In this document: positions 1 through 64,000 of the stretch, in pieces
Layout: each line of letters opens with the position of its first letter
Position numbering within the stretch: the stretch's first letter is position 1
From: Owenia fusiformis
Taxonomy: Eukaryota; Annelida; Polychaeta; Sabellida; Oweniidae
Direction of reading: 5' to 3'
Assembly (NCBI GenBank): GCA_903813345.2
Contig: CAIIXF020000002.1
Location: 33,436,109-33,500,108, forward strand
Length of the DNA: 64,000 nt
The notes under the pieces: model-generated
What the model was told of the DNA's origin: nothing
What the model saw: only the letters and a program-made list of their open reading frames with translations
The model's database searches: none
Position numbers and translations under genes: made by a program

Positions 1-612
1 GATACAAAACTGTATGACATAGAGAGATATAATGCCATGACAAGGTTTAGACATACTAATAATCCTACAATTCTTTTGACCCATTTACCAGGTCTTTTCG
101 TATACATTTTAACTAAACATTGTTTTTGATAAAGTGATATAATGTATTGTCTCCAATTACAATGTTGATTTCAAAATGATTAAACAGTGAACGTCCACAT
201 ACATATTGATGTTATACTTAGCCATCGGCTAAAATATTCATATTGAAATTTAATTTTTGACTCGAGGCATTTAATTAAACTTCTAGAAGCACATAGAAGT
301 AAGAAATAATTAAATAGAATGATAGTGTGGTGCTTGAAACAATACACGAAAACATGAAGACCATAAAATTAAAGCTGCAGCATAGAATGAAAAATTTCGT
401 GACACCGCAAGTAAAAAAGTTTGAATAAAGTTTGGAGTTTTATGATTCACGTTGTATCATATCGTTCGTATCGTTCGTATCGTATCGTTAGGTCAGTATC
501 GTAGATACATAGAGGATATCCTATGATTTTTGTTTTTTAATTCTTTTCCATTTTTTATTTTATTTTCTGTGAACTTATATTAACTAAATGATTGCATGAA
601 AAAATGTAGCTT
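1..612. other. gene-free stretch
   Basis: I see no gene here. The only structure is a short run of ATCGTTCGT/ATCGTATCGT-like repeats near 455-500. Confidence 0.5.
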
Positions 613-739
613 ATGCCTGGGTCACATTTGCTGCGATTCATCGGCCGGCGCCCGGACAATTAACTGAATACAATTTTGAACAAAACACTCAATCGGCTGG
701 GCGTAGGCCGACGAATCGGAGCAAATGTGACACAGGCAT
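613..739. repeat. foldback (MITE-like) element, ~45-bp arms
   Basis: The segment starting ATGCCTGGGTCACATTTGCT at 613 is matched in inverted form by the segment ending at 739, over about 45 bp with a few mismatches and a ~35-bp loop. A related half-copy (CGGCCG... GAATCGGAGCAAATGTG) lies at 60130-60225 in the SLC22 gene, so this is a dispersed family. No coding content. Confidence 0.7.
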
Positions 740-758
740 TAATGAACAACTCTGTTAA

Positions 759-854
759 GCTAAGTTCACACCAACGGCGCTTTGATGCGGCCTGCAAAGC
801 GGCTTTACATGTCGCATTAAAGCGCCATCAAAGCGCCGTTGGTGTGAACTTAGC
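759..854. repeat. short foldback element with perfect 29-bp arms
   Basis: The arm at 759-787 (GCTAAGTTCACACCAACGGC and onward) is a perfect reverse complement of 826-854, with a ~38-bp loop that is itself partly self-complementary. This looks like a tiny MITE lying next to the 613-739 element. I could not define target-site duplications. Confidence 0.75.
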
Positions 855-1533
855 TTTACCACCACTGATTGAGGGATCATGAAACGTTTATGAACCTCAT
901 CATGCTGTGCACCTTATTGAAAACGACTTATCGATGTAATTTCACAACTATTACAATATCAGAAGCCGCGTCCGTCATTGGCTATTCCATTGAAAGGAAC
1001 TGCCTCTGATATTCGTCATTAGGGCATTTGTCAGCTTCACCTGATACACAAAGGATTTGGGGTTGAGTTGAGAATTTACAACAACCAAGTATCCTCGATA
1101 GTCAAATCAGAAGTGTACAGGATGGGCCAAAAAACGTCCATATCGTTTTTATTTGGCGATTATGTTTTAATAATGTTTAGGCCTATATTTTAAAATATCT
1201 GTAATAAAGACGCGGGAAACAATTACTCCTAAAATGAAATAAATTAATTTGAATCTTCAGGGGTTCCTGGTATAAAGTTTTCAGAATAATGTCGAGTTAA
1301 TAATTTTAATGATATGAATGCCTCAAGAAAGATTAAAATCGTATACTGTTTGTTGCCCTTTGAACATTGGTGCAACAAATCTTCCTATTTGGTCATACCC
1401 CTAGTTCGTTTTTCTCATTCACTGCGTCGCCTGCAAATTATTTAAATCATGCATTATAAAAGCCGCAGCAAACTATATGAACAGTTTTTGGCTCACCATG
1501 TACAGATAGAGTCACTTTCAAGTATACATGCAT
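855..1533. other. gene-free stretch 5' of the retroelement
   Basis: No coding exon, repeat or RNA gene recognised. It runs up to the outer end of the Ngaro-type element. Confidence 0.5.
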
Positions 1534-1613
1534 TTCTATACCATACTTTACACCTCGTTACAAAATAACATGACATCATCTTAAGAATAAGCAAATGGCT
1601 TGCGGTCGCTTTA
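1534..1613 (-). repeat. Ngaro split direct repeat B2 (outer 3' end)
   Basis: 80 bp identical to 2134-2213, offset by exactly 600 bp. Its outer edge (1534) is the 3' terminus of the element. Confidence 0.85.
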
Positions 1614-1928
1614 TTCGTATGTAAATGAATGGGAAGGATAAGTACAATATAAGTACACATGGAATGCATATACTAAGTACAATATATGTATAAATGGAAT
1701 GCACAAAACAGTTAAGTTTATTTGAGAAAAGTGTTGTACAATTTTTATATAACACAGATTGTTGCATCGGATTTATATTTACCAAAAAGGGTGTGAATAT
1801 TCTTACATAGTTTATGAAAAATGAAAATACCGATTGATTTTGGGGTCCTTCACACCATTAAAACCTAACAATTAGGAAAGGTATGGAATTACCCCTCCAC
1901 CTATCGGCATTTGTTAACAGTTTTATTC

Positions 1929-2135
1929 TGTGAAGTGTTCATGCATAGGCGACCAAAGCCAGAATGATCCTAAATATCCAGCAATCTACCACAATAACAA
2001 TACAACACGCTCACTCAGAAACAAACACATGCATGAAACTACACGCCAATCTGATTGGTAACCGAGTTTACAAGTACACAATAGAAAATATTTATGTTCT
2101 AATTCATTACACTCAACCGAACATAAATGATTATT
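1929..2135 (-). repeat. Ngaro split direct repeat A2
   Basis: 207 bp identical to 7292-7498. It abuts B1 with a 2-bp overlap (TT at 2134-2135). Confidence 0.85.
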
Positions 2136-2213
2136 CTATACCATACTTTACACCTCGTTACAAAATAACATGACATCATCTTAAGAATAAGCAAATGGCT
2201 TGCGGTCGCTTTA
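2134..2213 (-). repeat. Ngaro split direct repeat B1
   Basis: 80 bp identical to 1534-1613, directly joined to A2. The B1|A2 junction reproduces the joined outer termini of the element, as in the circular intermediate proposed for this family. Confidence 0.85.
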
Positions 2214-2261
2214 CAGAAAAACTAGAGAAAGAAGTAATGCTATTTATGATATTTTGTTTAT

Positions 2262-3314
2262 TTATAAACCCAAGTTCAATGTTACACCTAATTTGTGTAT
2301 TAAATCGTCTTTAACGTAACCATCTTTGGCGGATTCTGATTTCCAACGTCCATGACGTTTAAAATTACGATCTAAAACAGAACCATTGGCTGCAGCAGTT
2401 GCACCGCCTGAACGTAACGAATGAACGCCAAATAAATTTGGATCAAGACCAATGGTCTTTAACATACTACGGACAATTTCCCTGACTGTTGTATACGATA
2501 ATTGTTTGTCTTCTGTTCTTGCAACAAAGGCTCTTTGAAGTGGCTTAAATGACAGTGCCCTAAATATAAAGCACTCTTTTGACAGCTCATTTTTTGAGTT
2601 CAACGCTTTTAGATAACGTTGTAAAAGAGCGTAAGGACAAGTAGGATTGCCAGTTTTGGCAACAACAACTGAATTCCCTTCTCTGTATACATCAGTCTTG
2701 GAAGACGGAATATTTATAGTAAAATGAAATTCACTAAAGGAAATGTCACCAAAAGTGATCTGAGCTAATTCACTGTAACGCAAAAAAACTGCGAATCCCA
2801 AAACGCAAATTGTCACATTTCTTAATTCTTTGAGAGAACTTTGATCTGATAAAGAATCGACCAGTTTATGCAACATATCCGCTGTGAAAGGTTCTTTTTT
2901 AACAACTGGTTTACTCGCTTGTCTCTTAGCTGCATCTAGAATGTTTCGAACTAAGTAAGACTGACAGGGGTCCTCTAAACCGGCAGATGTGTGAGCCCAG
3001 CTTATTCCAGATTTAAGAGCATACAGAACGTTATATGATGAACCACTTTGTAACTGTGATAACAGGAAAATGGCTACGAACTTTGAGTTGGCTGGTAGAT
3101 CGTTTACTTCATCGAAACTGTTGGTCCACTTAGTCCATTTTTCGAAATAAAAACTGTACTTCTTAATTGTATTTTCGCTTTTCCCATGTTTTGTGATTTC
3201 AGTCATAAGTTCCAACGACAAAGATTTGAGGCGAGTGTCTTTCACATTGTCGAATTGTAGCATACCATGTTTAATAACCCTGGAACCATATTGTATTTCT
3301 AATAGATAAATCAA
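2262..3314 (-). CDS. tyrosine recombinase of the Ngaro-type element
   Basis: A 350-codon ORF of the phage-integrase (tyrosine recombinase) family. An N-terminal SAM-like core-binding region (roughly residues 35-130) precedes the catalytic domain. Catalytic signatures seen are an arginine in RYSEL (about residue 180), the HSLRSGG box (H-x-x-R), HGRW and a terminal tyrosine in GYVKD. In this retroelement order the enzyme inserts a circular cDNA in place of a DDE integrase. It is the last ORF of the element and lies just upstream of the B1-A2-B2 repeats. The assignment is secure at family level. Its activity cannot be judged from sequence. Confidence 0.9.
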   Translation of the reverse strand: MIYLLEIQYGSRVIKHGMLQFDNVKDTRLKSLSLELMTEITKHGKSENTIKKYSFYFEKWTKWTNSFDEVNDLPANSKFVAIFLLSQLQSGSSYNVLYALKSGISWAHTSAGLEDPCQSYLVRNILDAAKRQASKPVVKKEPFTADMLHKLVDSLSDQSSLKELRNVTICVLGFAVFLRYSELAQITFGDISFSEFHFTINIPSSKTDVYREGNSVVVAKTGNPTCPYALLQRYLKALNSKNELSKECFIFRALSFKPLQRAFVARTEDKQLSYTTVREIVRSMLKTIGLDPNLFGVHSLRSGGATAAANGSVLDRNFKRHGRWKSESAKDGYVKDDLIHKLGVTLNLGL

Positions 3315-3569
3315 TTGACAAAAACTCCTCTCATGAGAACCTGCGGAATCTCTAAAAAATAAAATTATGTTTAAAGCCAGAATGCTGCCGATCCCTCTGC
3401 ATCAATCACTGTAAAACGATGTTCATTCATATAATTCTAATAAAACATTTCAATTTAAGTTGACATTTTGTAAGTCAATGTATATATTTAATTTAATTTG
3501 AATAATTATCAATGATTTTTAAATATATTCTTAGTATAATTATAAATATACTCTTAGTGAGAATTGAAA

Positions 3570-4035
3570 TAGTATTCCAGTGGCAGTCTGATTTTATAAG
3601 CACTCAGGAATATTCTAAATATGATTTTTGTAGCATTCAACATATATTCTCAGTGGCTATCAAATTTTGCTCTCAGTGGCAATCACTATGGTATTAAAAA
3701 TAATCTCATATTAGCAATCAATGTACTATGTTCTTATCAATATCTAGTAATCGTTAGTAATACAATTGAATTCTGATTTACATTTATTATATGCTCTCAG
3801 TGGCTATTAATATAAGCTCTCAGTGGCTATATTTACAAACCCTTAGTGGCTATATATTTATAAGCTCCTCGGTGGCTATCAATATAAGCTCTCAGTGGCT
3901 ATCAATATAAGCTCTCAGTGGCTATCATTATAAAATCTCAGTCGTTATCTATTCAAGCTCCTCAGTGGCTATCATTATAAGCTCTCGGTGGCTATCAATG
4001 TAACTCTCAGTGGCTATCAATATACTTTTACAATT
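3570..4035. repeat. minisatellite inside the Ngaro-type element
   Basis: More than a dozen degenerate copies of a ~23-bp unit with core CTCAGTGGCTAT, each followed by CAATATAAG-like spacer, lie between the RT and recombinase ORFs. The repeat is densest at 3790-4025. Confidence 0.8.
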
Positions 4036-4124
4036 GAGATCTATGAAATCAAGATATATCTGTAAATTCAGTAAATATGTTGTTTAAAAATCAATAAAGA
4101 CTTTCAATGCTATCTTTAAAACGC

Positions 4125-6299
4125 TTAATAGGATGTGCCCAACTTTCCATTTAACCTCAAGGCCAGAACATGTGATTTTAACTTTTTCGTTCCAAACACA
4201 GTGTTAAGAAAACGTCCTTGTTGAAAAATATTCATGGGATTGCAAAACTCTATGTGATCTACCACAGTTGGAACAAAATTCCCATCTTTAAAAATGAGAG
4301 GCCAGAAATAAGACGATGTCCACTTTGGTACGATGAGCGTTCCCATAGCCTTACAAGCTATCAAATGATCGACTACCCGCCCTACAAGTTGAATAGGTGG
4401 AACAAGCCAATTGTTTTCATTTTCCCAGTTGAAACTGAAAGCATCTACCCCTTCGGTAGAGGGTTGGGCGAATTTGGAATTAAAACGTGGTAGTTTTGTA
4501 TTATCTACGCTAGCGAAACGATCAATGGAATGAGGCCCATATCTTTGATTCAGAAATTTGAAAATAGATGGACACACCATCCAATCATCTGGATCGATCA
4601 TTTTGCTCAAATCGTCTGCTCTTTGATTGAACTTTCTTGGAATCCAGTAAAAATTCAAGTCTATTTTGAACTTCCTACAAAATTCAAAAATTCTAATTGC
4701 TAAAGCCTGAAGCTCAGTGACCATGCTTCCTTTACTTGTAATTCTGCACACATTTTGATTGTCTGTAGACCAAGAAACGGACTTGTCAATAAGCTCACTT
4801 TTGAAAGAACTTAGAACAATTTCTACTGCCTTTAATTCTCTCCAAGTTGAACTTTTTACCTTTTCTGAATCCGTCCACGCTTGATAACTGATAGATTGAT
4901 TTTTGAGTTCGCCATGCTCAATTATATAACCAGCCGCTGCGCTTTCAGAAGAGTCAGAATATACAAATCGTTCTGGAGCGTGACATTCTATCAAATCGAC
5001 ACCGTTGTATACATGTATGTTTGATAACCAAAATGATAATTCTGTTCGATCAAAATCTGATAGCACTGTATATTGATCCCAATTTGAAATTCCAGCAGTT
5101 TTCATGCTGAGATACCTAGTCATTAGCAAAGTGATCTTCCCTAAACCATGTCCCATTGAAATGATTTTTCCGACAATTGATGCTATTTGTCTATAAGTAA
5201 CCTTTTTCTGTTTCAACGTAAGGATGACCAAATTCTTCAAATGTTCAATTTTTGAATCTGGAACGAAAATTTTGCCTTGGTTCATATCTAGAACAAAACC
5301 CAACCAAGTCAAGGATCCCTGTGGATTGAACTCTGACTTTTTCTCATTAATGACATATCCTGCACTGTTCAAATCCGACCTCAAAAGAGCGGCGTCCAGT
5401 TTTGATTGTTCAGTACTGTCAGAAACGTTTAGAGCATCATCTAAATAGAGAATGACCTTTAAACCTTTTGACCTCCAATGAGTGACAAGACTTTTGAAAA
5501 CTTTGGTGAATACTAAACCTCCAGTACTGATTCCAAAAGGCAATACAGTGAAAACGTAGAACTTTTGTACACCTAACATGTTCCACGAAAACCCTAAAAA
5601 AGTTTGATGAGGTTCGCAAATATCGATGTGATGGTAACCGGAAGTGACGTCAAAGGATATTAATTTTGATCCTTTTTTCAAATAATTTTTAGCAGTTGAC
5701 AAATCTTCATATTTCACACTAGATTTTAAAATGTACTCATTCGGATGTCTCATATCTAAAACCAAACGTTTCTTGCCAGATGAATTTTCCGCAACCGTCA
5801 AAGGATTAACAACCCATGGAATCTCATCAACTTCTTTTATACAACCCAGAATTTCTAGTGCCTGTATTTCTTTTACTACAAAATCGGAATTTTCAATTGC
5901 AGATTTGTTGTTATTCAAAATAGCTCTAGGTGGAATTTGTTCAAATGGAATTTTATAGCCATTAGCTATTATGTCAAGTACATAACTATTTGTGTTAATG
6001 CTTTGCCAGAAACTGAAATGCCTCTTTAAACTGCCTTTTACATTTACTTTGTTTCCCAGTGAATTCAAAATATCATTTGAGCTACTTAACTTGTCTATAG
6101 CTCCCTGACCAGAAGTGTGGGGTCTATCGAGATGCAACGTCGGTACTGGTCTTCTTTGTACAGGAATCTGCCCAGTGCGAAAGGTCCCCGCAGACCCAGC
6201 AGCCGCCTGGCTTGAAGTGACCTCTACCACGTTGGCTGATGTTGTTGGCAAAATAATTTCCGCGCCAGCCGTAGCCCCGGTTCCCGTAGGTCGGTCCAC
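4125..6299 (-). CDS. reverse transcriptase-RNase H of the Ngaro-type element
   Basis: A long ORF (about 724 codons). The RT domain spans about residues 130-370 and carries the LPFGIS block and the YLDD polymerase motif. RNase H follows (about residues 455-580), with an acidic YSDSS, an RELKAVE helix, TDNQN and the NQRADDLSK box. The C-terminal ~130 residues (IDRFAS...LPRFNSKF...VDAF...W...PP) match a segment common after RNase H in DIRS-order elements. RT and RNase H make double-stranded cDNA from the element RNA. The N-terminal end overlaps, in another frame, the zinc-knuckle part of ORF1. Confidence 0.9.
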   Translation of the reverse strand: MDRPTGTGATAGAEIILPTTSANVVEVTSSQAAAGSAGTFRTGQIPVQRRPVPTLHLDRPHTSGQGAIDKLSSSNDILNSLGNKVNVKGSLKRHFSFWQSINTNSYVLDIIANGYKIPFEQIPPRAILNNNKSAIENSDFVVKEIQALEILGCIKEVDEIPWVVNPLTVAENSSGKKRLVLDMRHPNEYILKSSVKYEDLSTAKNYLKKGSKLISFDVTSGYHHIDICEPHQTFLGFSWNMLGVQKFYVFTVLPFGISTGGLVFTKVFKSLVTHWRSKGLKVILYLDDALNVSDSTEQSKLDAALLRSDLNSAGYVINEKKSEFNPQGSLTWLGFVLDMNQGKIFVPDSKIEHLKNLVILTLKQKKVTYRQIASIVGKIISMGHGLGKITLLMTRYLSMKTAGISNWDQYTVLSDFDRTELSFWLSNIHVYNGVDLIECHAPERFVYSDSSESAAAGYIIEHGELKNQSISYQAWTDSEKVKSSTWRELKAVEIVLSSFKSELIDKSVSWSTDNQNVCRITSKGSMVTELQALAIRIFEFCRKFKIDLNFYWIPRKFNQRADDLSKMIDPDDWMVCPSIFKFLNQRYGPHSIDRFASVDNTKLPRFNSKFAQPSTEGVDAFSFNWENENNWLVPPIQLVGRVVDHLIACKAMGTLIVPKWTSSYFWPLIFKDGNFVPTVVDHIEFCNPMNIFQQGRFLNTVFGTKKLKSHVLALRLNGKLGTSY

Positions 6300-6394
6300 C
6301 GTAGAAATTCCCTGGTTGGAATTGGTTTCCCCATGCTGCGTCTCGTTGATAGTCTTCTCTGCCGAAACTGCCGCGATGCCTGAAATTATAACTA
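6124..6394 (-). CDS. zinc-knuckle part of the element's ORF1 (Gag-like)
   Basis: A minus-strand open frame overlapping the start of the RT frame encodes a Gly/Arg/Tyr-rich stretch. It is followed by a CX2CX4HX4C zinc knuckle at about 6159-6201. Such knuckles are typical of the nucleic-acid-binding end of Gag proteins. It is separated from the 5' part of ORF1 by the nested MITE. Confidence 0.7.
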
Positions 6395-6785
6395 CAGTAA
6401 AATTTTAAATGTTTGTGAGTACTTTGAATTTAGAAAATAAGCAATCAATTGACCAAATTGAAACAGTTTATGTAAAAATAGAAACATTTATATTTATCCC
6501 AACTTTTGTATATTTTAGTTTGTTTTGTAGTTTGGCTATCATATCTGTGTCCTCTTATATTTTGATACTTCTCTGCCATGTTATTTTCGGAAAAATTAAC
6601 ATGGCTGAAACTTTCTAAATTACAAAAGGCCACAGCTTTGCTGCATATTATACATTACTATCTGAAATATACAAAAGTTAGGATAAATATAAATGTTTCT
6701 ATTTTTACATATACTGTTTCAATTTGGTCATTTGATTGCTTATTTTCTAAATTCAAAGTACTCACAAACATTTAAAATTTTACTG
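6395..6785. mobile_element. Tc1/mariner-type MITE nested in the Ngaro ORF1 region
   Basis: 391 bp with nearly perfect ~120-bp terminal inverted repeats beginning CAGTAAAATTTTAAATG. It is flanked by TA at 6393-6394 and TA at 6786-6787. CAGT-type ends, TA duplication and no coding capacity indicate a non-autonomous Tc1/mariner element. The arms differ by only a few bases, so it too is fairly young. Confidence 0.85.
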
Positions 6786-7305
6786 TACGACGAGAGAATC
6801 TTGATCGACTTGATCTCATTTTTCTAATAGCGTCTCTATCTGCGGAACGTATACGTTTATCATCGTCATCATCTAATGCTAATGGTTTTCTGTCATATTC
6901 TTCAACGGTTTTCCAACCTGCATCTGAACTATCAGCCATTTTGATTAATTTATTTCTATAATCAATTAAATTCATACCTTCTTGAAGCGTTTCGTGCGTT
7001 TTCATAATCAGTTCGTCTTGCTTTTCACCGGATTCCACCTTTGCAGCACGTTCCAACAGATTCTGGGAAGTATCAAAGCGTTCTTTTAGTTTCGAATTAA
7101 ATTCATACTGCACTTTGTTACCCTTTCCCTTGAAGTTGAAATCGTCTTGCTTGAATTTCTTTAGAAGTTGTGTGTTTGTCTCCTCATTATCTTCTCTAAG
7201 AGCTCTCGAAAACTTGTTGAATTCTGAGGAAATAATATCTGTCACGTTTTTTAACGTGGCAGGCTGATCCATGTTGTGTGATTGAACTGTATGTGAAGTG
7301 TTCAT
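6772..7305 (-). CDS. 5' part of the element's ORF1 (Gag-like)
   Basis: A 177-codon frame starting inside the A1 repeat. It is rich in charged residues (Lys, Glu, Asp, Arg) and ends within the MITE arm. No catalytic motif is seen. It is called Gag-like from its position as first ORF and from the zinc knuckle that lies beyond the MITE. Confidence 0.65.
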   Translation of the reverse strand: MNTSHTVQSHNMDQPATLKNVTDIISSEFNKFSRALREDNEETNTQLLKKFKQDDFNFKGKGNKVQYEFNSKLKERFDTSQNLLERAAKVESGEKQDELIMKTHETLQEGMNLIDYRNKLIKMADSSDAGWKTVEEYDRKPLALDDDDDKRIRSADRDAIRKMRSSRSRFSRRTVKF

Positions 7306-7498
7306 GCATAGGCGACCAAAGCCAGAATGATCCTAAATATCCAGCAATCTACCACAATAACAATACAACACGCTCACTCAGAAACAAACACATGCATGAA
7401 ACTACACGCCAATCTGATTGGTAACCGAGTTTACAAGTACACAATAGAAAATATTTATGTTCTAATTCATTACACTCAACCGAACATAAATGATTATT
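7292..7498 (-). repeat. Ngaro split direct repeat A1 (outer 5' end)
   Basis: 207 bp identical to 1929-2135. The outer edge is at 7498. Confidence 0.85.
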
Positions 7499-7768
7499 AC
7501 AGATGTATAATACGGTATGATGTTTAAATTAGAAGGTGTAGTGCGCGTGCAGTATAACAGATCAGCAATATAGTTGGTATTTTGACACAGTAAGAATGAT
7601 GACTAACATGATTTATTGAAGTTGACTGGTAAATCAACCATTCTATAGAGGATCATTCTTCAAATCAGCTTATGTCTCAGTAGGCCTATTCTACAGTCAA
7701 AATCAAGTAAAATAGCCATATTCAAAACAAACTATAGGCCAGGTACATGTTTTTATTTTTTCAATATA

Positions 7769-8005
7769 CAGTGCTCACCATAAATAAATGACACCTGGAT
7801 TTGCTGAAGTGAGGATTTCCCATTTTAAAAATAAGAGAATTTTCAAGAGGCTATACATCAGTGGATGAGATTATACAAAATGTAAAATATACATATTTTA
7901 GAGGATATGTATCTAGACATTATTGGAAAGTATGAAGTCTCAAATCACCATGGTCTGGAAATGGTGATAGGAAATCCACGTGTCATTTATTTATGCACTT
8001 TACTG
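7769..8005. mobile_element. Tc1-like MITE upstream of the homeobox gene
   Basis: Ends CAGTGCTCACC and ...TTTACTG flank an inverted repeat of about 36 bp containing ATAAATAAATGACAC. There are 237 bp in total and no ORF. A TA is seen on the left side only, so the right flank has changed or the boundary is off by a few bases. Confidence 0.65.
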
Positions 8006-8204
8006 TTGTAATGTCAATGTGATCCTTCGATTCAAGTTGCCACTAAAGTTTTGATTTTGACCGTATGATTTGTTTTTCAACTGCTTATGTTTTTCCGTAC
8101 CAAATCCAAATGGTAATTTTTATCATATTTCAGAAGGAGTGCTTCCATTCTTACCGTGAGAATTTCATAGGCGTGCCCCTCATTAAAAGATTTTGAAACC
8201 AAAG

Positions 8205-10961
8205 ATGTCGGTGTTCAATCTTTTCTTCTATGGTGACAAGAGCGGTCCAGTTGTTCAATCGACGAAAAAACAATTCATCAACGTAATGAATGACCAAGTA
8301 AACAATGGGATGAATGCAAATGTGACAAATGGAATAAATGGACGATTGAACAATGGCATAAATGACCAAGTAAACAATGGAATGAATGCAAATGTGAACA
8401 ATGGAATAAATCCTGTGCAAAGACCAAAAGTATTGCCATATTCTTCAAAGACTGGAGTTGCACATATGAATCATGTGCCGATACTCCCTTCATTGAGACA
8501 AACTGCACCAGAACGTTCTGTGCTCGGATATAATAGATGTGGATATCCTGCACACAGATACCCTTCACATAGATACCATACACCAGGAGTACTAGCATTA
8601 AAACACCCCGTGTCAGGACAATCTGTTTCTAAATTTTCTGCACCGAAAGAATCTGTATCTGAACAACGTATGCCAAATAATCGTATGCCAAATCATCATA
8701 TGCCAACTCATCAGGAACTGAAGCATCACTCAACAAATGTCTTACCAGTATATTCCTCGTTTCGACATCCTCCAACAAAAACAGGAAAACATGCTGTAAC
8801 AAGCGAAAGACCAATATCAAGAAGGCCTCGCAATTTTAACGATGGATTATACATAAACACTGTAACCCCTGTAAGTCCACATATTTTACACCATACTGCT
8901 GGGACCAACATCCCATCTTCGGAAAAGATGTGCTGGCCTTTAAGTCCTATACATACTGTCGAATATGATTCAATTTCCCCATTCAGTCCTCGCCAGTTTT
9001 CATCAAGAGGACCAATTGCTAGAGAAGATCCACATCTAACTGCAGATAATAAAGTTGACAGTTCACCAGTTCGAAATGATCAAGTGCTAAACTCTCTATT
9101 TGCTATAGACAATATTCTTGATAGTAGAACCCCATTCAAAGTTGAACGATTTAAGTTTGACGAGGCTGATATTCGACATTACCAGCAAGCTAGGGGGTTG
9201 ACAATTGTAGATCAGGGAATGCAAAATCAAGAGTCCACAGATGTAGATTCAAGACAGACAGCTTGTCATCCTGGACTTTTACACGGTGAGAAACACTCCG
9301 ATTCACAAAAAGTAAAGACTCAATACGATGCTAAAGTTGCTACATCACCCACTATGCCTAAATCACAAAAAATGTTACAAAAGTCACCTACGTGTAAACA
9401 AACGACTAAAAGTTCTGCATCACGTGAAAACATACCTGGACTTCCCACATCATCAGGGTTTATGGACATACCATCTGATGAAGATCTCTCTGCATCCTTT
9501 GCTAAAACAATGTCCTTATCATCAGAGGAGTTGTTTCCTGCTTTGGGCGAGCTCACATTCTCGGATATATCTATTTCTGTTGATGTGTCCCATGATACTT
9601 CGGATGTGTTAGAATCAACAGACTCTTCTGCTATGGAAACTGTACAAACATCACCGACTGTGCTTCAATCTCCAACTGTGCCAAAATCACCAATGTCACC
9701 TATTGTTCTTCAATCTCCAATTGTGCAAAAATCACCAACTGTGCTTGAACATGTTGAATCCCAAACTGTACACAAATCACCAACTTTGCTTAATTCTTCA
9801 TCTATACAAAAATCACCAATTTTGCTTAAATTTCCAACTTTTCAAAAATCACCAATTGTACAAAAACTAGCCGTACAGCGTACAAACTATCGGCGGACTT
9901 GTAAAAAACTGCCGCAGCGCACAAGACGCAAACGTGCATGTGATAAACTGTCACAACTCTCAGTGAGTAAACCTAAGCGCTTTAAACTTCATTTTAGGGG
10001 TGATGTAATAGTTGATGCTGATCTTCCAATTGATGGTTGGGATCTTAAGACCAATAGTTGCACTCAGGATGGTGATACTATAAATATTACAAATGTTGAT
10101 GAAAATTCAGTTATTGGCAATGATGTGAACTCTCAACCAGTGTCGGACAACACAGCTGCTGTGTCGGACATTCCAGTTATGTTGGACATTCCTGCTGTAT
10201 CAGACATTCCAGCTGTGGCGGACATTGCAGGTCTATCGGACGTTTCAGCTGTGGCAGACATTCCAGCCGTGACAGATAATTCAGCTGTGACAGACATTCC
10301 AGATGTGTTGGACTTTCCAGATTTGGCAGACATTCCTGCTGTGGCGGACGTTCCAACTGTGTCGGACATCCAAGATGTGACAGACGTTCAAGATATGTTG
10401 GACATTCCAGCTGTGGCGGACATTCCAGATGTGTTGGACATTCCAACTGTGGCGGGCATTCCAGCTGTGGCGGACATTCCAGCTGTGGCGGACATTCCAG
10501 CTGTTGCGGACATTGCAGGTCTGCCGGACATTTCAGCTGTGGCGGACATTGCAGGTCTGCCGGACATTTCAGCTGTGTCAATAAATTATGATAGCAATAC
10601 GAAATCTTCCATTAACCGTAAAACACGTTTAAGTAGATATAGAGCGAGGGACCTTGTATTTCAACACAGTAGGCAAACTCCACAAACAGAAACACACCCA
10701 TTGGGATCAGCAAAACGTGTGAGACACATCATGAATGACTGGTACCAGGATAACAGATATCATCCTTTTATTTCTGAATCTAAATGCACAGAGTTGGCCA
10801 CCAAGGCAGGAGTAACAAAGCAAAAGATTAGAAAGTGGTTGGCAGATAAGCGTTATAGAGAAAAGAAATTTCTTTCCAATTTTGAAAAGATTGACCAAAT
10901 TGAGATTAGTGCAGAGATTGATGAACTGAATTATACCTCATATGGATCATGCATGGAATAG
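8205..10961 (+). CDS. divergent homeodomain protein, single long reading frame
   Basis: 918 codons without an intron. I start at the ATG at 8205 (context AAAGATGT, A at -3). A plausible 3' splice site (polypyrimidine then TTTCAG) at about 8132 suggests a spliced 5' leader. Residues ~28-70 are Asn/Gly-rich repeats (NNGMNAN). Residues ~480-555 are Ser-Pro repeats (QSPTV, QKSPI). Residues ~563-595 are very basic (TRRKRA, KPKRFK) and could be a nuclear localisation signal. Residues ~648-795 repeat a hexapeptide around AVADIP. The C-terminus (about 830-885) has a homeodomain-like helix-turn-helix: NDWYQDNRYHPF, then LATKAGV, then KIRKWLADKR. It resembles the KN/TALE class (YHP before helix 2). The usual Phe49 and Asn51 of the recognition helix (WFxN) are Leu and Asp here. 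Likely a nuclear DNA-binding protein; the orthologue is not recognised. Confidence 0.75.
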   Translation: MSVFNLFFYGDKSGPVVQSTKKQFINVMNDQVNNGMNANVTNGINGRLNNGINDQVNNGMNANVNNGINPVQRPKVLPYSSKTGVAHMNHVPILPSLRQTAPERSVLGYNRCGYPAHRYPSHRYHTPGVLALKHPVSGQSVSKFSAPKESVSEQRMPNNRMPNHHMPTHQELKHHSTNVLPVYSSFRHPPTKTGKHAVTSERPISRRPRNFNDGLYINTVTPVSPHILHHTAGTNIPSSEKMCWPLSPIHTVEYDSISPFSPRQFSSRGPIAREDPHLTADNKVDSSPVRNDQVLNSLFAIDNILDSRTPFKVERFKFDEADIRHYQQARGLTIVDQGMQNQESTDVDSRQTACHPGLLHGEKHSDSQKVKTQYDAKVATSPTMPKSQKMLQKSPTCKQTTKSSASRENIPGLPTSSGFMDIPSDEDLSASFAKTMSLSSEELFPALGELTFSDISISVDVSHDTSDVLESTDSSAMETVQTSPTVLQSPTVPKSPMSPIVLQSPIVQKSPTVLEHVESQTVHKSPTLLNSSSIQKSPILLKFPTFQKSPIVQKLAVQRTNYRRTCKKLPQRTRRKRACDKLSQLSVSKPKRFKLHFRGDVIVDADLPIDGWDLKTNSCTQDGDTINITNVDENSVIGNDVNSQPVSDNTAAVSDIPVMLDIPAVSDIPAVADIAGLSDVSAVADIPAVTDNSAVTDIPDVLDFPDLADIPAVADVPTVSDIQDVTDVQDMLDIPAVADIPDVLDIPTVAGIPAVADIPAVADIPAVADIAGLPDISAVADIAGLPDISAVSINYDSNTKSSINRKTRLSRYRARDLVFQHSRQTPQTETHPLGSAKRVRHIMNDWYQDNRYHPFISESKCTELATKAGVTKQKIRKWLADKRYREKKFLSNFEKIDQIEISAEIDELNYTSYGSCME
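10150..10590 (+). repeat. 18-bp coding repeat (AVADIP hexapeptide)
   Basis: In-frame 18-bp repeats of the type GCTGTGGCGGACATTCCA encode AVADIP, AGLSDV and similar hexapeptides within the homeobox reading frame. Length is kept in multiples of three. The opposite strand is open in two frames only because of the repeat. Confidence 0.85.
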
Positions 10962-12141
10962 TATGTAACGGTGATCTATCTAACTATAAATGGACACAAA
11001 ATGAGAACATTTTTTATACCTTTCATAATTTTGAATTTTATGATATTTTGAATGATGCTAAGTTTTACTTCCTTGTAATTTAATGCCATTTTTTATCTAA
11101 ACATGGATATTGAATGATAACATTCGTTACCCATTTTATCTTCCATTGTACAATTCATGGTATTAACAATGTTGCACCTAACTTTACCTTATTTGGATTA
11201 TAGTGCTTTATCATCTTAGACTATATATGGATATTATATATACAGTAAATGAGACGAATCTTATCTTTACAAGAACAATTTTACCTATTACTAAACACCC
11301 GTGTAAAGTTCAATGGTAATTTTATTTAGATCAGATATTAATGAATAGCTCAATTTCGTCATATGATTTTAGTCGATTAATGATTTTATTATATTTTAGA
11401 GACTTGTCGAACTTAGGAACCAAGTGTCACATTAAAGAACATGTATAAATATACAAAATGTTTTTAAATTACGTGTTCATGATGTATGTGGGTTAGGGTT
11501 CAATGAAAAATCGTTGGCTGCGAGCTAAATATCGTTACCCTTGATTTGACTCAAGTACATGTTATATTTATTTTCTAAATATTAAACGATTCTTATCCAC
11601 AATTGCGAAAATACTGTGTCATCTATGTCATGTATGTATTACAAAATGTTACCAACGTCCTTAATTCAATTCCCCGAGTTTCAAAGAATACGAAATACTC
11701 TACAGGTCAAGACAACTACATATACAACCCCCCAAAGACAACTACGCACATATAACCTTTATGTATGTAATAGTTATGCAAATTAGATGCCCAGTGAAGT
11801 AAAATGTTATCTGTCCAAAACAAGAAAAGATATTTCACTTTTTGTGATTTGTAACATGGGGTATTTGGGGAATCAATCCGAACTAGTCACATTTTCAAAA
11901 AAATTAAATTTTCAAAGTTGATAAACAATTTTTGAAACCACTGAGATGTACTTTTACCATCACTACTTTGACTGAATTTGGAATATTTAATGACATAAAT
12001 CAAGATTATTTCTACTCGCATCTAGTCTATATAATTGTAGACCTCTCTTCAACGGTGAACTGTACTAAATGTGACTCTGGGATATTTAAAAACTAAATGT
12101 GACAAATAAAGCCTTGCAAGTGACAATTTTGGACACTGATC
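10962..12141. other. 3' flank of the homeobox gene
   Basis: AT-rich, with no coding exon seen. An AATAAA at 12105-12110 is the best poly(A) signal I found for the upstream gene, which would give a ~1.1-kb 3' UTR. Part of the stretch (11757-12005) is a dispersed repeat. Confidence 0.4.
11757..12005 (+). repeat. dispersed repeat shared with PIBF1 intron 13
   Basis: About 250 bp matching 37061-37345 in direct orientation with scattered differences. Shared blocks include ATGTTATCTGTCCAA and GATATTTCACTTTTTGTG. No ends or ORF recognised. Confidence 0.7.
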
Positions 12142-12339
12142 CAGGCCCGTAGCCAGGATTTGCCAAGGGGGGGGGGGGTTCAGTTTTCAAAAATTTCCAG
12201 GGGGGTTTACATTTGACAATTTTAGCCCAAATATCACTTGAAAAGTGCTCAAAATGGTGAAAAACTGCATGATTCTGAAAGAATTTTTGGCCAGGGGGGG
12301 TTCGCCCGAACCCTGCGAACCCCCCTGGCTACAGGCCTG
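12142..12339. mobile_element. MITE of the CAGGCCCGTAGCCAGG family, copy 1
   Basis: The terminal inverted repeats are CAGGCCCGTAGCCAGG and its complement (one mismatch). They are flanked by a 6-bp duplication CTGATC at 12136-12141 and 12340-12345. Internal sequence has G-runs and the conserved GTGAAAAACTGCATGATT block seen in all copies. Non-coding. Confidence 0.85.
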
Positions 12340-12841
12340 CTGATCTGACTGACAAGGGTTTTGAAAGTGACAAAAACAGACAATTCATTCTGAATGTATG
12401 GATTCAAGTAAAGGATACTCATTCGAATTCAAACCATTTATCGAACAACGAAACATGACAGACCATTTGTTGCATTAATTGCTTTGACTAAACTGTAAAG
12501 GAATGAATCTGACAAAACCCCGAGGACAAAATATGAAGTAAATTTTGACAATTGACAGTTTGGAAATTTTAAAAGTGACTAAAGTAACATTATTTGCTCC
12601 GCTTGAGGCCACCATAACCAAAGCACCAACAGAAGGATAAAGGAGGTTGTTAAGAAAAACCAAATGCCAATGCATTTCAATGCCCCGGGAAAAGTTATTT
12701 TTAATATTTTCGCTCAGTGTAAAGGATCCGGAAGTTAGACAAAAAAGCCCGGATGTTTCTGTTTGGCTCTATTTTTAAAACTTGCAAAATCTATGTTACG
12801 TTTATTCGATTATTGACACGATTCTAGAGTTTCCAAAGGCC

Positions 12842-15800
12842 ATGGCAAGGAGAGACCTCTCAAGAACATTCAGTGAATTCGAATCTGATGAGTTAACGTT
12901 GGATACAACTGATCCAACTGACATATCAGTGACTTTAGACAGCGATTTTGAAAATGGAAAGAAGGAAAATAAAAAACCAAAACAAACAAAAGTTACAAAG
13001 CAGCTAATTGAATATAAACAAATGAAACATGATATTCAACTATTGAAAATAGAACTGTCACAGAAGGAGTTGTTAATGGACAATCTCAAAGCAGATCACA
13101 TGCAAAAAGTGGAAGAGCTGGAGGAACAATTGAATGGGACACATCATCAAAAACAAATTTTACAAGCACGTCTTGAAACACAACTAAGACTACAAGAAGA
13201 AGAATCACGGAAACGTCAATCTGCAATAAAAAGACAATATGAAAATATTCTCGAAAAGCAAAAAGATATAGAATCCGCTAACAAAAAATTACAGGCTCGT
13301 GCATATGATGCACGCAGGACATTGCAGGATATAATCTTGATTGATGAGGAATATGAAGAATTAAAAAGTCAAAATGAAGAGAATCTTTCACTTAGAGATT
13401 TTGTAGCTGTGAGTCATCATTTTGGCTTTATTATAAATGTGTGATTATACCAGTTACTAGTCTCACAGAATTCATTAAATAGATTTGTCAGGGCTGCCAG
13501 TGGCTCTGATGGACTGTCAATAATGTTTTATCTTCTTAGATATAAAAATGAAGCCTTCTGTATGAGTATGGTTAGCCTTAGCTAATCCTCAACCAATGGC
13601 AGATCATTGACAAGATGAATTAGAACTGCATTACTTATTTTGCTAAAATCATCTTCATGAAATAAAACCTGTTTTTGATTTGTGTATTTACAGGTGAGAG
13701 TGTATGAATCTTTAAGGCCCCTGAAAATTGAAGTAGAGCGTCATAAATCACACATTAAACAATTACAAAATGAATTACAAACTTCTCAATTAGCGATTGA
13801 GGAATGCGACGAGGTAAGTAAAATGTTTGTCATCTTATTAATCTGGCATAATTTTTTCTCATACAATTTTTATAATTATAATTTACAGACAAATGGAAAA
13901 TCAATATATTATTGGTACTCATTAATCAATATCAAAAACATTTTCTAAAAATACAGAACAAAAGTTGACTGAAGAGCTGATCCATAACCCCTTGAAGTAA
14001 ATTTGATTTCACTAAAAGGCAGCTTCATCTAAAAAAAACCACACACATCTTAACTCTTAAAATAAGATCTTATCAGTTTCAAAACTACATTTATTTATCT
14101 TAAAAAGAGATAAGTTATCAACCTTTGTGCCCCAGAGTATCAAATACAATGTTTTTCATTCTAATTAATATTGCAGAAGTACCAAGAAGAACACAGGGCG
14201 CATGAAAACTTGAAGGTCTCCCACCAAAGATTGACACTACAGCTGGCTGACACACAAACACAAATTAAACAGGGAGATTATAAACTAGAAAACTATGATA
14301 GAGTCAAATTGTGAGTTATAAATCATTGGATTTCAAAGTACAGTTCAAGTCGCAAGGTTTCTAGAGTTCGCCTTTTCCGTTATGCAATGAAGCCGCAGTA
14401 TAATTATTGGTATTGAAATTAACACTTCTTCTTATGAGTTTTCTAATAAGATCTCCTAAGTAAAATGTGTTTGTATTCTTTCATTGATTGATATGTATTG
14501 TCTTGAAAGCTCGGGTTTGTCTTCATTTACTAAACTTTGTTGGACAGACTATCTGGTTTATTGTACACTCTTCCTTCAACTTCCTGATATTTTCATTATA
14601 CTGTAGATACACTTAATTCGATGATACTTAATTTGTCAATCCATCAAATTAAAACAGTAACCATCTACAGTATCACATAATTTGTTCTTCATTGGATAAT
14701 ATTGAGTGGAAATACCACCACTCGGATATGAGCTTACCATTCACTTTAGATTACAATCATTTTCTTTAATTAAAAATCATCATTACTGTATTTATCCACT
14801 GTTTTAATCCCTAGGAGATTTTACAAATGTTGATCAATGTTTTCCACCACTCATTCGGACAATTTAGCAAAGATAGTTTCTTGGCAATATAATTCATTTA
14901 ATATTTTACCTGTAAAATATCTGTATTACATAGTAATTTATTGCTCTATTGTTGTAGTCTTTGATGTCATAATTAAAAGAATTTTTGTCAGTTACTTGAA
15001 AAAGATTTACCTTATAAATTAAAATATTGCAAAACATTTTCTTACAAAGATGAATGATGGATATTTTTGTAGGGAACGTGATGAATTGGAGCATGACCTT
15101 ATGGAGTTGAAGAAACGTTATGTTTACATTGAGGCTTCTCTGCAGACTACATCTGCAGACAGGGCTGATCTCTCAAGTCAGGTATAAATGAATGTGTAAC
15201 ACAAGTAAATACATGGTGACCAGAAATTTTCAAGCATTACTCAGATTCACACAAGAAAATTCAGAATGATTGCGACATAATTAAGATATTGCTTTTGAAT
15301 TATCAAAGGGTTGCACTTTTTCTCACAATTTTTGAAAATGCTGGTGGGCATGTATTCGCCTCTGGGTCGGATGGGTGTCAAATAAATCTTGTTATTAAAA
15401 TTCTTGGAAAACTGTTTTACTATTCAAGACCAGACTGGTGTCAATATCTGATAAGATTTTTAACTTGTTGGGTTTTTAACTTGGTGGCCATTTTTTGGAT
15501 GAAAAGTGAAATATTTATCACTGTTTTGTTGGTTATCTTGTTGAAGTACTAATTAATCTACTAATGATTTGCAAGCAAGTACAAGCAAGCAAGTGATATT
15601 ATAAAGCTTTCACTTACTAATTGCATACATACTAATTTTTGTAATATTGGTTGCCATCCTAACTCAGGACAATCACTGTCTATACAATTAATATTGATAT
15701 TGTATATACAATCGATATTGTAAGCTTGATATTGTATTACAAACACATTGCACAATTTTTAATTCCAGACAACTTCGGCAAAACAGTCCATAGCCCTGTT

Positions 15801-18800
15801 GACCCAGGACAAAGACTATCTGTCCAAGCAAGTGTCAGACCTTACAAGGAAGTCTCTCTATGCAGAAGAGAAGTTGGATGATATAAATACTCAACTGGAG
15901 ACAGTTAAGAAAGCCAGAGAGGAGCTTTATGAAAAGTACATGCATGCAAGGTAAGACAACTTAATTCAATACCTCACTTTAACTTTTGACCTCATTCTAA
16001 TAGCTCAAAGCTGCAACATGTTTCAAGCTTAGTTAAGGTCTGTTGATTATGTAAGTTACATGTTATTCTTAATTAAAATATTGAGCTTTAATTGCACTTT
16101 CATAAAGTGCTATATTGTCGTCAACTTGTACTTGTGGGTATGCCTATGGGTATGCATCTGGGTGGGCAGGCACCAGGCAGGCGCCCCATAAATGTTGTCA
16201 TCAAAGTTCCAGATAAGAATTACAGGCATTGTACTTTGAATTCTGCCTAATTCTCAATTGACCAGTATATAAACAAGCATGAGATTAAATTATGTGTGTA
16301 TGGGGCCAATTTATTTTAGTTTTCCGAAGATGTATAACCCCTCTAATTGATTCTGTACCTTTTCCCTACAGAGACCAATATAAGAGTGAGTATGAGATGA
16401 AACTTCGAGAACAACTTGATGAGATCAGAGTAAGAACCAACACAGAAATAGACAGATTAAAGACAAGCACAAGGGAAATGTATGAGAGAGAGAACAGGTA
16501 AGATGACAGATATGTTAAGTCTGGATGAAAAATAACAATCAACCTTAAATAAATGAGGCAACTTTAAATCGGTGAGGTAACTTTAAATAGGGTGAAGCAA
16601 ATTTAGACAATATGATATATATCTCTACCTTAGGACTTCACTTGCATGTAGTTAGAGCAAAAAATATTAAGTATTACATATTAACATTACATATTAAGTT
16701 TACAATACAAAGTCTTTGTAGAGTGAGACACCCTGTATGTTATATTTGCAGAAGTCTAAGAGAAGCAAGGGATTCAGCACAGTCTGAGAGAGACAGGGCA
16801 GTCTTAGAGGAAAAGAACACCAGTGCCAAACTAGAACAACTAATGAATGAGTAAGACCCAATTTCAATCTACCTTTCCAATAAACTAAATTGCCTTCTTT
16901 TACTGTACAAAAGAAGGTAAGAATATTGGCCAGAATCATCAGTTCATAGGTTGTAGGCAGTAATGTTAACTAACTAAGAAATTGTCCACAATAAGCAATT
17001 AGTAAATCCTATTTTTGATCAGAAAAATTGCTAAACTTTGACATAACGAATCAATTGCTTCTTTTGGGAAAGATTTATATAAGTAATTTTATCACCACTG
17101 GAAAATTAAGAGTATGTTCACATGAATATGTTTAATGGCCTTGTAAATGCAATTAGATAAGTCATTTGAACTACAAATATTTGAGTCTTATAGAAATATA
17201 TAATGATTGAAATGTGAACATCTTTATTTTAGATATAGACAACAACAGATCAATGGTGATAATGCACTATGTGAGACCCAGAATGATCTAAAGATGAAAG
17301 CATTTGAGATAGAACGTACGCAGATGGTTTATGAGGAAACACTCAACAACTTCAAAAACTCACAACTAGATATAGAGAAATTGCAGAAAAAACTGGAGGT
17401 AAGATAATATAGAGGTTATTTAATGAGAGGTTTTTGATACAGGGTATATCTGAGGGAAATACAATATATCTACCCGAGGGACCGTAGGGACCGAGGACCG
17501 CATGTTATTTACCTATAACACTACAAAGTACCTAATTATAGGATATATAGAGGTTATTTAATGGGAGGGATGGAATATGGATTTTATTCCGAGGGAAAAT
17601 ATGATATTGGCCAAGAAAAATATGATATTGACCGAGGGCGATAGCCCGAGTGTCAATATGATATTTTCAATATCATATTTTCTCAAGGAATAAATCCATA
17701 TTCCATCACGACCATCAATAACCTATTTATTTCATAATATTAGACATATTTGTCACAGTAATAGACCTTTGTCACAGTAATAGACGTAAACTAGATGATA
17801 ATAATTTCAATAATTTCAATTTTCCAAACGATTTTTTTACTTCCTGTAGAGATGTGCTAGACGAAAAGCGTAAAACTCAAGAGAAATTACCGGGAATATT
17901 TCTGATACGGGATCTGATACAGGATTTTTGCTGATACGGGATCCAATACGGGATCTGATACGGGATTTTGGCTGATACGGGATCTGATACGGGATTTTTC
18001 AAATAACACTTTTATTCCCTGTTATTTTCCCAGGGAAAACATGTTATTATGGAATAAATACACTTTCAGGGGCTTGGACAATTGTTATTTACTTTTGAAT
18101 TTACTTTTTTTTGTTTGAAATGGATGTTTTTTTTAATCCCAAATACTAAGCATCTTGTATAGCTGTTGGTGAGGTATTTTCTTGAAAAGCATTTTAGAAG
18201 TAACATAATTTGTAGTATTTTCAACCAATTTTGAAAATGATAACTCGGGTCTCAAAATGGGATCAATTTTAGTGTAGATTTCACTGGTTTGGTACAAAAG
18301 TAAAGGTGTCAAAATAGTTTCAAAAATGAAAAAAATTGATGTGAGTATTAGCTAGCAGCCAGTAATGGTTTGTATTGGTTTGTCAACAAATTACTTTTTT
18401 TTATGTATCAGTGTGTGATGTGACTATGATTTTGGTTACTTTTGTACAAGTATGGTTTCTGACCCGTACCAATCAAAATACATAATTTGCAATACATTTT
18501 ATCATGTAATCTTCAAATGTCTTATTTCTGTCCTGGTAATTATGAGAGTACTAAAATGTTAAAATATTTTTTGATTTGAAAAGTAAACAGGGTGCCCTGA
18601 GTAACAGAAACTAGGAATTTGTAAAATCCATTGTTCTCTAATTTTGGCTTCAATATATTCATGGTTACAACAGTAATTGATTTGCGAATTTGTAACTTTA
18701 CTAAGTTTCTGTTAATGACCCCCAGATTTCTCTAAGAATGTATATTAGATTGATTTTCAAAAAATAGCGACTTTTTCAACAAAGATTGTGGTTTCCATGA

Positions 18801-21800
18801 CAACTATCAATGACTGACTAAAAAAAGTCAATTTATCTCAACAACTGTTAGCGTTCACCTTTATGAGATCAATGTATACTTGTATTATGTTGACGTAAAA
18901 TGTCAATACATTCACTCTGATCTCTTTGTTCTTTACTTGTTACTTGTTTTATAAGGCAAAACCAATGGCTTTCTCCTTTTGGGAATCATATAGGGAATCA
19001 ATGTACCCCGGTATTTATAGATAAAACTCCAATTTTCAGATAAAAATCATCCTTTCAAGACCAATGCAGGGCATCAAATATTCTTTTGTACACGGACATT
19101 TCATTGCTGTTTCTGCGAATAATATTGATTTTTATTTTTCCCAATATAACTTTGGAACAAACACCAGAAATTGTTTATGTTTCATATTCATTTTTATTAT
19201 TTCAATAGCAATTTTTGCAAAATATCATCCAGAATCAACTTGTTTGTTTGTCAACAATTTCCCTTATTTGTGGCAACAGTTTCAGGTATACAGTAAAACT
19301 AGTAAAGTGGTACACTTCTTAAAAGTTGAACATTTCTTTATGTAGAACATCTCTGTTGTGGAACAAGGTGTTCCCACGAGTTTTATATAAAGATGCACTT
19401 CTGTCACAACTTCGTAATGTGCTATTTTTAAATGCAAATGCCTATAGCAAACATAGTCTATATACACATATGCATCACAGGCCTTTTACATTGTTATAGA
19501 TAAATGTAAAATACTTTTAGTATACAATTGTTAGGTTTTTGCAGCTCAAGAAATGTGTTCTCTCAGATTACATACACTGAAGATTTGGCAAAACCTCCAC
19601 ATGCCTTTGTATTGTCTCCAGGACACGCATTGGTACATTCTGTACTAGAGCCATGTGTTCCATATTTAGAACCACACCAACATTGGCTGCCAGTTTGCAC
19701 TCCAGCATAAAGAAACCCTGCAAGGAAGGTTGATTATATTATGATATCATATATGACAATCTTTGTTTGTTTGGTCAATAATTGGGATATTGGAGTTTGT
19801 TTCTGGGTTTGTGTCTCTTTATGGTCAAAATGTCAATATCAGTCCTCTCCACAGGATTTTTTCACAAGTGGGTGCAAAATTCAAATGTTCACAATTCAGA
19901 CCGAATTCAGTTAAAATATGCCCATTTTTCTTATTTTCAAGTGGGTGCAAATGAATTTTCAGGTGGGTGCAAGCCTATTTTTAAAATCTCAGGTGGGAGC
20001 TGTGCCCACTTGCTTTAATGCTAGGGAGATCACTGAATATGGTAAAAACACAACATAAAATTGACAACAATGAACTGTTCGATATGTATGATTTATGATG
20101 TTTGAATTTTATTGCCAGTAGTTGCCTTTCCAATGTGCAGAAATATTCTGGGGCTAATAAATATCATATGCTTAAGAATACTATAAAGGCAACACATTTT
20201 TGTTCCACCCATTTTTTGTGCAAATAATTGAAACTAACAGCTTTCAAGCGATGCAGTAAGAGTCACACATTAAATTCAGAAATATCTTTGCTAGCTTTGA
20301 CGATTTGCTCGATTGTATAGTTCAACTACAAGGATAGGGTGACCTCAAAAATGCAACCCTCAAAGGCTAAATTTATCTGTGTAATATAAATCAAAAAGGT
20401 TCTCCCATTACTGAAAATATTATTAAAAAATAGGGGTGGACTTTTTCAGTCACCGTTGTAAAACGGGGCAAAACTGTCCCATCGAAAATCATTGTTACCT
20501 TCATTTAGGTTTTGGCATGCGTCAATACATCCTTTGGGGGTCATAGAATAAGGAACGCTTACTAGAACATCTAGATCTAAGGGAGATGTCTCTACATAGC
20601 ATCCAAGGTACAAGATAATTTCAACCGCTGGAACATATTCAAAATTCTAATGTTATAAATGACTTCGTAAAAAAGAATTAAAATTGATGAAATGAGAGAG
20701 CTTAGCCAATGAGTGCAGATATTGATATCAATGAGTGGATTAAAATGATATCATGAAAATTCATAGGATGTTCTAGTTATCCCATAGTTCACCTATAAAA
20801 CTAACCCAAACATTTTAAAACATCATTCATGTCTTCATTTATCAAGTGACATCATGAAATCATCAAGTAACAATACACATCACATTGGCGAAAGTTTTCA
20901 AATCTGTGGAAAAACTGTGATCGCTGGAATATTCTCCATATTCGACAGATATCTTTTTCCATGCATTTGCAAAAATTCATTAATTTATTTCCATGTTATC
21001 ATACAGATTTGACCTCAACTATGGGGAGAGTTTAGATACCCTTGCAATTTCAGTCAGTGATTAGATCAAATTATTTCACAGGCCCGTAGCCAGGGGGGTT
21101 CAATGGGTTTGAGCGAACCCCATCCCCTGGACAAAAAATCTTTCAAAATCATGCAGTTTTTCACCATTCTGAGCACTTTTTAAGTGATTTGGGCCATTTT
21201 TAGACCAAAATTGTCACAAGTGAACCCCCCTGGAATTTTTCAAAAAGTGAACCCCTCTTGGCAAATCCTGGCTACTGTCCTGTTTCACATATTATACTGT
21301 AAATTATTGTATCTCAGTCAAGGAAGAAAAAGTTTTGACAAGAGATATAGTGATAATGGCAACAAAATATTATACTATTAACATTGAAACAATGGGGTAA
21401 ATAATAATGTTGTCAATGGAATACAGTATGCTGTTAATATGAAATAAGAGATTACATTAGTGTAATGTTAAACTGCAATAGAGATCATGATAAAAAAAGA
21501 ACATCAGAGCACTGAAATATGATGGTTTCGTTTTTCTTACAATATCTCTATTTATTCTGCTTAATATTTTACTTGCAAAAAACATCCAAGCAGAATGTTT
21601 ATTTAAACTTCTCATTATATGCTCCCACGTGTTGTTTATCATTCAATTATTGGCTCGTGTTTTGTGTACTGTATTAACTATTTATGCCATAGAATGTTCG
21701 TCTTGCGCTTAATCATCAATATTATTGTCAGTCTATGATTACACAGATTTCTTTGTATTATGACTATTATTTTCAGGTTCACCACTTTTGATGTACTTTT

Positions 21801-24800
21801 ACACTACACTTTTGAAAAGATAAAATGAAGTCTTATTTAAAAGTCTCAGAGTAGACCTTTATTTAAAAAGTCAACCAATCGTAAACCGAACCCTTAACCA
21901 AACTTAAATCTATGAGCACAAAACTTGACCATTTTAGTAAAACAATGTATTTTTCTCTTGTAAATTAAAACCTTGCATGGAATATATTGTACCAGTTATA
22001 TTATCAGTTTGACAATAATGTTTCGTAACCTTGTCAAACTTTATTATTTGTATTATTGCATGTAATCCATACAGGGCTCTTACCAGGAAATATTTAGGGT
22101 GTGGTGCTAACATCTTCAGAATAACCGTTCAATCGTGAAAAATCATATTAATGTTATGTTTAATCCTATTTATTGTTTATTCAGTCAAGTTTAGACTGTG
22201 GAAACAATCATGATTTGCCAGTAGGTTGTGGCGGAGGCTAAATAGAGTGTGGTGCTGCACCCCGGCTGTACCACAGTCTAAAAGCCTGGCGAGAGCCCTG
22301 CCATGTATGAAATATATGATTGATAAAATTAAAGGAGAAAAATACTTACTTGAAGTGCAGTAGAGGTTATATCCTGAAGTTTCTGGTACCTTAATAAGTG
22401 AGCCAGTTGGTTGTAGAAGATGGCATTTATATTGTTGTGAATCGTATTGAAAACAGGAACATCCCATGCTAGACACACAGAGGGATGCACAAACATAAAT
22501 ACTTGATGCAGATGTATTAACAGTGAAAACAATATCCTGCACATTTTCATGATACTTAAAAAATTCATCAATACTTGCAGCCTCGCAGTGTATAAGAAAA
22601 AATGTTGAAATTAAAATTAAAACTGATTTCATATTTCCGTTTGCGAAAATTCAAAGCGTGTCTGTCAATGGAGTTATCTTTTGGTTATTAATTCCTTGAG
22701 TGTACAGTATAGGTTTTTGTGGACTGTGTTCGATAATAGATAACATGTGGCATTTCTAAGTACTCTTGGTCAATATAAATAAGCCAAGATAATTCATTAG
22801 TGATTGAGACTGTTAAAATATAGCAATTAAAAAGATCATCATTGATCTTTGCTTCATTTATTAATTTTCAGCTCAATGATTTCACTGGTGGTATTGGATG
22901 GAAACTTCATGAAGTTTTTTGCAATCACAGATATCGATATCATTCTAAGAAAAATAGGAACAAATGAATATTTAACTTTACAAAGGTTTCTGTTAATGGC
23001 ATCCTGCTGTATTATTACTGAAACAGAAATGCTTTTATTCCATACAGAGAACAATAAGATAGGTCTAGGGAAGTCCAGAAAAGGTCAATGCCCTGAAAGA
23101 AACCCTGTAAAATATTTCAACTTGGGAAGTTTTGAAACATCCTGGGGGTCATTATCAGAACTTATGCAAAGTTCGTAACTTCATGAAATTCATAAATATT
23201 TAAAAAGTTACGAATGCGTAAAGTTACGAATCGGCTATTAACAGGACACTTTCGTAAGTCATTCATAAGTTATTTCGTTCGTAAATTGTGACGTCATCTC
23301 ATATCATTATTTAGCACAAATAAAAATATGATGTCATTTGATATCATTGTGCGCTGTGATTAAACCTGTCTCCGCGATTTCAAAGATTCCGAGCTCAGGA
23401 ACATATTTGCTTATCATGTAAGAATTGGTGCATATTTTAGCTTGAAACTTAGTATGCATATAAACATATGTGACGTCATTTTTTTGTAACTTTGCGAATC
23501 GTTCGTAACTTTACGATAGTCCTGTTAATGCACATTTACCAAATCCGTAAAATTAACAACTGACTTGCGAATTCATAACTTTGTAAAAGTTCTGTTCATG
23601 ACCCCCTGGTTAATTGAGACAAGCTATTACCATTAAGATTTTATTTGTATCTTTCATGAAATTCTTTATATGTAATTCTTCTCTAGGTGTTAACCAAGGA
23701 GTATTATGCTGTAGAGACGTCAAGAGACAAAGAGGTGTCCATACTGGAGACGCAATTAAAGGAGACAAAGCAAAAACTGGAGACTTATGAGAAGCTAGAG
23801 AGTGAATTGGATGATGTTGTTATGCAAGCAGCAGAAAGTAAGAAACTGAATCAGGGTTTTTATTGGAGTTTCTGATAACAAGTAAAATAGACAAATAAAA
23901 TGATTGGCAATTACATGTATGGCAGTTTTTCATTCCTTGTAAAATAGACTCTTAGGGTGGTTGGCAGTCGGTGGTTGGCGGTTGGTGTCTGTAACAAATT
24001 CTTACAACTTCAATAACTTAACAAATATTGTTTAGACTGACTTCATTTAAAAAAAAAATATCTACAAGTTTTCAGAAGTTCAAATCTGACTTCAGATTTG
24101 AGCAACTAGGTGGTGACATTTTGTCATGTAAATGCCTTGTATTGTAGTTGACAATAAACTATGAAGCAGAGAGAGTGTTATTCTCTTATGCCTTTGTATT
24201 TCATTATAGTTGACAATGAGTCTGAAGCAGAGAGAGTGTTATTCTCATATGGATATGGAGCTAATGTTCCCAGTACAGCCAAAAGACGCCTACAACAGAG
24301 TGTTCACCTAGCCAGACGGGTCCTACAATTAGAGAGAGCAAATAGTTCTCTCAGGCAAGAAATACAGCGAGAAACTAGCAAAGTTAAGCAGCTGTCTGAA
24401 GAAGTAAGATATGATGAAACAAATCATGGTTCATTGATTCGTCTTAGTGTGATTTTGTGAAGCCCTTGATAGCTACTCCAACCATGGTGTTGTGACCAAA
24501 ATTTGAATTCATAAGTATTGAACGGAAATAAATAAAAATACTATATCATCTCTAAATGAAATGCAAATTATGATTTTGTCACCGCCACAAGACTGCTGTG
24601 TTTAGAGTTTGATGGTTGTCAATAAATGACATGGTGTCTGTAACAAATGGCAGGTGGTGGTATTTTGCATGTTGATGCCTTGTTAAATAATACAGAAATA
24701 GTAAATCATAAAACTGTCAATTTTGAATGATAATAGGTGAAGAATCTGAATGAAGTCCTTGATGAGGCCCAACAACCATATAACTACTTAGTGGGCAGTA

Positions 24801-27800
24801 TTAGATCCAGGGATTCCCAGTTACAACAGAAAACATCACATATATCTTCTTTGGAGGAAGATGTCAGGTAAACATTAACATCATATACAGTTGTCAGGTA
24901 AACGTGACATACAATTCCTTATAGGAAGATGTCAGGTAAACATTACAGCCATATAGATTTCTTAGAGTTAGTCATCACTATAGATGTCAGGTAAGAATAT
25001 CATACAACTTCCTTATAGCAAGATGTCAGGTAAACATTAACATCATATACAGTTGTCAGGTAAACGTGACATACAATTCCTTATAGGAAGATGTCAGGTA
25101 AACATTACAGCCAGAGATTTCTTAGAGTTAGACATTACATATAGATGTCAGGTAGCATCTCCTATAGATGTCAAGAAAACATCACATATCATATATCAGT
25201 TAAATATCACATGTATGGTAGATTCTTTTAGGGATATTGGTAAAACAAAATATACCAAGATATAGTGAATTGTCCTACAGTAACTTTCAATGTAAATTGA
25301 CACTATTTCTTGATATCATTGCCTGCATTTCCTTGAGTGGACTGAAGTAATCTAAGGCAGACCTGTTTTTATATAACCACCACAATTGGTGACATATTAT
25401 TGTTAAGGTCTCCAACTTTTTTGTGGATGGTGTTTTTTTCAGCAGTTGATTGTCCGCAGTAGGTGGTCAGCATTCGGGATCTGTAACTAATGGTAGGTGG
25501 TGACATTTTGCATGCTAATGCCTTAATTCATGATATTCTTGTTTCATTAAAGGCGACTGGAGAAGGAGAGAATTGAGTTGACTAAGAGTAAAAATCAAAT
25601 GGCTGCTGACCTAGAGAGGTTGCTCAATCAAAAAGAGGTAACCTACAATTATGTTTATGAAGTTCTTTGTTAAGATATGTATTATTGTTTAGGCCCTCAA
25701 GTCTAAATGTTAGGCCTTTTATACCCATATTAATTATTGTACCCACTTAATCATGAACAGATGTGTTCATAAAGTTCTTTGTTATGGTATATAATATGTA
25801 GGCCCCCAGTCTAAATGTAAGGCCTGTAATACCCATATAGTTCTTGTATCCACCTTATCATGAAAAGTTGTGTTCATAAAGTTCTTCGTATCACCATCAT
25901 CAGTGTATACCATCGTCAGTGTTTCACCTTCATCAGTGTAGCACCATCATCAGTGTATTACCATCAGCTTAAAGCATTAAAATTGTATTTTTAGTAATTA
26001 TATCTTCATACGTGTATACTTATTTTACATATTTTCTAGGAAATGGCATTAATGAAGCAAGTTGTCAGGGGTCTTCACCTCAGTCGCCATGGTAACAAGG
26101 AATCTAGCGAACCAATCAGATCTCATAATGGCCCTATTGACCCTGATCCTCATAGACCAGACCCAACAGTGTTTGTAAGTCCTTTATGTTTGATATTATT
26201 AGAAAAATCACAAAACTGCAAACCTAGATTTATACCTGCACATGCTGTTAGAAAGCAAGTCTCAAGTCATACTAAGAGGGGGATAAACCCCAGGGTTCAA
26301 AGATGACATATGCTTATAATGTAAATCTGTATTGAGATGACATCGTCGCTGATTGGTTTAGCAAGATGATCGTTGATTGGTTTAAAACTAGATCAATTTG
26401 AAAACTTTGAAAACCAAGATGGATGGTAAGTACTTCCGGGAAAGGAGGTGCACGAAGGAGGAAATCGTATGTCATCAATTGAATCATGGGGTTTTCCCTC
26501 CTCTTAGTCATACTTTTGTTTATTATCCCATCAGACGAAGTTCGGAGGGATATAGGGATGCCTCCATCCGTCTGTCTGTCCATGCGTCTGTCCGTCTGTC
26601 TGTCCGGGTAATAACTCAAATACCGGTGGCCTTATTTTGTTCATATTTTGTACACATATACCTTATGGGAGTAGAAGTTCTGCTTGAAAGCCGATTTTTA
26701 AAATGGCCACTCATTTAAAAATGGCAGCCATTTTAGTGCCGATTTTACAGTAATTTAGGTACAATATGTAAAACTGTAATAGCAATATGTTTTAAATGTA
26801 AAACAATTATATAGGACATTAATAAAGCTAGAAATGTAGATATTAAAGAAGCACATGGCAGCCATCTTGAAAAATGGTGGCCTTCACATGTTATTTTAAC
26901 GTATGTTACTATAACTCAAAAAGTAGTGGAGAGATTTTGTTCATATTTGGTATGTGAATACTATAAGCATGGCACACTGTCTAATGACACTTTTGGTAGA
27001 AGGTGGCCTAATTTTTCAAAATGGCCACCATTTTAACGTATTTTACTATAACTCGAAAAGTAGTGGAGCGATTTTGTTCATATTTGGTATGTGAATACTA
27101 TAAGCATGGCACACTGTCTAATGACACTTTTGGTAGAAGGTGGCCATTTTTCAAAATGGCTGCCATTTTTGCTATATTTTGTTTGTAAAAATGCCAGCCA
27201 TGGCTGTTCGATGGGATTTGCTACGCTTTGGCGTTGCTGTTGTCTAATTTTTTACTTGATGACTGGATGGTTGCGCTTTGATACTTTGCAGGAAAAAATG
27301 TTTTAGAACTACCAGCATCAATTATATAATAAAGCATTGGTAATCTTGTGTATGTCCAAATATTGTGTTTAAGGATATTATTCAATGTGGGATTTCATAT
27401 GGTACTAGTAGGCTATTTGCCAACAGTACACATACAGACCACATGGGAATATGCAGGATACATACAGTTGTTAGTTGGATATTATTTGAAAGAAAGCATT
27501 AATATGAATATTAACTCAATATAATTTACTCTAGTAGCAAGCAGGAAAATTCTCAATAAATGGTGTATAGTTGGTTTGGCAGCATTTTCAGTTAGGGGAG
27601 AGTCTTGGATGAAACTTCCACCTAGGTGATAGCTTCGCAGAGTGGTAGGAAGTTCTTTTTTGGAGGGGTTAGCCCCCCACCCCCAAAAAACACCCCACCC
27701 TGGAAAAAAAATTGTTCACACTAAATAACCTTAGATATTTTGATGTTTGTAAGTGACATACATAGATATTATATATATGAATCATTTGCAGTATAATTTA

Positions 27801-30800
27801 TGCTGATCACTCAGGTATAGCCTTGGATGACCCTATTTTTGAATGTATGACTTTTTAGCTTAGAAATTCGATGTTGAAAATATTGTGGTCAGGTTTCTAA
27901 CTACTGTAACTAGACATGTAAATTGAACAAGTTCAATTTAAGACTCCAGATTTCAGACTTTTTTTAAGCTGAGTCATCCAAATACTTGTAAGCTGAGTCA
28001 TTCAGAATAAGCTGAGTCAGCTAGAATATAGACATTTAGACAACTCTTAAGAATGTTATCTTCGACTCCATTGGCTTAACATGGGGATATCATCATATCG
28101 ACTTTTCAAGACTTCAAACCGCTATAACTATCTTATCAGAAGCTGGATCGAAATTTGGTTTAAAGATTCTGATTCCTGGGAAAATTCTACCCTTAATTCA
28201 TAGCTCATATGTTAAATTTGGAGAACTTTTTATTTTGACCTACTTTTCGGACACCATATCTCAAAAGTGGGTCAAAATACTTTCTGACGGCAAAAGGCTA
28301 ACACTATTAGCACACTCTTTGCTACCTGTATACAAAATTTTGAAGTAAATTATTAAGTGTAGTGTCAGAATCGTAAAAATAAGGAAAAACTATGAATTTG
28401 ACCTAGATTTTGACCTAGGCATTTTGGTGTCCAAATTTTGAAGCTAGGTAGCTTTTGAGGTCCCCTTCTTTTATAAGCATTCATTATGTTAAGCTGTACT
28501 CAGTCTATATCTTGTATTTTACACTTCGAAAAAGTCTTTTTTCCCATTGACTTAACATGGGCACCAAATTTAGCGATTTTTGAGCTTTCAAAACGCCATA
28601 ACTTCCGAACTGGAAGTCCGATCCAAATTTGGTTTGCAGATTCGGATTCCTGAGATCATTATCCCATCAAACGAATTTCGGTGGGATATAGGGAACGCCT
28701 CTGTCTGTCCGTCCGTACGTACGTGACGCCCGTCCGTCCGTCCATCTGTCCGTCCGTCTGTCCGGGCAATAACTCAAATACCGCTGGCCCAATTTTGTTC
28801 ATATTTTGTATACATATACCCAATGGGGATAGAAGTTCTTCTCGAAAACGGATTTTCAAAATGGCCGCTCAAAAAAAATGGCCGCCATTTTAGTGCCGAT
28901 TTTACAGTAATTTAGGTACTGCATATAAAACTGTAATAGCAATATGTTTTAAATGTAAAAAAGTTATATAAAACATTGATTAAGCTAGAAATGTAAATAT
29001 AGAAGAAATACATGGCAGCCATCTTGAAAAATGGCTGCCTTTACACGTCATTTTACGATTTTTGCTGTAACTTGAAAAGTAGTTTAGCGATTTTGTTCAT
29101 ATTTGGTATTTGAATACTTTAAGCTTGGCACAATGTCTAATGACATGTTTGGTAGTAGGCGTCCATTTTTCAAAATGGCCGCCATTTTTACGTGTGTTAT
29201 TTAACATTTTTTACTGTAATTCAAAAAGTAGTGGAGCGATTTTGTTCATATTTGGTATGTGAATACTTTAAGCATGGCACAATGTCTAATGACATTTTGG
29301 GTAGTAGGCGGCCATTTTGAAAAATGGCAGACATTATTAAGTATGTTATTTTACATTTTTATCGCACTTTGAAAAAGTGCTATATTGTTGTCGTCTTGTG
29401 CTGTTGGGCGGGCGTGCAGTTGTGCGGGCGTGCGGGCGGCACATAAACCAAATCTTGTCATCAAATTTCCAGGATAACTGCTTACCTGTTCAACTTGAAA
29501 TTTTTACAGATGCAAGAGAAGACTAGTACCAAGATCTGATTAGGTTAAGGGCATGCTGGGTAAACTACGTGGCGGCCATTTTGAATTTTTCAACAAATCT
29601 TGTCATCAAAATTCCAGGAAAACCACTTATCCGTTCAACTTGAAATTTTTACAGATGCAAGAGTAGACTATTGTCAAGATCTGATTAGGTTTTGGGTATG
29701 CTGGCTGAATTACATGGTGGCCATTTTGAATTTTTCAATTTGGCGGCCATTTTGAATTTTTCAACTTGCTCCAAATTGACCAAATTTTTTTTTTAAAAAC
29801 ATCTACAAGTTCTCAGAAGTTCAAATCTGACCTTAGATTTCAGATTTGACCTTTCATCCACCTTCAGTGACCTTGAAAAGGTCAAAAAAGTTGATTTTCT
29901 AAATTGATATTTTGGATTTAAATTTAGGTCAGCTTAATTACAAAACACCTACTGAGGTCTGAAAAAGTGAAATTTTCAAGGTCGAAGGTCAAGGTCATTA
30001 AACTAGGTCACAAATGATGTTATCCAAGTTTCTCAAAGTTTGAGACTACAAATCAATTCTTGTCATCAAAATTCCAAGAAAACCGCTAACCTGTTCAACT
30101 TGAAATTTTTACACATGCAAGAGCAAACTAGTGCCAAGATCTGATTAGGTTAAGGGCATGCTGGGTAAACTACGTGGCAGCCATTTTGAATTTTTCAACA
30201 AATCTTGTCATCAAAATTCCAGGAAAACCACTTATCCGTTCAACTTGAAATTTTTACAGATGCAAGAGCAGACTATTGTCAAGATCTGATTAGGTTTTGG
30301 GTATGCTGGCTGAATTACATGGTGGCCATTTTGAATTTTTCAATTTGGCGGCCATTTTGAATTTTTTAACTTGCTCCAAATTGACCAAATTTTTTTTTTA
30401 AAAACATCTACAAGTTCTCAGAAGTTCAAATCTGACCTTAGATTTCAGATTTGACCTTTCATCCACCTTCAGTGACCTTGAAAAGGTCAAAAAAGTTGAT
30501 TTTCTAAATTGATATTTTGGATTTAAATTTAGGTCAGCTTAATTACAAAACACCTACTAAGGTCTGAAAAAGTGAAATTTTCAAGGTCGAAGGTCAAGGT
30601 CATTAAACTAGGTCACAAATGATGTTATCCAAGTTTCTCAAAGTTTGAGACTACAAATCAATTCTTGTCATCAAAATTCCAAGAAAACCGCTAACCTGTT
30701 CAACTTGAAATTTTTACACATAAAAAAGCAGACTAGTGCCAAGATCTGATTAGGTTAAGGGCATGCTGGGTAAACTACGTGGCAGCCATTTTGAATTTTT

Positions 30801-33800
30801 CAAAAAATCTTGTCATCAAAATTCCAGGAAAACCACTTATCCGTTCAACTTGAAATTTTTACAGATGCAAGAGCAGACTATTGCCAAGATCTGATTAGGT
30901 TTTGGGTATGCTGGCTGAATAACATGGTGGCCATTTTGAATTTTTCAATTTGGTGGCCATTTTGAATTTTTCAACTTGCTCCAAATTGACCAAATTTTTT
31001 TTTAAAAAACATCTACAAGTTCTCAGAAGTTCAAATCTGACCTTAGATTTCAGATTGGACCTTTCGTTGACCTTCAGTGACCTTTAAAAGGTCAAAAATT
31101 TGATTTTCTAAATTGATATTTTGGATTTAAATTTAGGTCAGCTTAATTACAAAACACCTACTGAGGTCTGAAAAAGTGAAATTTTCAAGGTCGAAGGTCA
31201 TCAAATAAGGTCACAAACAATGTTATCTAAATTTTCCCAAAGTTCAAGACTACAAATAAATTCTTGTCATCAAAATTGCAGGAAACCGCTAACCTTGTCA
31301 ACTTGAAATGTTTACAGATGCAAGAGCAGACTAGTGCCAAAGTCTGATTAGGTTTTGGCCATGCTGGGTAAATTGCATGGTGGCCAGTTTGCTCTTCAAA
31401 GTGCGATATTTATCACTGTGTGTCTTGTTTACTATTCATTTGGCAATTCAGTTGTAAATTTTCTCTCAAAAAAAAAATCTTCCAAATTTGTTGAATTTTC
31501 TTGCAGAAATCGCCTACTCCCCCCTCCATCCATTTTGTACGATCACCGGGCGTGAGAAATGTTTTGCCATTTAAACTTATTTTGACACTATCTGAATTTT
31601 TTTTATGAAATTCAAATAGAGTGGCAACTGGATATAAACACTGATTAATAGGTTTAATTTTAGAAAAATCATTATCCCTAGATAAATCAATTCAGCGTTC
31701 AGTTTTTCGTGTAGTTTTACGTATACATGTATTCACAAAAATGTCTCGACAACATCTACTCAAAATGTAAATATCCTAATTAACCAAAAAATATTCATTG
31801 ATCTATAGGGATATAGTGAAGCCCTCCATCAGTCATTCAGTTCTCTCATCCGGAAGATAACTTGAATACTAGTGGAGGGATTATTTCATTATTTCAATTT
31901 ATTATACTCAAATGAAAGGCGATTTAGAGTACTATGACTCGGGCCTCAGAAAATTCAAAATGGGAATTCAATGTGGGATTTTGCAATTTTCAAATTTCTT
32001 CAAACTATGGCTGTATTAAACTCAAATTGAAGAAATTTTAGAGTAGAATGTAGGTACATGTAGTTAACAGTTTTTTAATTTTATATCTTAATATTGTTTG
32101 TAAAAGGTTCTTATTGTACATGCAGTGGTATACATGTTTTAACAACCAAGAGGTTTTAGAAATATTATCTTCATCACTTTAATTTGATTAATCACAAGTC
32201 AAAGCCCTATCTATGGGTGATCCTTTAACTTTCACTGTGCTTTGCATATTTTATTTATATGCTAATGTGGTGTTCTAGAGTTTGATATGTAAAGACCTTG
32301 ACACTAATTTACGAAGATAGCCCTAGATTGTGTTCATGCTTACCTTGCTCGTAGCAAGCTTTTACCAGGAGGGGGAGCTTTTTCACAATTTGGCTAAAAA
32401 TCATGCGAATGGTGAAAAACTGCATGATTTTGAAAGAATTTCTGGCCAGAGAGGGAGCTTCCCCTCCCCCAGCTCCCCCTCTGGCTACGGGCCTGCTTAC
32501 AGATGCTAACAATATTGTCAATTTACAATGTGCTCCATGTTAGTTATACTGCCCATTGTTACAAAAAATACCTGCTTGGTTGTTTGCTTTTAAGAGGAAA
32601 TTTGACAGGGACACAAGAGTGCCCTCTGCACTTGCTGATAAATAAGGCTACGCTCATTTTGCTTGTCTCGACCCTATTAAATCTTGTGTCCTTTGGTTTG
32701 TGACATTGAATCTGACATAGCAGTGATGAAATCATTGATGTCCATTTTCCTTGTAATTGACTTTGCAATTTTCAGTTTGTTTACAAAGTAATTAGGTAAT
32801 TGCCCACCTATATCTTTTTGCGCTTGCATGTAATGCAGATGGTCATGACTCATGACCTTTTAACTAAGGTTGTCATCGATAGAAAAATTGTTGTTTTTAA
32901 CTCACATGGTGAGGTTTTGCAATTGCCCCTTTTCCATCTGTTTAAAAACCTCTTGTCAATAGGATTATCGTTTTAAGTTATTTTTGTTCAACGTCAGTAC
33001 AGAAAACCCCCCTATGACTCCTGGTTCAAAAGCTTGCCTATTTTCAAAATGGCTGCCCATTTTTTGGACCATATAGCTTTATTCCAGTCAATATTTCTAG
33101 CTCCTATGGCTTATGCCAATTTAATTGCTAAAATTCAACTTTGTTGCAAGAGGGGTCCACTATCAAGTTAATGATTATGTAACATAAGATAAATAGAGTA
33201 ATCGTGTTTATGGGGTCGCATCTGGCACAACAAATGTAGCTTACTATTTTAATAATATTTTTTTGAAAGCATAAAATCATAACTGATGTGTCCATATACT
33301 AGTTTTCAAAAAATGTCTCATTGTATTCATTCACACATAGTGGAGACTGTCTGTTGTTCATGGGTCATTGTATCATCACATCTCCAGGGACTAGAGACTG
33401 GTGATGTATTTGTTTATTTAAAAGTCACATTGAAAGATATAAATAAATGTAAAATAACCGAATAAATTTCACCAAGACCACTTTAACCTCATTTGAAATG
33501 TTATCATCCTTGAACATGATAAAGAATAGTTGAAAAATATTTACCTTTAAATTTCTTGTATTTATGAACTGCCTTTGAAATTATGTGACTGTTTTTATTT
33601 TGTGGTTATAAATTGTTAATTTATGGAAATAAAGGTCACATGAACTCCTTCATGCCACAGACATTTATCTAATAAAAGTTATTCTTATACCCTGGATGCA
33701 TGTGCTGCTTTATGTCTGATGAATAAATGTAATTTCTTAACAATTTGAACATGACTGTATTCACGCCTTCTATAAAATTTGAATAAAGTCAATATTTCAC

Positions 33801-36800
33801 CTGTTTTTTATTGGTCCATATAATACCTGGTCTATAATAAGTGTTTTGTTCAGTACTTAATGCTAAATTGAAGTGACAATTTTGCAAAAGTTTTCATGTT
33901 CTAATCGTAATGTAGTCCTTGGATCGGATAGTTTATTGAGTAATATGTACCTTAGGACTCATAAGCACAAAAGATTTCGAACCTATCACTCCCTCCATTC
34001 GGTCTTTTGGGGGAACAGAAAACGTTTGTGCCTAGCCCTGCAGTATTTATTCGTTGATATAATACCAGCTCTTTGCTCTGTATTTCTTTATAAAAACACT
34101 ATTTGAATAGATTTACATGCTTATGATATTACGTTACTGTATGAAGTCACAATGCAGCAAAATTGTTTAACATTGCTGGCCATAGGGTAATAGAAGTACA
34201 ATGTAATGTAAAACCCAAATGTTATTTACTAAATTGCCAATGGTCTGATTCATTTGCAAATTAGCCATTTATATCAACCTTAATGAGTAGAATACTGAAA
34301 TAGTGTGAATCATGACATAAAACACCGACTTAAAAATTCCTACTTGGTGTTTATGTCAATATACATTCCACTACTACTGCCATCTTTATGATTCTTAGTG
34401 CCATGTTTTTTATGTCATTATGTCACCATCAAAAAATGGTGACATATTGTTATGGTCTCCATTTTTATGTGACGGTGACTGACGGTTGGTGGTTGGCATG
34501 TTGTTGGCAGATTCTTACAACTTCCAGTAACTTAACAAATACTGTTTAGACTAACTTCAATTTTTTTAAAGTTATCTACAAATTCTCAGCAGTTCAAATC
34601 TGACTTTAGATTAGAGATTTGACCTTCAATGATCTTCTCAATGTCAAGAAATGTCAAAAGGTCTTTTTTCAACTTGGTTCATCTTAATACATTTGGATAT
34701 TGTCTGTAGACTGAAGTAGTTCCAACTCAATTTTTAATTCCAACTTAATTTCCAACTCAATTATAGGGAACGCCTCCGTCCGTCCGTCCAGGCAATAACT
34801 CAAATACCGTTGGCCCGATTTTGTTCATATTTTGTACACATATACCTATGGGGGTAGAAGTTCTGCTCGAAAGCCGATTTTCAAAATGGCAGCTCATTTA
34901 AAAATGGCGGTCATTTTAGTGCCGATTTTACAGTAATTTAGGTGCAATATGAAAAACTGTAATAGCAATATGTTTTAAATGTAAAATAATTATATAGGAC
35001 ATTGATAAAGCTAGAAATAAAGAAGCACATGGCAGCCATCTTGAAAAATGGCGGCCTTTACTTTTACGATTTTTGCTGTAACTCAAGAAGTAGTGGAGCG
35101 ATTTTGTTCATATTTGGTATGTGAATACTATAAGCATGGCACACTGTCTAATGACACTTTTGGTAGGAGGCGGCCATTTTGAAAAATGGCGGCCATTTTA
35201 ACATATTTTACTATAACTCAAAAAGTAGTGGAGCGATTTTGTTCATATTTGGTTTGTGAATACTATAAGCATGGCACACTGTCTAATGACACTTTTGGTA
35301 TGAACCATTTTCCTCTTTAAAACCAATGTCCAATGAGTGTTCAAGATTCGTTTGCATAAAAGTGTGATAATAAGTCCTTTTTAAATTTCCCTGCAAACTG
35401 AAACGTGTTGGTGATAAAGTTTCGTTCAAATATGACTTAGAATTATGATAAATGAAAAACCTATGTTGGGTCATTGTTTTGGATTCAGATTATTCAATCA
35501 TGGCTTTAACGACAAATTCCCCTGCATTTTTATACATTTCAGAAGTCTCCAACTCATTCAGGTTCCTTCTGAAATTACTAATTAAATGTCCATGAGCTTT
35601 CAAAACTTTGAAACCAGATTTCTTTTGCTAATACAGTAGTTTTTGGCTCACACAGTGAGCCTATGGGATCGACCAGGCTTCCGTCCGTCTGTTGGTCCGT
35701 CCGTTGGTCCCTCCGTCTGTCCATCAACTTTGGCCACACAAATTAAAACTGCTATTCAGATTGAGTCATATCCACATTCATTTTATGCATATCCATAATG
35801 CCTATTTGACTTATCATCGCCATTTTCCAAGTTCGCTCGGTTTCCAAGAAATTGCTGATTTTGATGTCAAAAAGTCAAATTTTCTGTAAATATGAAGGTT
35901 CTACTGTGACTGTGGGTCCTTCATTTGAAATAATAGTCCTAAAAATATCAGTGTCATTTGATAAAATAGGGCATGGGCTTTCAAATTGAAAGCCCATGAA
36001 TAGGGGTAGTATCCATTCTTCGCATTCTTTCATTACTTCACTCCCACATGTTCTCCTGCTGAATGTAAAACAGGGTGAATATATATATATTTACTATAAC
36101 TCGAAAAGTAGTGGAGCTATTTTGTTGATATGCATAAGGGTCATCCCTATACCTGAAATTCGTAAATTTAACACCTTATATTTTAAATTTTCAAATTTTG
36201 GACTTGTTAAAAACCTTTAACTTCCTTATAACCCATCTAAATCTTGTTTTACATCTTAGTCCCACATTACAAAACCATGAATATCATCACAGAGGGATGG
36301 ATCTAGAAACTATAGGGGTCAGCCATGGCTATACCTGAAATTTGTAAATTGGAAACCTTATATTTACAAATTTCCAAATTTTGGACATGTTTAAAACATC
36401 ATCATAGAGGGATGGATCTAGAAACTTTAGGGGTCAGCTATAGTCATACACAAAATCCAGCTGTCAAAACTGTCAAATTTTTCGAAAAATCAACAATTTT
36501 TTTCTCAGCTCCTACCTCTTCAATGGCTTTGCATCTTTCAGGGTTACTAATCCTGCTATTAGGCCCTTCACATGAATTTGTTCAACCTTTTACAGGGTTT
36601 GAAAAGTTACAATCAAAATAGTAAGAAAATGGGTCACGAATTTGCCCCCTGGGGTACACACTTTGTACTAATAAATGATCTATATATATAATATCTGTGT
36701 ACGTCACTTACAAACATCAAAATATCTAAGGTTATTTAGTGTGAACAAATTTTTCCCCAGGGTGGGGGTGGAGGGCTAACCCCTCAAAAAAAGAACTTCC

Positions 36801-37644
36801 TACCACTCTGCGAAGCTATCACCTAGGTGGAAAGTTCATTCAAGACTCTCCCCTAACTGAAAATGCTGCAAAACCAACTATACACCATTTATTGAGAATT
36901 TTTCTCCTCGCCCCTAGATTATTGTCAATAACGTAAATGCGAGTAGGTAGTTACCAGTTTCACCACCAGGTGGCTCGCTCGGGTCAGATAACATGGCAGA
37001 TATAGTAGAAAGTTCCCTTTAACTTAAATTACATCTGTTTTAATGGTTCAATTTTCATATAACCCTTATGTATCAAATACTTATGCAAATTAATATTTGT
37101 CCAGAAAAAGGAAATGTTATCTGTCCAATACAAGAAAAGATATTTCACTTTTTGTGTTTTTGTAATATGGGGTCTATCGTCTATGGGGAATCATACCTAA
37201 CTAGAATTCACATTTTCAAAATAATTAAATTTTCAAAGTTAATAAACAATTTTCGAAACCATATTTCTAGATGTACTTTTACATGTAGATTTCAAATATG
37301 ACATCACTTTGACTGAATTTTGAATGTTTAATGATGTAAATCGTTTATTGTATTGAAATGTAAAAATAATATATGTCCAAATATTGTGTTATATTATTCA
37401 ATGTGGGATTCCATATACTAGTTGGCTATTTGCCAGTACACATACAGACCACATGGGAATATGCAGGATACATGCAGTTGTTAGTTGAATATTATTTTAA
37501 AGAAAGCATAAAAATGAATATTAACTCAATATACTTTTAATTATGTTTCAGACAAATACAGACAACTCTCAATGGTACAAACAGCTTAAACAAAGAAGTC
37601 ATTTAGAGCGTAGTAAATATTCAACAGCTTATGAGACAAGGTGA
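12842..37644 (+). CDS. PIBF1: PIBF1 / CEP90 orthologue, 14 coding exons
   Basis: Progesterone-induced-blocking factor 1, a coiled-coil protein of centriolar satellites and distal centrioles needed for ciliogenesis. Coding exons: 12842-13408, 13694-13813, 14177-14310, 15073-15181, 15769-15950, 16372-16497, 16752-16850, 17233-17398, 23687-23837, 24210-24403, 24737-24867, 25553-25637, 26040-26174, 37552-37644. All have GT-AG borders and matching phases, and sum to 2,292 nt (763 aa plus stop), close to the ~757 aa I recall for human PIBF1. Recognisable blocks are [12 protein letters not shown] near the N-terminus, [10 protein letters not shown]-like sequence, then [15 protein letters not shown] and [18 protein letters not shown] (about 558-595), and a C-terminal [12 protein letters not shown]. 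It is almost all heptad-rich coiled coil. The start ATG has a good context (GGCCATGG). Intron 8 (6.3 kb) contains an antisense gene, and intron 13 (11.4 kb) is repeat-filled. A poly(A) signal lies at 37715. Confidence 0.96.
16080..16250 (+). repeat. fragment of the GCACTTT...AAGTGC repeat family in PIBF1 intron 5
   Basis: GCACTTTCATAAAGTGCTATATTGTCGTC followed by a GGGCGGGC-like stretch and TTGTCATCAAAGTTCCAG matches the start of the 29361-31407 element. It is a truncated copy. Confidence 0.6.
17430..18065. repeat. foldback and short tandem repeats at the start of PIBF1 intron 8
   Basis: The arm around 17540-17610 (AGGTTATTTAATGG, GGAATATGGATTTTATTCC) is inverted at about 17685-17735. Inside it, AATATGATATT recurs and is palindromic. 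It is followed at 17905-18000 by repeats of GATACGGGATCTGATACGGG. It looks like a MITE with internal expansion. No gene. Confidence 0.6.
18100..19562. other. PIBF1 intron 8, no gene seen
   Basis: AT-rich intronic sequence. A block at 18590-18725 ending TTTCTGTTAATGACCCCC is related to the foldback element at 23144-23606. Nothing else recognised. Confidence 0.4.
19563..22632 (-). CDS. secreted PAN/apple-like + WSC-domain protein, antisense inside PIBF1 intron 8
   Basis: Three minus-strand exons: 22632-22350, 20627-20499 and 19717-19563, with GT-AG borders, phases 1 and 1, and 189 codons including TGA (188 aa). Residues 1-18 ([18 protein letters not shown]) are a signal peptide. Residues ~30-93 form a PAN/apple-like module with cysteines in [22 protein letters not shown] and YNLYC. 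Residues ~101-187 form a complete WSC domain: [31 protein letters not shown] and ACGG. The eight cysteines are in the usual WSC order. WSC and PAN modules bind carbohydrate or protein ligands outside the cell, and no membrane anchor follows. It is probably a small secreted lectin-like or matrix protein; its ligand is unknown. It lies wholly inside an intron of PIBF1 on the opposite strand, so it must have its own promoter. No poly(A) signal was seen. Confidence 0.85.
19850..20035 (+). repeat. dispersed repeat (AAGTGGGTGCA family), copy 1
   Basis: About 185 bp with repeated AAGTGGGTGCAAA/AGGTGGGTGCAA motifs, ending GCCCACTTGCTTTAATGCTAGGGAGATCACTG-like sequence. An inverted relative lies at 63345-63520. 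It lies just beyond the last exon of the antisense gene, in that gene's intron 2. Confidence 0.7.
21079..21282. mobile_element. MITE of the CAGGCCCGTAGCCAGG family, copy 2
   Basis: The left end CAGGCCCGTAGCCAGG and right end CCTGGCTACTGTCCTG are inverted repeats. They are flanked by TTTCA on both sides (5 bp visible). The internal ATGCAGTTTTTCACCATT block is shared with the other copies. It is intronic to both PIBF1 and the antisense gene. Confidence 0.8.
22072..22304. mobile_element. foldback MITE in the antisense gene's intron 1
   Basis: ACAGGGCTCTTACCAGG at 22072 is inverted as CCTGGCGAGAGCCCTG ending near 22302. A second pair, TAGGGTGTGGTGCT / AGAGTGTGGTGCTGC, lies inside. No ORF of its own. 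Confidence 0.6.
23144..23606. mobile_element. foldback element ending 80 bp before PIBF1 exon 9
   Basis: GGGGGTCATTATCAGAACTT at 23144 is inverted at the right end (GTTCTGTTCATGACCCCC, to 23606), with ~40-bp imperfect arms and many TCGTAACTTT repeats between. Non-coding. It pushes close to the exon 9 splice acceptor at 23685-23686. Confidence 0.7.
24135..24252 (+). other. tandem duplication of the PIBF1 exon 10 acceptor and 5' end
   Basis: The true exon 10 starts at 24210 after TTTCATTATAG. The ~60 bp upstream (acceptor-like TTGTATTGTAG, then ~40 bp at 24148-24187) is a diverged copy of the same sequence at a 62-bp offset. Read in frame from the copied acceptor, the duplicate meets TGA after five codons, so it would not give a normal protein. 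Confidence 0.8.
24857..25165 (+). repeat. amplified exon 11 splice-donor region
   Basis: Exon 11 ends ...GATGTCAG|GTAAAC at 24867. GTCAGGTA then recurs to give eight copies including the real donor, within a larger ~161-bp duplication (24858- and 25019-). Some copies are preceded by CCTTATAG, giving an acceptor-like site, an 11-nt GAAGATGTCAG, and a donor. Confidence 0.85.
25380..25535 (+). repeat. dispersed repeat (CACCA...GGTGACATATTRTT family)
   Basis: Starts CACCACAATTGGTGACATATTATTGTTAAGG-like and ends TGGTGACATTTTGCATGCTAATGCC. Related stretches lie at 23945-24140, 24585-24690 and 34430-34700. Repeat without ORF, in PIBF1 introns. Confidence 0.6.
26525..27217. mobile_element. TIR element with TCCG microsatellite and YY1-like motifs, copy 1
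   Basis: Ends ATCCCATCAGACGAAG and ...GTTCGATGGGAT form a short (~12-bp) inverted repeat. Inside are (TCTG/TCCG)n, AATAACTCAAATACCGGTGG and repeated ~140-bp units, each with TAGTGGAGCGATTTTGTTCATATTTGG-like sequence and AAAATGGCNGCCATTTT. No ORF. Related copies lie at 28661, 34763, 38400 and 47725. Confidence 0.7.
27352..27534 (+). repeat. copy of the end of PIBF1 intron 13
   Basis: Matches 37373-37533, immediately 5' of the last exon, in direct orientation over ~170 bp (shared CACATACAGACCACATGGGA and AATATGCAGGATACAT). The exon itself is not duplicated. Confidence 0.85.
27541..27790. repeat. inverted repeat partner of 36685-36905
   Basis: About 230 bp containing CACCTAGGTGATAGCTTCGC and TACCACTCTGCG-complementary sequence, found in inverted orientation at 36685-36905. 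No ORF. Confidence 0.8.
28661..29355. mobile_element. TIR element with TCCG microsatellite and YY1-like motifs, copy 2
   Basis: Begins ATCCCATCAAACGAA, then a (TCCG)n tract at 28700-28770 and the AATAACTCAAATACCGCTGG leader. Repeated units follow with CAAAATGGCCGCCATTTTTA at 29170-29189. The right end is replaced by the next element at 29361. Confidence 0.7.
29361..31407. mobile_element. TIR-bounded element containing a 605-bp tandem array
   Basis: ATCGCACTTTGAAAAAGTGC at 29361-29380 is inverted as TTCAAAGTGCGAT at 31395-31407. Between them are three near-identical 605-bp units plus a partial one; the marker GCATGCTGGG is at 29551, 30156 and 30761. Each unit has two diverged ~130-bp halves starting CTTGTCATCAAAATTCCAGG. 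Also repeated are GGTCAAGGTCATTAAACTAG and GTGGCNGCCATTTTGAATTT. No ORF. It lies in PIBF1 intron 13. Confidence 0.85.
31408..34762. other. PIBF1 intron 13, middle part
   Basis: No exon or gene seen. It contains a degenerate MITE at 32349-32495 and a CACCATC...TGGTGACATATTGTTATGG repeat near 34425-34700. The rest is AT-rich sequence without recognisable features. Confidence 0.4.
32349..32495. mobile_element. MITE of the CAGGCCCGTAGCCAGG family, copy 3 (degenerate)
   Basis: The right end CTGGCTACGGGCCTG and the internal GGTGAAAAACTGCATGATTTTG block are clear. The left end is eroded. Confidence 0.65.
34763..35300. mobile_element. TIR element with YY1-like motifs, copy 3 (fragment)
   Basis: Starts at the AACGCCTCCGTCCGTCCGTCC part, with AATAACTCAAATACCGTTGG and two ~140-bp units containing GGCGGCCATTTTGAAAAATGGCGGCCATTTT-type sequence at about 35170-35205. 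Both ends are lost. Confidence 0.65.
35640..36684. other. PIBF1 intron 13, repeat fragments
   Basis: A TTTTGGCTCACACAGTGAGCC palindrome followed by (GTCCGTTG)-like repeats at 35641-35720 resembles the start of another dispersed element. Two direct copies of AGAGGGATGGATCTAGAAAC occur near 36291 and 36408. No gene. Confidence 0.45.
36685..36905. repeat. inverted repeat partner of 27541-27790
   Basis: See the copy at 27541-27790. Together with the direct copies at 27352 and 37373 it brackets most of intron 13. Confidence 0.8.
37061..37345 (+). repeat. dispersed repeat shared with 11757-12005
   Basis: The second copy of the repeat found upstream of PIBF1, 200 bp before the last exon. Confidence 0.7.
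37373..37533 (+). repeat. end of PIBF1 intron 13, duplicated at 27352-27534
   Basis: This segment immediately precedes the acceptor TTATGTTTCAG (ending 37551) of the last PIBF1 exon and probably holds its branch point. Confidence 0.8.
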
Positions 37645-37714
37645 CAGAAGAATGCAGCCCCTAGTCAGACAATGACACTAAAATTGAAAAAGTTATCATG
37701 TAATTTAATCACAA

Positions 37715-37720
37715 AATAAA
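37715..37720 (+). terminator. PIBF1 polyadenylation signal
   Basis: AATAAA 71 bp after the PIBF1 stop codon. It gives a short 3' UTR. Confidence 0.75.
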
Positions 37721-37739
37721 CATTTTACATACATAAGTC

Positions 37740-39907
37740 ATGCCTGTATCTGTGGATTTTGGAATATATTTCATTTGCTAAGTACATTGATGTGATTGGC
37801 AACTGTCCATGGAATTGATGAGTTTTATAAACAGGGAGAATTAGTAGTTCTGGCAAGGCTAGTTATCTCTACGTATTGCCAAAAACTGAAGATGAAAACA
37901 TGACCAGTTCATATTTAAAGGATCCCATGTGACATATGGTGGTATACAGATTATAAAGACCCACTTGAAATCTCTGAAATACCCCCTGAAGAAAGAATGA
38001 GTTGTTAGGACTATGAACTGCCAAACATGACATACCTTTTTTATATTTATCAAAATCCAGTTATCCATCGATAATTCGATATGGACATAATATGGAGTTT
38101 AAGCTTGCATATAAAATCGAAACGCCAACCTATATGTATGACCAATCGCCCTATACAAATGCATCGCTTAAATATTTTCCGTTCACGTTTAGGTTGTGAA
38201 AAACATGGCAAGTTAAAACTCCCTTATATGATCGAAGACACTTTTTAGACTATTAGTATACGTTTTCCAGGGCTGTCCAACCTGGTGACACAATATATGA
38301 ACAACTGGCCGAAAAAATAAGATTTTTTTCATTTTCAAGAACGAGGAGGCTGAGTTGCGTTCCAAGATTTGACCAACATGATAGTTCATATACTTATCAC
38401 ATCGAACTTCGTTTGTAGGAATATAGAGAACCCGTTCTTCCATTCTTCCGTTCGTTTCTTTGTCAGGGCGTTAACTCAAATACCATTGACAGTTTTGGTT
38501 TAAATTTTATGATTTATGTCTTATGGGTAAATGACATGTTCCCGAGAAGGAATTTCCGATATGGCCACTCAATTCAAAATGGCCGCCATTTTTTCGTAAA
38601 AAATGTAGTCTTTGATAACTCAAATACCAGTTGACGGATTTGGTTAAAATTGTATATGTTGATGCTTAGAGAACGTGCTGATCTATATGTGGCAAAAGAA
38701 ACTGAACTTGACAGTGTTGAACCCGTGCAAGACTGTCACAGTTGTTCGCAACCATTGCTCCGGACATAGAACGTACATAGACAAACATGTTAACAAAATA
38801 CACGGACGGTTGGTCGGACGAGTTAAAGGATCTCATAAAGTGACCACAAAATAAATCAAGTTAAATATCAAACTTGGCAAAGAACCGCGCAAATTGATAA
38901 CTTACAATGTATCGCACATAATATACAAATGAACGCTGATAGTCTGAGCTAGCATTTGCAAATTCAGCTGTCGTATTGACGGATGGCGATTTGATTGCAA
39001 TTTTGTGGCCTATTCATTTATATATGAATACTTTAATGTGTTGGTTGACAGCTGAATTCGCGAATGCAAGCTCACACGACTTGTCATCGAAAGATTTGTC
39101 ATATTTTCTAAAACAAAGCCTGAAATAACATATGCAGATCTAATAACTACGAATTATTTCAATTTTCATTCTTAGCACAACAATGATGTGTACTGTAGAT
39201 CATGTAGATACAGTAATCGACCTCATAGGCGTATGGTCATATTCAAAGTTGGTGTGCCCCCACTTTTGGATCTCGCTGAATGAAATGAATTCCATCTCGT
39301 GGAATGGAATGATTTAAAACGACAGCATTTTCTTTATACTATTTATAAAATAAAAAAATTACCGCCGTCCGTTAGTTCGTCATTCTGGTACTCATAGCAT
39401 CTTTATGTTTCACTTGAAACATGCTCTGATATTATGAGGCATATTTTGTGATCTGAACACATCAGATGGGAAGAGTTATCACTGTCAATAAGTGTGATTG
39501 TTATCATTTAATCATTTACATTAATGTCAATATATTATGTACATTACATAATATGTATTGTATTTAACAGCAGATTCAGTATTACAACAGGCACAGTTGT
39601 ACAAGTTTTATGACCTCAATTAAATGAAATATGAGCTGGGATGAAAGATCTCAAAAATCCTCAATTTTGGGCTCTCCTGGATCGCCAAGTCAAGCTCATT
39701 TTATCATGGCATCTCAGGGCTGAGAAGATTTGAGATGTCATGTCATGATAACTAGAGTCAAAGAAGAAGTCTACTTCCAAGATGACAGCTGAATTTCAAT
39801 ATCTCTGATAAATCAAATACCAGAAGGTGGATTTTGTTCCAAATTTTATATGCTGATGCTTATAGGGACAAAGGATATCTCTATTCAAGAAGAAATACAT
39901 ACATAGG
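37740..39907. other. intergenic, repeat remnants only
   Basis: No gene seen. A fragment of the ATCCCAYCGAACGAAG family lies at about 38400-38660, with the GCGTTAACTCAAATACCATTG leader and CAAAATGGCCGCCATTTTTT at about 38573. Confidence 0.5.
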
Positions 39908-42900
39908 CCATCAGCTTCACCCCAAAATTTGGGTTATCGGTATCAAGTTAGGGGAATAATCGCCATAGTGATTTTTGGGAAGGTTAATACCTCTAGAGTA
40001 AAAAAATATGTGATAGCATTGCAACAGTTGTAGCTAAATGGGTGTTATCACCCATTTTTCAAAATGGCCGCCGGTGCATGACTTACAATATATAAGTAGG
40101 TATATCTAAGCATACTGAGATACAAATACTGTGATTTTAGGATCTTAGTTTGGGTTTTAGGGGTCAAGGATTTCATTTATGTCTAAATCCGAGTCATGAA
40201 ATAATTAATTTTCATAGAAATCCAAGATGGCTGCCAAAATGGGTGCCAAAACAAATTTGTAATTACTGATTTAAACTCAAAAAAACATTTAAGAGCAGTG
40301 AATTTGTAGCCCATGTCTACATTTTAAGGGTCAATGATTTCATTTATGTCTAAAACTTTCAGTTGTCAAATAATTACTTTTCATAGAAATCCAAAATGGC
40401 CACCAAAATGAGTGCCAAAACGAATATGTAACTTCTGATTTAAGTTAAAAAAAACCTTAAGAACAGTGACTTTGGAGCCCATCTCTACATTTTAAGGGTA
40501 AAAGATTTCATTAATGTCTAAAGCTTTGAGTTCAAATAATTACTTTTCATAGAAATCCAAAATGGCCGCCAAAATGAGTGCCATAACGAATATGTAACTT
40601 CTGATTTAAGTTAAAAAAAACCACTTAAGAACAGTGACTTTGGAGCCCATGTCTACATTTTAAGGGTAAAAAAATTGATTTATGTCTAAAGCTTTGAGTT
40701 GTCAAATAATTACTTTTCATAGAAATCCAAAATGGCCACCAAAATGAGTGCCAAAATGAATATGTAACTTCTGATCTAAGCTAAAAAAACAACACTTAAG
40801 AACAGTGATTTTGGAGCCCATGTGTGATTTAAGCTAAAAAACACACTTAAGAACAGTGATTTGGAGCAAATTTGTACAATTTAGTGGTCAATGATTTCAT
40901 TTATCTCTAAATCGATGTCATCAAATAATAACTTTTTAAAGAAATCCAAGATGGCCACCAAAATTGGTGCTGAAATGAATATGTAAATATTGATTTAATC
41001 TCAAAGAACAGTTGAGAACAGTGATTTTGGAGACCATGTCTAAGTTTTAGGGGTCAAGGATTTCATTTATCTCTAAATCCAAGTCATCAAACAATTACTT
41101 TATATAAAAATCAAAGATGGCCACCAAAATGGGTGCCAAAATAAATATGTAACTATTGATTTAAGCTCAAAGAACAATTAAGAACAGTGATTTTGTAGAC
41201 CATGCATATTATGTAAGGGTCCTGGATTTCATTTATGTCTAAGTCTACGTTATCAAATAATTACTTTCAATAGAAATCCAAGATGGCCACCAAAATGGGT
41301 GCCAAAACAAATATGTAACTATTGATTCAAGCTCAGAACAGTTCAGATCAGTGAATTTAGACACTATGACAAGGTTTAATGGGGTAAGAATTTCAATTAG
41401 GTGTATAACTAAGTCATAAAATAATTCCTTCATTTGGACATCGAGAAGGCCGCCAAGATGCAGATAGAAGTGAATATGTAACTTTTGATCTAAACATAGA
41501 GCAGTTAGGACATTATTTTTGGATATCATTTCTAATTTGTGAAGTCAATGATTTTAATTTTGTCAAACAAAATCATTGAATAATTTATTTATATGGATGT
41601 CCAAGATGGCTGCCAAAATAAAAAATTAATGTAGCCAGAACTATTGATTTAAGCACACGGATCACTAAGAACCATATTTTGATACAATGGTATTCTCATC
41701 TCCTTTTGATTGCACAGTCTCTTAGTTTTTGGTCTGCTCTCATTTGTACTTCCTTTTTAAGTTTTTCACATATGTGAGACTTCTTCTGATGCCTATAGCC
41801 TTGCTGCATATATATGCATATTAGTCATACACTGTTGATTTTGATGATTTATTTCTAGATGATCTTTTTGTGCATAAGCACTGACTGATACTAGTCCCCT
41901 CGCTTATGCTTCCACACTTCCATGATAGATAATTCTTGGAAGTAAGTCTTTCAGCTCTTTAGCAATATCAAGAATAGGATCATGGTTTTACACTTTGGCT
42001 GCTTCAATTAAAGTACTGTTCTTTGAGCTTGAATCAAAAGTTACATATTCATTTTGGCACCCATTGTGGTGGCCATCTTGGATTTCTATATAAAGTAATT
42101 ATTTGATGACGAAGATTTATAACATACATGGAATCCTTGACCCCTAAAACCTAGGCATGGTCTCAAAAATAACTGTTAACTGTTCCTTGAGCTTAAATCA
42201 AAAGTTACATATTTGTTTTGGCACCTATTTATGTTGCCATCATGGATTTCTACAAAAAGTGAGTATATGATGACTCAGATTTAGACATAAATGAAATCCT
42301 TGGCCCTTAAAACGTAGACATGGGCTCAAAATTCACTGTTCTTAAGTGTTTTGAGCTTAAATCAATACTTACATATTCATTTTGGCACCCATTTTGGTGG
42401 GCATCTTGGATTTCTATTAAAAATTAATTATTTGATGACTCAGATTAAGGCATAAATGAAATCCTTGACCCCTAATATGTAGACATGGGCTCCAAAGTCA
42501 CTGTTAAGTGTTTTTTTAGCTTAAATCAATAGTTATATATTCGTTTTGGCACCCATTTTGGCAGCTATATTGGATTTCTATGAAAAGCAATTATTTAATG
42601 ACTCAGATTTAGACATAAAAGAAATCCTGACCCCTAAAACCTAGACATTGTTTCCAAAATCACTGTTCTCTGAGCTTAAATCAAAAGTTACGTATTCATT
42701 TTGGCACCCATTTTTGCAGCCATCTTGGATTTCTATATAAAGTAATTACTGATGACTCAGAATTAGACAGAAATAAAATCCTTGGTCCTTAAACATAGAC
42801 ATGGGCTCCAAATTCACTGCTCTTAAGTGCTTTTGAGCTTAAATCAATACTTACATATTCATTTCGGCACCCATTTTGGTGGCCATCTTGGATTTCTATA

Positions 42901-43532
42901 AAAAAAGTAACTATTTGATGACTCAGATTTAGACATAATTGAAATCATTGACCCCTAAAATGTAGACATGGGCTCCAAATTCACTGCTCTTAAGTGCTTT
43001 TGAGCTTAAATCAATACTTACATATTCATTTCGGCACCCATTTTGGTGGCCATCTTGGATTTCTATAAAAAAAGTAACTATTTGATGACTCAGATTTAGA
43101 CATAATTGAAATCATTGACCCCTAAAATGTAGACATGGGCTCCAAAATCACTGTTCCTAAGTGTTTCTGAGCCTAAATCAATAGTTACACATTAGTTTTG
43201 GCACCCATTTTGGCGGCCATTTTGGATTTCTATAATAAAAAGTAATTGTTTGATGACTTAGATGTAGTCATAAATGAAATACTTTACTCCTAAAACCCAA
43301 ATATAGGTACTAAAATCACAGTTTTTGCATCTCAGTGTGCTTAAATATACCCACTCTTATATTGTAACATGTGCACCGGTGGCCATTTTGAAAAATGGGT
43401 GATAACACCCATTTAGCTACAACTGTTGCAATGCTATCACATATTTTCTTACTCTAGGGGTCTACACCGTCCCAAAAATCACTATGGTAATTATTCCCCT
43501 GATTTGATACCGACCAACCCCCCAGGCTGATG
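39908..43532. mobile_element. 3.6-kb foldback element with arms of ~167-bp tandem units
   Basis: CCATCAGC...TATCGGTATCAAGTTAGGGGAAT-like sequence at 39908 is inverted at 43470-43532, and the inversion continues along arms of roughly 1.6 kb. Each arm is an array of 165-200-bp units containing AGAAATCCAAGATGGCCGCC (left) or its complement (right), about nine or ten per arm. Two adjacent units in the right arm (42801- and 42968-) look identical at a 167-bp period. The ~390-bp centre (about 41640-42030) is unique. No long ORF. Confidence 0.8.
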
Positions 43533-43950
43533 GACTAACAAACATATGCCAGAAAATTAAAACGCAATAACAATTCAATTTTCCCAGCACCTGTTGATGT
43601 TGATTTTGTCCAAAATCAAATTAATAACTTAAAGACTTCAGCTGCAGCTATTGAAGATATTAAACCAGGACTTTGTTTACAAGTTTTAGATGATCATATA
43701 GCTGATCCACTTGTTTATATTTATAACCGTTCAATGTCTTTTGGTATATTTTCAGAGGAACTTAAAATTGTTAAAGTTTTTCCCGTATTCAAAAACGGTA
43801 GCATGATGAGTTTACTAACCTTAGACCTACATGTATATCTATTTGTATCTCTTTAAGATGTTTGAAAAAATATGCACAATAAAGTATTGGCATTTTACAG
43901 AAATATGAATTGCTGTATTCACCAAAATGGTTCTAGAAAACATAGATCTA

Positions 43951-44052
43951 CAAGGGCCGATCCAGAAGTCCTGATAAAAATGCTCTCACTTAAAAGTTTA
44001 TCATTCATTTAAAGATACAGGATTTTTATCAGAACTTCTGGATCGGCCTTTG
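43951..44052. mobile_element. 102-bp mariner-type MITE
   Basis: CAAGGGCCGATCCAGAAGT and its inverted copy ...GGATCGGCCTTTG, flanked by TA on both sides. It sits inside the old LINE RT sequence. The ends resemble those of the MITE at 53121-53689. Confidence 0.8.
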
Positions 44053-44509
44053 TACAATGGCACTTTTAGAATTCATTGAAGACTATCTTATATATATATA
44101 TATATATACAGGGTGGGCCAAAAAAAACAATACCCAACTTCAAATCAGGATAAAAATAGTTACATTCAATATGGTAAATTGACCTACATATCATTTTAAA
44201 GGTTATACAATTTCAAATAATTTGATATATAACACTATGTCATGAAATCAATAGTAAAGTTTTATTATACTTATTTGGGAGGCCGGGTTGCTATTTGGAG
44301 TCTCTAGATTTTAGGGAGAAAATAGTAAATCTGCGGGATTTTGTTAATTTTTTTTTATAGAAAATTATTCTTTTGTTAGGTGAATACATGCTTGGATATT
44401 GATATTTGCATCATTGTGTGACTAAATTTATTGTTTATGAATTTCAGTGTTGTTAAATAACATTTTACACTTTATTTATTTAAACAATTTTAACAATTGC
44501 TCGATGTAC

Positions 44510-44870
44510 CCCTCCCCTCTGCATCACCAATAAGCTTCAAGTGGTAGCGCAATCTATCAATAGCCTTATTGAGAGATTTCTGTTGCAATTCCTTTCAGCA
44601 CTTTAGGATTTTGTTTCAGCTCATCAATGCTGTTTATTGGATACTTTTGATTGTACCATTTCTTCGAGATGGCTCCATGTATGGTAATCAAACACATAAG
44701 CATCGAGGCTGTTGGGTGGCCAAGCATCGAGATCAATCAAATTGACACCTTGTTTGCAAAGAAATGCCAATGTCTCCTTTGATCTATGGTACGAGGCAAT
44801 GTCTTGTTGGAAAATAAAATCCTCGTCACATATACGTTTAATGTCTTTTAACAGACCCCCTTTGAGTGCT
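44510..44870 (-). pseudogene. mariner/Tc1-like transposase fragment
   Basis: Reads FQQDIASYHRSKETLAFL, then WPPNSLDAY and WSHLEEMVQ, matching the second half of the DDE catalytic domain (FQQDNAPCHRS... WPPNSPDLNPI... W). Broken by stop codons and lacking the DNA-binding half. Confidence 0.75.
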
Positions 44871-45270
44871 TATTGATAATAAACAACACTAAAATTCATA
44901 AACAATAAGTTAAGTCACACAATATGCAAATATTGAAAGAAAATCAGTTTGTAATTTCCTCGGAACACTTATTGATGAACATTTATCATGGAAAGCCCAC
45001 ATTAACTATGTTGAAACGAAGATTTCAAAGACTTTGGGAATTATTCACAGAGTCAAACACCTTTTAGACAAAAAGAGTTTAAAACATATTTATTATTCCT
45101 TAATTTATTCATATTTAAACTATAACCTTATTGTGTGGGGGAACGTTCCCCCATCTTCTCTAAATAAAATTCACCGTTTGCAAAAACAATTTATAAGAAT
45201 ATACGATACAAATTGTAAATTAAGAGATCACACAGCACCATTCTTCAAAAATGCTAACATTCTTAATATA

Positions 45271-46204
45271 CACTGTTGCTCATAAATATGGAATATTAGA
45301 TTTGTCAGATAAGAATTTAAGTTTTGGATAAAAACAACTTTTATTTGGAGTCGTTTAAGCAAATAATTTTCTAGGCAAATCATAAACACATATTTAATCT
45401 ACCAATCAACATTTTTAGGGAAAAAATATTTACATTTAAGTTTAGAAATTTGCTGGCGTTTAAAATGGGGTAGTCTAAAAAAATTTGCATTTTCAAAACA
45501 CCCCGATCCAAATTTAAATGTATGTGGATCAAACAAACTAAACACCAGGTCATGAAGATGAATTACTCCTCTAGCCCATAACAGCACTAATATGCGGTAT
45601 TTCTTCCTATTGCTGCAATCAGAGCATCCATCTCGCGGGGCCTGCTGTCAATGATATGTCTGACCTGTCTACGCGAAATAAGGTCCCACACCTCAGTCAG
45701 AGGAGTATATAACTCTGCTAAATTTTGAGATAGGGGATTCATGTGACAAATTGCGCTGTCAGTTTCATCCCACATGTGCTCTGCGAGAGCCTGATCAGGT
45801 GACTTTGGTGCCTATGGTAGCTGCACCACATTGCCTGCCCTGGGGAAATCCTGCATAATGAAGCTATCATACGCATCAGCTTCATCATGCTGCAGTTTAA
45901 AGTTATGCCCAAACACTCTATTTGCATGTGGTACTAGATGTAGATCCAAAAGGTCACTGTACCTCTCACCGCTGACATTACAGTTGAGACTCACCAAGGG
46001 GGTGCGACTCTCCTTGGTGAACACCACCTCAAATATGAACAGAACCACCTCTACGAGCTACTTTTAATAACAATCAGTTTTATGTGAAAATATGAGAAGA
46101 AAATCGGGAGGCAATAAACATCTTTTAACTAATTTTTACCATTTGTAAGAATTATACCAAAGAATTAATAATTGTAAAATATTCCATATTTATGAGCAAC
46201 AGTG
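45271..46204 (-). mobile_element. Tc1-like transposon inside the inner LINE
   Basis: 934 bp with 27-bp inverted ends beginning CACTGTTGCTCATAAATATG, flanked by TA at 45269-45270 and 46205-46206. It contains a broken transposase on the minus strand. Its insertion splits the LINE reading frame cleanly between NANILN and FQIFKVSIL. Confidence 0.9.
45590..46050 (-). pseudogene. Tc1-type transposase, C-terminal fragment
   Basis: Blocks VSGERYSDLLDLHLVPHA, FGHNFKLQHDEADAY, APKSPDQALAEHMWDE and IGRNTAY follow the order of the Tc1 DDE domain (ERY...; LQQDNA; SPDLNPIEHVWDE). The catalytic Asp context has decayed (LQHDEADAY) and a stop precedes the SPD block. Non-functional. Confidence 0.75.
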
Positions 46205-47400
46205 TATTTCAAATTTTTAAAGTCAGTATCCTGACATATCTTTTCAAATGTATCAAAGGCACTGACCCAACATCCAAAAACCAATTCAGTTATTACTTCA
46301 CTCCAAACAATATTATTCATAGACATGAGACTAGACAACAATTCAAACTCAGATCAGCAACTTTTAGAACAAACATTGGCAAATATTCCATCAGTAAGCA
46401 GGGACCAGATTTATGGAATATATTACCTGATGAAGTTACTAAGTGCAACTCTATACCTCTTTTCAAGAAAAAAATCAAGTCATTTTTGATCAATCAATGA
46501 TAACAATCTCCAATTAGCTATTCACTTATGCTGTCTACCTAGTAGCTATTGTTATCGTTCTTTCTTTTTTTGATCATTGTTTTTATTCCATTATCTAATT
46601 GGCAAAGCCAACATATATCATCGCCTATCATTTTTCAAAGCACTTAACCTTATTCGAATTTACTGCTCAGAGACTGTAACTGGCAACCCAGTTTACTTTC
46701 CATATTGTTAAGACCATGCTGACGGGTGGGGGATGGGGGTGGGGAGTGCGAGGCTGGAGATACATAATTTACACAACACTGCTTGTCATGTTCATCTTCT
46801 CTGTGCGGATAATATGCCCATTAGGGTGTCATCCGCCTTATCTGTATGTTTCACCAGATGTTTGAAAATAAATAAATGAAATGAAAAAATGAAATATACA
46901 AGCACGTATTCACCTAACAAAATGATATTCTATAAATAAAAAATTAACATTATTCCGCAGATTTACTATTTTCTCCCTAAAATCTGGATACCTTAAATAC
47001 GGACCCGGCCTCCCAAATAAGCATAATAGAACTTTAATATTGATTTCATGACATAGTGTTATATACCAAATTGTTTGAAAATGAATTACCTTTAAAATGA
47101 TATATAAATCAATGTATTATATTGAACATAGCTATTTTTATTCTGATTTAAAGTTGGGTATTGTTTTTTTGGCCCACCCTGTATATAGATATTTTGTATA
47201 TGTATTTTACATACAAGCTATTTATCTTATCGAAGACTAGAATTTCCTGAAAGTGAATCTGAGAATTTCAAGTCTGATGAAGTTATTGTCAAGTGCGGTG
47301 TCCCCAAGGGTCCGTACTAAGACCCCTTTTATTCTTCATCTTGTTAATGATTTGTACTTGGCTTCTGATAAACTATAAAATTGGTGATTTATGCTTATGC

Positions 47401-47720
47401 CACTAATATTCCATGAAGGTCACATTAAGATTGGTTGTTACAAACAGTACAAACTTTAAATGTACAGAAAAACCAAACGAATATATGATATTTGAAAATA
47501 AAGAATATCTGTCTGATTAAATAAAAATTGCAAAAGCTAATATAGAAAAACAAGATGAGATTTCTGGGAGTTGTCTTGGGCACAGGTTTCCAATTTAATC
47601 GGAATGATACATCAAACGAATTATCCACACTTTAAAATCAAAAATGATAAATCATAACGCTAATCTATTTCTATCTCAATTACTGTCTGTTAAATATGAA
47701 TCTTGCCACACGTAAGCCAT
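47401..47720. other. gene-free stretch
   Basis: No feature recognised between the LINE remnant and the next TIR element. Confidence 0.4.
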
Positions 47721-47724
47721 TGTT

Positions 47725-48898
47725 ATCCCACCGAACGAAGTTCGAGGGGGACATAGAAAAGCCGTCCGTCCGTTCGTCCGTCCGTCCGTCCGTTCGTGTG
47801 TCCGGGCAATAACTCAAATACCGGTTGACGGATTTCATTCAAATTTTATAGGCTTATGCCTTATGGGTGTAGGACCTCTGCTCGAGAAGGAATTTCCAAT
47901 ATGGCCACTAAATTCAAAATGGCGGCCATTTTTCCGAAAAAATATAATCTTTAATAACTCAAATATTAGTGGATGGATTTGGTTCAAATTTTATATGCTG
48001 TTGCCTGGGTACAAAGGAGCCTTGCTCAAGAAGACATTTTCAAGATGGCCACCATATTTCAAAATGGCGGCCATTTTTTGGAAAAAATATAATCTTTGAT
48101 AACTCAAATACTAGTAAATGGATTTGGTTCAAATGTTATATGCTGTTGCCTGGGTACAAAGGAGCCTTGCTCAAGAAGACATTTTCAAGATGGCCACCAT
48201 ATTTCAAAATGGCAGCCATTTTTCGTAAAAAAACGTTATGTTTGATAACTCAAATACCATTGAATGGATTTGGTTCAAATTTTACATGCTGATGCCTAGG
48301 GACATAGGAGCTCTTCTTGAGAAGGGATTTTCAAGATGGCAGCTAAATTTCAAAATGGCCGCCATTTTTCATAAAAGAACGTAACCTTTGATAACTTAAA
48401 TACCAGTTGATAGATTTAGTTCAAATTCTATATGCTGATGCCGAGAGAAAAAGAAGTTCTACTCAAGAAGATATTTTCAAGATGGCCACTGAATTTCAAA
48501 ATTGCCGCCATTTTTCTTAAAAAAGCATTATCATTGATAACTCAAATACCATTGGATGGATTGACTTCACATTTTGTATACTGATGCCTAGAGATAAGGG
48601 AGCTCTGCTCGAGAAGAAATGTTCAAGGTGGCTGATATTTATGGAAATCTCTGCCATTTTTCATTAAACATGTAGTCCTTGATAACTCAAGTACCAGTTG
48701 ACGGATTTGGAATAAATTGTATATGCTGATGCCTTGGGACATAGGAACTCTGCTAAAGAAGAAATCTAAAGATGACAGCTGAATATGGCAACCATGTTTT
48801 ATGAAAAATAATCTTTGATAATTCAAATACCAGTGGATGGATTTGGCTCAAATTTTATATGGCCGCTATTTATCAAAACATGGTTTGTTCGGTGGGAT
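47725..48898. mobile_element. TIR element with TCCG microsatellite and YY1-like motifs, longest copy
   Basis: ATCCCACCGAAC at 47725 and GTTCGGTGGGAT ending 48898 are perfect 12-bp inverted repeats. After (GTCC)n comes the AATAACTCAAATACCGGTTG leader. Six or so tandem ~150-bp units follow, each with TTTGATAACTCAAATACNAG, ATGCTGATGCC and CAAAATGGCGGCCATTTTT. No ORF of its own; apparent ORFs just follow the repeat. Confidence 0.8.
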
Positions 48899-49022
48899 TT
48901 GCTACTCCGTGGAATTGCTGTTTTTCTAGTTCACTTTTGGAATCTTACTTTTGTTTTTCACATGCACCTGAAGGATTGACATAAAGTAGCTCGCCCAAGT
49001 GAGTGCAAACAAAGACCCTTCT

Positions 49023-49210
49023 CAGGCCCGTAGCCAGGGGGGGGGTCCCCCCCCTGGCCAAAAAATCTTTCAAAATCATGCAGTTTTTCACCATTTTGAG
49101 CACTTCTCAAGTGATTTTAGCCATACTTGGGCCAAAATTGTCAAATGTGAACCCCCCTGGAAACTTTTGAAAACTGAACCCCCCCTTGGCAAATCATCGC
49201 TACGGGCCTG
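49023..49210. mobile_element. MITE of the CAGGCCCGTAGCCAGG family, copy 4
   Basis: Ends CAGGCCCGTAGCCAGG and CGCTACGGGCCTG, flanked by a perfect 6-bp duplication CCTTCT (49017-49022 and 49211-49216). Together with copy 1 this sets the duplication length for the family. Confidence 0.9.
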
Positions 49211-49216
49211 CCTTCT

Positions 49217-50438
49217 CGACTTCAAGTGAATTCTCAAACCTGCACGGCAGATATGATAGAGTGGCCTACTTACTTTCTGTACCTTTTATACATTAAAAAA
49301 ACTAAATCGTAAAATGCACCTGCATACAGGTAAAGTAACATGCAATAGCTCTATACAATACAACATGCTAACAACCCCATTCAGATAAGACTTACAAAAA
49401 AACATTAAGAATACATACAGTAGTTGACCCTTAGTGTCAGAACGATGCTTATTTTTAGAACCGTTAAAGGTACTCAATATGGCACCACAAATACCCTGCG
49501 TGCAGAGTCTAGTTAAACTACGAAGTCGAAGCTCTCTTTTAAGAAGTAAAGTCAAACGATTGAAAAGGGTACACCACAAATGAAGAGGCCTATGGTAACT
49601 TGATGACATTTACCTCAATTTTTGCTTTTTGATTCTTCTATTTTCTAAATAGAATATTTGTATTGAATGTTAATTGAATCATCGTTTAAAGGGTAACACC
49701 ATATGAAAGAAACGAGAGCAATATTTTCAGTAAGTTACAGTGTCATTGCTCATTTTCAAAAGGAGCAACGAGATTAATATTACAATGGTAAACGGTAAAT
49801 CGTCTATTATAACAATGTTGTTAGATGCATATACAGATGTATTTTATTTTTACATGAATACTTTTCATTTCATATAATTTACAGATCTCGGCTTGACATC
49901 CTTTTGGATATATGAAGCCTTTTTATTATATTCATATTTAAATATAGAGAGCTGATGCTTGAACATCAAATTGCATTCGAAAGAAAATGAAGAATTAAGT
50001 TAATAAACAAGAAAAAGAAACGAGAGAGAAAGCTGCAGGTTTCGCATTGTATAACTTGATTTACTTGACAATAATAAATTACAAAAAAAGTTTATGGGAC
50101 TCTCGCTTATATTAATAAAGTCTACACTAACATGATGTAAATAAATAACTGTATGCTATGCGAAGTCTGCATCTTTCTCAGCTCTCTGTTTGAAAAATAT
50201 GGATCTAACAATTTTAAATCAGCATTAGATCAAAAATCCAGGAAACACAGAGGCAAAATTGGAATAAACTCCCGAAATCAAAAGCAGAAATATATTCAAG
50301 GAGTTTCATCAAATGTTTTTGTGATGTCAAATGTCAGTGTGTCCTTTGTAATTTATCAGATTCTCAGAATGTATCATTGAAAACTTACTAATAGGCACAT
50401 GGGGTCTGCTGTTTCTTGTATTTTAATAGGGGCATATA
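49217..50438. other. gene-free stretch
   Basis: No coding exon, RNA or clear repeat. The open frames here have no recognisable domain and no splice support. Confidence 0.4.
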
Positions 50439-51050
50439 CGGGGTGAATCAAAAAAGGTAACCCAATCAAATCTTAACAATTCAGTCATCCAGCGTGGGTT
50501 TAAAACCATATTTGGCAAAATTGAACCTTGTTCAATGTTCCTTCATTCATTCAAGTTTAATTGGTCTATTTCAAATGGTCAAGATTTTATGGCCATTTTA
50601 CAAAACATGCTCAAAATGCCGGTGTGAAAGAAATTATGGTCCCCCGGGGATAATGGTCTCCCTTCTTAACAGCCCTTACTGGCCCTGATTGTGTATAAGA
50701 TAATAAGGGAAAGAGGTCACCATATAAATCAATGGAGAGTAGGATCATAATTTGATAGGACCTCCTTCCCTTTTACACCTGTCTTGGTTTGGCGGCAAAT
50801 TTGAACGCATCGGGTGAAGTTTTCTGATCACACGCTCACAGATATCTTGTGTAATTGCTCTCATTTGCCCTCTAATTTCTTGTTTCAGCTCTCTGAATGC
50901 TTCAAGGTTTGTTGCACACATTATCTTTGAAATAATCCAAAGATAAAATTCCAGGGTTTCATATTGGGTATGTTTTATCATTTGAAGCACGTTTTGTATG
51001 GCCATAAAATCTAAAAACTGTGAAAATATATCCCCCATTGAATTAATATT
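50439..51050 (-). mobile_element. mariner-like transposon fragment with transposase tail
   Basis: Starts CGGGGTGAATCAAAAAAGGT after TA. The minus strand at 51038-50745 encodes LEAFRELKQEIRGQMRAI, then CERVIRKL and RCKREGGPI. This is the shape of the C-terminus of mariner-type transposases (LEELK..IRREI..I...R......C....GGH). An inverted block (50580-50615 against 50985-51020) suggests long TIRs with the middle deleted. The outer right end is not found. Confidence 0.6.
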
Positions 51051-51359
51051 GTCTAAAAATTACATAAAACTCTCATAATCCTCACCTACCTTGAAATTTT
51101 TTACAGATATCCATTTCATTCATTGAAAATACAGAAACAATTCGTAGTGGGCACAGTTAATTAAAGTGTCCGGTAATGCTGGTGACGTGTACATGTTGCA
51201 CCGTAGCAGATTAGAAGAGTTGATTTTATCTGGGTGTGTAAGCTACATGTACACCGACACTTCAGCGTTGTTTAGTTCAGTGTGGTTTGGTTACAACTAG
51301 GTGATATTACCAGGACAAAACAATTATTCCTTGGAAATGTTAACTTGAAACTCACAGTT

Positions 51360-51480
51360 TTGACTGAAAAACCATGCGAAAAGTGTACAGAATGGTGAAA
51401 AACTGCATGATTTTGAAAAAATTATGGCAAGGGAAAGGGGGCGGGGGGAGGGGGCTCAGCTCTCTGACTACGGACCGGTG
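51360..51480. mobile_element. MITE of the CAGGCCCGTAGCCAGG family, copy 5 (degenerate)
   Basis: Shared internal GGTGAAAAACTGCATGATTTTG and an eroded right end GACTACGGACCGG. The left end is lost. Confidence 0.6.
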
Positions 51481-51829
51481 CATTAGGATAATAGTAGTAA
51501 TTTTGATATATATGTACATATAATATACATTACACCCATAACATTTCGCCAGGCCAACATTCACTTCCACAGCCATGGTCATATAGAGCGTTATGTAATG
51601 CCAATAATTGGTTTGGTAAAGTATATGTCATGGTGTACTACTGTACTACTCGTGTTGAAACAACAAAACTGCATATATAGCAATACGTTTATTCAGCATT
51701 TACAAAGTATTGCTCAAATAGTCATCTGCAATTTCAATGATGAAACTTGTATGGTAATATCGTAACGACCCGAGACGTCTCTTGGGAGCTGTAGAACAAG
51801 CCAGATATAGACATGGAAGGGAGTGTGCT

Positions 51830-51905
51830 AGATTCAATGATCAAACCCAGAACGTTCCGCTTCAGAGTCCGATGCTCTCTGCCCCTGAGCCATAAGGGCT
51901 AACCA
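51830..51905 (-). repeat. tRNA-Gln(CTG)-like relic, probably a SINE head
   Basis: The minus strand reads TTATGGCTCAGGGGCAGAGA (D-arm/box A-like), a possible anticodon loop CTCTGAA with CTG, then GGGTTTGATCATT (box B-like). The acceptor stem does not close, and the anticodon and T stems have mismatches. It is therefore a pseudogene or tRNA-derived SINE, not a working tRNA. Confidence 0.4.
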
Positions 51906-52190
51906 CTACAGCTCGGGGTTTGTAGTAGCAACTAGTTATCGAGGGTCATTACACATCTATGTTCAATATCGACACACGACGTTCTTTTAACACCTTCCTC
52001 AGTGGCTTACCTATGACGCTAGTCGAGATGGATTTCTTTTTAATAACGCCTGTACACATAATGCACATATTTATTCATACCTTTTTGGACACAAACAGAC
52101 TTTAAGAAAGCAAAACAGCTGCGGAGTAAATAAGGAGCCTTGAAGAAAAAATCAATTCATTGATTTTGTACCGTGTGGAGTGCGCTCTTC

Positions 52191-52198
52191 TATATAAG
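52191..52198 (+). promoter_or_regulatory. candidate TATA box of the SLC22 gene
   Basis: TATATAAG lies 218 bp before the start codon and predicts transcription from about 52220. The ~190-nt leader would then contain a six-codon uORF (ATG at 52320, stop at 52338-52340). It would also contain an overlapping out-of-frame uORF (ATG at 52384, weak context, ending at 52524). Confidence 0.45.
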
Positions 52199-52408
52199 TA
52201 CAAAGTAGCAGTGCATCGCTCGCTGGTGATTAGTGATTATACAATACTATTAAAGCGTGCTGCAGACGTAAGACCAGAGCTTGCCAAAGTGTTTTATTAT
52301 ATACTTTGGTTTTTGCTACATGTGGGCAAATAAACATTAGGAGTCTGTCAGGAGTAGTGTTATTATCTGTACTCTCTGTGCTTATGCAGAACTACATCAC
52401 TAGGGAAC

Positions 52409-55400
52409 ATGGCGATCTCATTCGACGATATCTTGAAGGAAATAGGAGAATTTGGACGTTACCAAAAGATACAATATTTATTGTTATGTTTTGTGTCGAT
52501 ATTTTCCGCATTCCTCTCATTTAACATGGTCTTCACTGGAGCCACCCCGGAACATTTTTGCAAACGGACACCAGACGAAACCTGGTCTAACATTACACCT
52601 TGGTATGATAACACCACATATTTCTTGAACCGTTCTTCAATCGGCGATTCTATTGGATTAAATACATCATCGAGAGAGCAATGTTTTACCATAGAGAGAA
52701 GTATTAATGGATCTGATGTTAAATCGGCTTGCAAATATGGCTGGATTTACAGTACAGAAGAGTATTCATCTACAATTGTTTCACAGGTATACATATCATG
52801 TATTTCATAGTTACTAGCTTGATCAAAACATCTTAGGCTCGGGAACTTAGTGCAACTTTAATAAAAAGCCTAATTTTCAATGAGGAAATTACATCTTAAT
52901 ATTCTGTTCTCTATAATGTAATGTAATACTTGATTAAAAATTGTGTACAATAAAACCCCGATATGACTATATACCGTTCGTAGAAATAAAATTAAACCCT
53001 GATATGTTAAACCTAAATATTAGTATCTTTAAACGTATAGATGTACCTCATAAAATGACTGATAAAATGACAAAAGGTATACTACTAATCGTTTATATAA
53101 ACCATACCAGGTCATACATACAAGGGCCGATCAAAAAGTTTCTTTCCGTTGGCTCTAGATTTTATAATAAGAGGGGTTCGGATGCTCTAACTTTAACATG
53201 AGACAGGATAGATAGTCTGCTTGGAACTGTACGAGTTTCATATAAATTGGTTTAGGCCTATTGGTAGTGAAACAGAGTCAATGCATATTTTCAATGACTA
53301 AGTTAGGTGGATCAGCGTTATATAACATATCTGTCTGGACATTTACCGACATCGTTTACAACCTCTCATAAGAAGGCCTTCAACACATGTTTTTGGATTG
53401 GATAAAAACTACTTAAACATGGTTACTATTACAGTCTGTTGACATATAACTCTACTTAGTGTAAGGAATTTTCAAAACTGCTGCTTAATACATTTTTTTT
53501 ATAAAAACGCTGCTCCAACTAACTTAATCACTGGAAATGTGTACATTGACTCTATGTCACTACCATTATGTGGAACTCAAAATGTTTAAAGCAAACTTAT
53601 TACCCTGTCTCATATTAAAGTTTGAGCATCCAACTTCTCTTATTATAAAATCTAGAGCCAACGGTAAGAAACATTTTGATCGGCCCTTGTATAACCCATA
53701 TGATATAAATGAACTGTACCAGTACATATCATATTCCATACTTGATTTATAATCAAAATTATATGGGCTGATCGGTGTAACCTCCTTGGCATCTATGTAA
53801 TTGTTTTTGTAACTGCTTCGAAAAATAAAACATATATCATAAACAAAATGAAATAACGATGAAATCAGAAAAAATATTGGCCTGGCTTGTCAGTGGGGTT
53901 TTATTTTTGGAAAATGTCCATAGATATGAACATTGTCATATTTTTCCTTGTGATAATGAATTGATTAAAAAAAAGATATATATGTCTTTAGAAAATAGTT
54001 ATACACCAAGATATAAACGTCTGAAATTGTTTGCAATAACATACATGGGCTTTTTACCAATGATTCCAGATCATATTTTAATGTCAAGTTGACAAGTTGT
54101 CAAGTTTCCTTTGGTCGCTAATCGTTCGCCCCTGTGAGCCAACACTCAGTACGAAATATTAATCATTAAAGAGTATATCATTCATACATTTCGTATCTTT
54201 AAAATTGTAATTATGTAATTCATTTCATTTTGACACTAATCTACCTGAAATTTAAACCCCACTTAGGAAGCAACACAATATAATGAACTGTAGAATGTAC
54301 AGTTGTAACAAAGAAGAGTGCATTCTTTTTTCTTTAAAAAAGTTGACATTTGGCAATATATCCAAAACCAGTGTGGAACAAAAGCTGCTCGCTGAGCTAA
54401 TTACATCATATTCACTCATTTAATAGTTGATTAGTAAACACAAAAAGAAATCAAATTTTAAACTATACCTGGCCTGTTACATGCAGAGCGCTAAAATTGA
54501 ACCATGTGCAACATAATCCATAGTGTCTATGTCAGCTTAACCATCGTAAATCTTAACTGTAGACATTCAATTTCAGCCTCTACTAGTTCCAGTTACATTG
54601 ACATTATATTAAATGCACCTCTATTTTTAACCAAAAAGCAACGAGGTAAGAGCCTGGCTACGCTACATTTCCGGCTACGCTACATTGACTAAGTTTCATT
54701 AAAGGGACAATGAATCCATGCGTTTTCAAAAATTGTAGACATAATTTTCACTTACCTTTTATTATACTGCTTAATACATTACTTTTTTATTTTAACGTCG
54801 ATTAGTTTCTTAAACATAACAATATATCAATATGTTGTCCTGTTACAAATGCATGTAAAAAATACTTCGAAATACTAGTAGTAGTAGATATATATAAATT
54901 GTCAGTAATTATTGTGTCCCGAACGAGTCTAGAAGAACTACACGTCCTAGATATTTGGTGAATTCTGAGGGTACTGATGTTAGAGTCCATGGCACAATAG
55001 TTTTCATTAATAAAATATTAATTCAATTTTTACAGAATTCACAATGATTTTAAGTTAAGGTATGGACGAATTCACAATGATTTTAAGTTAAGGTACGGAT
55101 AAACTACGTATGTATACTGGGTTTTACGAGAAATAATAGCTGAGTGGGCCCTGGGCCGAGGCCATTAGTTCTCATAAAACCCAGTATTTAAACGTTTTTA
55201 ATGATTTCAATTAACGATTTTGCCGTGCTTGTACACCAAGTATGTTTAAAGCCGTGTACATCAATGAGGTGTAAATTAATGGACGGTGTATAACCTGCAC
55301 ATTAAATTACTCAAGCATGCCAAAGGATGAGTAGTCCAAGGGATGAGTTGTCTAGCATGTCTAGGGGATTAGTTGTTCAAGGGGTTGTCTAGGGGATGAG

Positions 55401-58400
55401 CTGTCCAGGGATGAGTTGTCTAGGGGATGAGTTGTCCAGGGATGAGTTGTCTAGGGGATGAGTTGTCCAGGGATGAGTTGTCTAGGGGATGAGTTGTCCA
55501 GGGATGAGTTGTCTAGAGGATGAGTTGTCCAGGGATGAGTTGTCTAGGGGATGACTTGTCCAGGGGATGAGTTGTCTAGGGGATGAGTTGTCTAGGGGAT
55601 GAGTTGTCTAGGGGATGAGTTGTCCAGGGATGAGTTATCTAGAAGATGAGTTGTCCAGGGATGAGTTGTCTAGGGGATGACTTGTCTAGGGGATGAGTTG
55701 CCCAGGGATGAGTTGTCTAGGGGATGACTTGTCTAGGGGATGACTTGTCTAGGGGATTAGTTGTCCAGGGGATGAGTTGTCTAGGGGATGAGTTGTCCAG
55801 GGATGATTTGTCTAGGGGATGAGTTGTCCGGTTACCCACGGAGGTAACATATTCTATTTTTATTCAGAGATTCCAGAAACGGCCATCTTTGACTTTAGGT
55901 ATCATCTTTTATATTTCAAGTGGAACCTTGTTTGTGATAACAAATGGCAGAGAGGAACCGCAAAATCGATATTCTTTGCTGGCCGTCTAGCAGGTGCATT
56001 GATCTTTGGTCAACTCTCTGATAGGTAAGTTGGTGTTGTAGTCTTTGATCAACCCTCGGATTTGTAATGATGGTGAAGAGGTTAATGTCATGTCGTTTAA
56101 GTGAATTACAGAAGTTAAAAGCACTTTTTCGATAAGAGCTTTTCGATAAATACAATGAAAGTGAGGACTGATCCTCTACCAAATACATAGTCTTCACTAA
56201 CTGCATCACGGCAGATATGACCGGGGGCAGATGTCGTGGGTAAATAACCAAACGTATTAAATCTAAAATCAGCTGCAAGCAAAGTATTGTTGTATTCATA
56301 TTTCAAATTTTATTAATATAGTAATAACCTTTTAATAAATTTGTACAAAATGACCACACGCACGCAGTCGAATATTATACATGAAAAATCCAATAAAAAG
56401 ATTGCCATCTTGACAAAATATGTGGAATTTATGTGTTTAATTAGCACTTTATTTTTTGATTTAGATTTGGTAGGAAGCCGGTGTTTATAAGCGCCCTATG
56501 TCTCCAGATAGTATCGGGGGTGATCGTGGCACTGTCGGTGAATATGATCATGTTCTACGTGTTTTATTTGATTTTGGGAATGATGCAGACTGGTGTCTTC
56601 TTGGTCGCCTATGTAATGGGTAGGTCCAATAGTTTCTCCTCACCATACGTAAGTAGGTCCACTAGTTACCCCTCTCTAGGCTACAAGTCATGTATACAAA
56701 CCACACCCCGGACCCATTTGCAACTGCAAAACTCATCAACTCATCCCCATTTATAACTTTATATTAACAAGTCTATTATTACCACACGACGCCCTTTAAG
56801 ATCTACTCATATATGGGAATATCTAATTATGAGAAAATTTAGAAGTATTTTAGACGTTTTATTTAGGCTGAAAGAATGAAATTTATGTCATATAGTTGCA
56901 TGTTATCTATTTTATTTTGCCTCGCCTATTTTTGGGACATGTCTTTTCCATTGACCAATTAGATTGGCAAATCAACATTTTGTTTGTTTCCTAAATATTA
57001 TTCTTTTATTAAAAATATTGGAAAGTTTAGTAATGAACCAAAATAGGTATTCTACTTTTCTAAATATTCGGGAAAATTATTTTTTACATCGGATACTTGG
57101 AATGATTGAATATGCTTACAACTAATTTGTTTGCTTATCATCAATCCCAAAAAGCTATTACAATTCATCTGTGGCTGAAAATCAATGATCGAGTCTATCT
57201 TTTGTAACCGTTGCACATGTCATTCATCAGTTTGACGCATGTGAAAATGAACAAAGCCTTGTCATGACATTATGCCAATCTGTAAGTTAATGCAAATGAT
57301 TACAAAAGCGGAACAATTTAATAGATACGGGAACGCTGGCCTTGAAAACGGCGACTTACCCGTCTGATATGTCATCCTATCTTGTTGGGAAGATAAAAAC
57401 TACCGGATGTATTACCATACCATATAAGGAACACTTTAATATTGATAAATTAATTCTCTAAAACTGGTTTTAAACTATTAAATATCAGGAATATCAACTC
57501 TTTATTCCATGGATTTAGTTTGTGCAATGTTATGTTCCAGGGAGCGAATTGGTTGGTCCGTCATACAGGAAAATCGCGGGGTTCGGAATCCAATATTTTT
57601 ATTCAATTGGATATATGATCCTCGCAGGGTTAGCTTATTTGATCAGGGACTGGCGACACCTTATGCTCACGATAAGCATACCTGGTGTTGTGTTTTGCTC
57701 ATATTACTGGTAAGAAACTGGTTCCAGTGTGTGTTTAGATGTTATATATAGATACTGTACGTAGTTTTAAGTACATCACGTGCATAAGTGAAAGTAACGA
57801 ATATTGTAATCACGTATTAAAAAATTTGTGTAATCTTAAAAGAGAAACTCTCTCTCCCTCTCTCTTTGCATATTTTACTGTTATAATGGAATTATATTGC
57901 CCAATGCCCATTCTCCATTTCCATGGCAACTGATTAGGGCTATATTTCCAAAGCAATAACCTATCACATGTTATACCTAACGTCAAAGCTTTATATTGGT
58001 ATCAGAAATGTCCATGTGGTCAGCAGCAAACTCAAACCCCTCAAAAAATGGATTTTTCAGAATTTCTCCACATATATTACACTATGTTAGACTCAATGCT
58101 ATACTTTATGCTGTGTATATATCTACATTTTTTATTCAGTTTTATTCATTGAAATCAATCAATTCAAAATCAATTCAAAACATTTCATTTTATTTAAATA
58201 CATTTGAACACATACAAAGGTTTAAAAGAAAACAAGTTTAAAAGAAACAAGTGAATGGTTGATAAGGTGGCATTAAAACATTTCTCAAAGAATTGTGCAC
58301 TGAGCTTTAAAATACATAAATTTATTCTAAATGGTAAGAGTCGATCACCATTCACAAAAAGAGATAGCTTGTCTTGTCGGTACTTATACACTCGATAGTT

Positions 58401-61400
58401 GAAATTTTGTATGTTCCCAAGTTCATCCTCTAATTAAATGAAAAATCTCAATCTATGTGTGGCAGTGCAGCAAAAAACTACATGTAAGGTAGTCTCATTT
58501 TTGTAGCCACATTGGCATACAGGGGTCTCCACATTTGTAAAATTATGTGAATGTCAAGGAGGATTGGAAGCCAGGGTTCCAACTCGATATTCTTTAATCT
58601 CCACGCATGCGTCATTTGCTATTCGTGTCTGTACAATTTGTACGACTGCATGGAGAATGACCCGATACTCTCCAACAAAGCTATCGCTAGGTGATTGTTT
58701 TGCAGAATATCGGTGTTGCATTCTGGGAGCCAATCCTCCTTGGTGAATGTGAGACTTAAAGGCAAGGTCACATCTAACTTTATTAAAAATAATCTCGTAG
58801 CCTCTGTCCAGATCAAGATCTGAAGTACGGATCGATTTAGCATTTATTAGATCCTTCTTAAGGTCTGATTTGAAAATATTTAAATTATTTGAGCTTATTC
58901 CACTCATTCATAGCAGTGAAAATGCATATTCTATTGTAAATGGCTGGCCGCTTTATTGGAATAGTGTAGTCAAATCTATGTAGATTAGTTCTATTTTGGA
59001 TTCTTTTGAAAGGCAGGAAATATTTCATACGTAATTAAGTTGTGACATTTTGCATGTAAATATCTTGTTATTTTTGTATCGGTGATGCTTCAATAAAATA
59101 ACTCTTTTCTGAAGGATTCTGCCAGAATCAGCCAGATGGCTTCTTTCAAATGGGCGAAGAGAGGAAGCCGAAGCGATAATCAAGAAAGCTGCAAAGACCA
59201 ATGGTGCAGCAATAAATGACAAGGTAAATCACAACTTTTAATGCATGACGTTTTAAACTTGATTTTCGGATACAAATAGCTGCAATTGGTAGAATTAGAG
59301 CTAAACTTTTTAGAATTGCAGCTATTGGCCCTCAATAAACATCTAGCAGGCCCGTAGCCAGGATTTTCCAAGGGGGTTCACTTTTTGAAAAATTCCAGAG
59401 GGGGGTTTACTTTGGGTCCAAAAATGGCCAAAATCACTTAAAAAGTGTTCAGAGTGAATGATGAAAAACTGCATGATTTTGAAAGAATTTTTCATAGATT
59501 CATCTATACATAATTGAAACATAGGCAGGCAGATTCATCTTTACAAATCGAGATATTGGAAAATAATCTTATTAAATAAAATATCAGAATCACAGAATCT
59601 TGTGATTAACTTGATTTTACACAGTATTTTATGTACACAAATTTTCAGAATCTCGAGTCTTTGGAGACAAGTCTACCACCACAGACTAAGTCAGGGAGAA
59701 AGTGTATCGGTGTGAACGTATTGCAGTTGTTCAGTTCATTGTCTATGGCAGCGTTGTCCTTCAACGTTTGGTTTAATTGGTAAATATGAAAAGATTGATG
59801 CCAATTCAATCATCATTCAGTCATCATCAGCAACTATCTTCACATACTTTTACGATTAAAGAAGGAGCATCATAATTGTGAATAGTTGTCTTTCTTCATG
59901 AAGTAACATGTCTATATTCTTTTGCGTTTTTAGGTTTGTTAATGCCTTTGTGTATTATGGTCTTGCCTTTAACACTAGTAACTTGGGAGGAAGTCCCTAT
60001 ATCAACTTCTTTATATCTGGTTGTGTGGAGATACCAGCGTACACGGTATCTGTCCTTCTCTTAGATAGGGTATGTAGACTCTCTTAAAAGTTTAAAACTT
60101 ATTTAGTTCAGGTACTTGTACGTTTTTGCTGATTGAGTATTTTGCTCAAAATTGAATACAATTTGGAACAAAATACTCAATCGGCCGGACGCCGGCCGAT
60201 GAATCGGAGCAAATGTGAATCGGGTATGACGTTGCTTCATCATTACTTCCCTTTATCATTAAATCACCGAATCATCACCTCACTCCATCATAACATCACT
60301 TCATCATTACGTCAGTTCAACATTACGTCACTTCATCATTACGTCAGTTCAACATTACGTCACTTCATCATTACGTCACGTCATCATTACGTCACTTCAT
60401 CATTATGTCACTTCATCATTACATCAATTCATCATTACGTCACTTCATCATTATGGCTCTTCATCATTACGTCAGTTCATCATTATGTCACTTCATCATT
60501 ACGTCAATTCATCATTACGTCACTTCATCATTACGTCTCTTCATCATTACGTCACTCCATCATAACATCACTTCATCATTACGTCACTTCATCATTATGT
60601 CACTTCATCATTACGTCAATTCATCATTACGTCACTTCATCATTACGTCAATTCATCATTAACTCACATCACCATTGCTTCAATTCATTACCAAATCATT
60701 TTATCTTTACGCCACTTCATCATTAACCAACTTTATCATTACATCACTTTATCATTAACATCACTTCATCATTACGTCACGTCATCATTACGTCAATTCA
60801 TCATTACGTCACTTCATCATTACGTCACTTCATCATTGGGTCAGTTCATAATTACGTCACTTCATCATTACGTCACCTCATCATTACGTCAATTAATCAT
60901 TAACCCACATCACCATTACCTTACTTCATCATTACGTTACGTCATCATTACGTCAATTCATCATTACGTTACGTCATCATTACGTCAATTTATCATTAAC
61001 TCACATCACCATTGCTTCAATTCATTACCAAATCATTTTATCTTTACGTCACGTCATCATGAAATAACATCATCATTACATCACTTTACGTCAATTCATC
61101 ATCAATTCGCATCACCATTACTTCACTTCATCATTATCACATACGTTTATCATTATGTCACTATATTTTGTTAAGGTTGGACGAAAGCGGCTGCTCATTG
61201 CGTTTATGATTATGGGTGGCTTGGCGTGTATCATTAGCGCGTTCATTCCCTTAGGTTGGTACAATATATTGATAACATAAGATCAATTTGAAACGTATTT
61301 CACTTTGTTGGATTTTATAATTCATTATGTGATGATTAAGTATTTTACTCTTTACTTAAGCTGGTACAATACATAAGCTTTTAACATAATAACATAAGCC

Positions 61401-62406
61401 GAGTTGAAAATAATTTGCTTCACGAAGACATTATTATTTCAGACTTAATGTGGTTGATCATAACATTCCAAATGCTAGGAAAATTCTCCATCACTGCTTC
61501 GTATGCTATCATCTATCTCTATGCAGCTGAGGTTTTCCCTACATCAGTCAGGTAACTAAAATATGATGCGAAGCTAATATAATAAGGGGTGCTACATGTA
61601 CAGCTAAGAATTGCTCCCTAATCAGCAGTTATATCCGAGTTTAAATTTGAAAGACTGCTTGGACGACGAGTTTTTTATGCATTTTGCATTGCATTGCACT
61701 CCCCATTTAAGACATCCTCCGAACACAGGCCTCCAGAACTCGTACCTCCTTCTTCTGGAAGAAGGAATGAACTTTGTGGATGATGTCTGGAACCCTGCGT
61801 TCGGAGGATGTATTTAGGATTATTTTTTATATTATTTATTTTTTCTTCATCCTAGCCAAAAGCCACATTTTACACTTAAATGCAAATCATTTCTCAGATC
61901 AGTTCTTAGGTTTCCCAACTACCAAATTAAAAGCCGTATCCCAAACCACAAGTGTGTGTACGTGCAAATGTTAATTAATCTAGTGCTTAATAATAAGTAA
62001 TCAAAATACATTGAAATGATGATTTTATTACTCCATGCAGGCATCTGCTGTATTGTATGTTTGATATGACATTTTACAGCTGCTTGTGTATCTGTATTGT
62101 AGGAATATTGGAATGGGAATTTCGTCAATGTCTGCTCGTGTAGGCGGAATTATTGCTCCACTAGTAATGCTTTTAACTGACACCTATCAATCGTTGCCGT
62201 TACTTCTTTTTGGCGGTACATCAATTTTGGCGGGTCTTTTGGTAATTGCCCTGCCAGAAACGATGGGCAGACCATTACCAGAGACGATAGAAGATCTCCA
62301 GGCAATGCATTCAAATAAAAAGAGTTACAAAATGGAAGAGAAACAGAGTAATATCATAAATGATAATGCTGTTAGTGGTGAACTTTTAGCAAACGATGAT
62401 GTGTAG
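52409..62406 (+). CDS. SLC22-family organic ion transporter, 10 coding exons
   Basis: Coding exons 52409-52786, 55921-56024, 56465-56619, 57541-57709, 59115-59223, 59649-59779, 59934-60069, 61176-61254, 61443-61551, 62103-62406. All have GT-AG borders and consistent phases, totalling 1,674 nt (557 aa). A major facilitator of the plasma membrane carrying organic cations, anions or zwitterions such as carnitine. Seen: TM1 near residues 20-42; a large extracellular loop (43-126) with several N-x-S/T sites and cysteines; [15 protein letters not shown] before TM2; the MFS motif GQLSDRFGRK (156-165); LPESARWLL (271-279), the SLC22/sugar-porter signature after TM6; DRVGRKR (393-399); and [15 protein letters not shown] (about 448-462) in the C-terminal half. 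It ends in a hydrophilic tail with no PDZ-type ending. The start has a good context (GAACATGG). Length is typical of the family. The substrate cannot be told from sequence. Confidence 0.95.
53121..53689. mobile_element. mariner-type MITE in SLC22 intron 1
   Basis: 569 bp with ~50-bp inverted ends starting CAAGGGCCGATCAAAAAGTT and containing CGTTGGCTCTAGATTTTATA, flanked by TA at 53119-53120 and 53690-53691. CAAGGGCCG..CAAAAAGT ends are typical of mariner-like elements. No transposase. Confidence 0.88.
53760..55320. other. SLC22 intron 1, no gene seen
   Basis: AT-rich intron. A 32-bp direct repeat (GAATTCACAATGATTTTAAG, then TTAAGGTA) occurs at about 55034 and 55068. Nothing else recognised. 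Confidence 0.4.
55325..55835 (+). repeat. minisatellite ending ~90 bp before SLC22 exon 2
   Basis: About 30 copies of a 15-17-bp unit GGATGAGTTGTCTAGG / GGATGAGTTGTCCAG, partly alternating between the two forms, which makes a higher-order unit of ~31 bp. Confidence 0.9.
56622..57540. other. SLC22 intron 3
   Basis: No gene or clear repeat seen. The GTAGGTCC donor sequence has a diverged copy (GTAGGTCCACTAGTTACCCC) ~35 bp downstream. Confidence 0.4.
58190..58930 (-). pseudogene. LINE ORF2 3'-end relic in SLC22 intron 4
   Basis: The minus strand reads [14 protein letters not shown], then further down [22 protein letters not shown]. The latter fits the CxCGxxNETxxHxxxxC zinc-knuckle-like motif that ends many LINE ORF2 proteins. 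Interrupted by stops. The middle 100 codons are not recognised, so the call is tentative. Confidence 0.4.
59347..59493. mobile_element. MITE of the CAGGCCCGTAGCCAGG family, copy 6 (3'-truncated)
   Basis: Left end CAGGCCCGTAGCCAGG and the internal GAAAAACTGCATGATTTTGAA block are present. The right inverted end is absent. In SLC22 intron 5. Confidence 0.75.
60130..60225. repeat. half-copy of the 613-739 foldback family
   Basis: TGAGTATTTTGCTC...GAGCAAATGTGAATCGGG with CGGCCGGACGCCGGCCG, related to 640-735. It also has its own internal palindrome (ATTGAGTATTTTG / CAAAATACTCAAT). Confidence 0.6.
60230..61165 (+). repeat. TCATCATTACGTCACT minisatellite in SLC22 intron 7
   Basis: About 930 bp of 16-bp units (TTCATCATTACGTCAC and variants). 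I count about 28 TTACGTCA octamers, the reverse complement of the CRE variant TGACGTAA. The repeat keeps all frames largely open, so the ORFs here (rich in HHYVTSSL) are artefacts. The array ends about 10 bp before exon 8's acceptor. Confidence 0.92.
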
Positions 62407-62453
62407 CAAGATTAGACAGAAGTATGTTTGTTATATTGCGATACCCCGTGCTT

Positions 62454-62916
62454 CACTGTTCCATAACTAGTTACTTTGATGGAACGTCAATGTAACAAAA
62501 TGGATGAACTTCCTCTTTGCGAGTCAAGCTGCAGATTATAATTCGGCACAAAACTATCGTCTAGTTAGTTTCTTCGATTTGGAATTTGCTTTGTTAATGA
62601 AGTTGCAGTTTATATATTTAGCCCCTCGCTTTTATTACATTAACGAGAGTCCGTTATACCAATGTATGCTTCTTTGACGACTTACGTCAAGGTAACAAAA
62701 CCGATGATCTAAATGCATGAATTACACCTTTATTTAAAAATCCAAACCGAGAGCATTTCTAAAAGCAAGACCATATTGTCTAACTTTGTGCCAAATGATA
62801 ATCCGCAACGTGACTTATAGGTAAATTTAAATCGAGAAAACAAAAACTCGTATCCAGGAAGTTCATCCATTTTGTTACATTGACGTTCCGTCAAAGTAAC
62901 TAGTTGTGGAACAGTG
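62454..62916. mobile_element. Tc1-like MITE 48 bp after the SLC22 stop codon
   Basis: 463 bp with ~60-bp inverted ends starting CACTGTTCCATAACTAGTTA and containing GAACGTCAATGTAACAAAAT. The right flank is TA, the left TT. It probably lies in the SLC22 3' UTR. No AATAAA was seen between the stop codon and this element. Confidence 0.8.
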
Positions 62917-63344
62917 TATTTGACGTACGACTTTTGAGTCTTCCATGGATAGTTGAAATGTCGGATATCTAGCCATTTTCATAATAATAGTGGGTGCGAG
63001 GTAAAGAGCCAGGGTGTCTCTTGAAAGCCCATGCTTCAGGTACTTATCTCAAATGCCTAGGGTTTATCATTACTATACTGTAAATTCATAAATTAGCAAT
63101 ACTTTACTTATATTATTTGTGTGTGTGTGGGTGGGGGTGGGGGCTTTTATACCTTACCTTATATATCTAGATCTTTTGATAGGGCCCTTCTTTTGGCATT
63201 TGGAGGCCTTTTGGGAAATCCTATATGAACCATATCCACTAATCCACTGAAGTCCAACATGGAATGATTAGTGTATTTGTAGAAGCAAAACTGATGTTTC
63301 TGTATATTTGCACGCGCAATATCAATCGATCTTATAGAAGCAGT
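62917..63344. other. gene-free 3' flank
   Basis: A short (GT)n/(GGGT)n run at 63119-63142. No gene seen. Confidence 0.4.
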
Positions 63345-63520
63345 GATCTCCCCAGTATTAAAGCAAGTGGGCGCAGCACCCACCTGATATTTTAAAAACA
63401 GTCTTGCACCCACCTGAGATTTCATTTGAACCAATTTGAAAATGATAAAAATCATGTAAGATGGGCATATTTTGACCAATTTTGGTCTGAATTGTCAAAA
63501 TGAGAATTGTGCACCCACTT
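63345..63520 (-). repeat. dispersed repeat (AAGTGGGTGCA family), copy 2
   Basis: CAGTGATCTCCCCAGTATTAAAGCAAGTGGGCGC and two CACCCACCTGA motifs match, in inverted orientation, the copy at 19850-20035. Confidence 0.7.
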
Positions 63521-63894
63521 GAATGTTTAAATGTTTAGTCCATTGATTCTGTAAGTTACACACAATTGTGAATTAAAAATAGTTTAGGGTAATTTAATAT
63601 GAGAATGACCAGTGAACATTTCATTACACCTTCGAGGCTTTATAAACGTTACCAGTATGTACCAGCATTGATAAACTAATATGAAAACGGTAAAAATTAA
63701 TGAAAAATATTAGGATCATTAGTCACCTTAGAAATGCATGCGTGTATGTTGCCAATTATCATGCATCGTCTGTATTTAACTACATGTATTGTTGACATTT
63801 TATCAATAGTTTCTCATCTAAAATCCCATATGCCAATGCAACTGTTATATTAACATGTGATTTCGAAAATGAATCTATATTCACGTACGTTATG

Positions 63895-64000
63895 CAGGCC
63901 CGTAGCCAGGATTTGCCAAGGGGGGTCATTTTTCAAAAATTTCCAGGGGGGGGTTCACATTTGACAATTTTGGCCCAAATATGGCTAAAATCACTTGGGA
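63895..64000. mobile_element. MITE of the CAGGCCCGTAGCCAGG family, copy 7 (runs off the window)
   Basis: Left end CAGGCCCGTAGCCAGG, then the G-run and CAATTTTGGCCCAAAT block. It is cut by the window edge. Confidence 0.85.

Follow-up and report, generated by a model that had tools for sequence, protein, structure and literature searches.

Genes that lie inside an intron of another gene are widespread in animals. Such nested genes account for about 6% of the genes of D. melanogaster, 2.1% of those of C. elegans and 0.5% of human genes, and they are frequently opposite to the host in orientation (PMC3786989). In the ctenophore Hormiphora, 1654 host genes were counted as carrying 2357 nested intronic genes; transposable elements adjoin 1109 of these on at least one side and are present on both sides of 176 (PMC8527503). 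One individual case is 2mit, a protein-coding gene that occupies one intron of the unrelated Drosophila gene timeless2 on the opposite strand (PMC3786989/PMC8527503). Equally relevant here is the WSC domain, which itself adopts a PAN/apple fold; domains of the PAN type engage in protein-protein as well as protein-carbohydrate contacts, and the glucan-binding protein SiWsc3 carries three WSC domains (PMC9024836). The term WSC domain also occurs in an annelid venom paper (PMC5336659; 5 times) and in a spittlebug foam paper (PMC12911473; 7 times). Our limited literature search on animal PAN-WSC families noticed no paper on such a family.

The locus described here lies in a window of 64,000 nucleotides from the annelid Owenia fusiformis (the whole stretch analyzed, C2:33.436-33.500 Mb), where a short gene with a PAN and a WSC module is located on the minus strand within one intron of the plus-strand gene PIBF1. 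Its geometry matches that of 2mit, and like the Hormiphora nested genes it codes for a protein, sits in a single intron of a gene to which it is unrelated and has repeats on its sides (PMC8527503). The preliminary description of this DNA knew of no such arrangement, a statement that is not supported given how commonly nested intronic genes, often antisense, are reported (PMC3786989, PMC8527503). A limited literature search naming PIBF1 found no nested gene hosted by PIBF1 among the papers listed. The locus is a new pairing of a well-known kind of arrangement. To the many nested genes of animals it adds one well-supported case for which the same genome also yields relatives of the guest. The case would be useful to annotators, as automated gene prediction could fuse or overlook a nested gene, but by itself leaves knowledge of gene nesting, WSC proteins and PIBF1 unchanged. 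We estimate the probability at roughly 0.88 that the guest is a functional gene from a small family of secreted PAN-WSC genes, placed on the opposite strand in the PIBF1 intron.

The host is a centrosome and cilia protein gene. A comparison of the window with what we take to be human PIBF1 gave 12 collinear blocks on the plus strand (12872-25637) spanning human residues 16-683, of which the best has an E value of 2e-40 at 44% and the weakest, taken singly, an E value of 0.47. Because some blocks are weak singly, we base the identification on the order of the blocks and on the strong ones among them. Chance PIBF1 matches elsewhere in the window were set aside, and two blocks were trimmed before splice sites were read. 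The part of the query past human residue 683 found no match in the window, and Pfam and PDB searches with the first PIBF1 exon returned no match that would name it. One well-conserved PIBF1 exon is single-copy in the 498 Mb genome (one match, two candidates scored).

Exon 8 of PIBF1 corresponds to a matched block at 17210-17398 (plus strand), whose true start may be slightly inside this interval and which ends with KKLE before GTAAGA, and exon 9 to a block at 23687-23836 (plus strand) that begins with VLTKEYY after CTCTAG. The 6,288 nt between them (17399-23686, plus strand) form intron 8, counted from the first matched block; the count would change if a non-coding exon preceded that block. 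The remaining 10 gaps between blocks measure only 251-765 nt. The coding region of the guest (19563-22632), on which nesting is judged, lies wholly within this intron on the opposite strand. Just upstream of exon 10, at 24144-24247, a stretch comprising the 3' splice site and the initial bases of that exon appears by eye to be tandemly duplicated, and a stray PIBF1 match falls there as well; the upstream acceptor, if used, would lead to a TGA after a few codons.

The nested gene comprises three exons on the minus strand (22632-22350, 20627-20499 and 19717-19563) that join into a single open frame of 567 nt, encoding 188 amino acids and a stop codon, and its two GT/AG introns of 1,722 and 781 nt are both in phase 1. 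Exon 1 (22350-22632, 283 nt) carries the start codon, encodes a hydrophobic stretch that resembles a signal peptide when judged by eye, followed by a PAN/apple module with six cysteines, and ends at a phase 1 donor, GTAAGT. The first part of the WSC domain is encoded by exon 2 (20499-20627, 129 nt; acceptor TTCCAG, phase 1 donor GTAACA), and the remainder, with the stop codon, by exon 3 (19563-19717, 155 nt; acceptor CTTGCAG). The 3' end of the gene is uncertain because the AATAAA closest to the stop codon is 364 nt past it.

The preliminary description had proposed just such a gene: a complete three-exon, 188-residue antisense gene in PIBF1 intron 8, with an apple-like module, an eight-cysteine WSC domain and a secreted-looking product, and had suggested a profile search against Pfam as a check. 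The exons, the open frame and the flanking PIBF1 blocks agree with that proposal, as does the putative signal peptide, and both profiles score above the Pfam cut-offs. The WSC profile (PF01822) matches residues 101-179 over model positions 1-82 of 82 (E 2.7e-15, 56.8 bits, cut-off 27.8), and it matches exon 3 alone at E 5.4e-6. PAN_1 (PF00024) matches residues 40-78 over a partial stretch of the model, positions 19-57 of 76 (E 8.1e-6, 26.0 bits, cut-off 21.4). A Pfam search admitting E values up to 1 found only these two families and a sub-threshold PAN_4, with no kringle and no CUB domain.

When the nested protein was compared with solved structures, seven distinct sequences matched at E values up to 0.1, and the best four are Kremen 1, whose WSC domain (PDB 5FWS, 5FWW) aligns with residues 90-182 at E values of 9.9e-8 to 1.5e-7. 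Kremen, a membrane receptor, also has kringle and CUB domains, neither of which was found in the nested protein. A weak match (E 0.052) is to PDB 7pz2, which we take to be yeast Wsc1. An eight-cysteine WSC domain is shared with fungal proteins such as yeast Wsc1 and the lectin SiWsc3, but the annelid product combines one WSC with one PAN module in an animal, whereas SiWsc3 has three WSC domains. The product would act extracellularly as a small binding protein built of two PAN-type modules. Carbohydrate binding would be a guess by analogy with WSC proteins elsewhere, and glucan binding, with a single WSC domain, is possible at most.

The most informative evidence comes from relatives of the guest in the same genome. 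The spliced protein finds 72 matches at E values up to 0.01, three of which are the nested gene itself, and the WSC family profile finds 61 at E values up to 0.001. From six stretches (59 kb) around the best multi-exon matches, followed by a looser search, we modeled seven paralogous genes, and the family may be larger than this. Six of them form a cluster at C2:1.443-1.486 Mb, one of the six on the other strand, about 32 Mb away from the window on its own contig, and the seventh is on another contig (C10:32.499-32.502 Mb). A further WSC-type exon (E 4.4e-4) is found at C2:33838104-33838241, some 380 kb away from the nested gene.

The modeled proteins are 183-192 amino acids long, with a PAN-like part preceding the WSC domain, and each shares 41-44% identity with the nested protein. 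The last exon measures 155 nt in the nested gene and in six of the seven paralogues, and these six end in YVI, YAI or YAV; in the remaining one, p1, the last exon is 164 nt and the protein extends three residues further. Cysteine occupies 14 alignment columns in at least six of the eight proteins, and the nested protein fills all 14. Two PAN cysteines are missing from p3 and p4, and the eight cysteine columns of the WSC part are occupied in every one of the eight proteins.

All seven paralogues fit a plan of three exons whose GT/AG introns are in phase 1 and fall at aligned positions, although this agreement in phase is partly built in, since the first round of splice modeling sought phase 1 sites only; a second round admitted sites of any phase within 20-25 nt. 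In this rerun the chosen phase 1 donor was the top-scoring site in all eight genes at intron 1 and again in all eight at intron 2, with one tie (p2). At the exon 2 acceptor, the chosen AG is the sole nearby AG in five of eight genes, and another phase scores higher in p6; at the exon 3 acceptor, a crude pyrimidine count favors other AGs in p3, p4 and p6. Acceptor sites are thus less clear than donors across the eight genes. Because the seven paralogues share the three-exon plan, the phase 1 introns, a similar length and the cysteine pattern, the exon model of the nested gene is very probably correct, and the gene itself looks intact.

An intact reading frame could nevertheless belong to a copy that died or fell silent recently, with exons that can still be read but are not expressed. 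The position of the nested copy amid repeats would suit such a history, as would its end branch, the longest among the eight proteins (0.93, compared with 0.84 for c10 and 0.76 for p1). Against this, the open frame, the splice sites and all 14 cysteine columns have been kept at a dS of at least 1 to each of the seven paralogues. Pairwise NG86 comparisons of the nested gene with these paralogues give dN/dS values of 0.28-0.52 at dS values of 1.00-1.68, where each ratio averages both lineages and dS is close to saturation. These ratios show constraint for the family and suggest it for the nested copy itself. Moreover, when random substitution was simulated on p3 in 5000 runs at each level, the frame stayed free of stops in 62 runs with 0.2 changes per site, in 3 with 0.4 and likewise with 0.6, and in none with 0.8. 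An intact frame at such a distance speaks for function, although silencing recent on that scale would be compatible with it, and we regard a dead or silent copy as unlikely. If the guest is indeed a working gene, it would be under purifying selection, transcribed from a minus-strand promoter of its own, spliced, and translated into a product that is secreted.

More doubtful still is the proposal that the antisense gene tunes PIBF1, through its transcription or through antisense pairing at intron 8, and that the nesting has been kept for this reason. In its fullest form, guest and host would be a retained regulatory pair in which minus-strand transcription of a fast-evolving secreted gene of defense or matrix type dampens or times PIBF1 in secreting cells, an idea to which we likewise give very little credence. 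At this locus the geometry is what speaks for such control, while the coding exons of the two genes do not overlap. The literature on interference between nested genes points both ways. Interference between nested and host genes elsewhere is reported in PMC3192792 and PMC8467205, the latter mentioning an RNA-seq study in which Drosophila nested genes gave evidence of interfering with each other, and antisense competition is put forward as one possible means of control in PMC8527503; on the other side, surveys quoted in PMC3786989 saw no significant correlation of expression in 109 human and 752 Drosophila nested pairs. The nesting itself is most likely neutral, since splicing of PIBF1 transcripts would remove the whole of intron 8.

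The preliminary description also considered the matching of splice phases at both junctions unlikely to arise by chance. The phases do match, being phase 1 at each junction, but two matching phases alone are expected in about 1 in 9 cases, and since this argument is weak by itself the case for the gene is carried by the profile matches and the paralogues. The suspicion that odds of that size leave room for, namely that a domain-seeking reader assembled three open stretches by chance, retains virtually no probability in the face of the Pfam profile matches, the genome matches, the seven paralogues and the all-phase splice rerun, and in our view the paralogues refute it.

How the gene came to reside in the intron can be considered from its introns and its surroundings. 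Origin as a retrocopy was ruled out because both family introns are present, and for the same reason an arrival at the level of DNA, rather than one mediated by RNA, is inferred. Five repeats with many copies in the genome lie in intron 8, for each of which 40 candidates were scored, such that the copy numbers are minimum values. A repeat at 17560-18065 (40 of 1867 candidates scored; the longest matches are 88-100% identical) lies downstream of the nested gene, and one with inverted ends at 23136-23615 (40 of 197; long matches 83-93%) lies upstream of it. The other three fill about 776 of the 1,722 nt of the guest's own intron 1, or nearly half. These are a repeat at 20692-21025 (80-84% identity; the whole query had 5060 candidates, of which 40 were scored), a short repeat with inverted ends at 21075-21287 (full-length matches of 89-93% on this part, again 40 of 5060), and a short repeat at 22072-22300 (40 of 432 scored, including itself; others 84-86%).

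A blastn comparison of intron 8 with the fetched paralogue stretches produced only two short matches, namely one of 31 nt with the C10 gene, spanning the beginning of exon 3 (19703-19733), and one of about 70 nt (21087-21156) inside a high-copy repeat, and so revealed no trace of common flanks that would signal a transferred block. In a tree of the eight proteins, one of five inner branches is well supported, and the tree fits either derivation of the nested copy from the cluster or an earlier split. The simplest account would be that the gene moved into the intron by duplication or transposition of DNA and that repeats were added, and it is possible instead that the guest was there first and that the other copies left.

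Several other features of the window were noted, mostly by eye. Long open frames at 2262-7332 (minus strand) resemble a retroelement that encodes a reverse transcriptase and carries a tyrosine-recombinase-like frame, and at 8187-10961 (plus strand) an open frame of 924 residues contains repeats and has a C-terminal part resembling a homeodomain. Farther along the plus strand, open frames at 52358-62406 resemble parts of a membrane transporter of the organic-cation-transporter type. A repetitive tract at 60133-61174 (plus strand) holds overlapping open frames that share one repeated motif.
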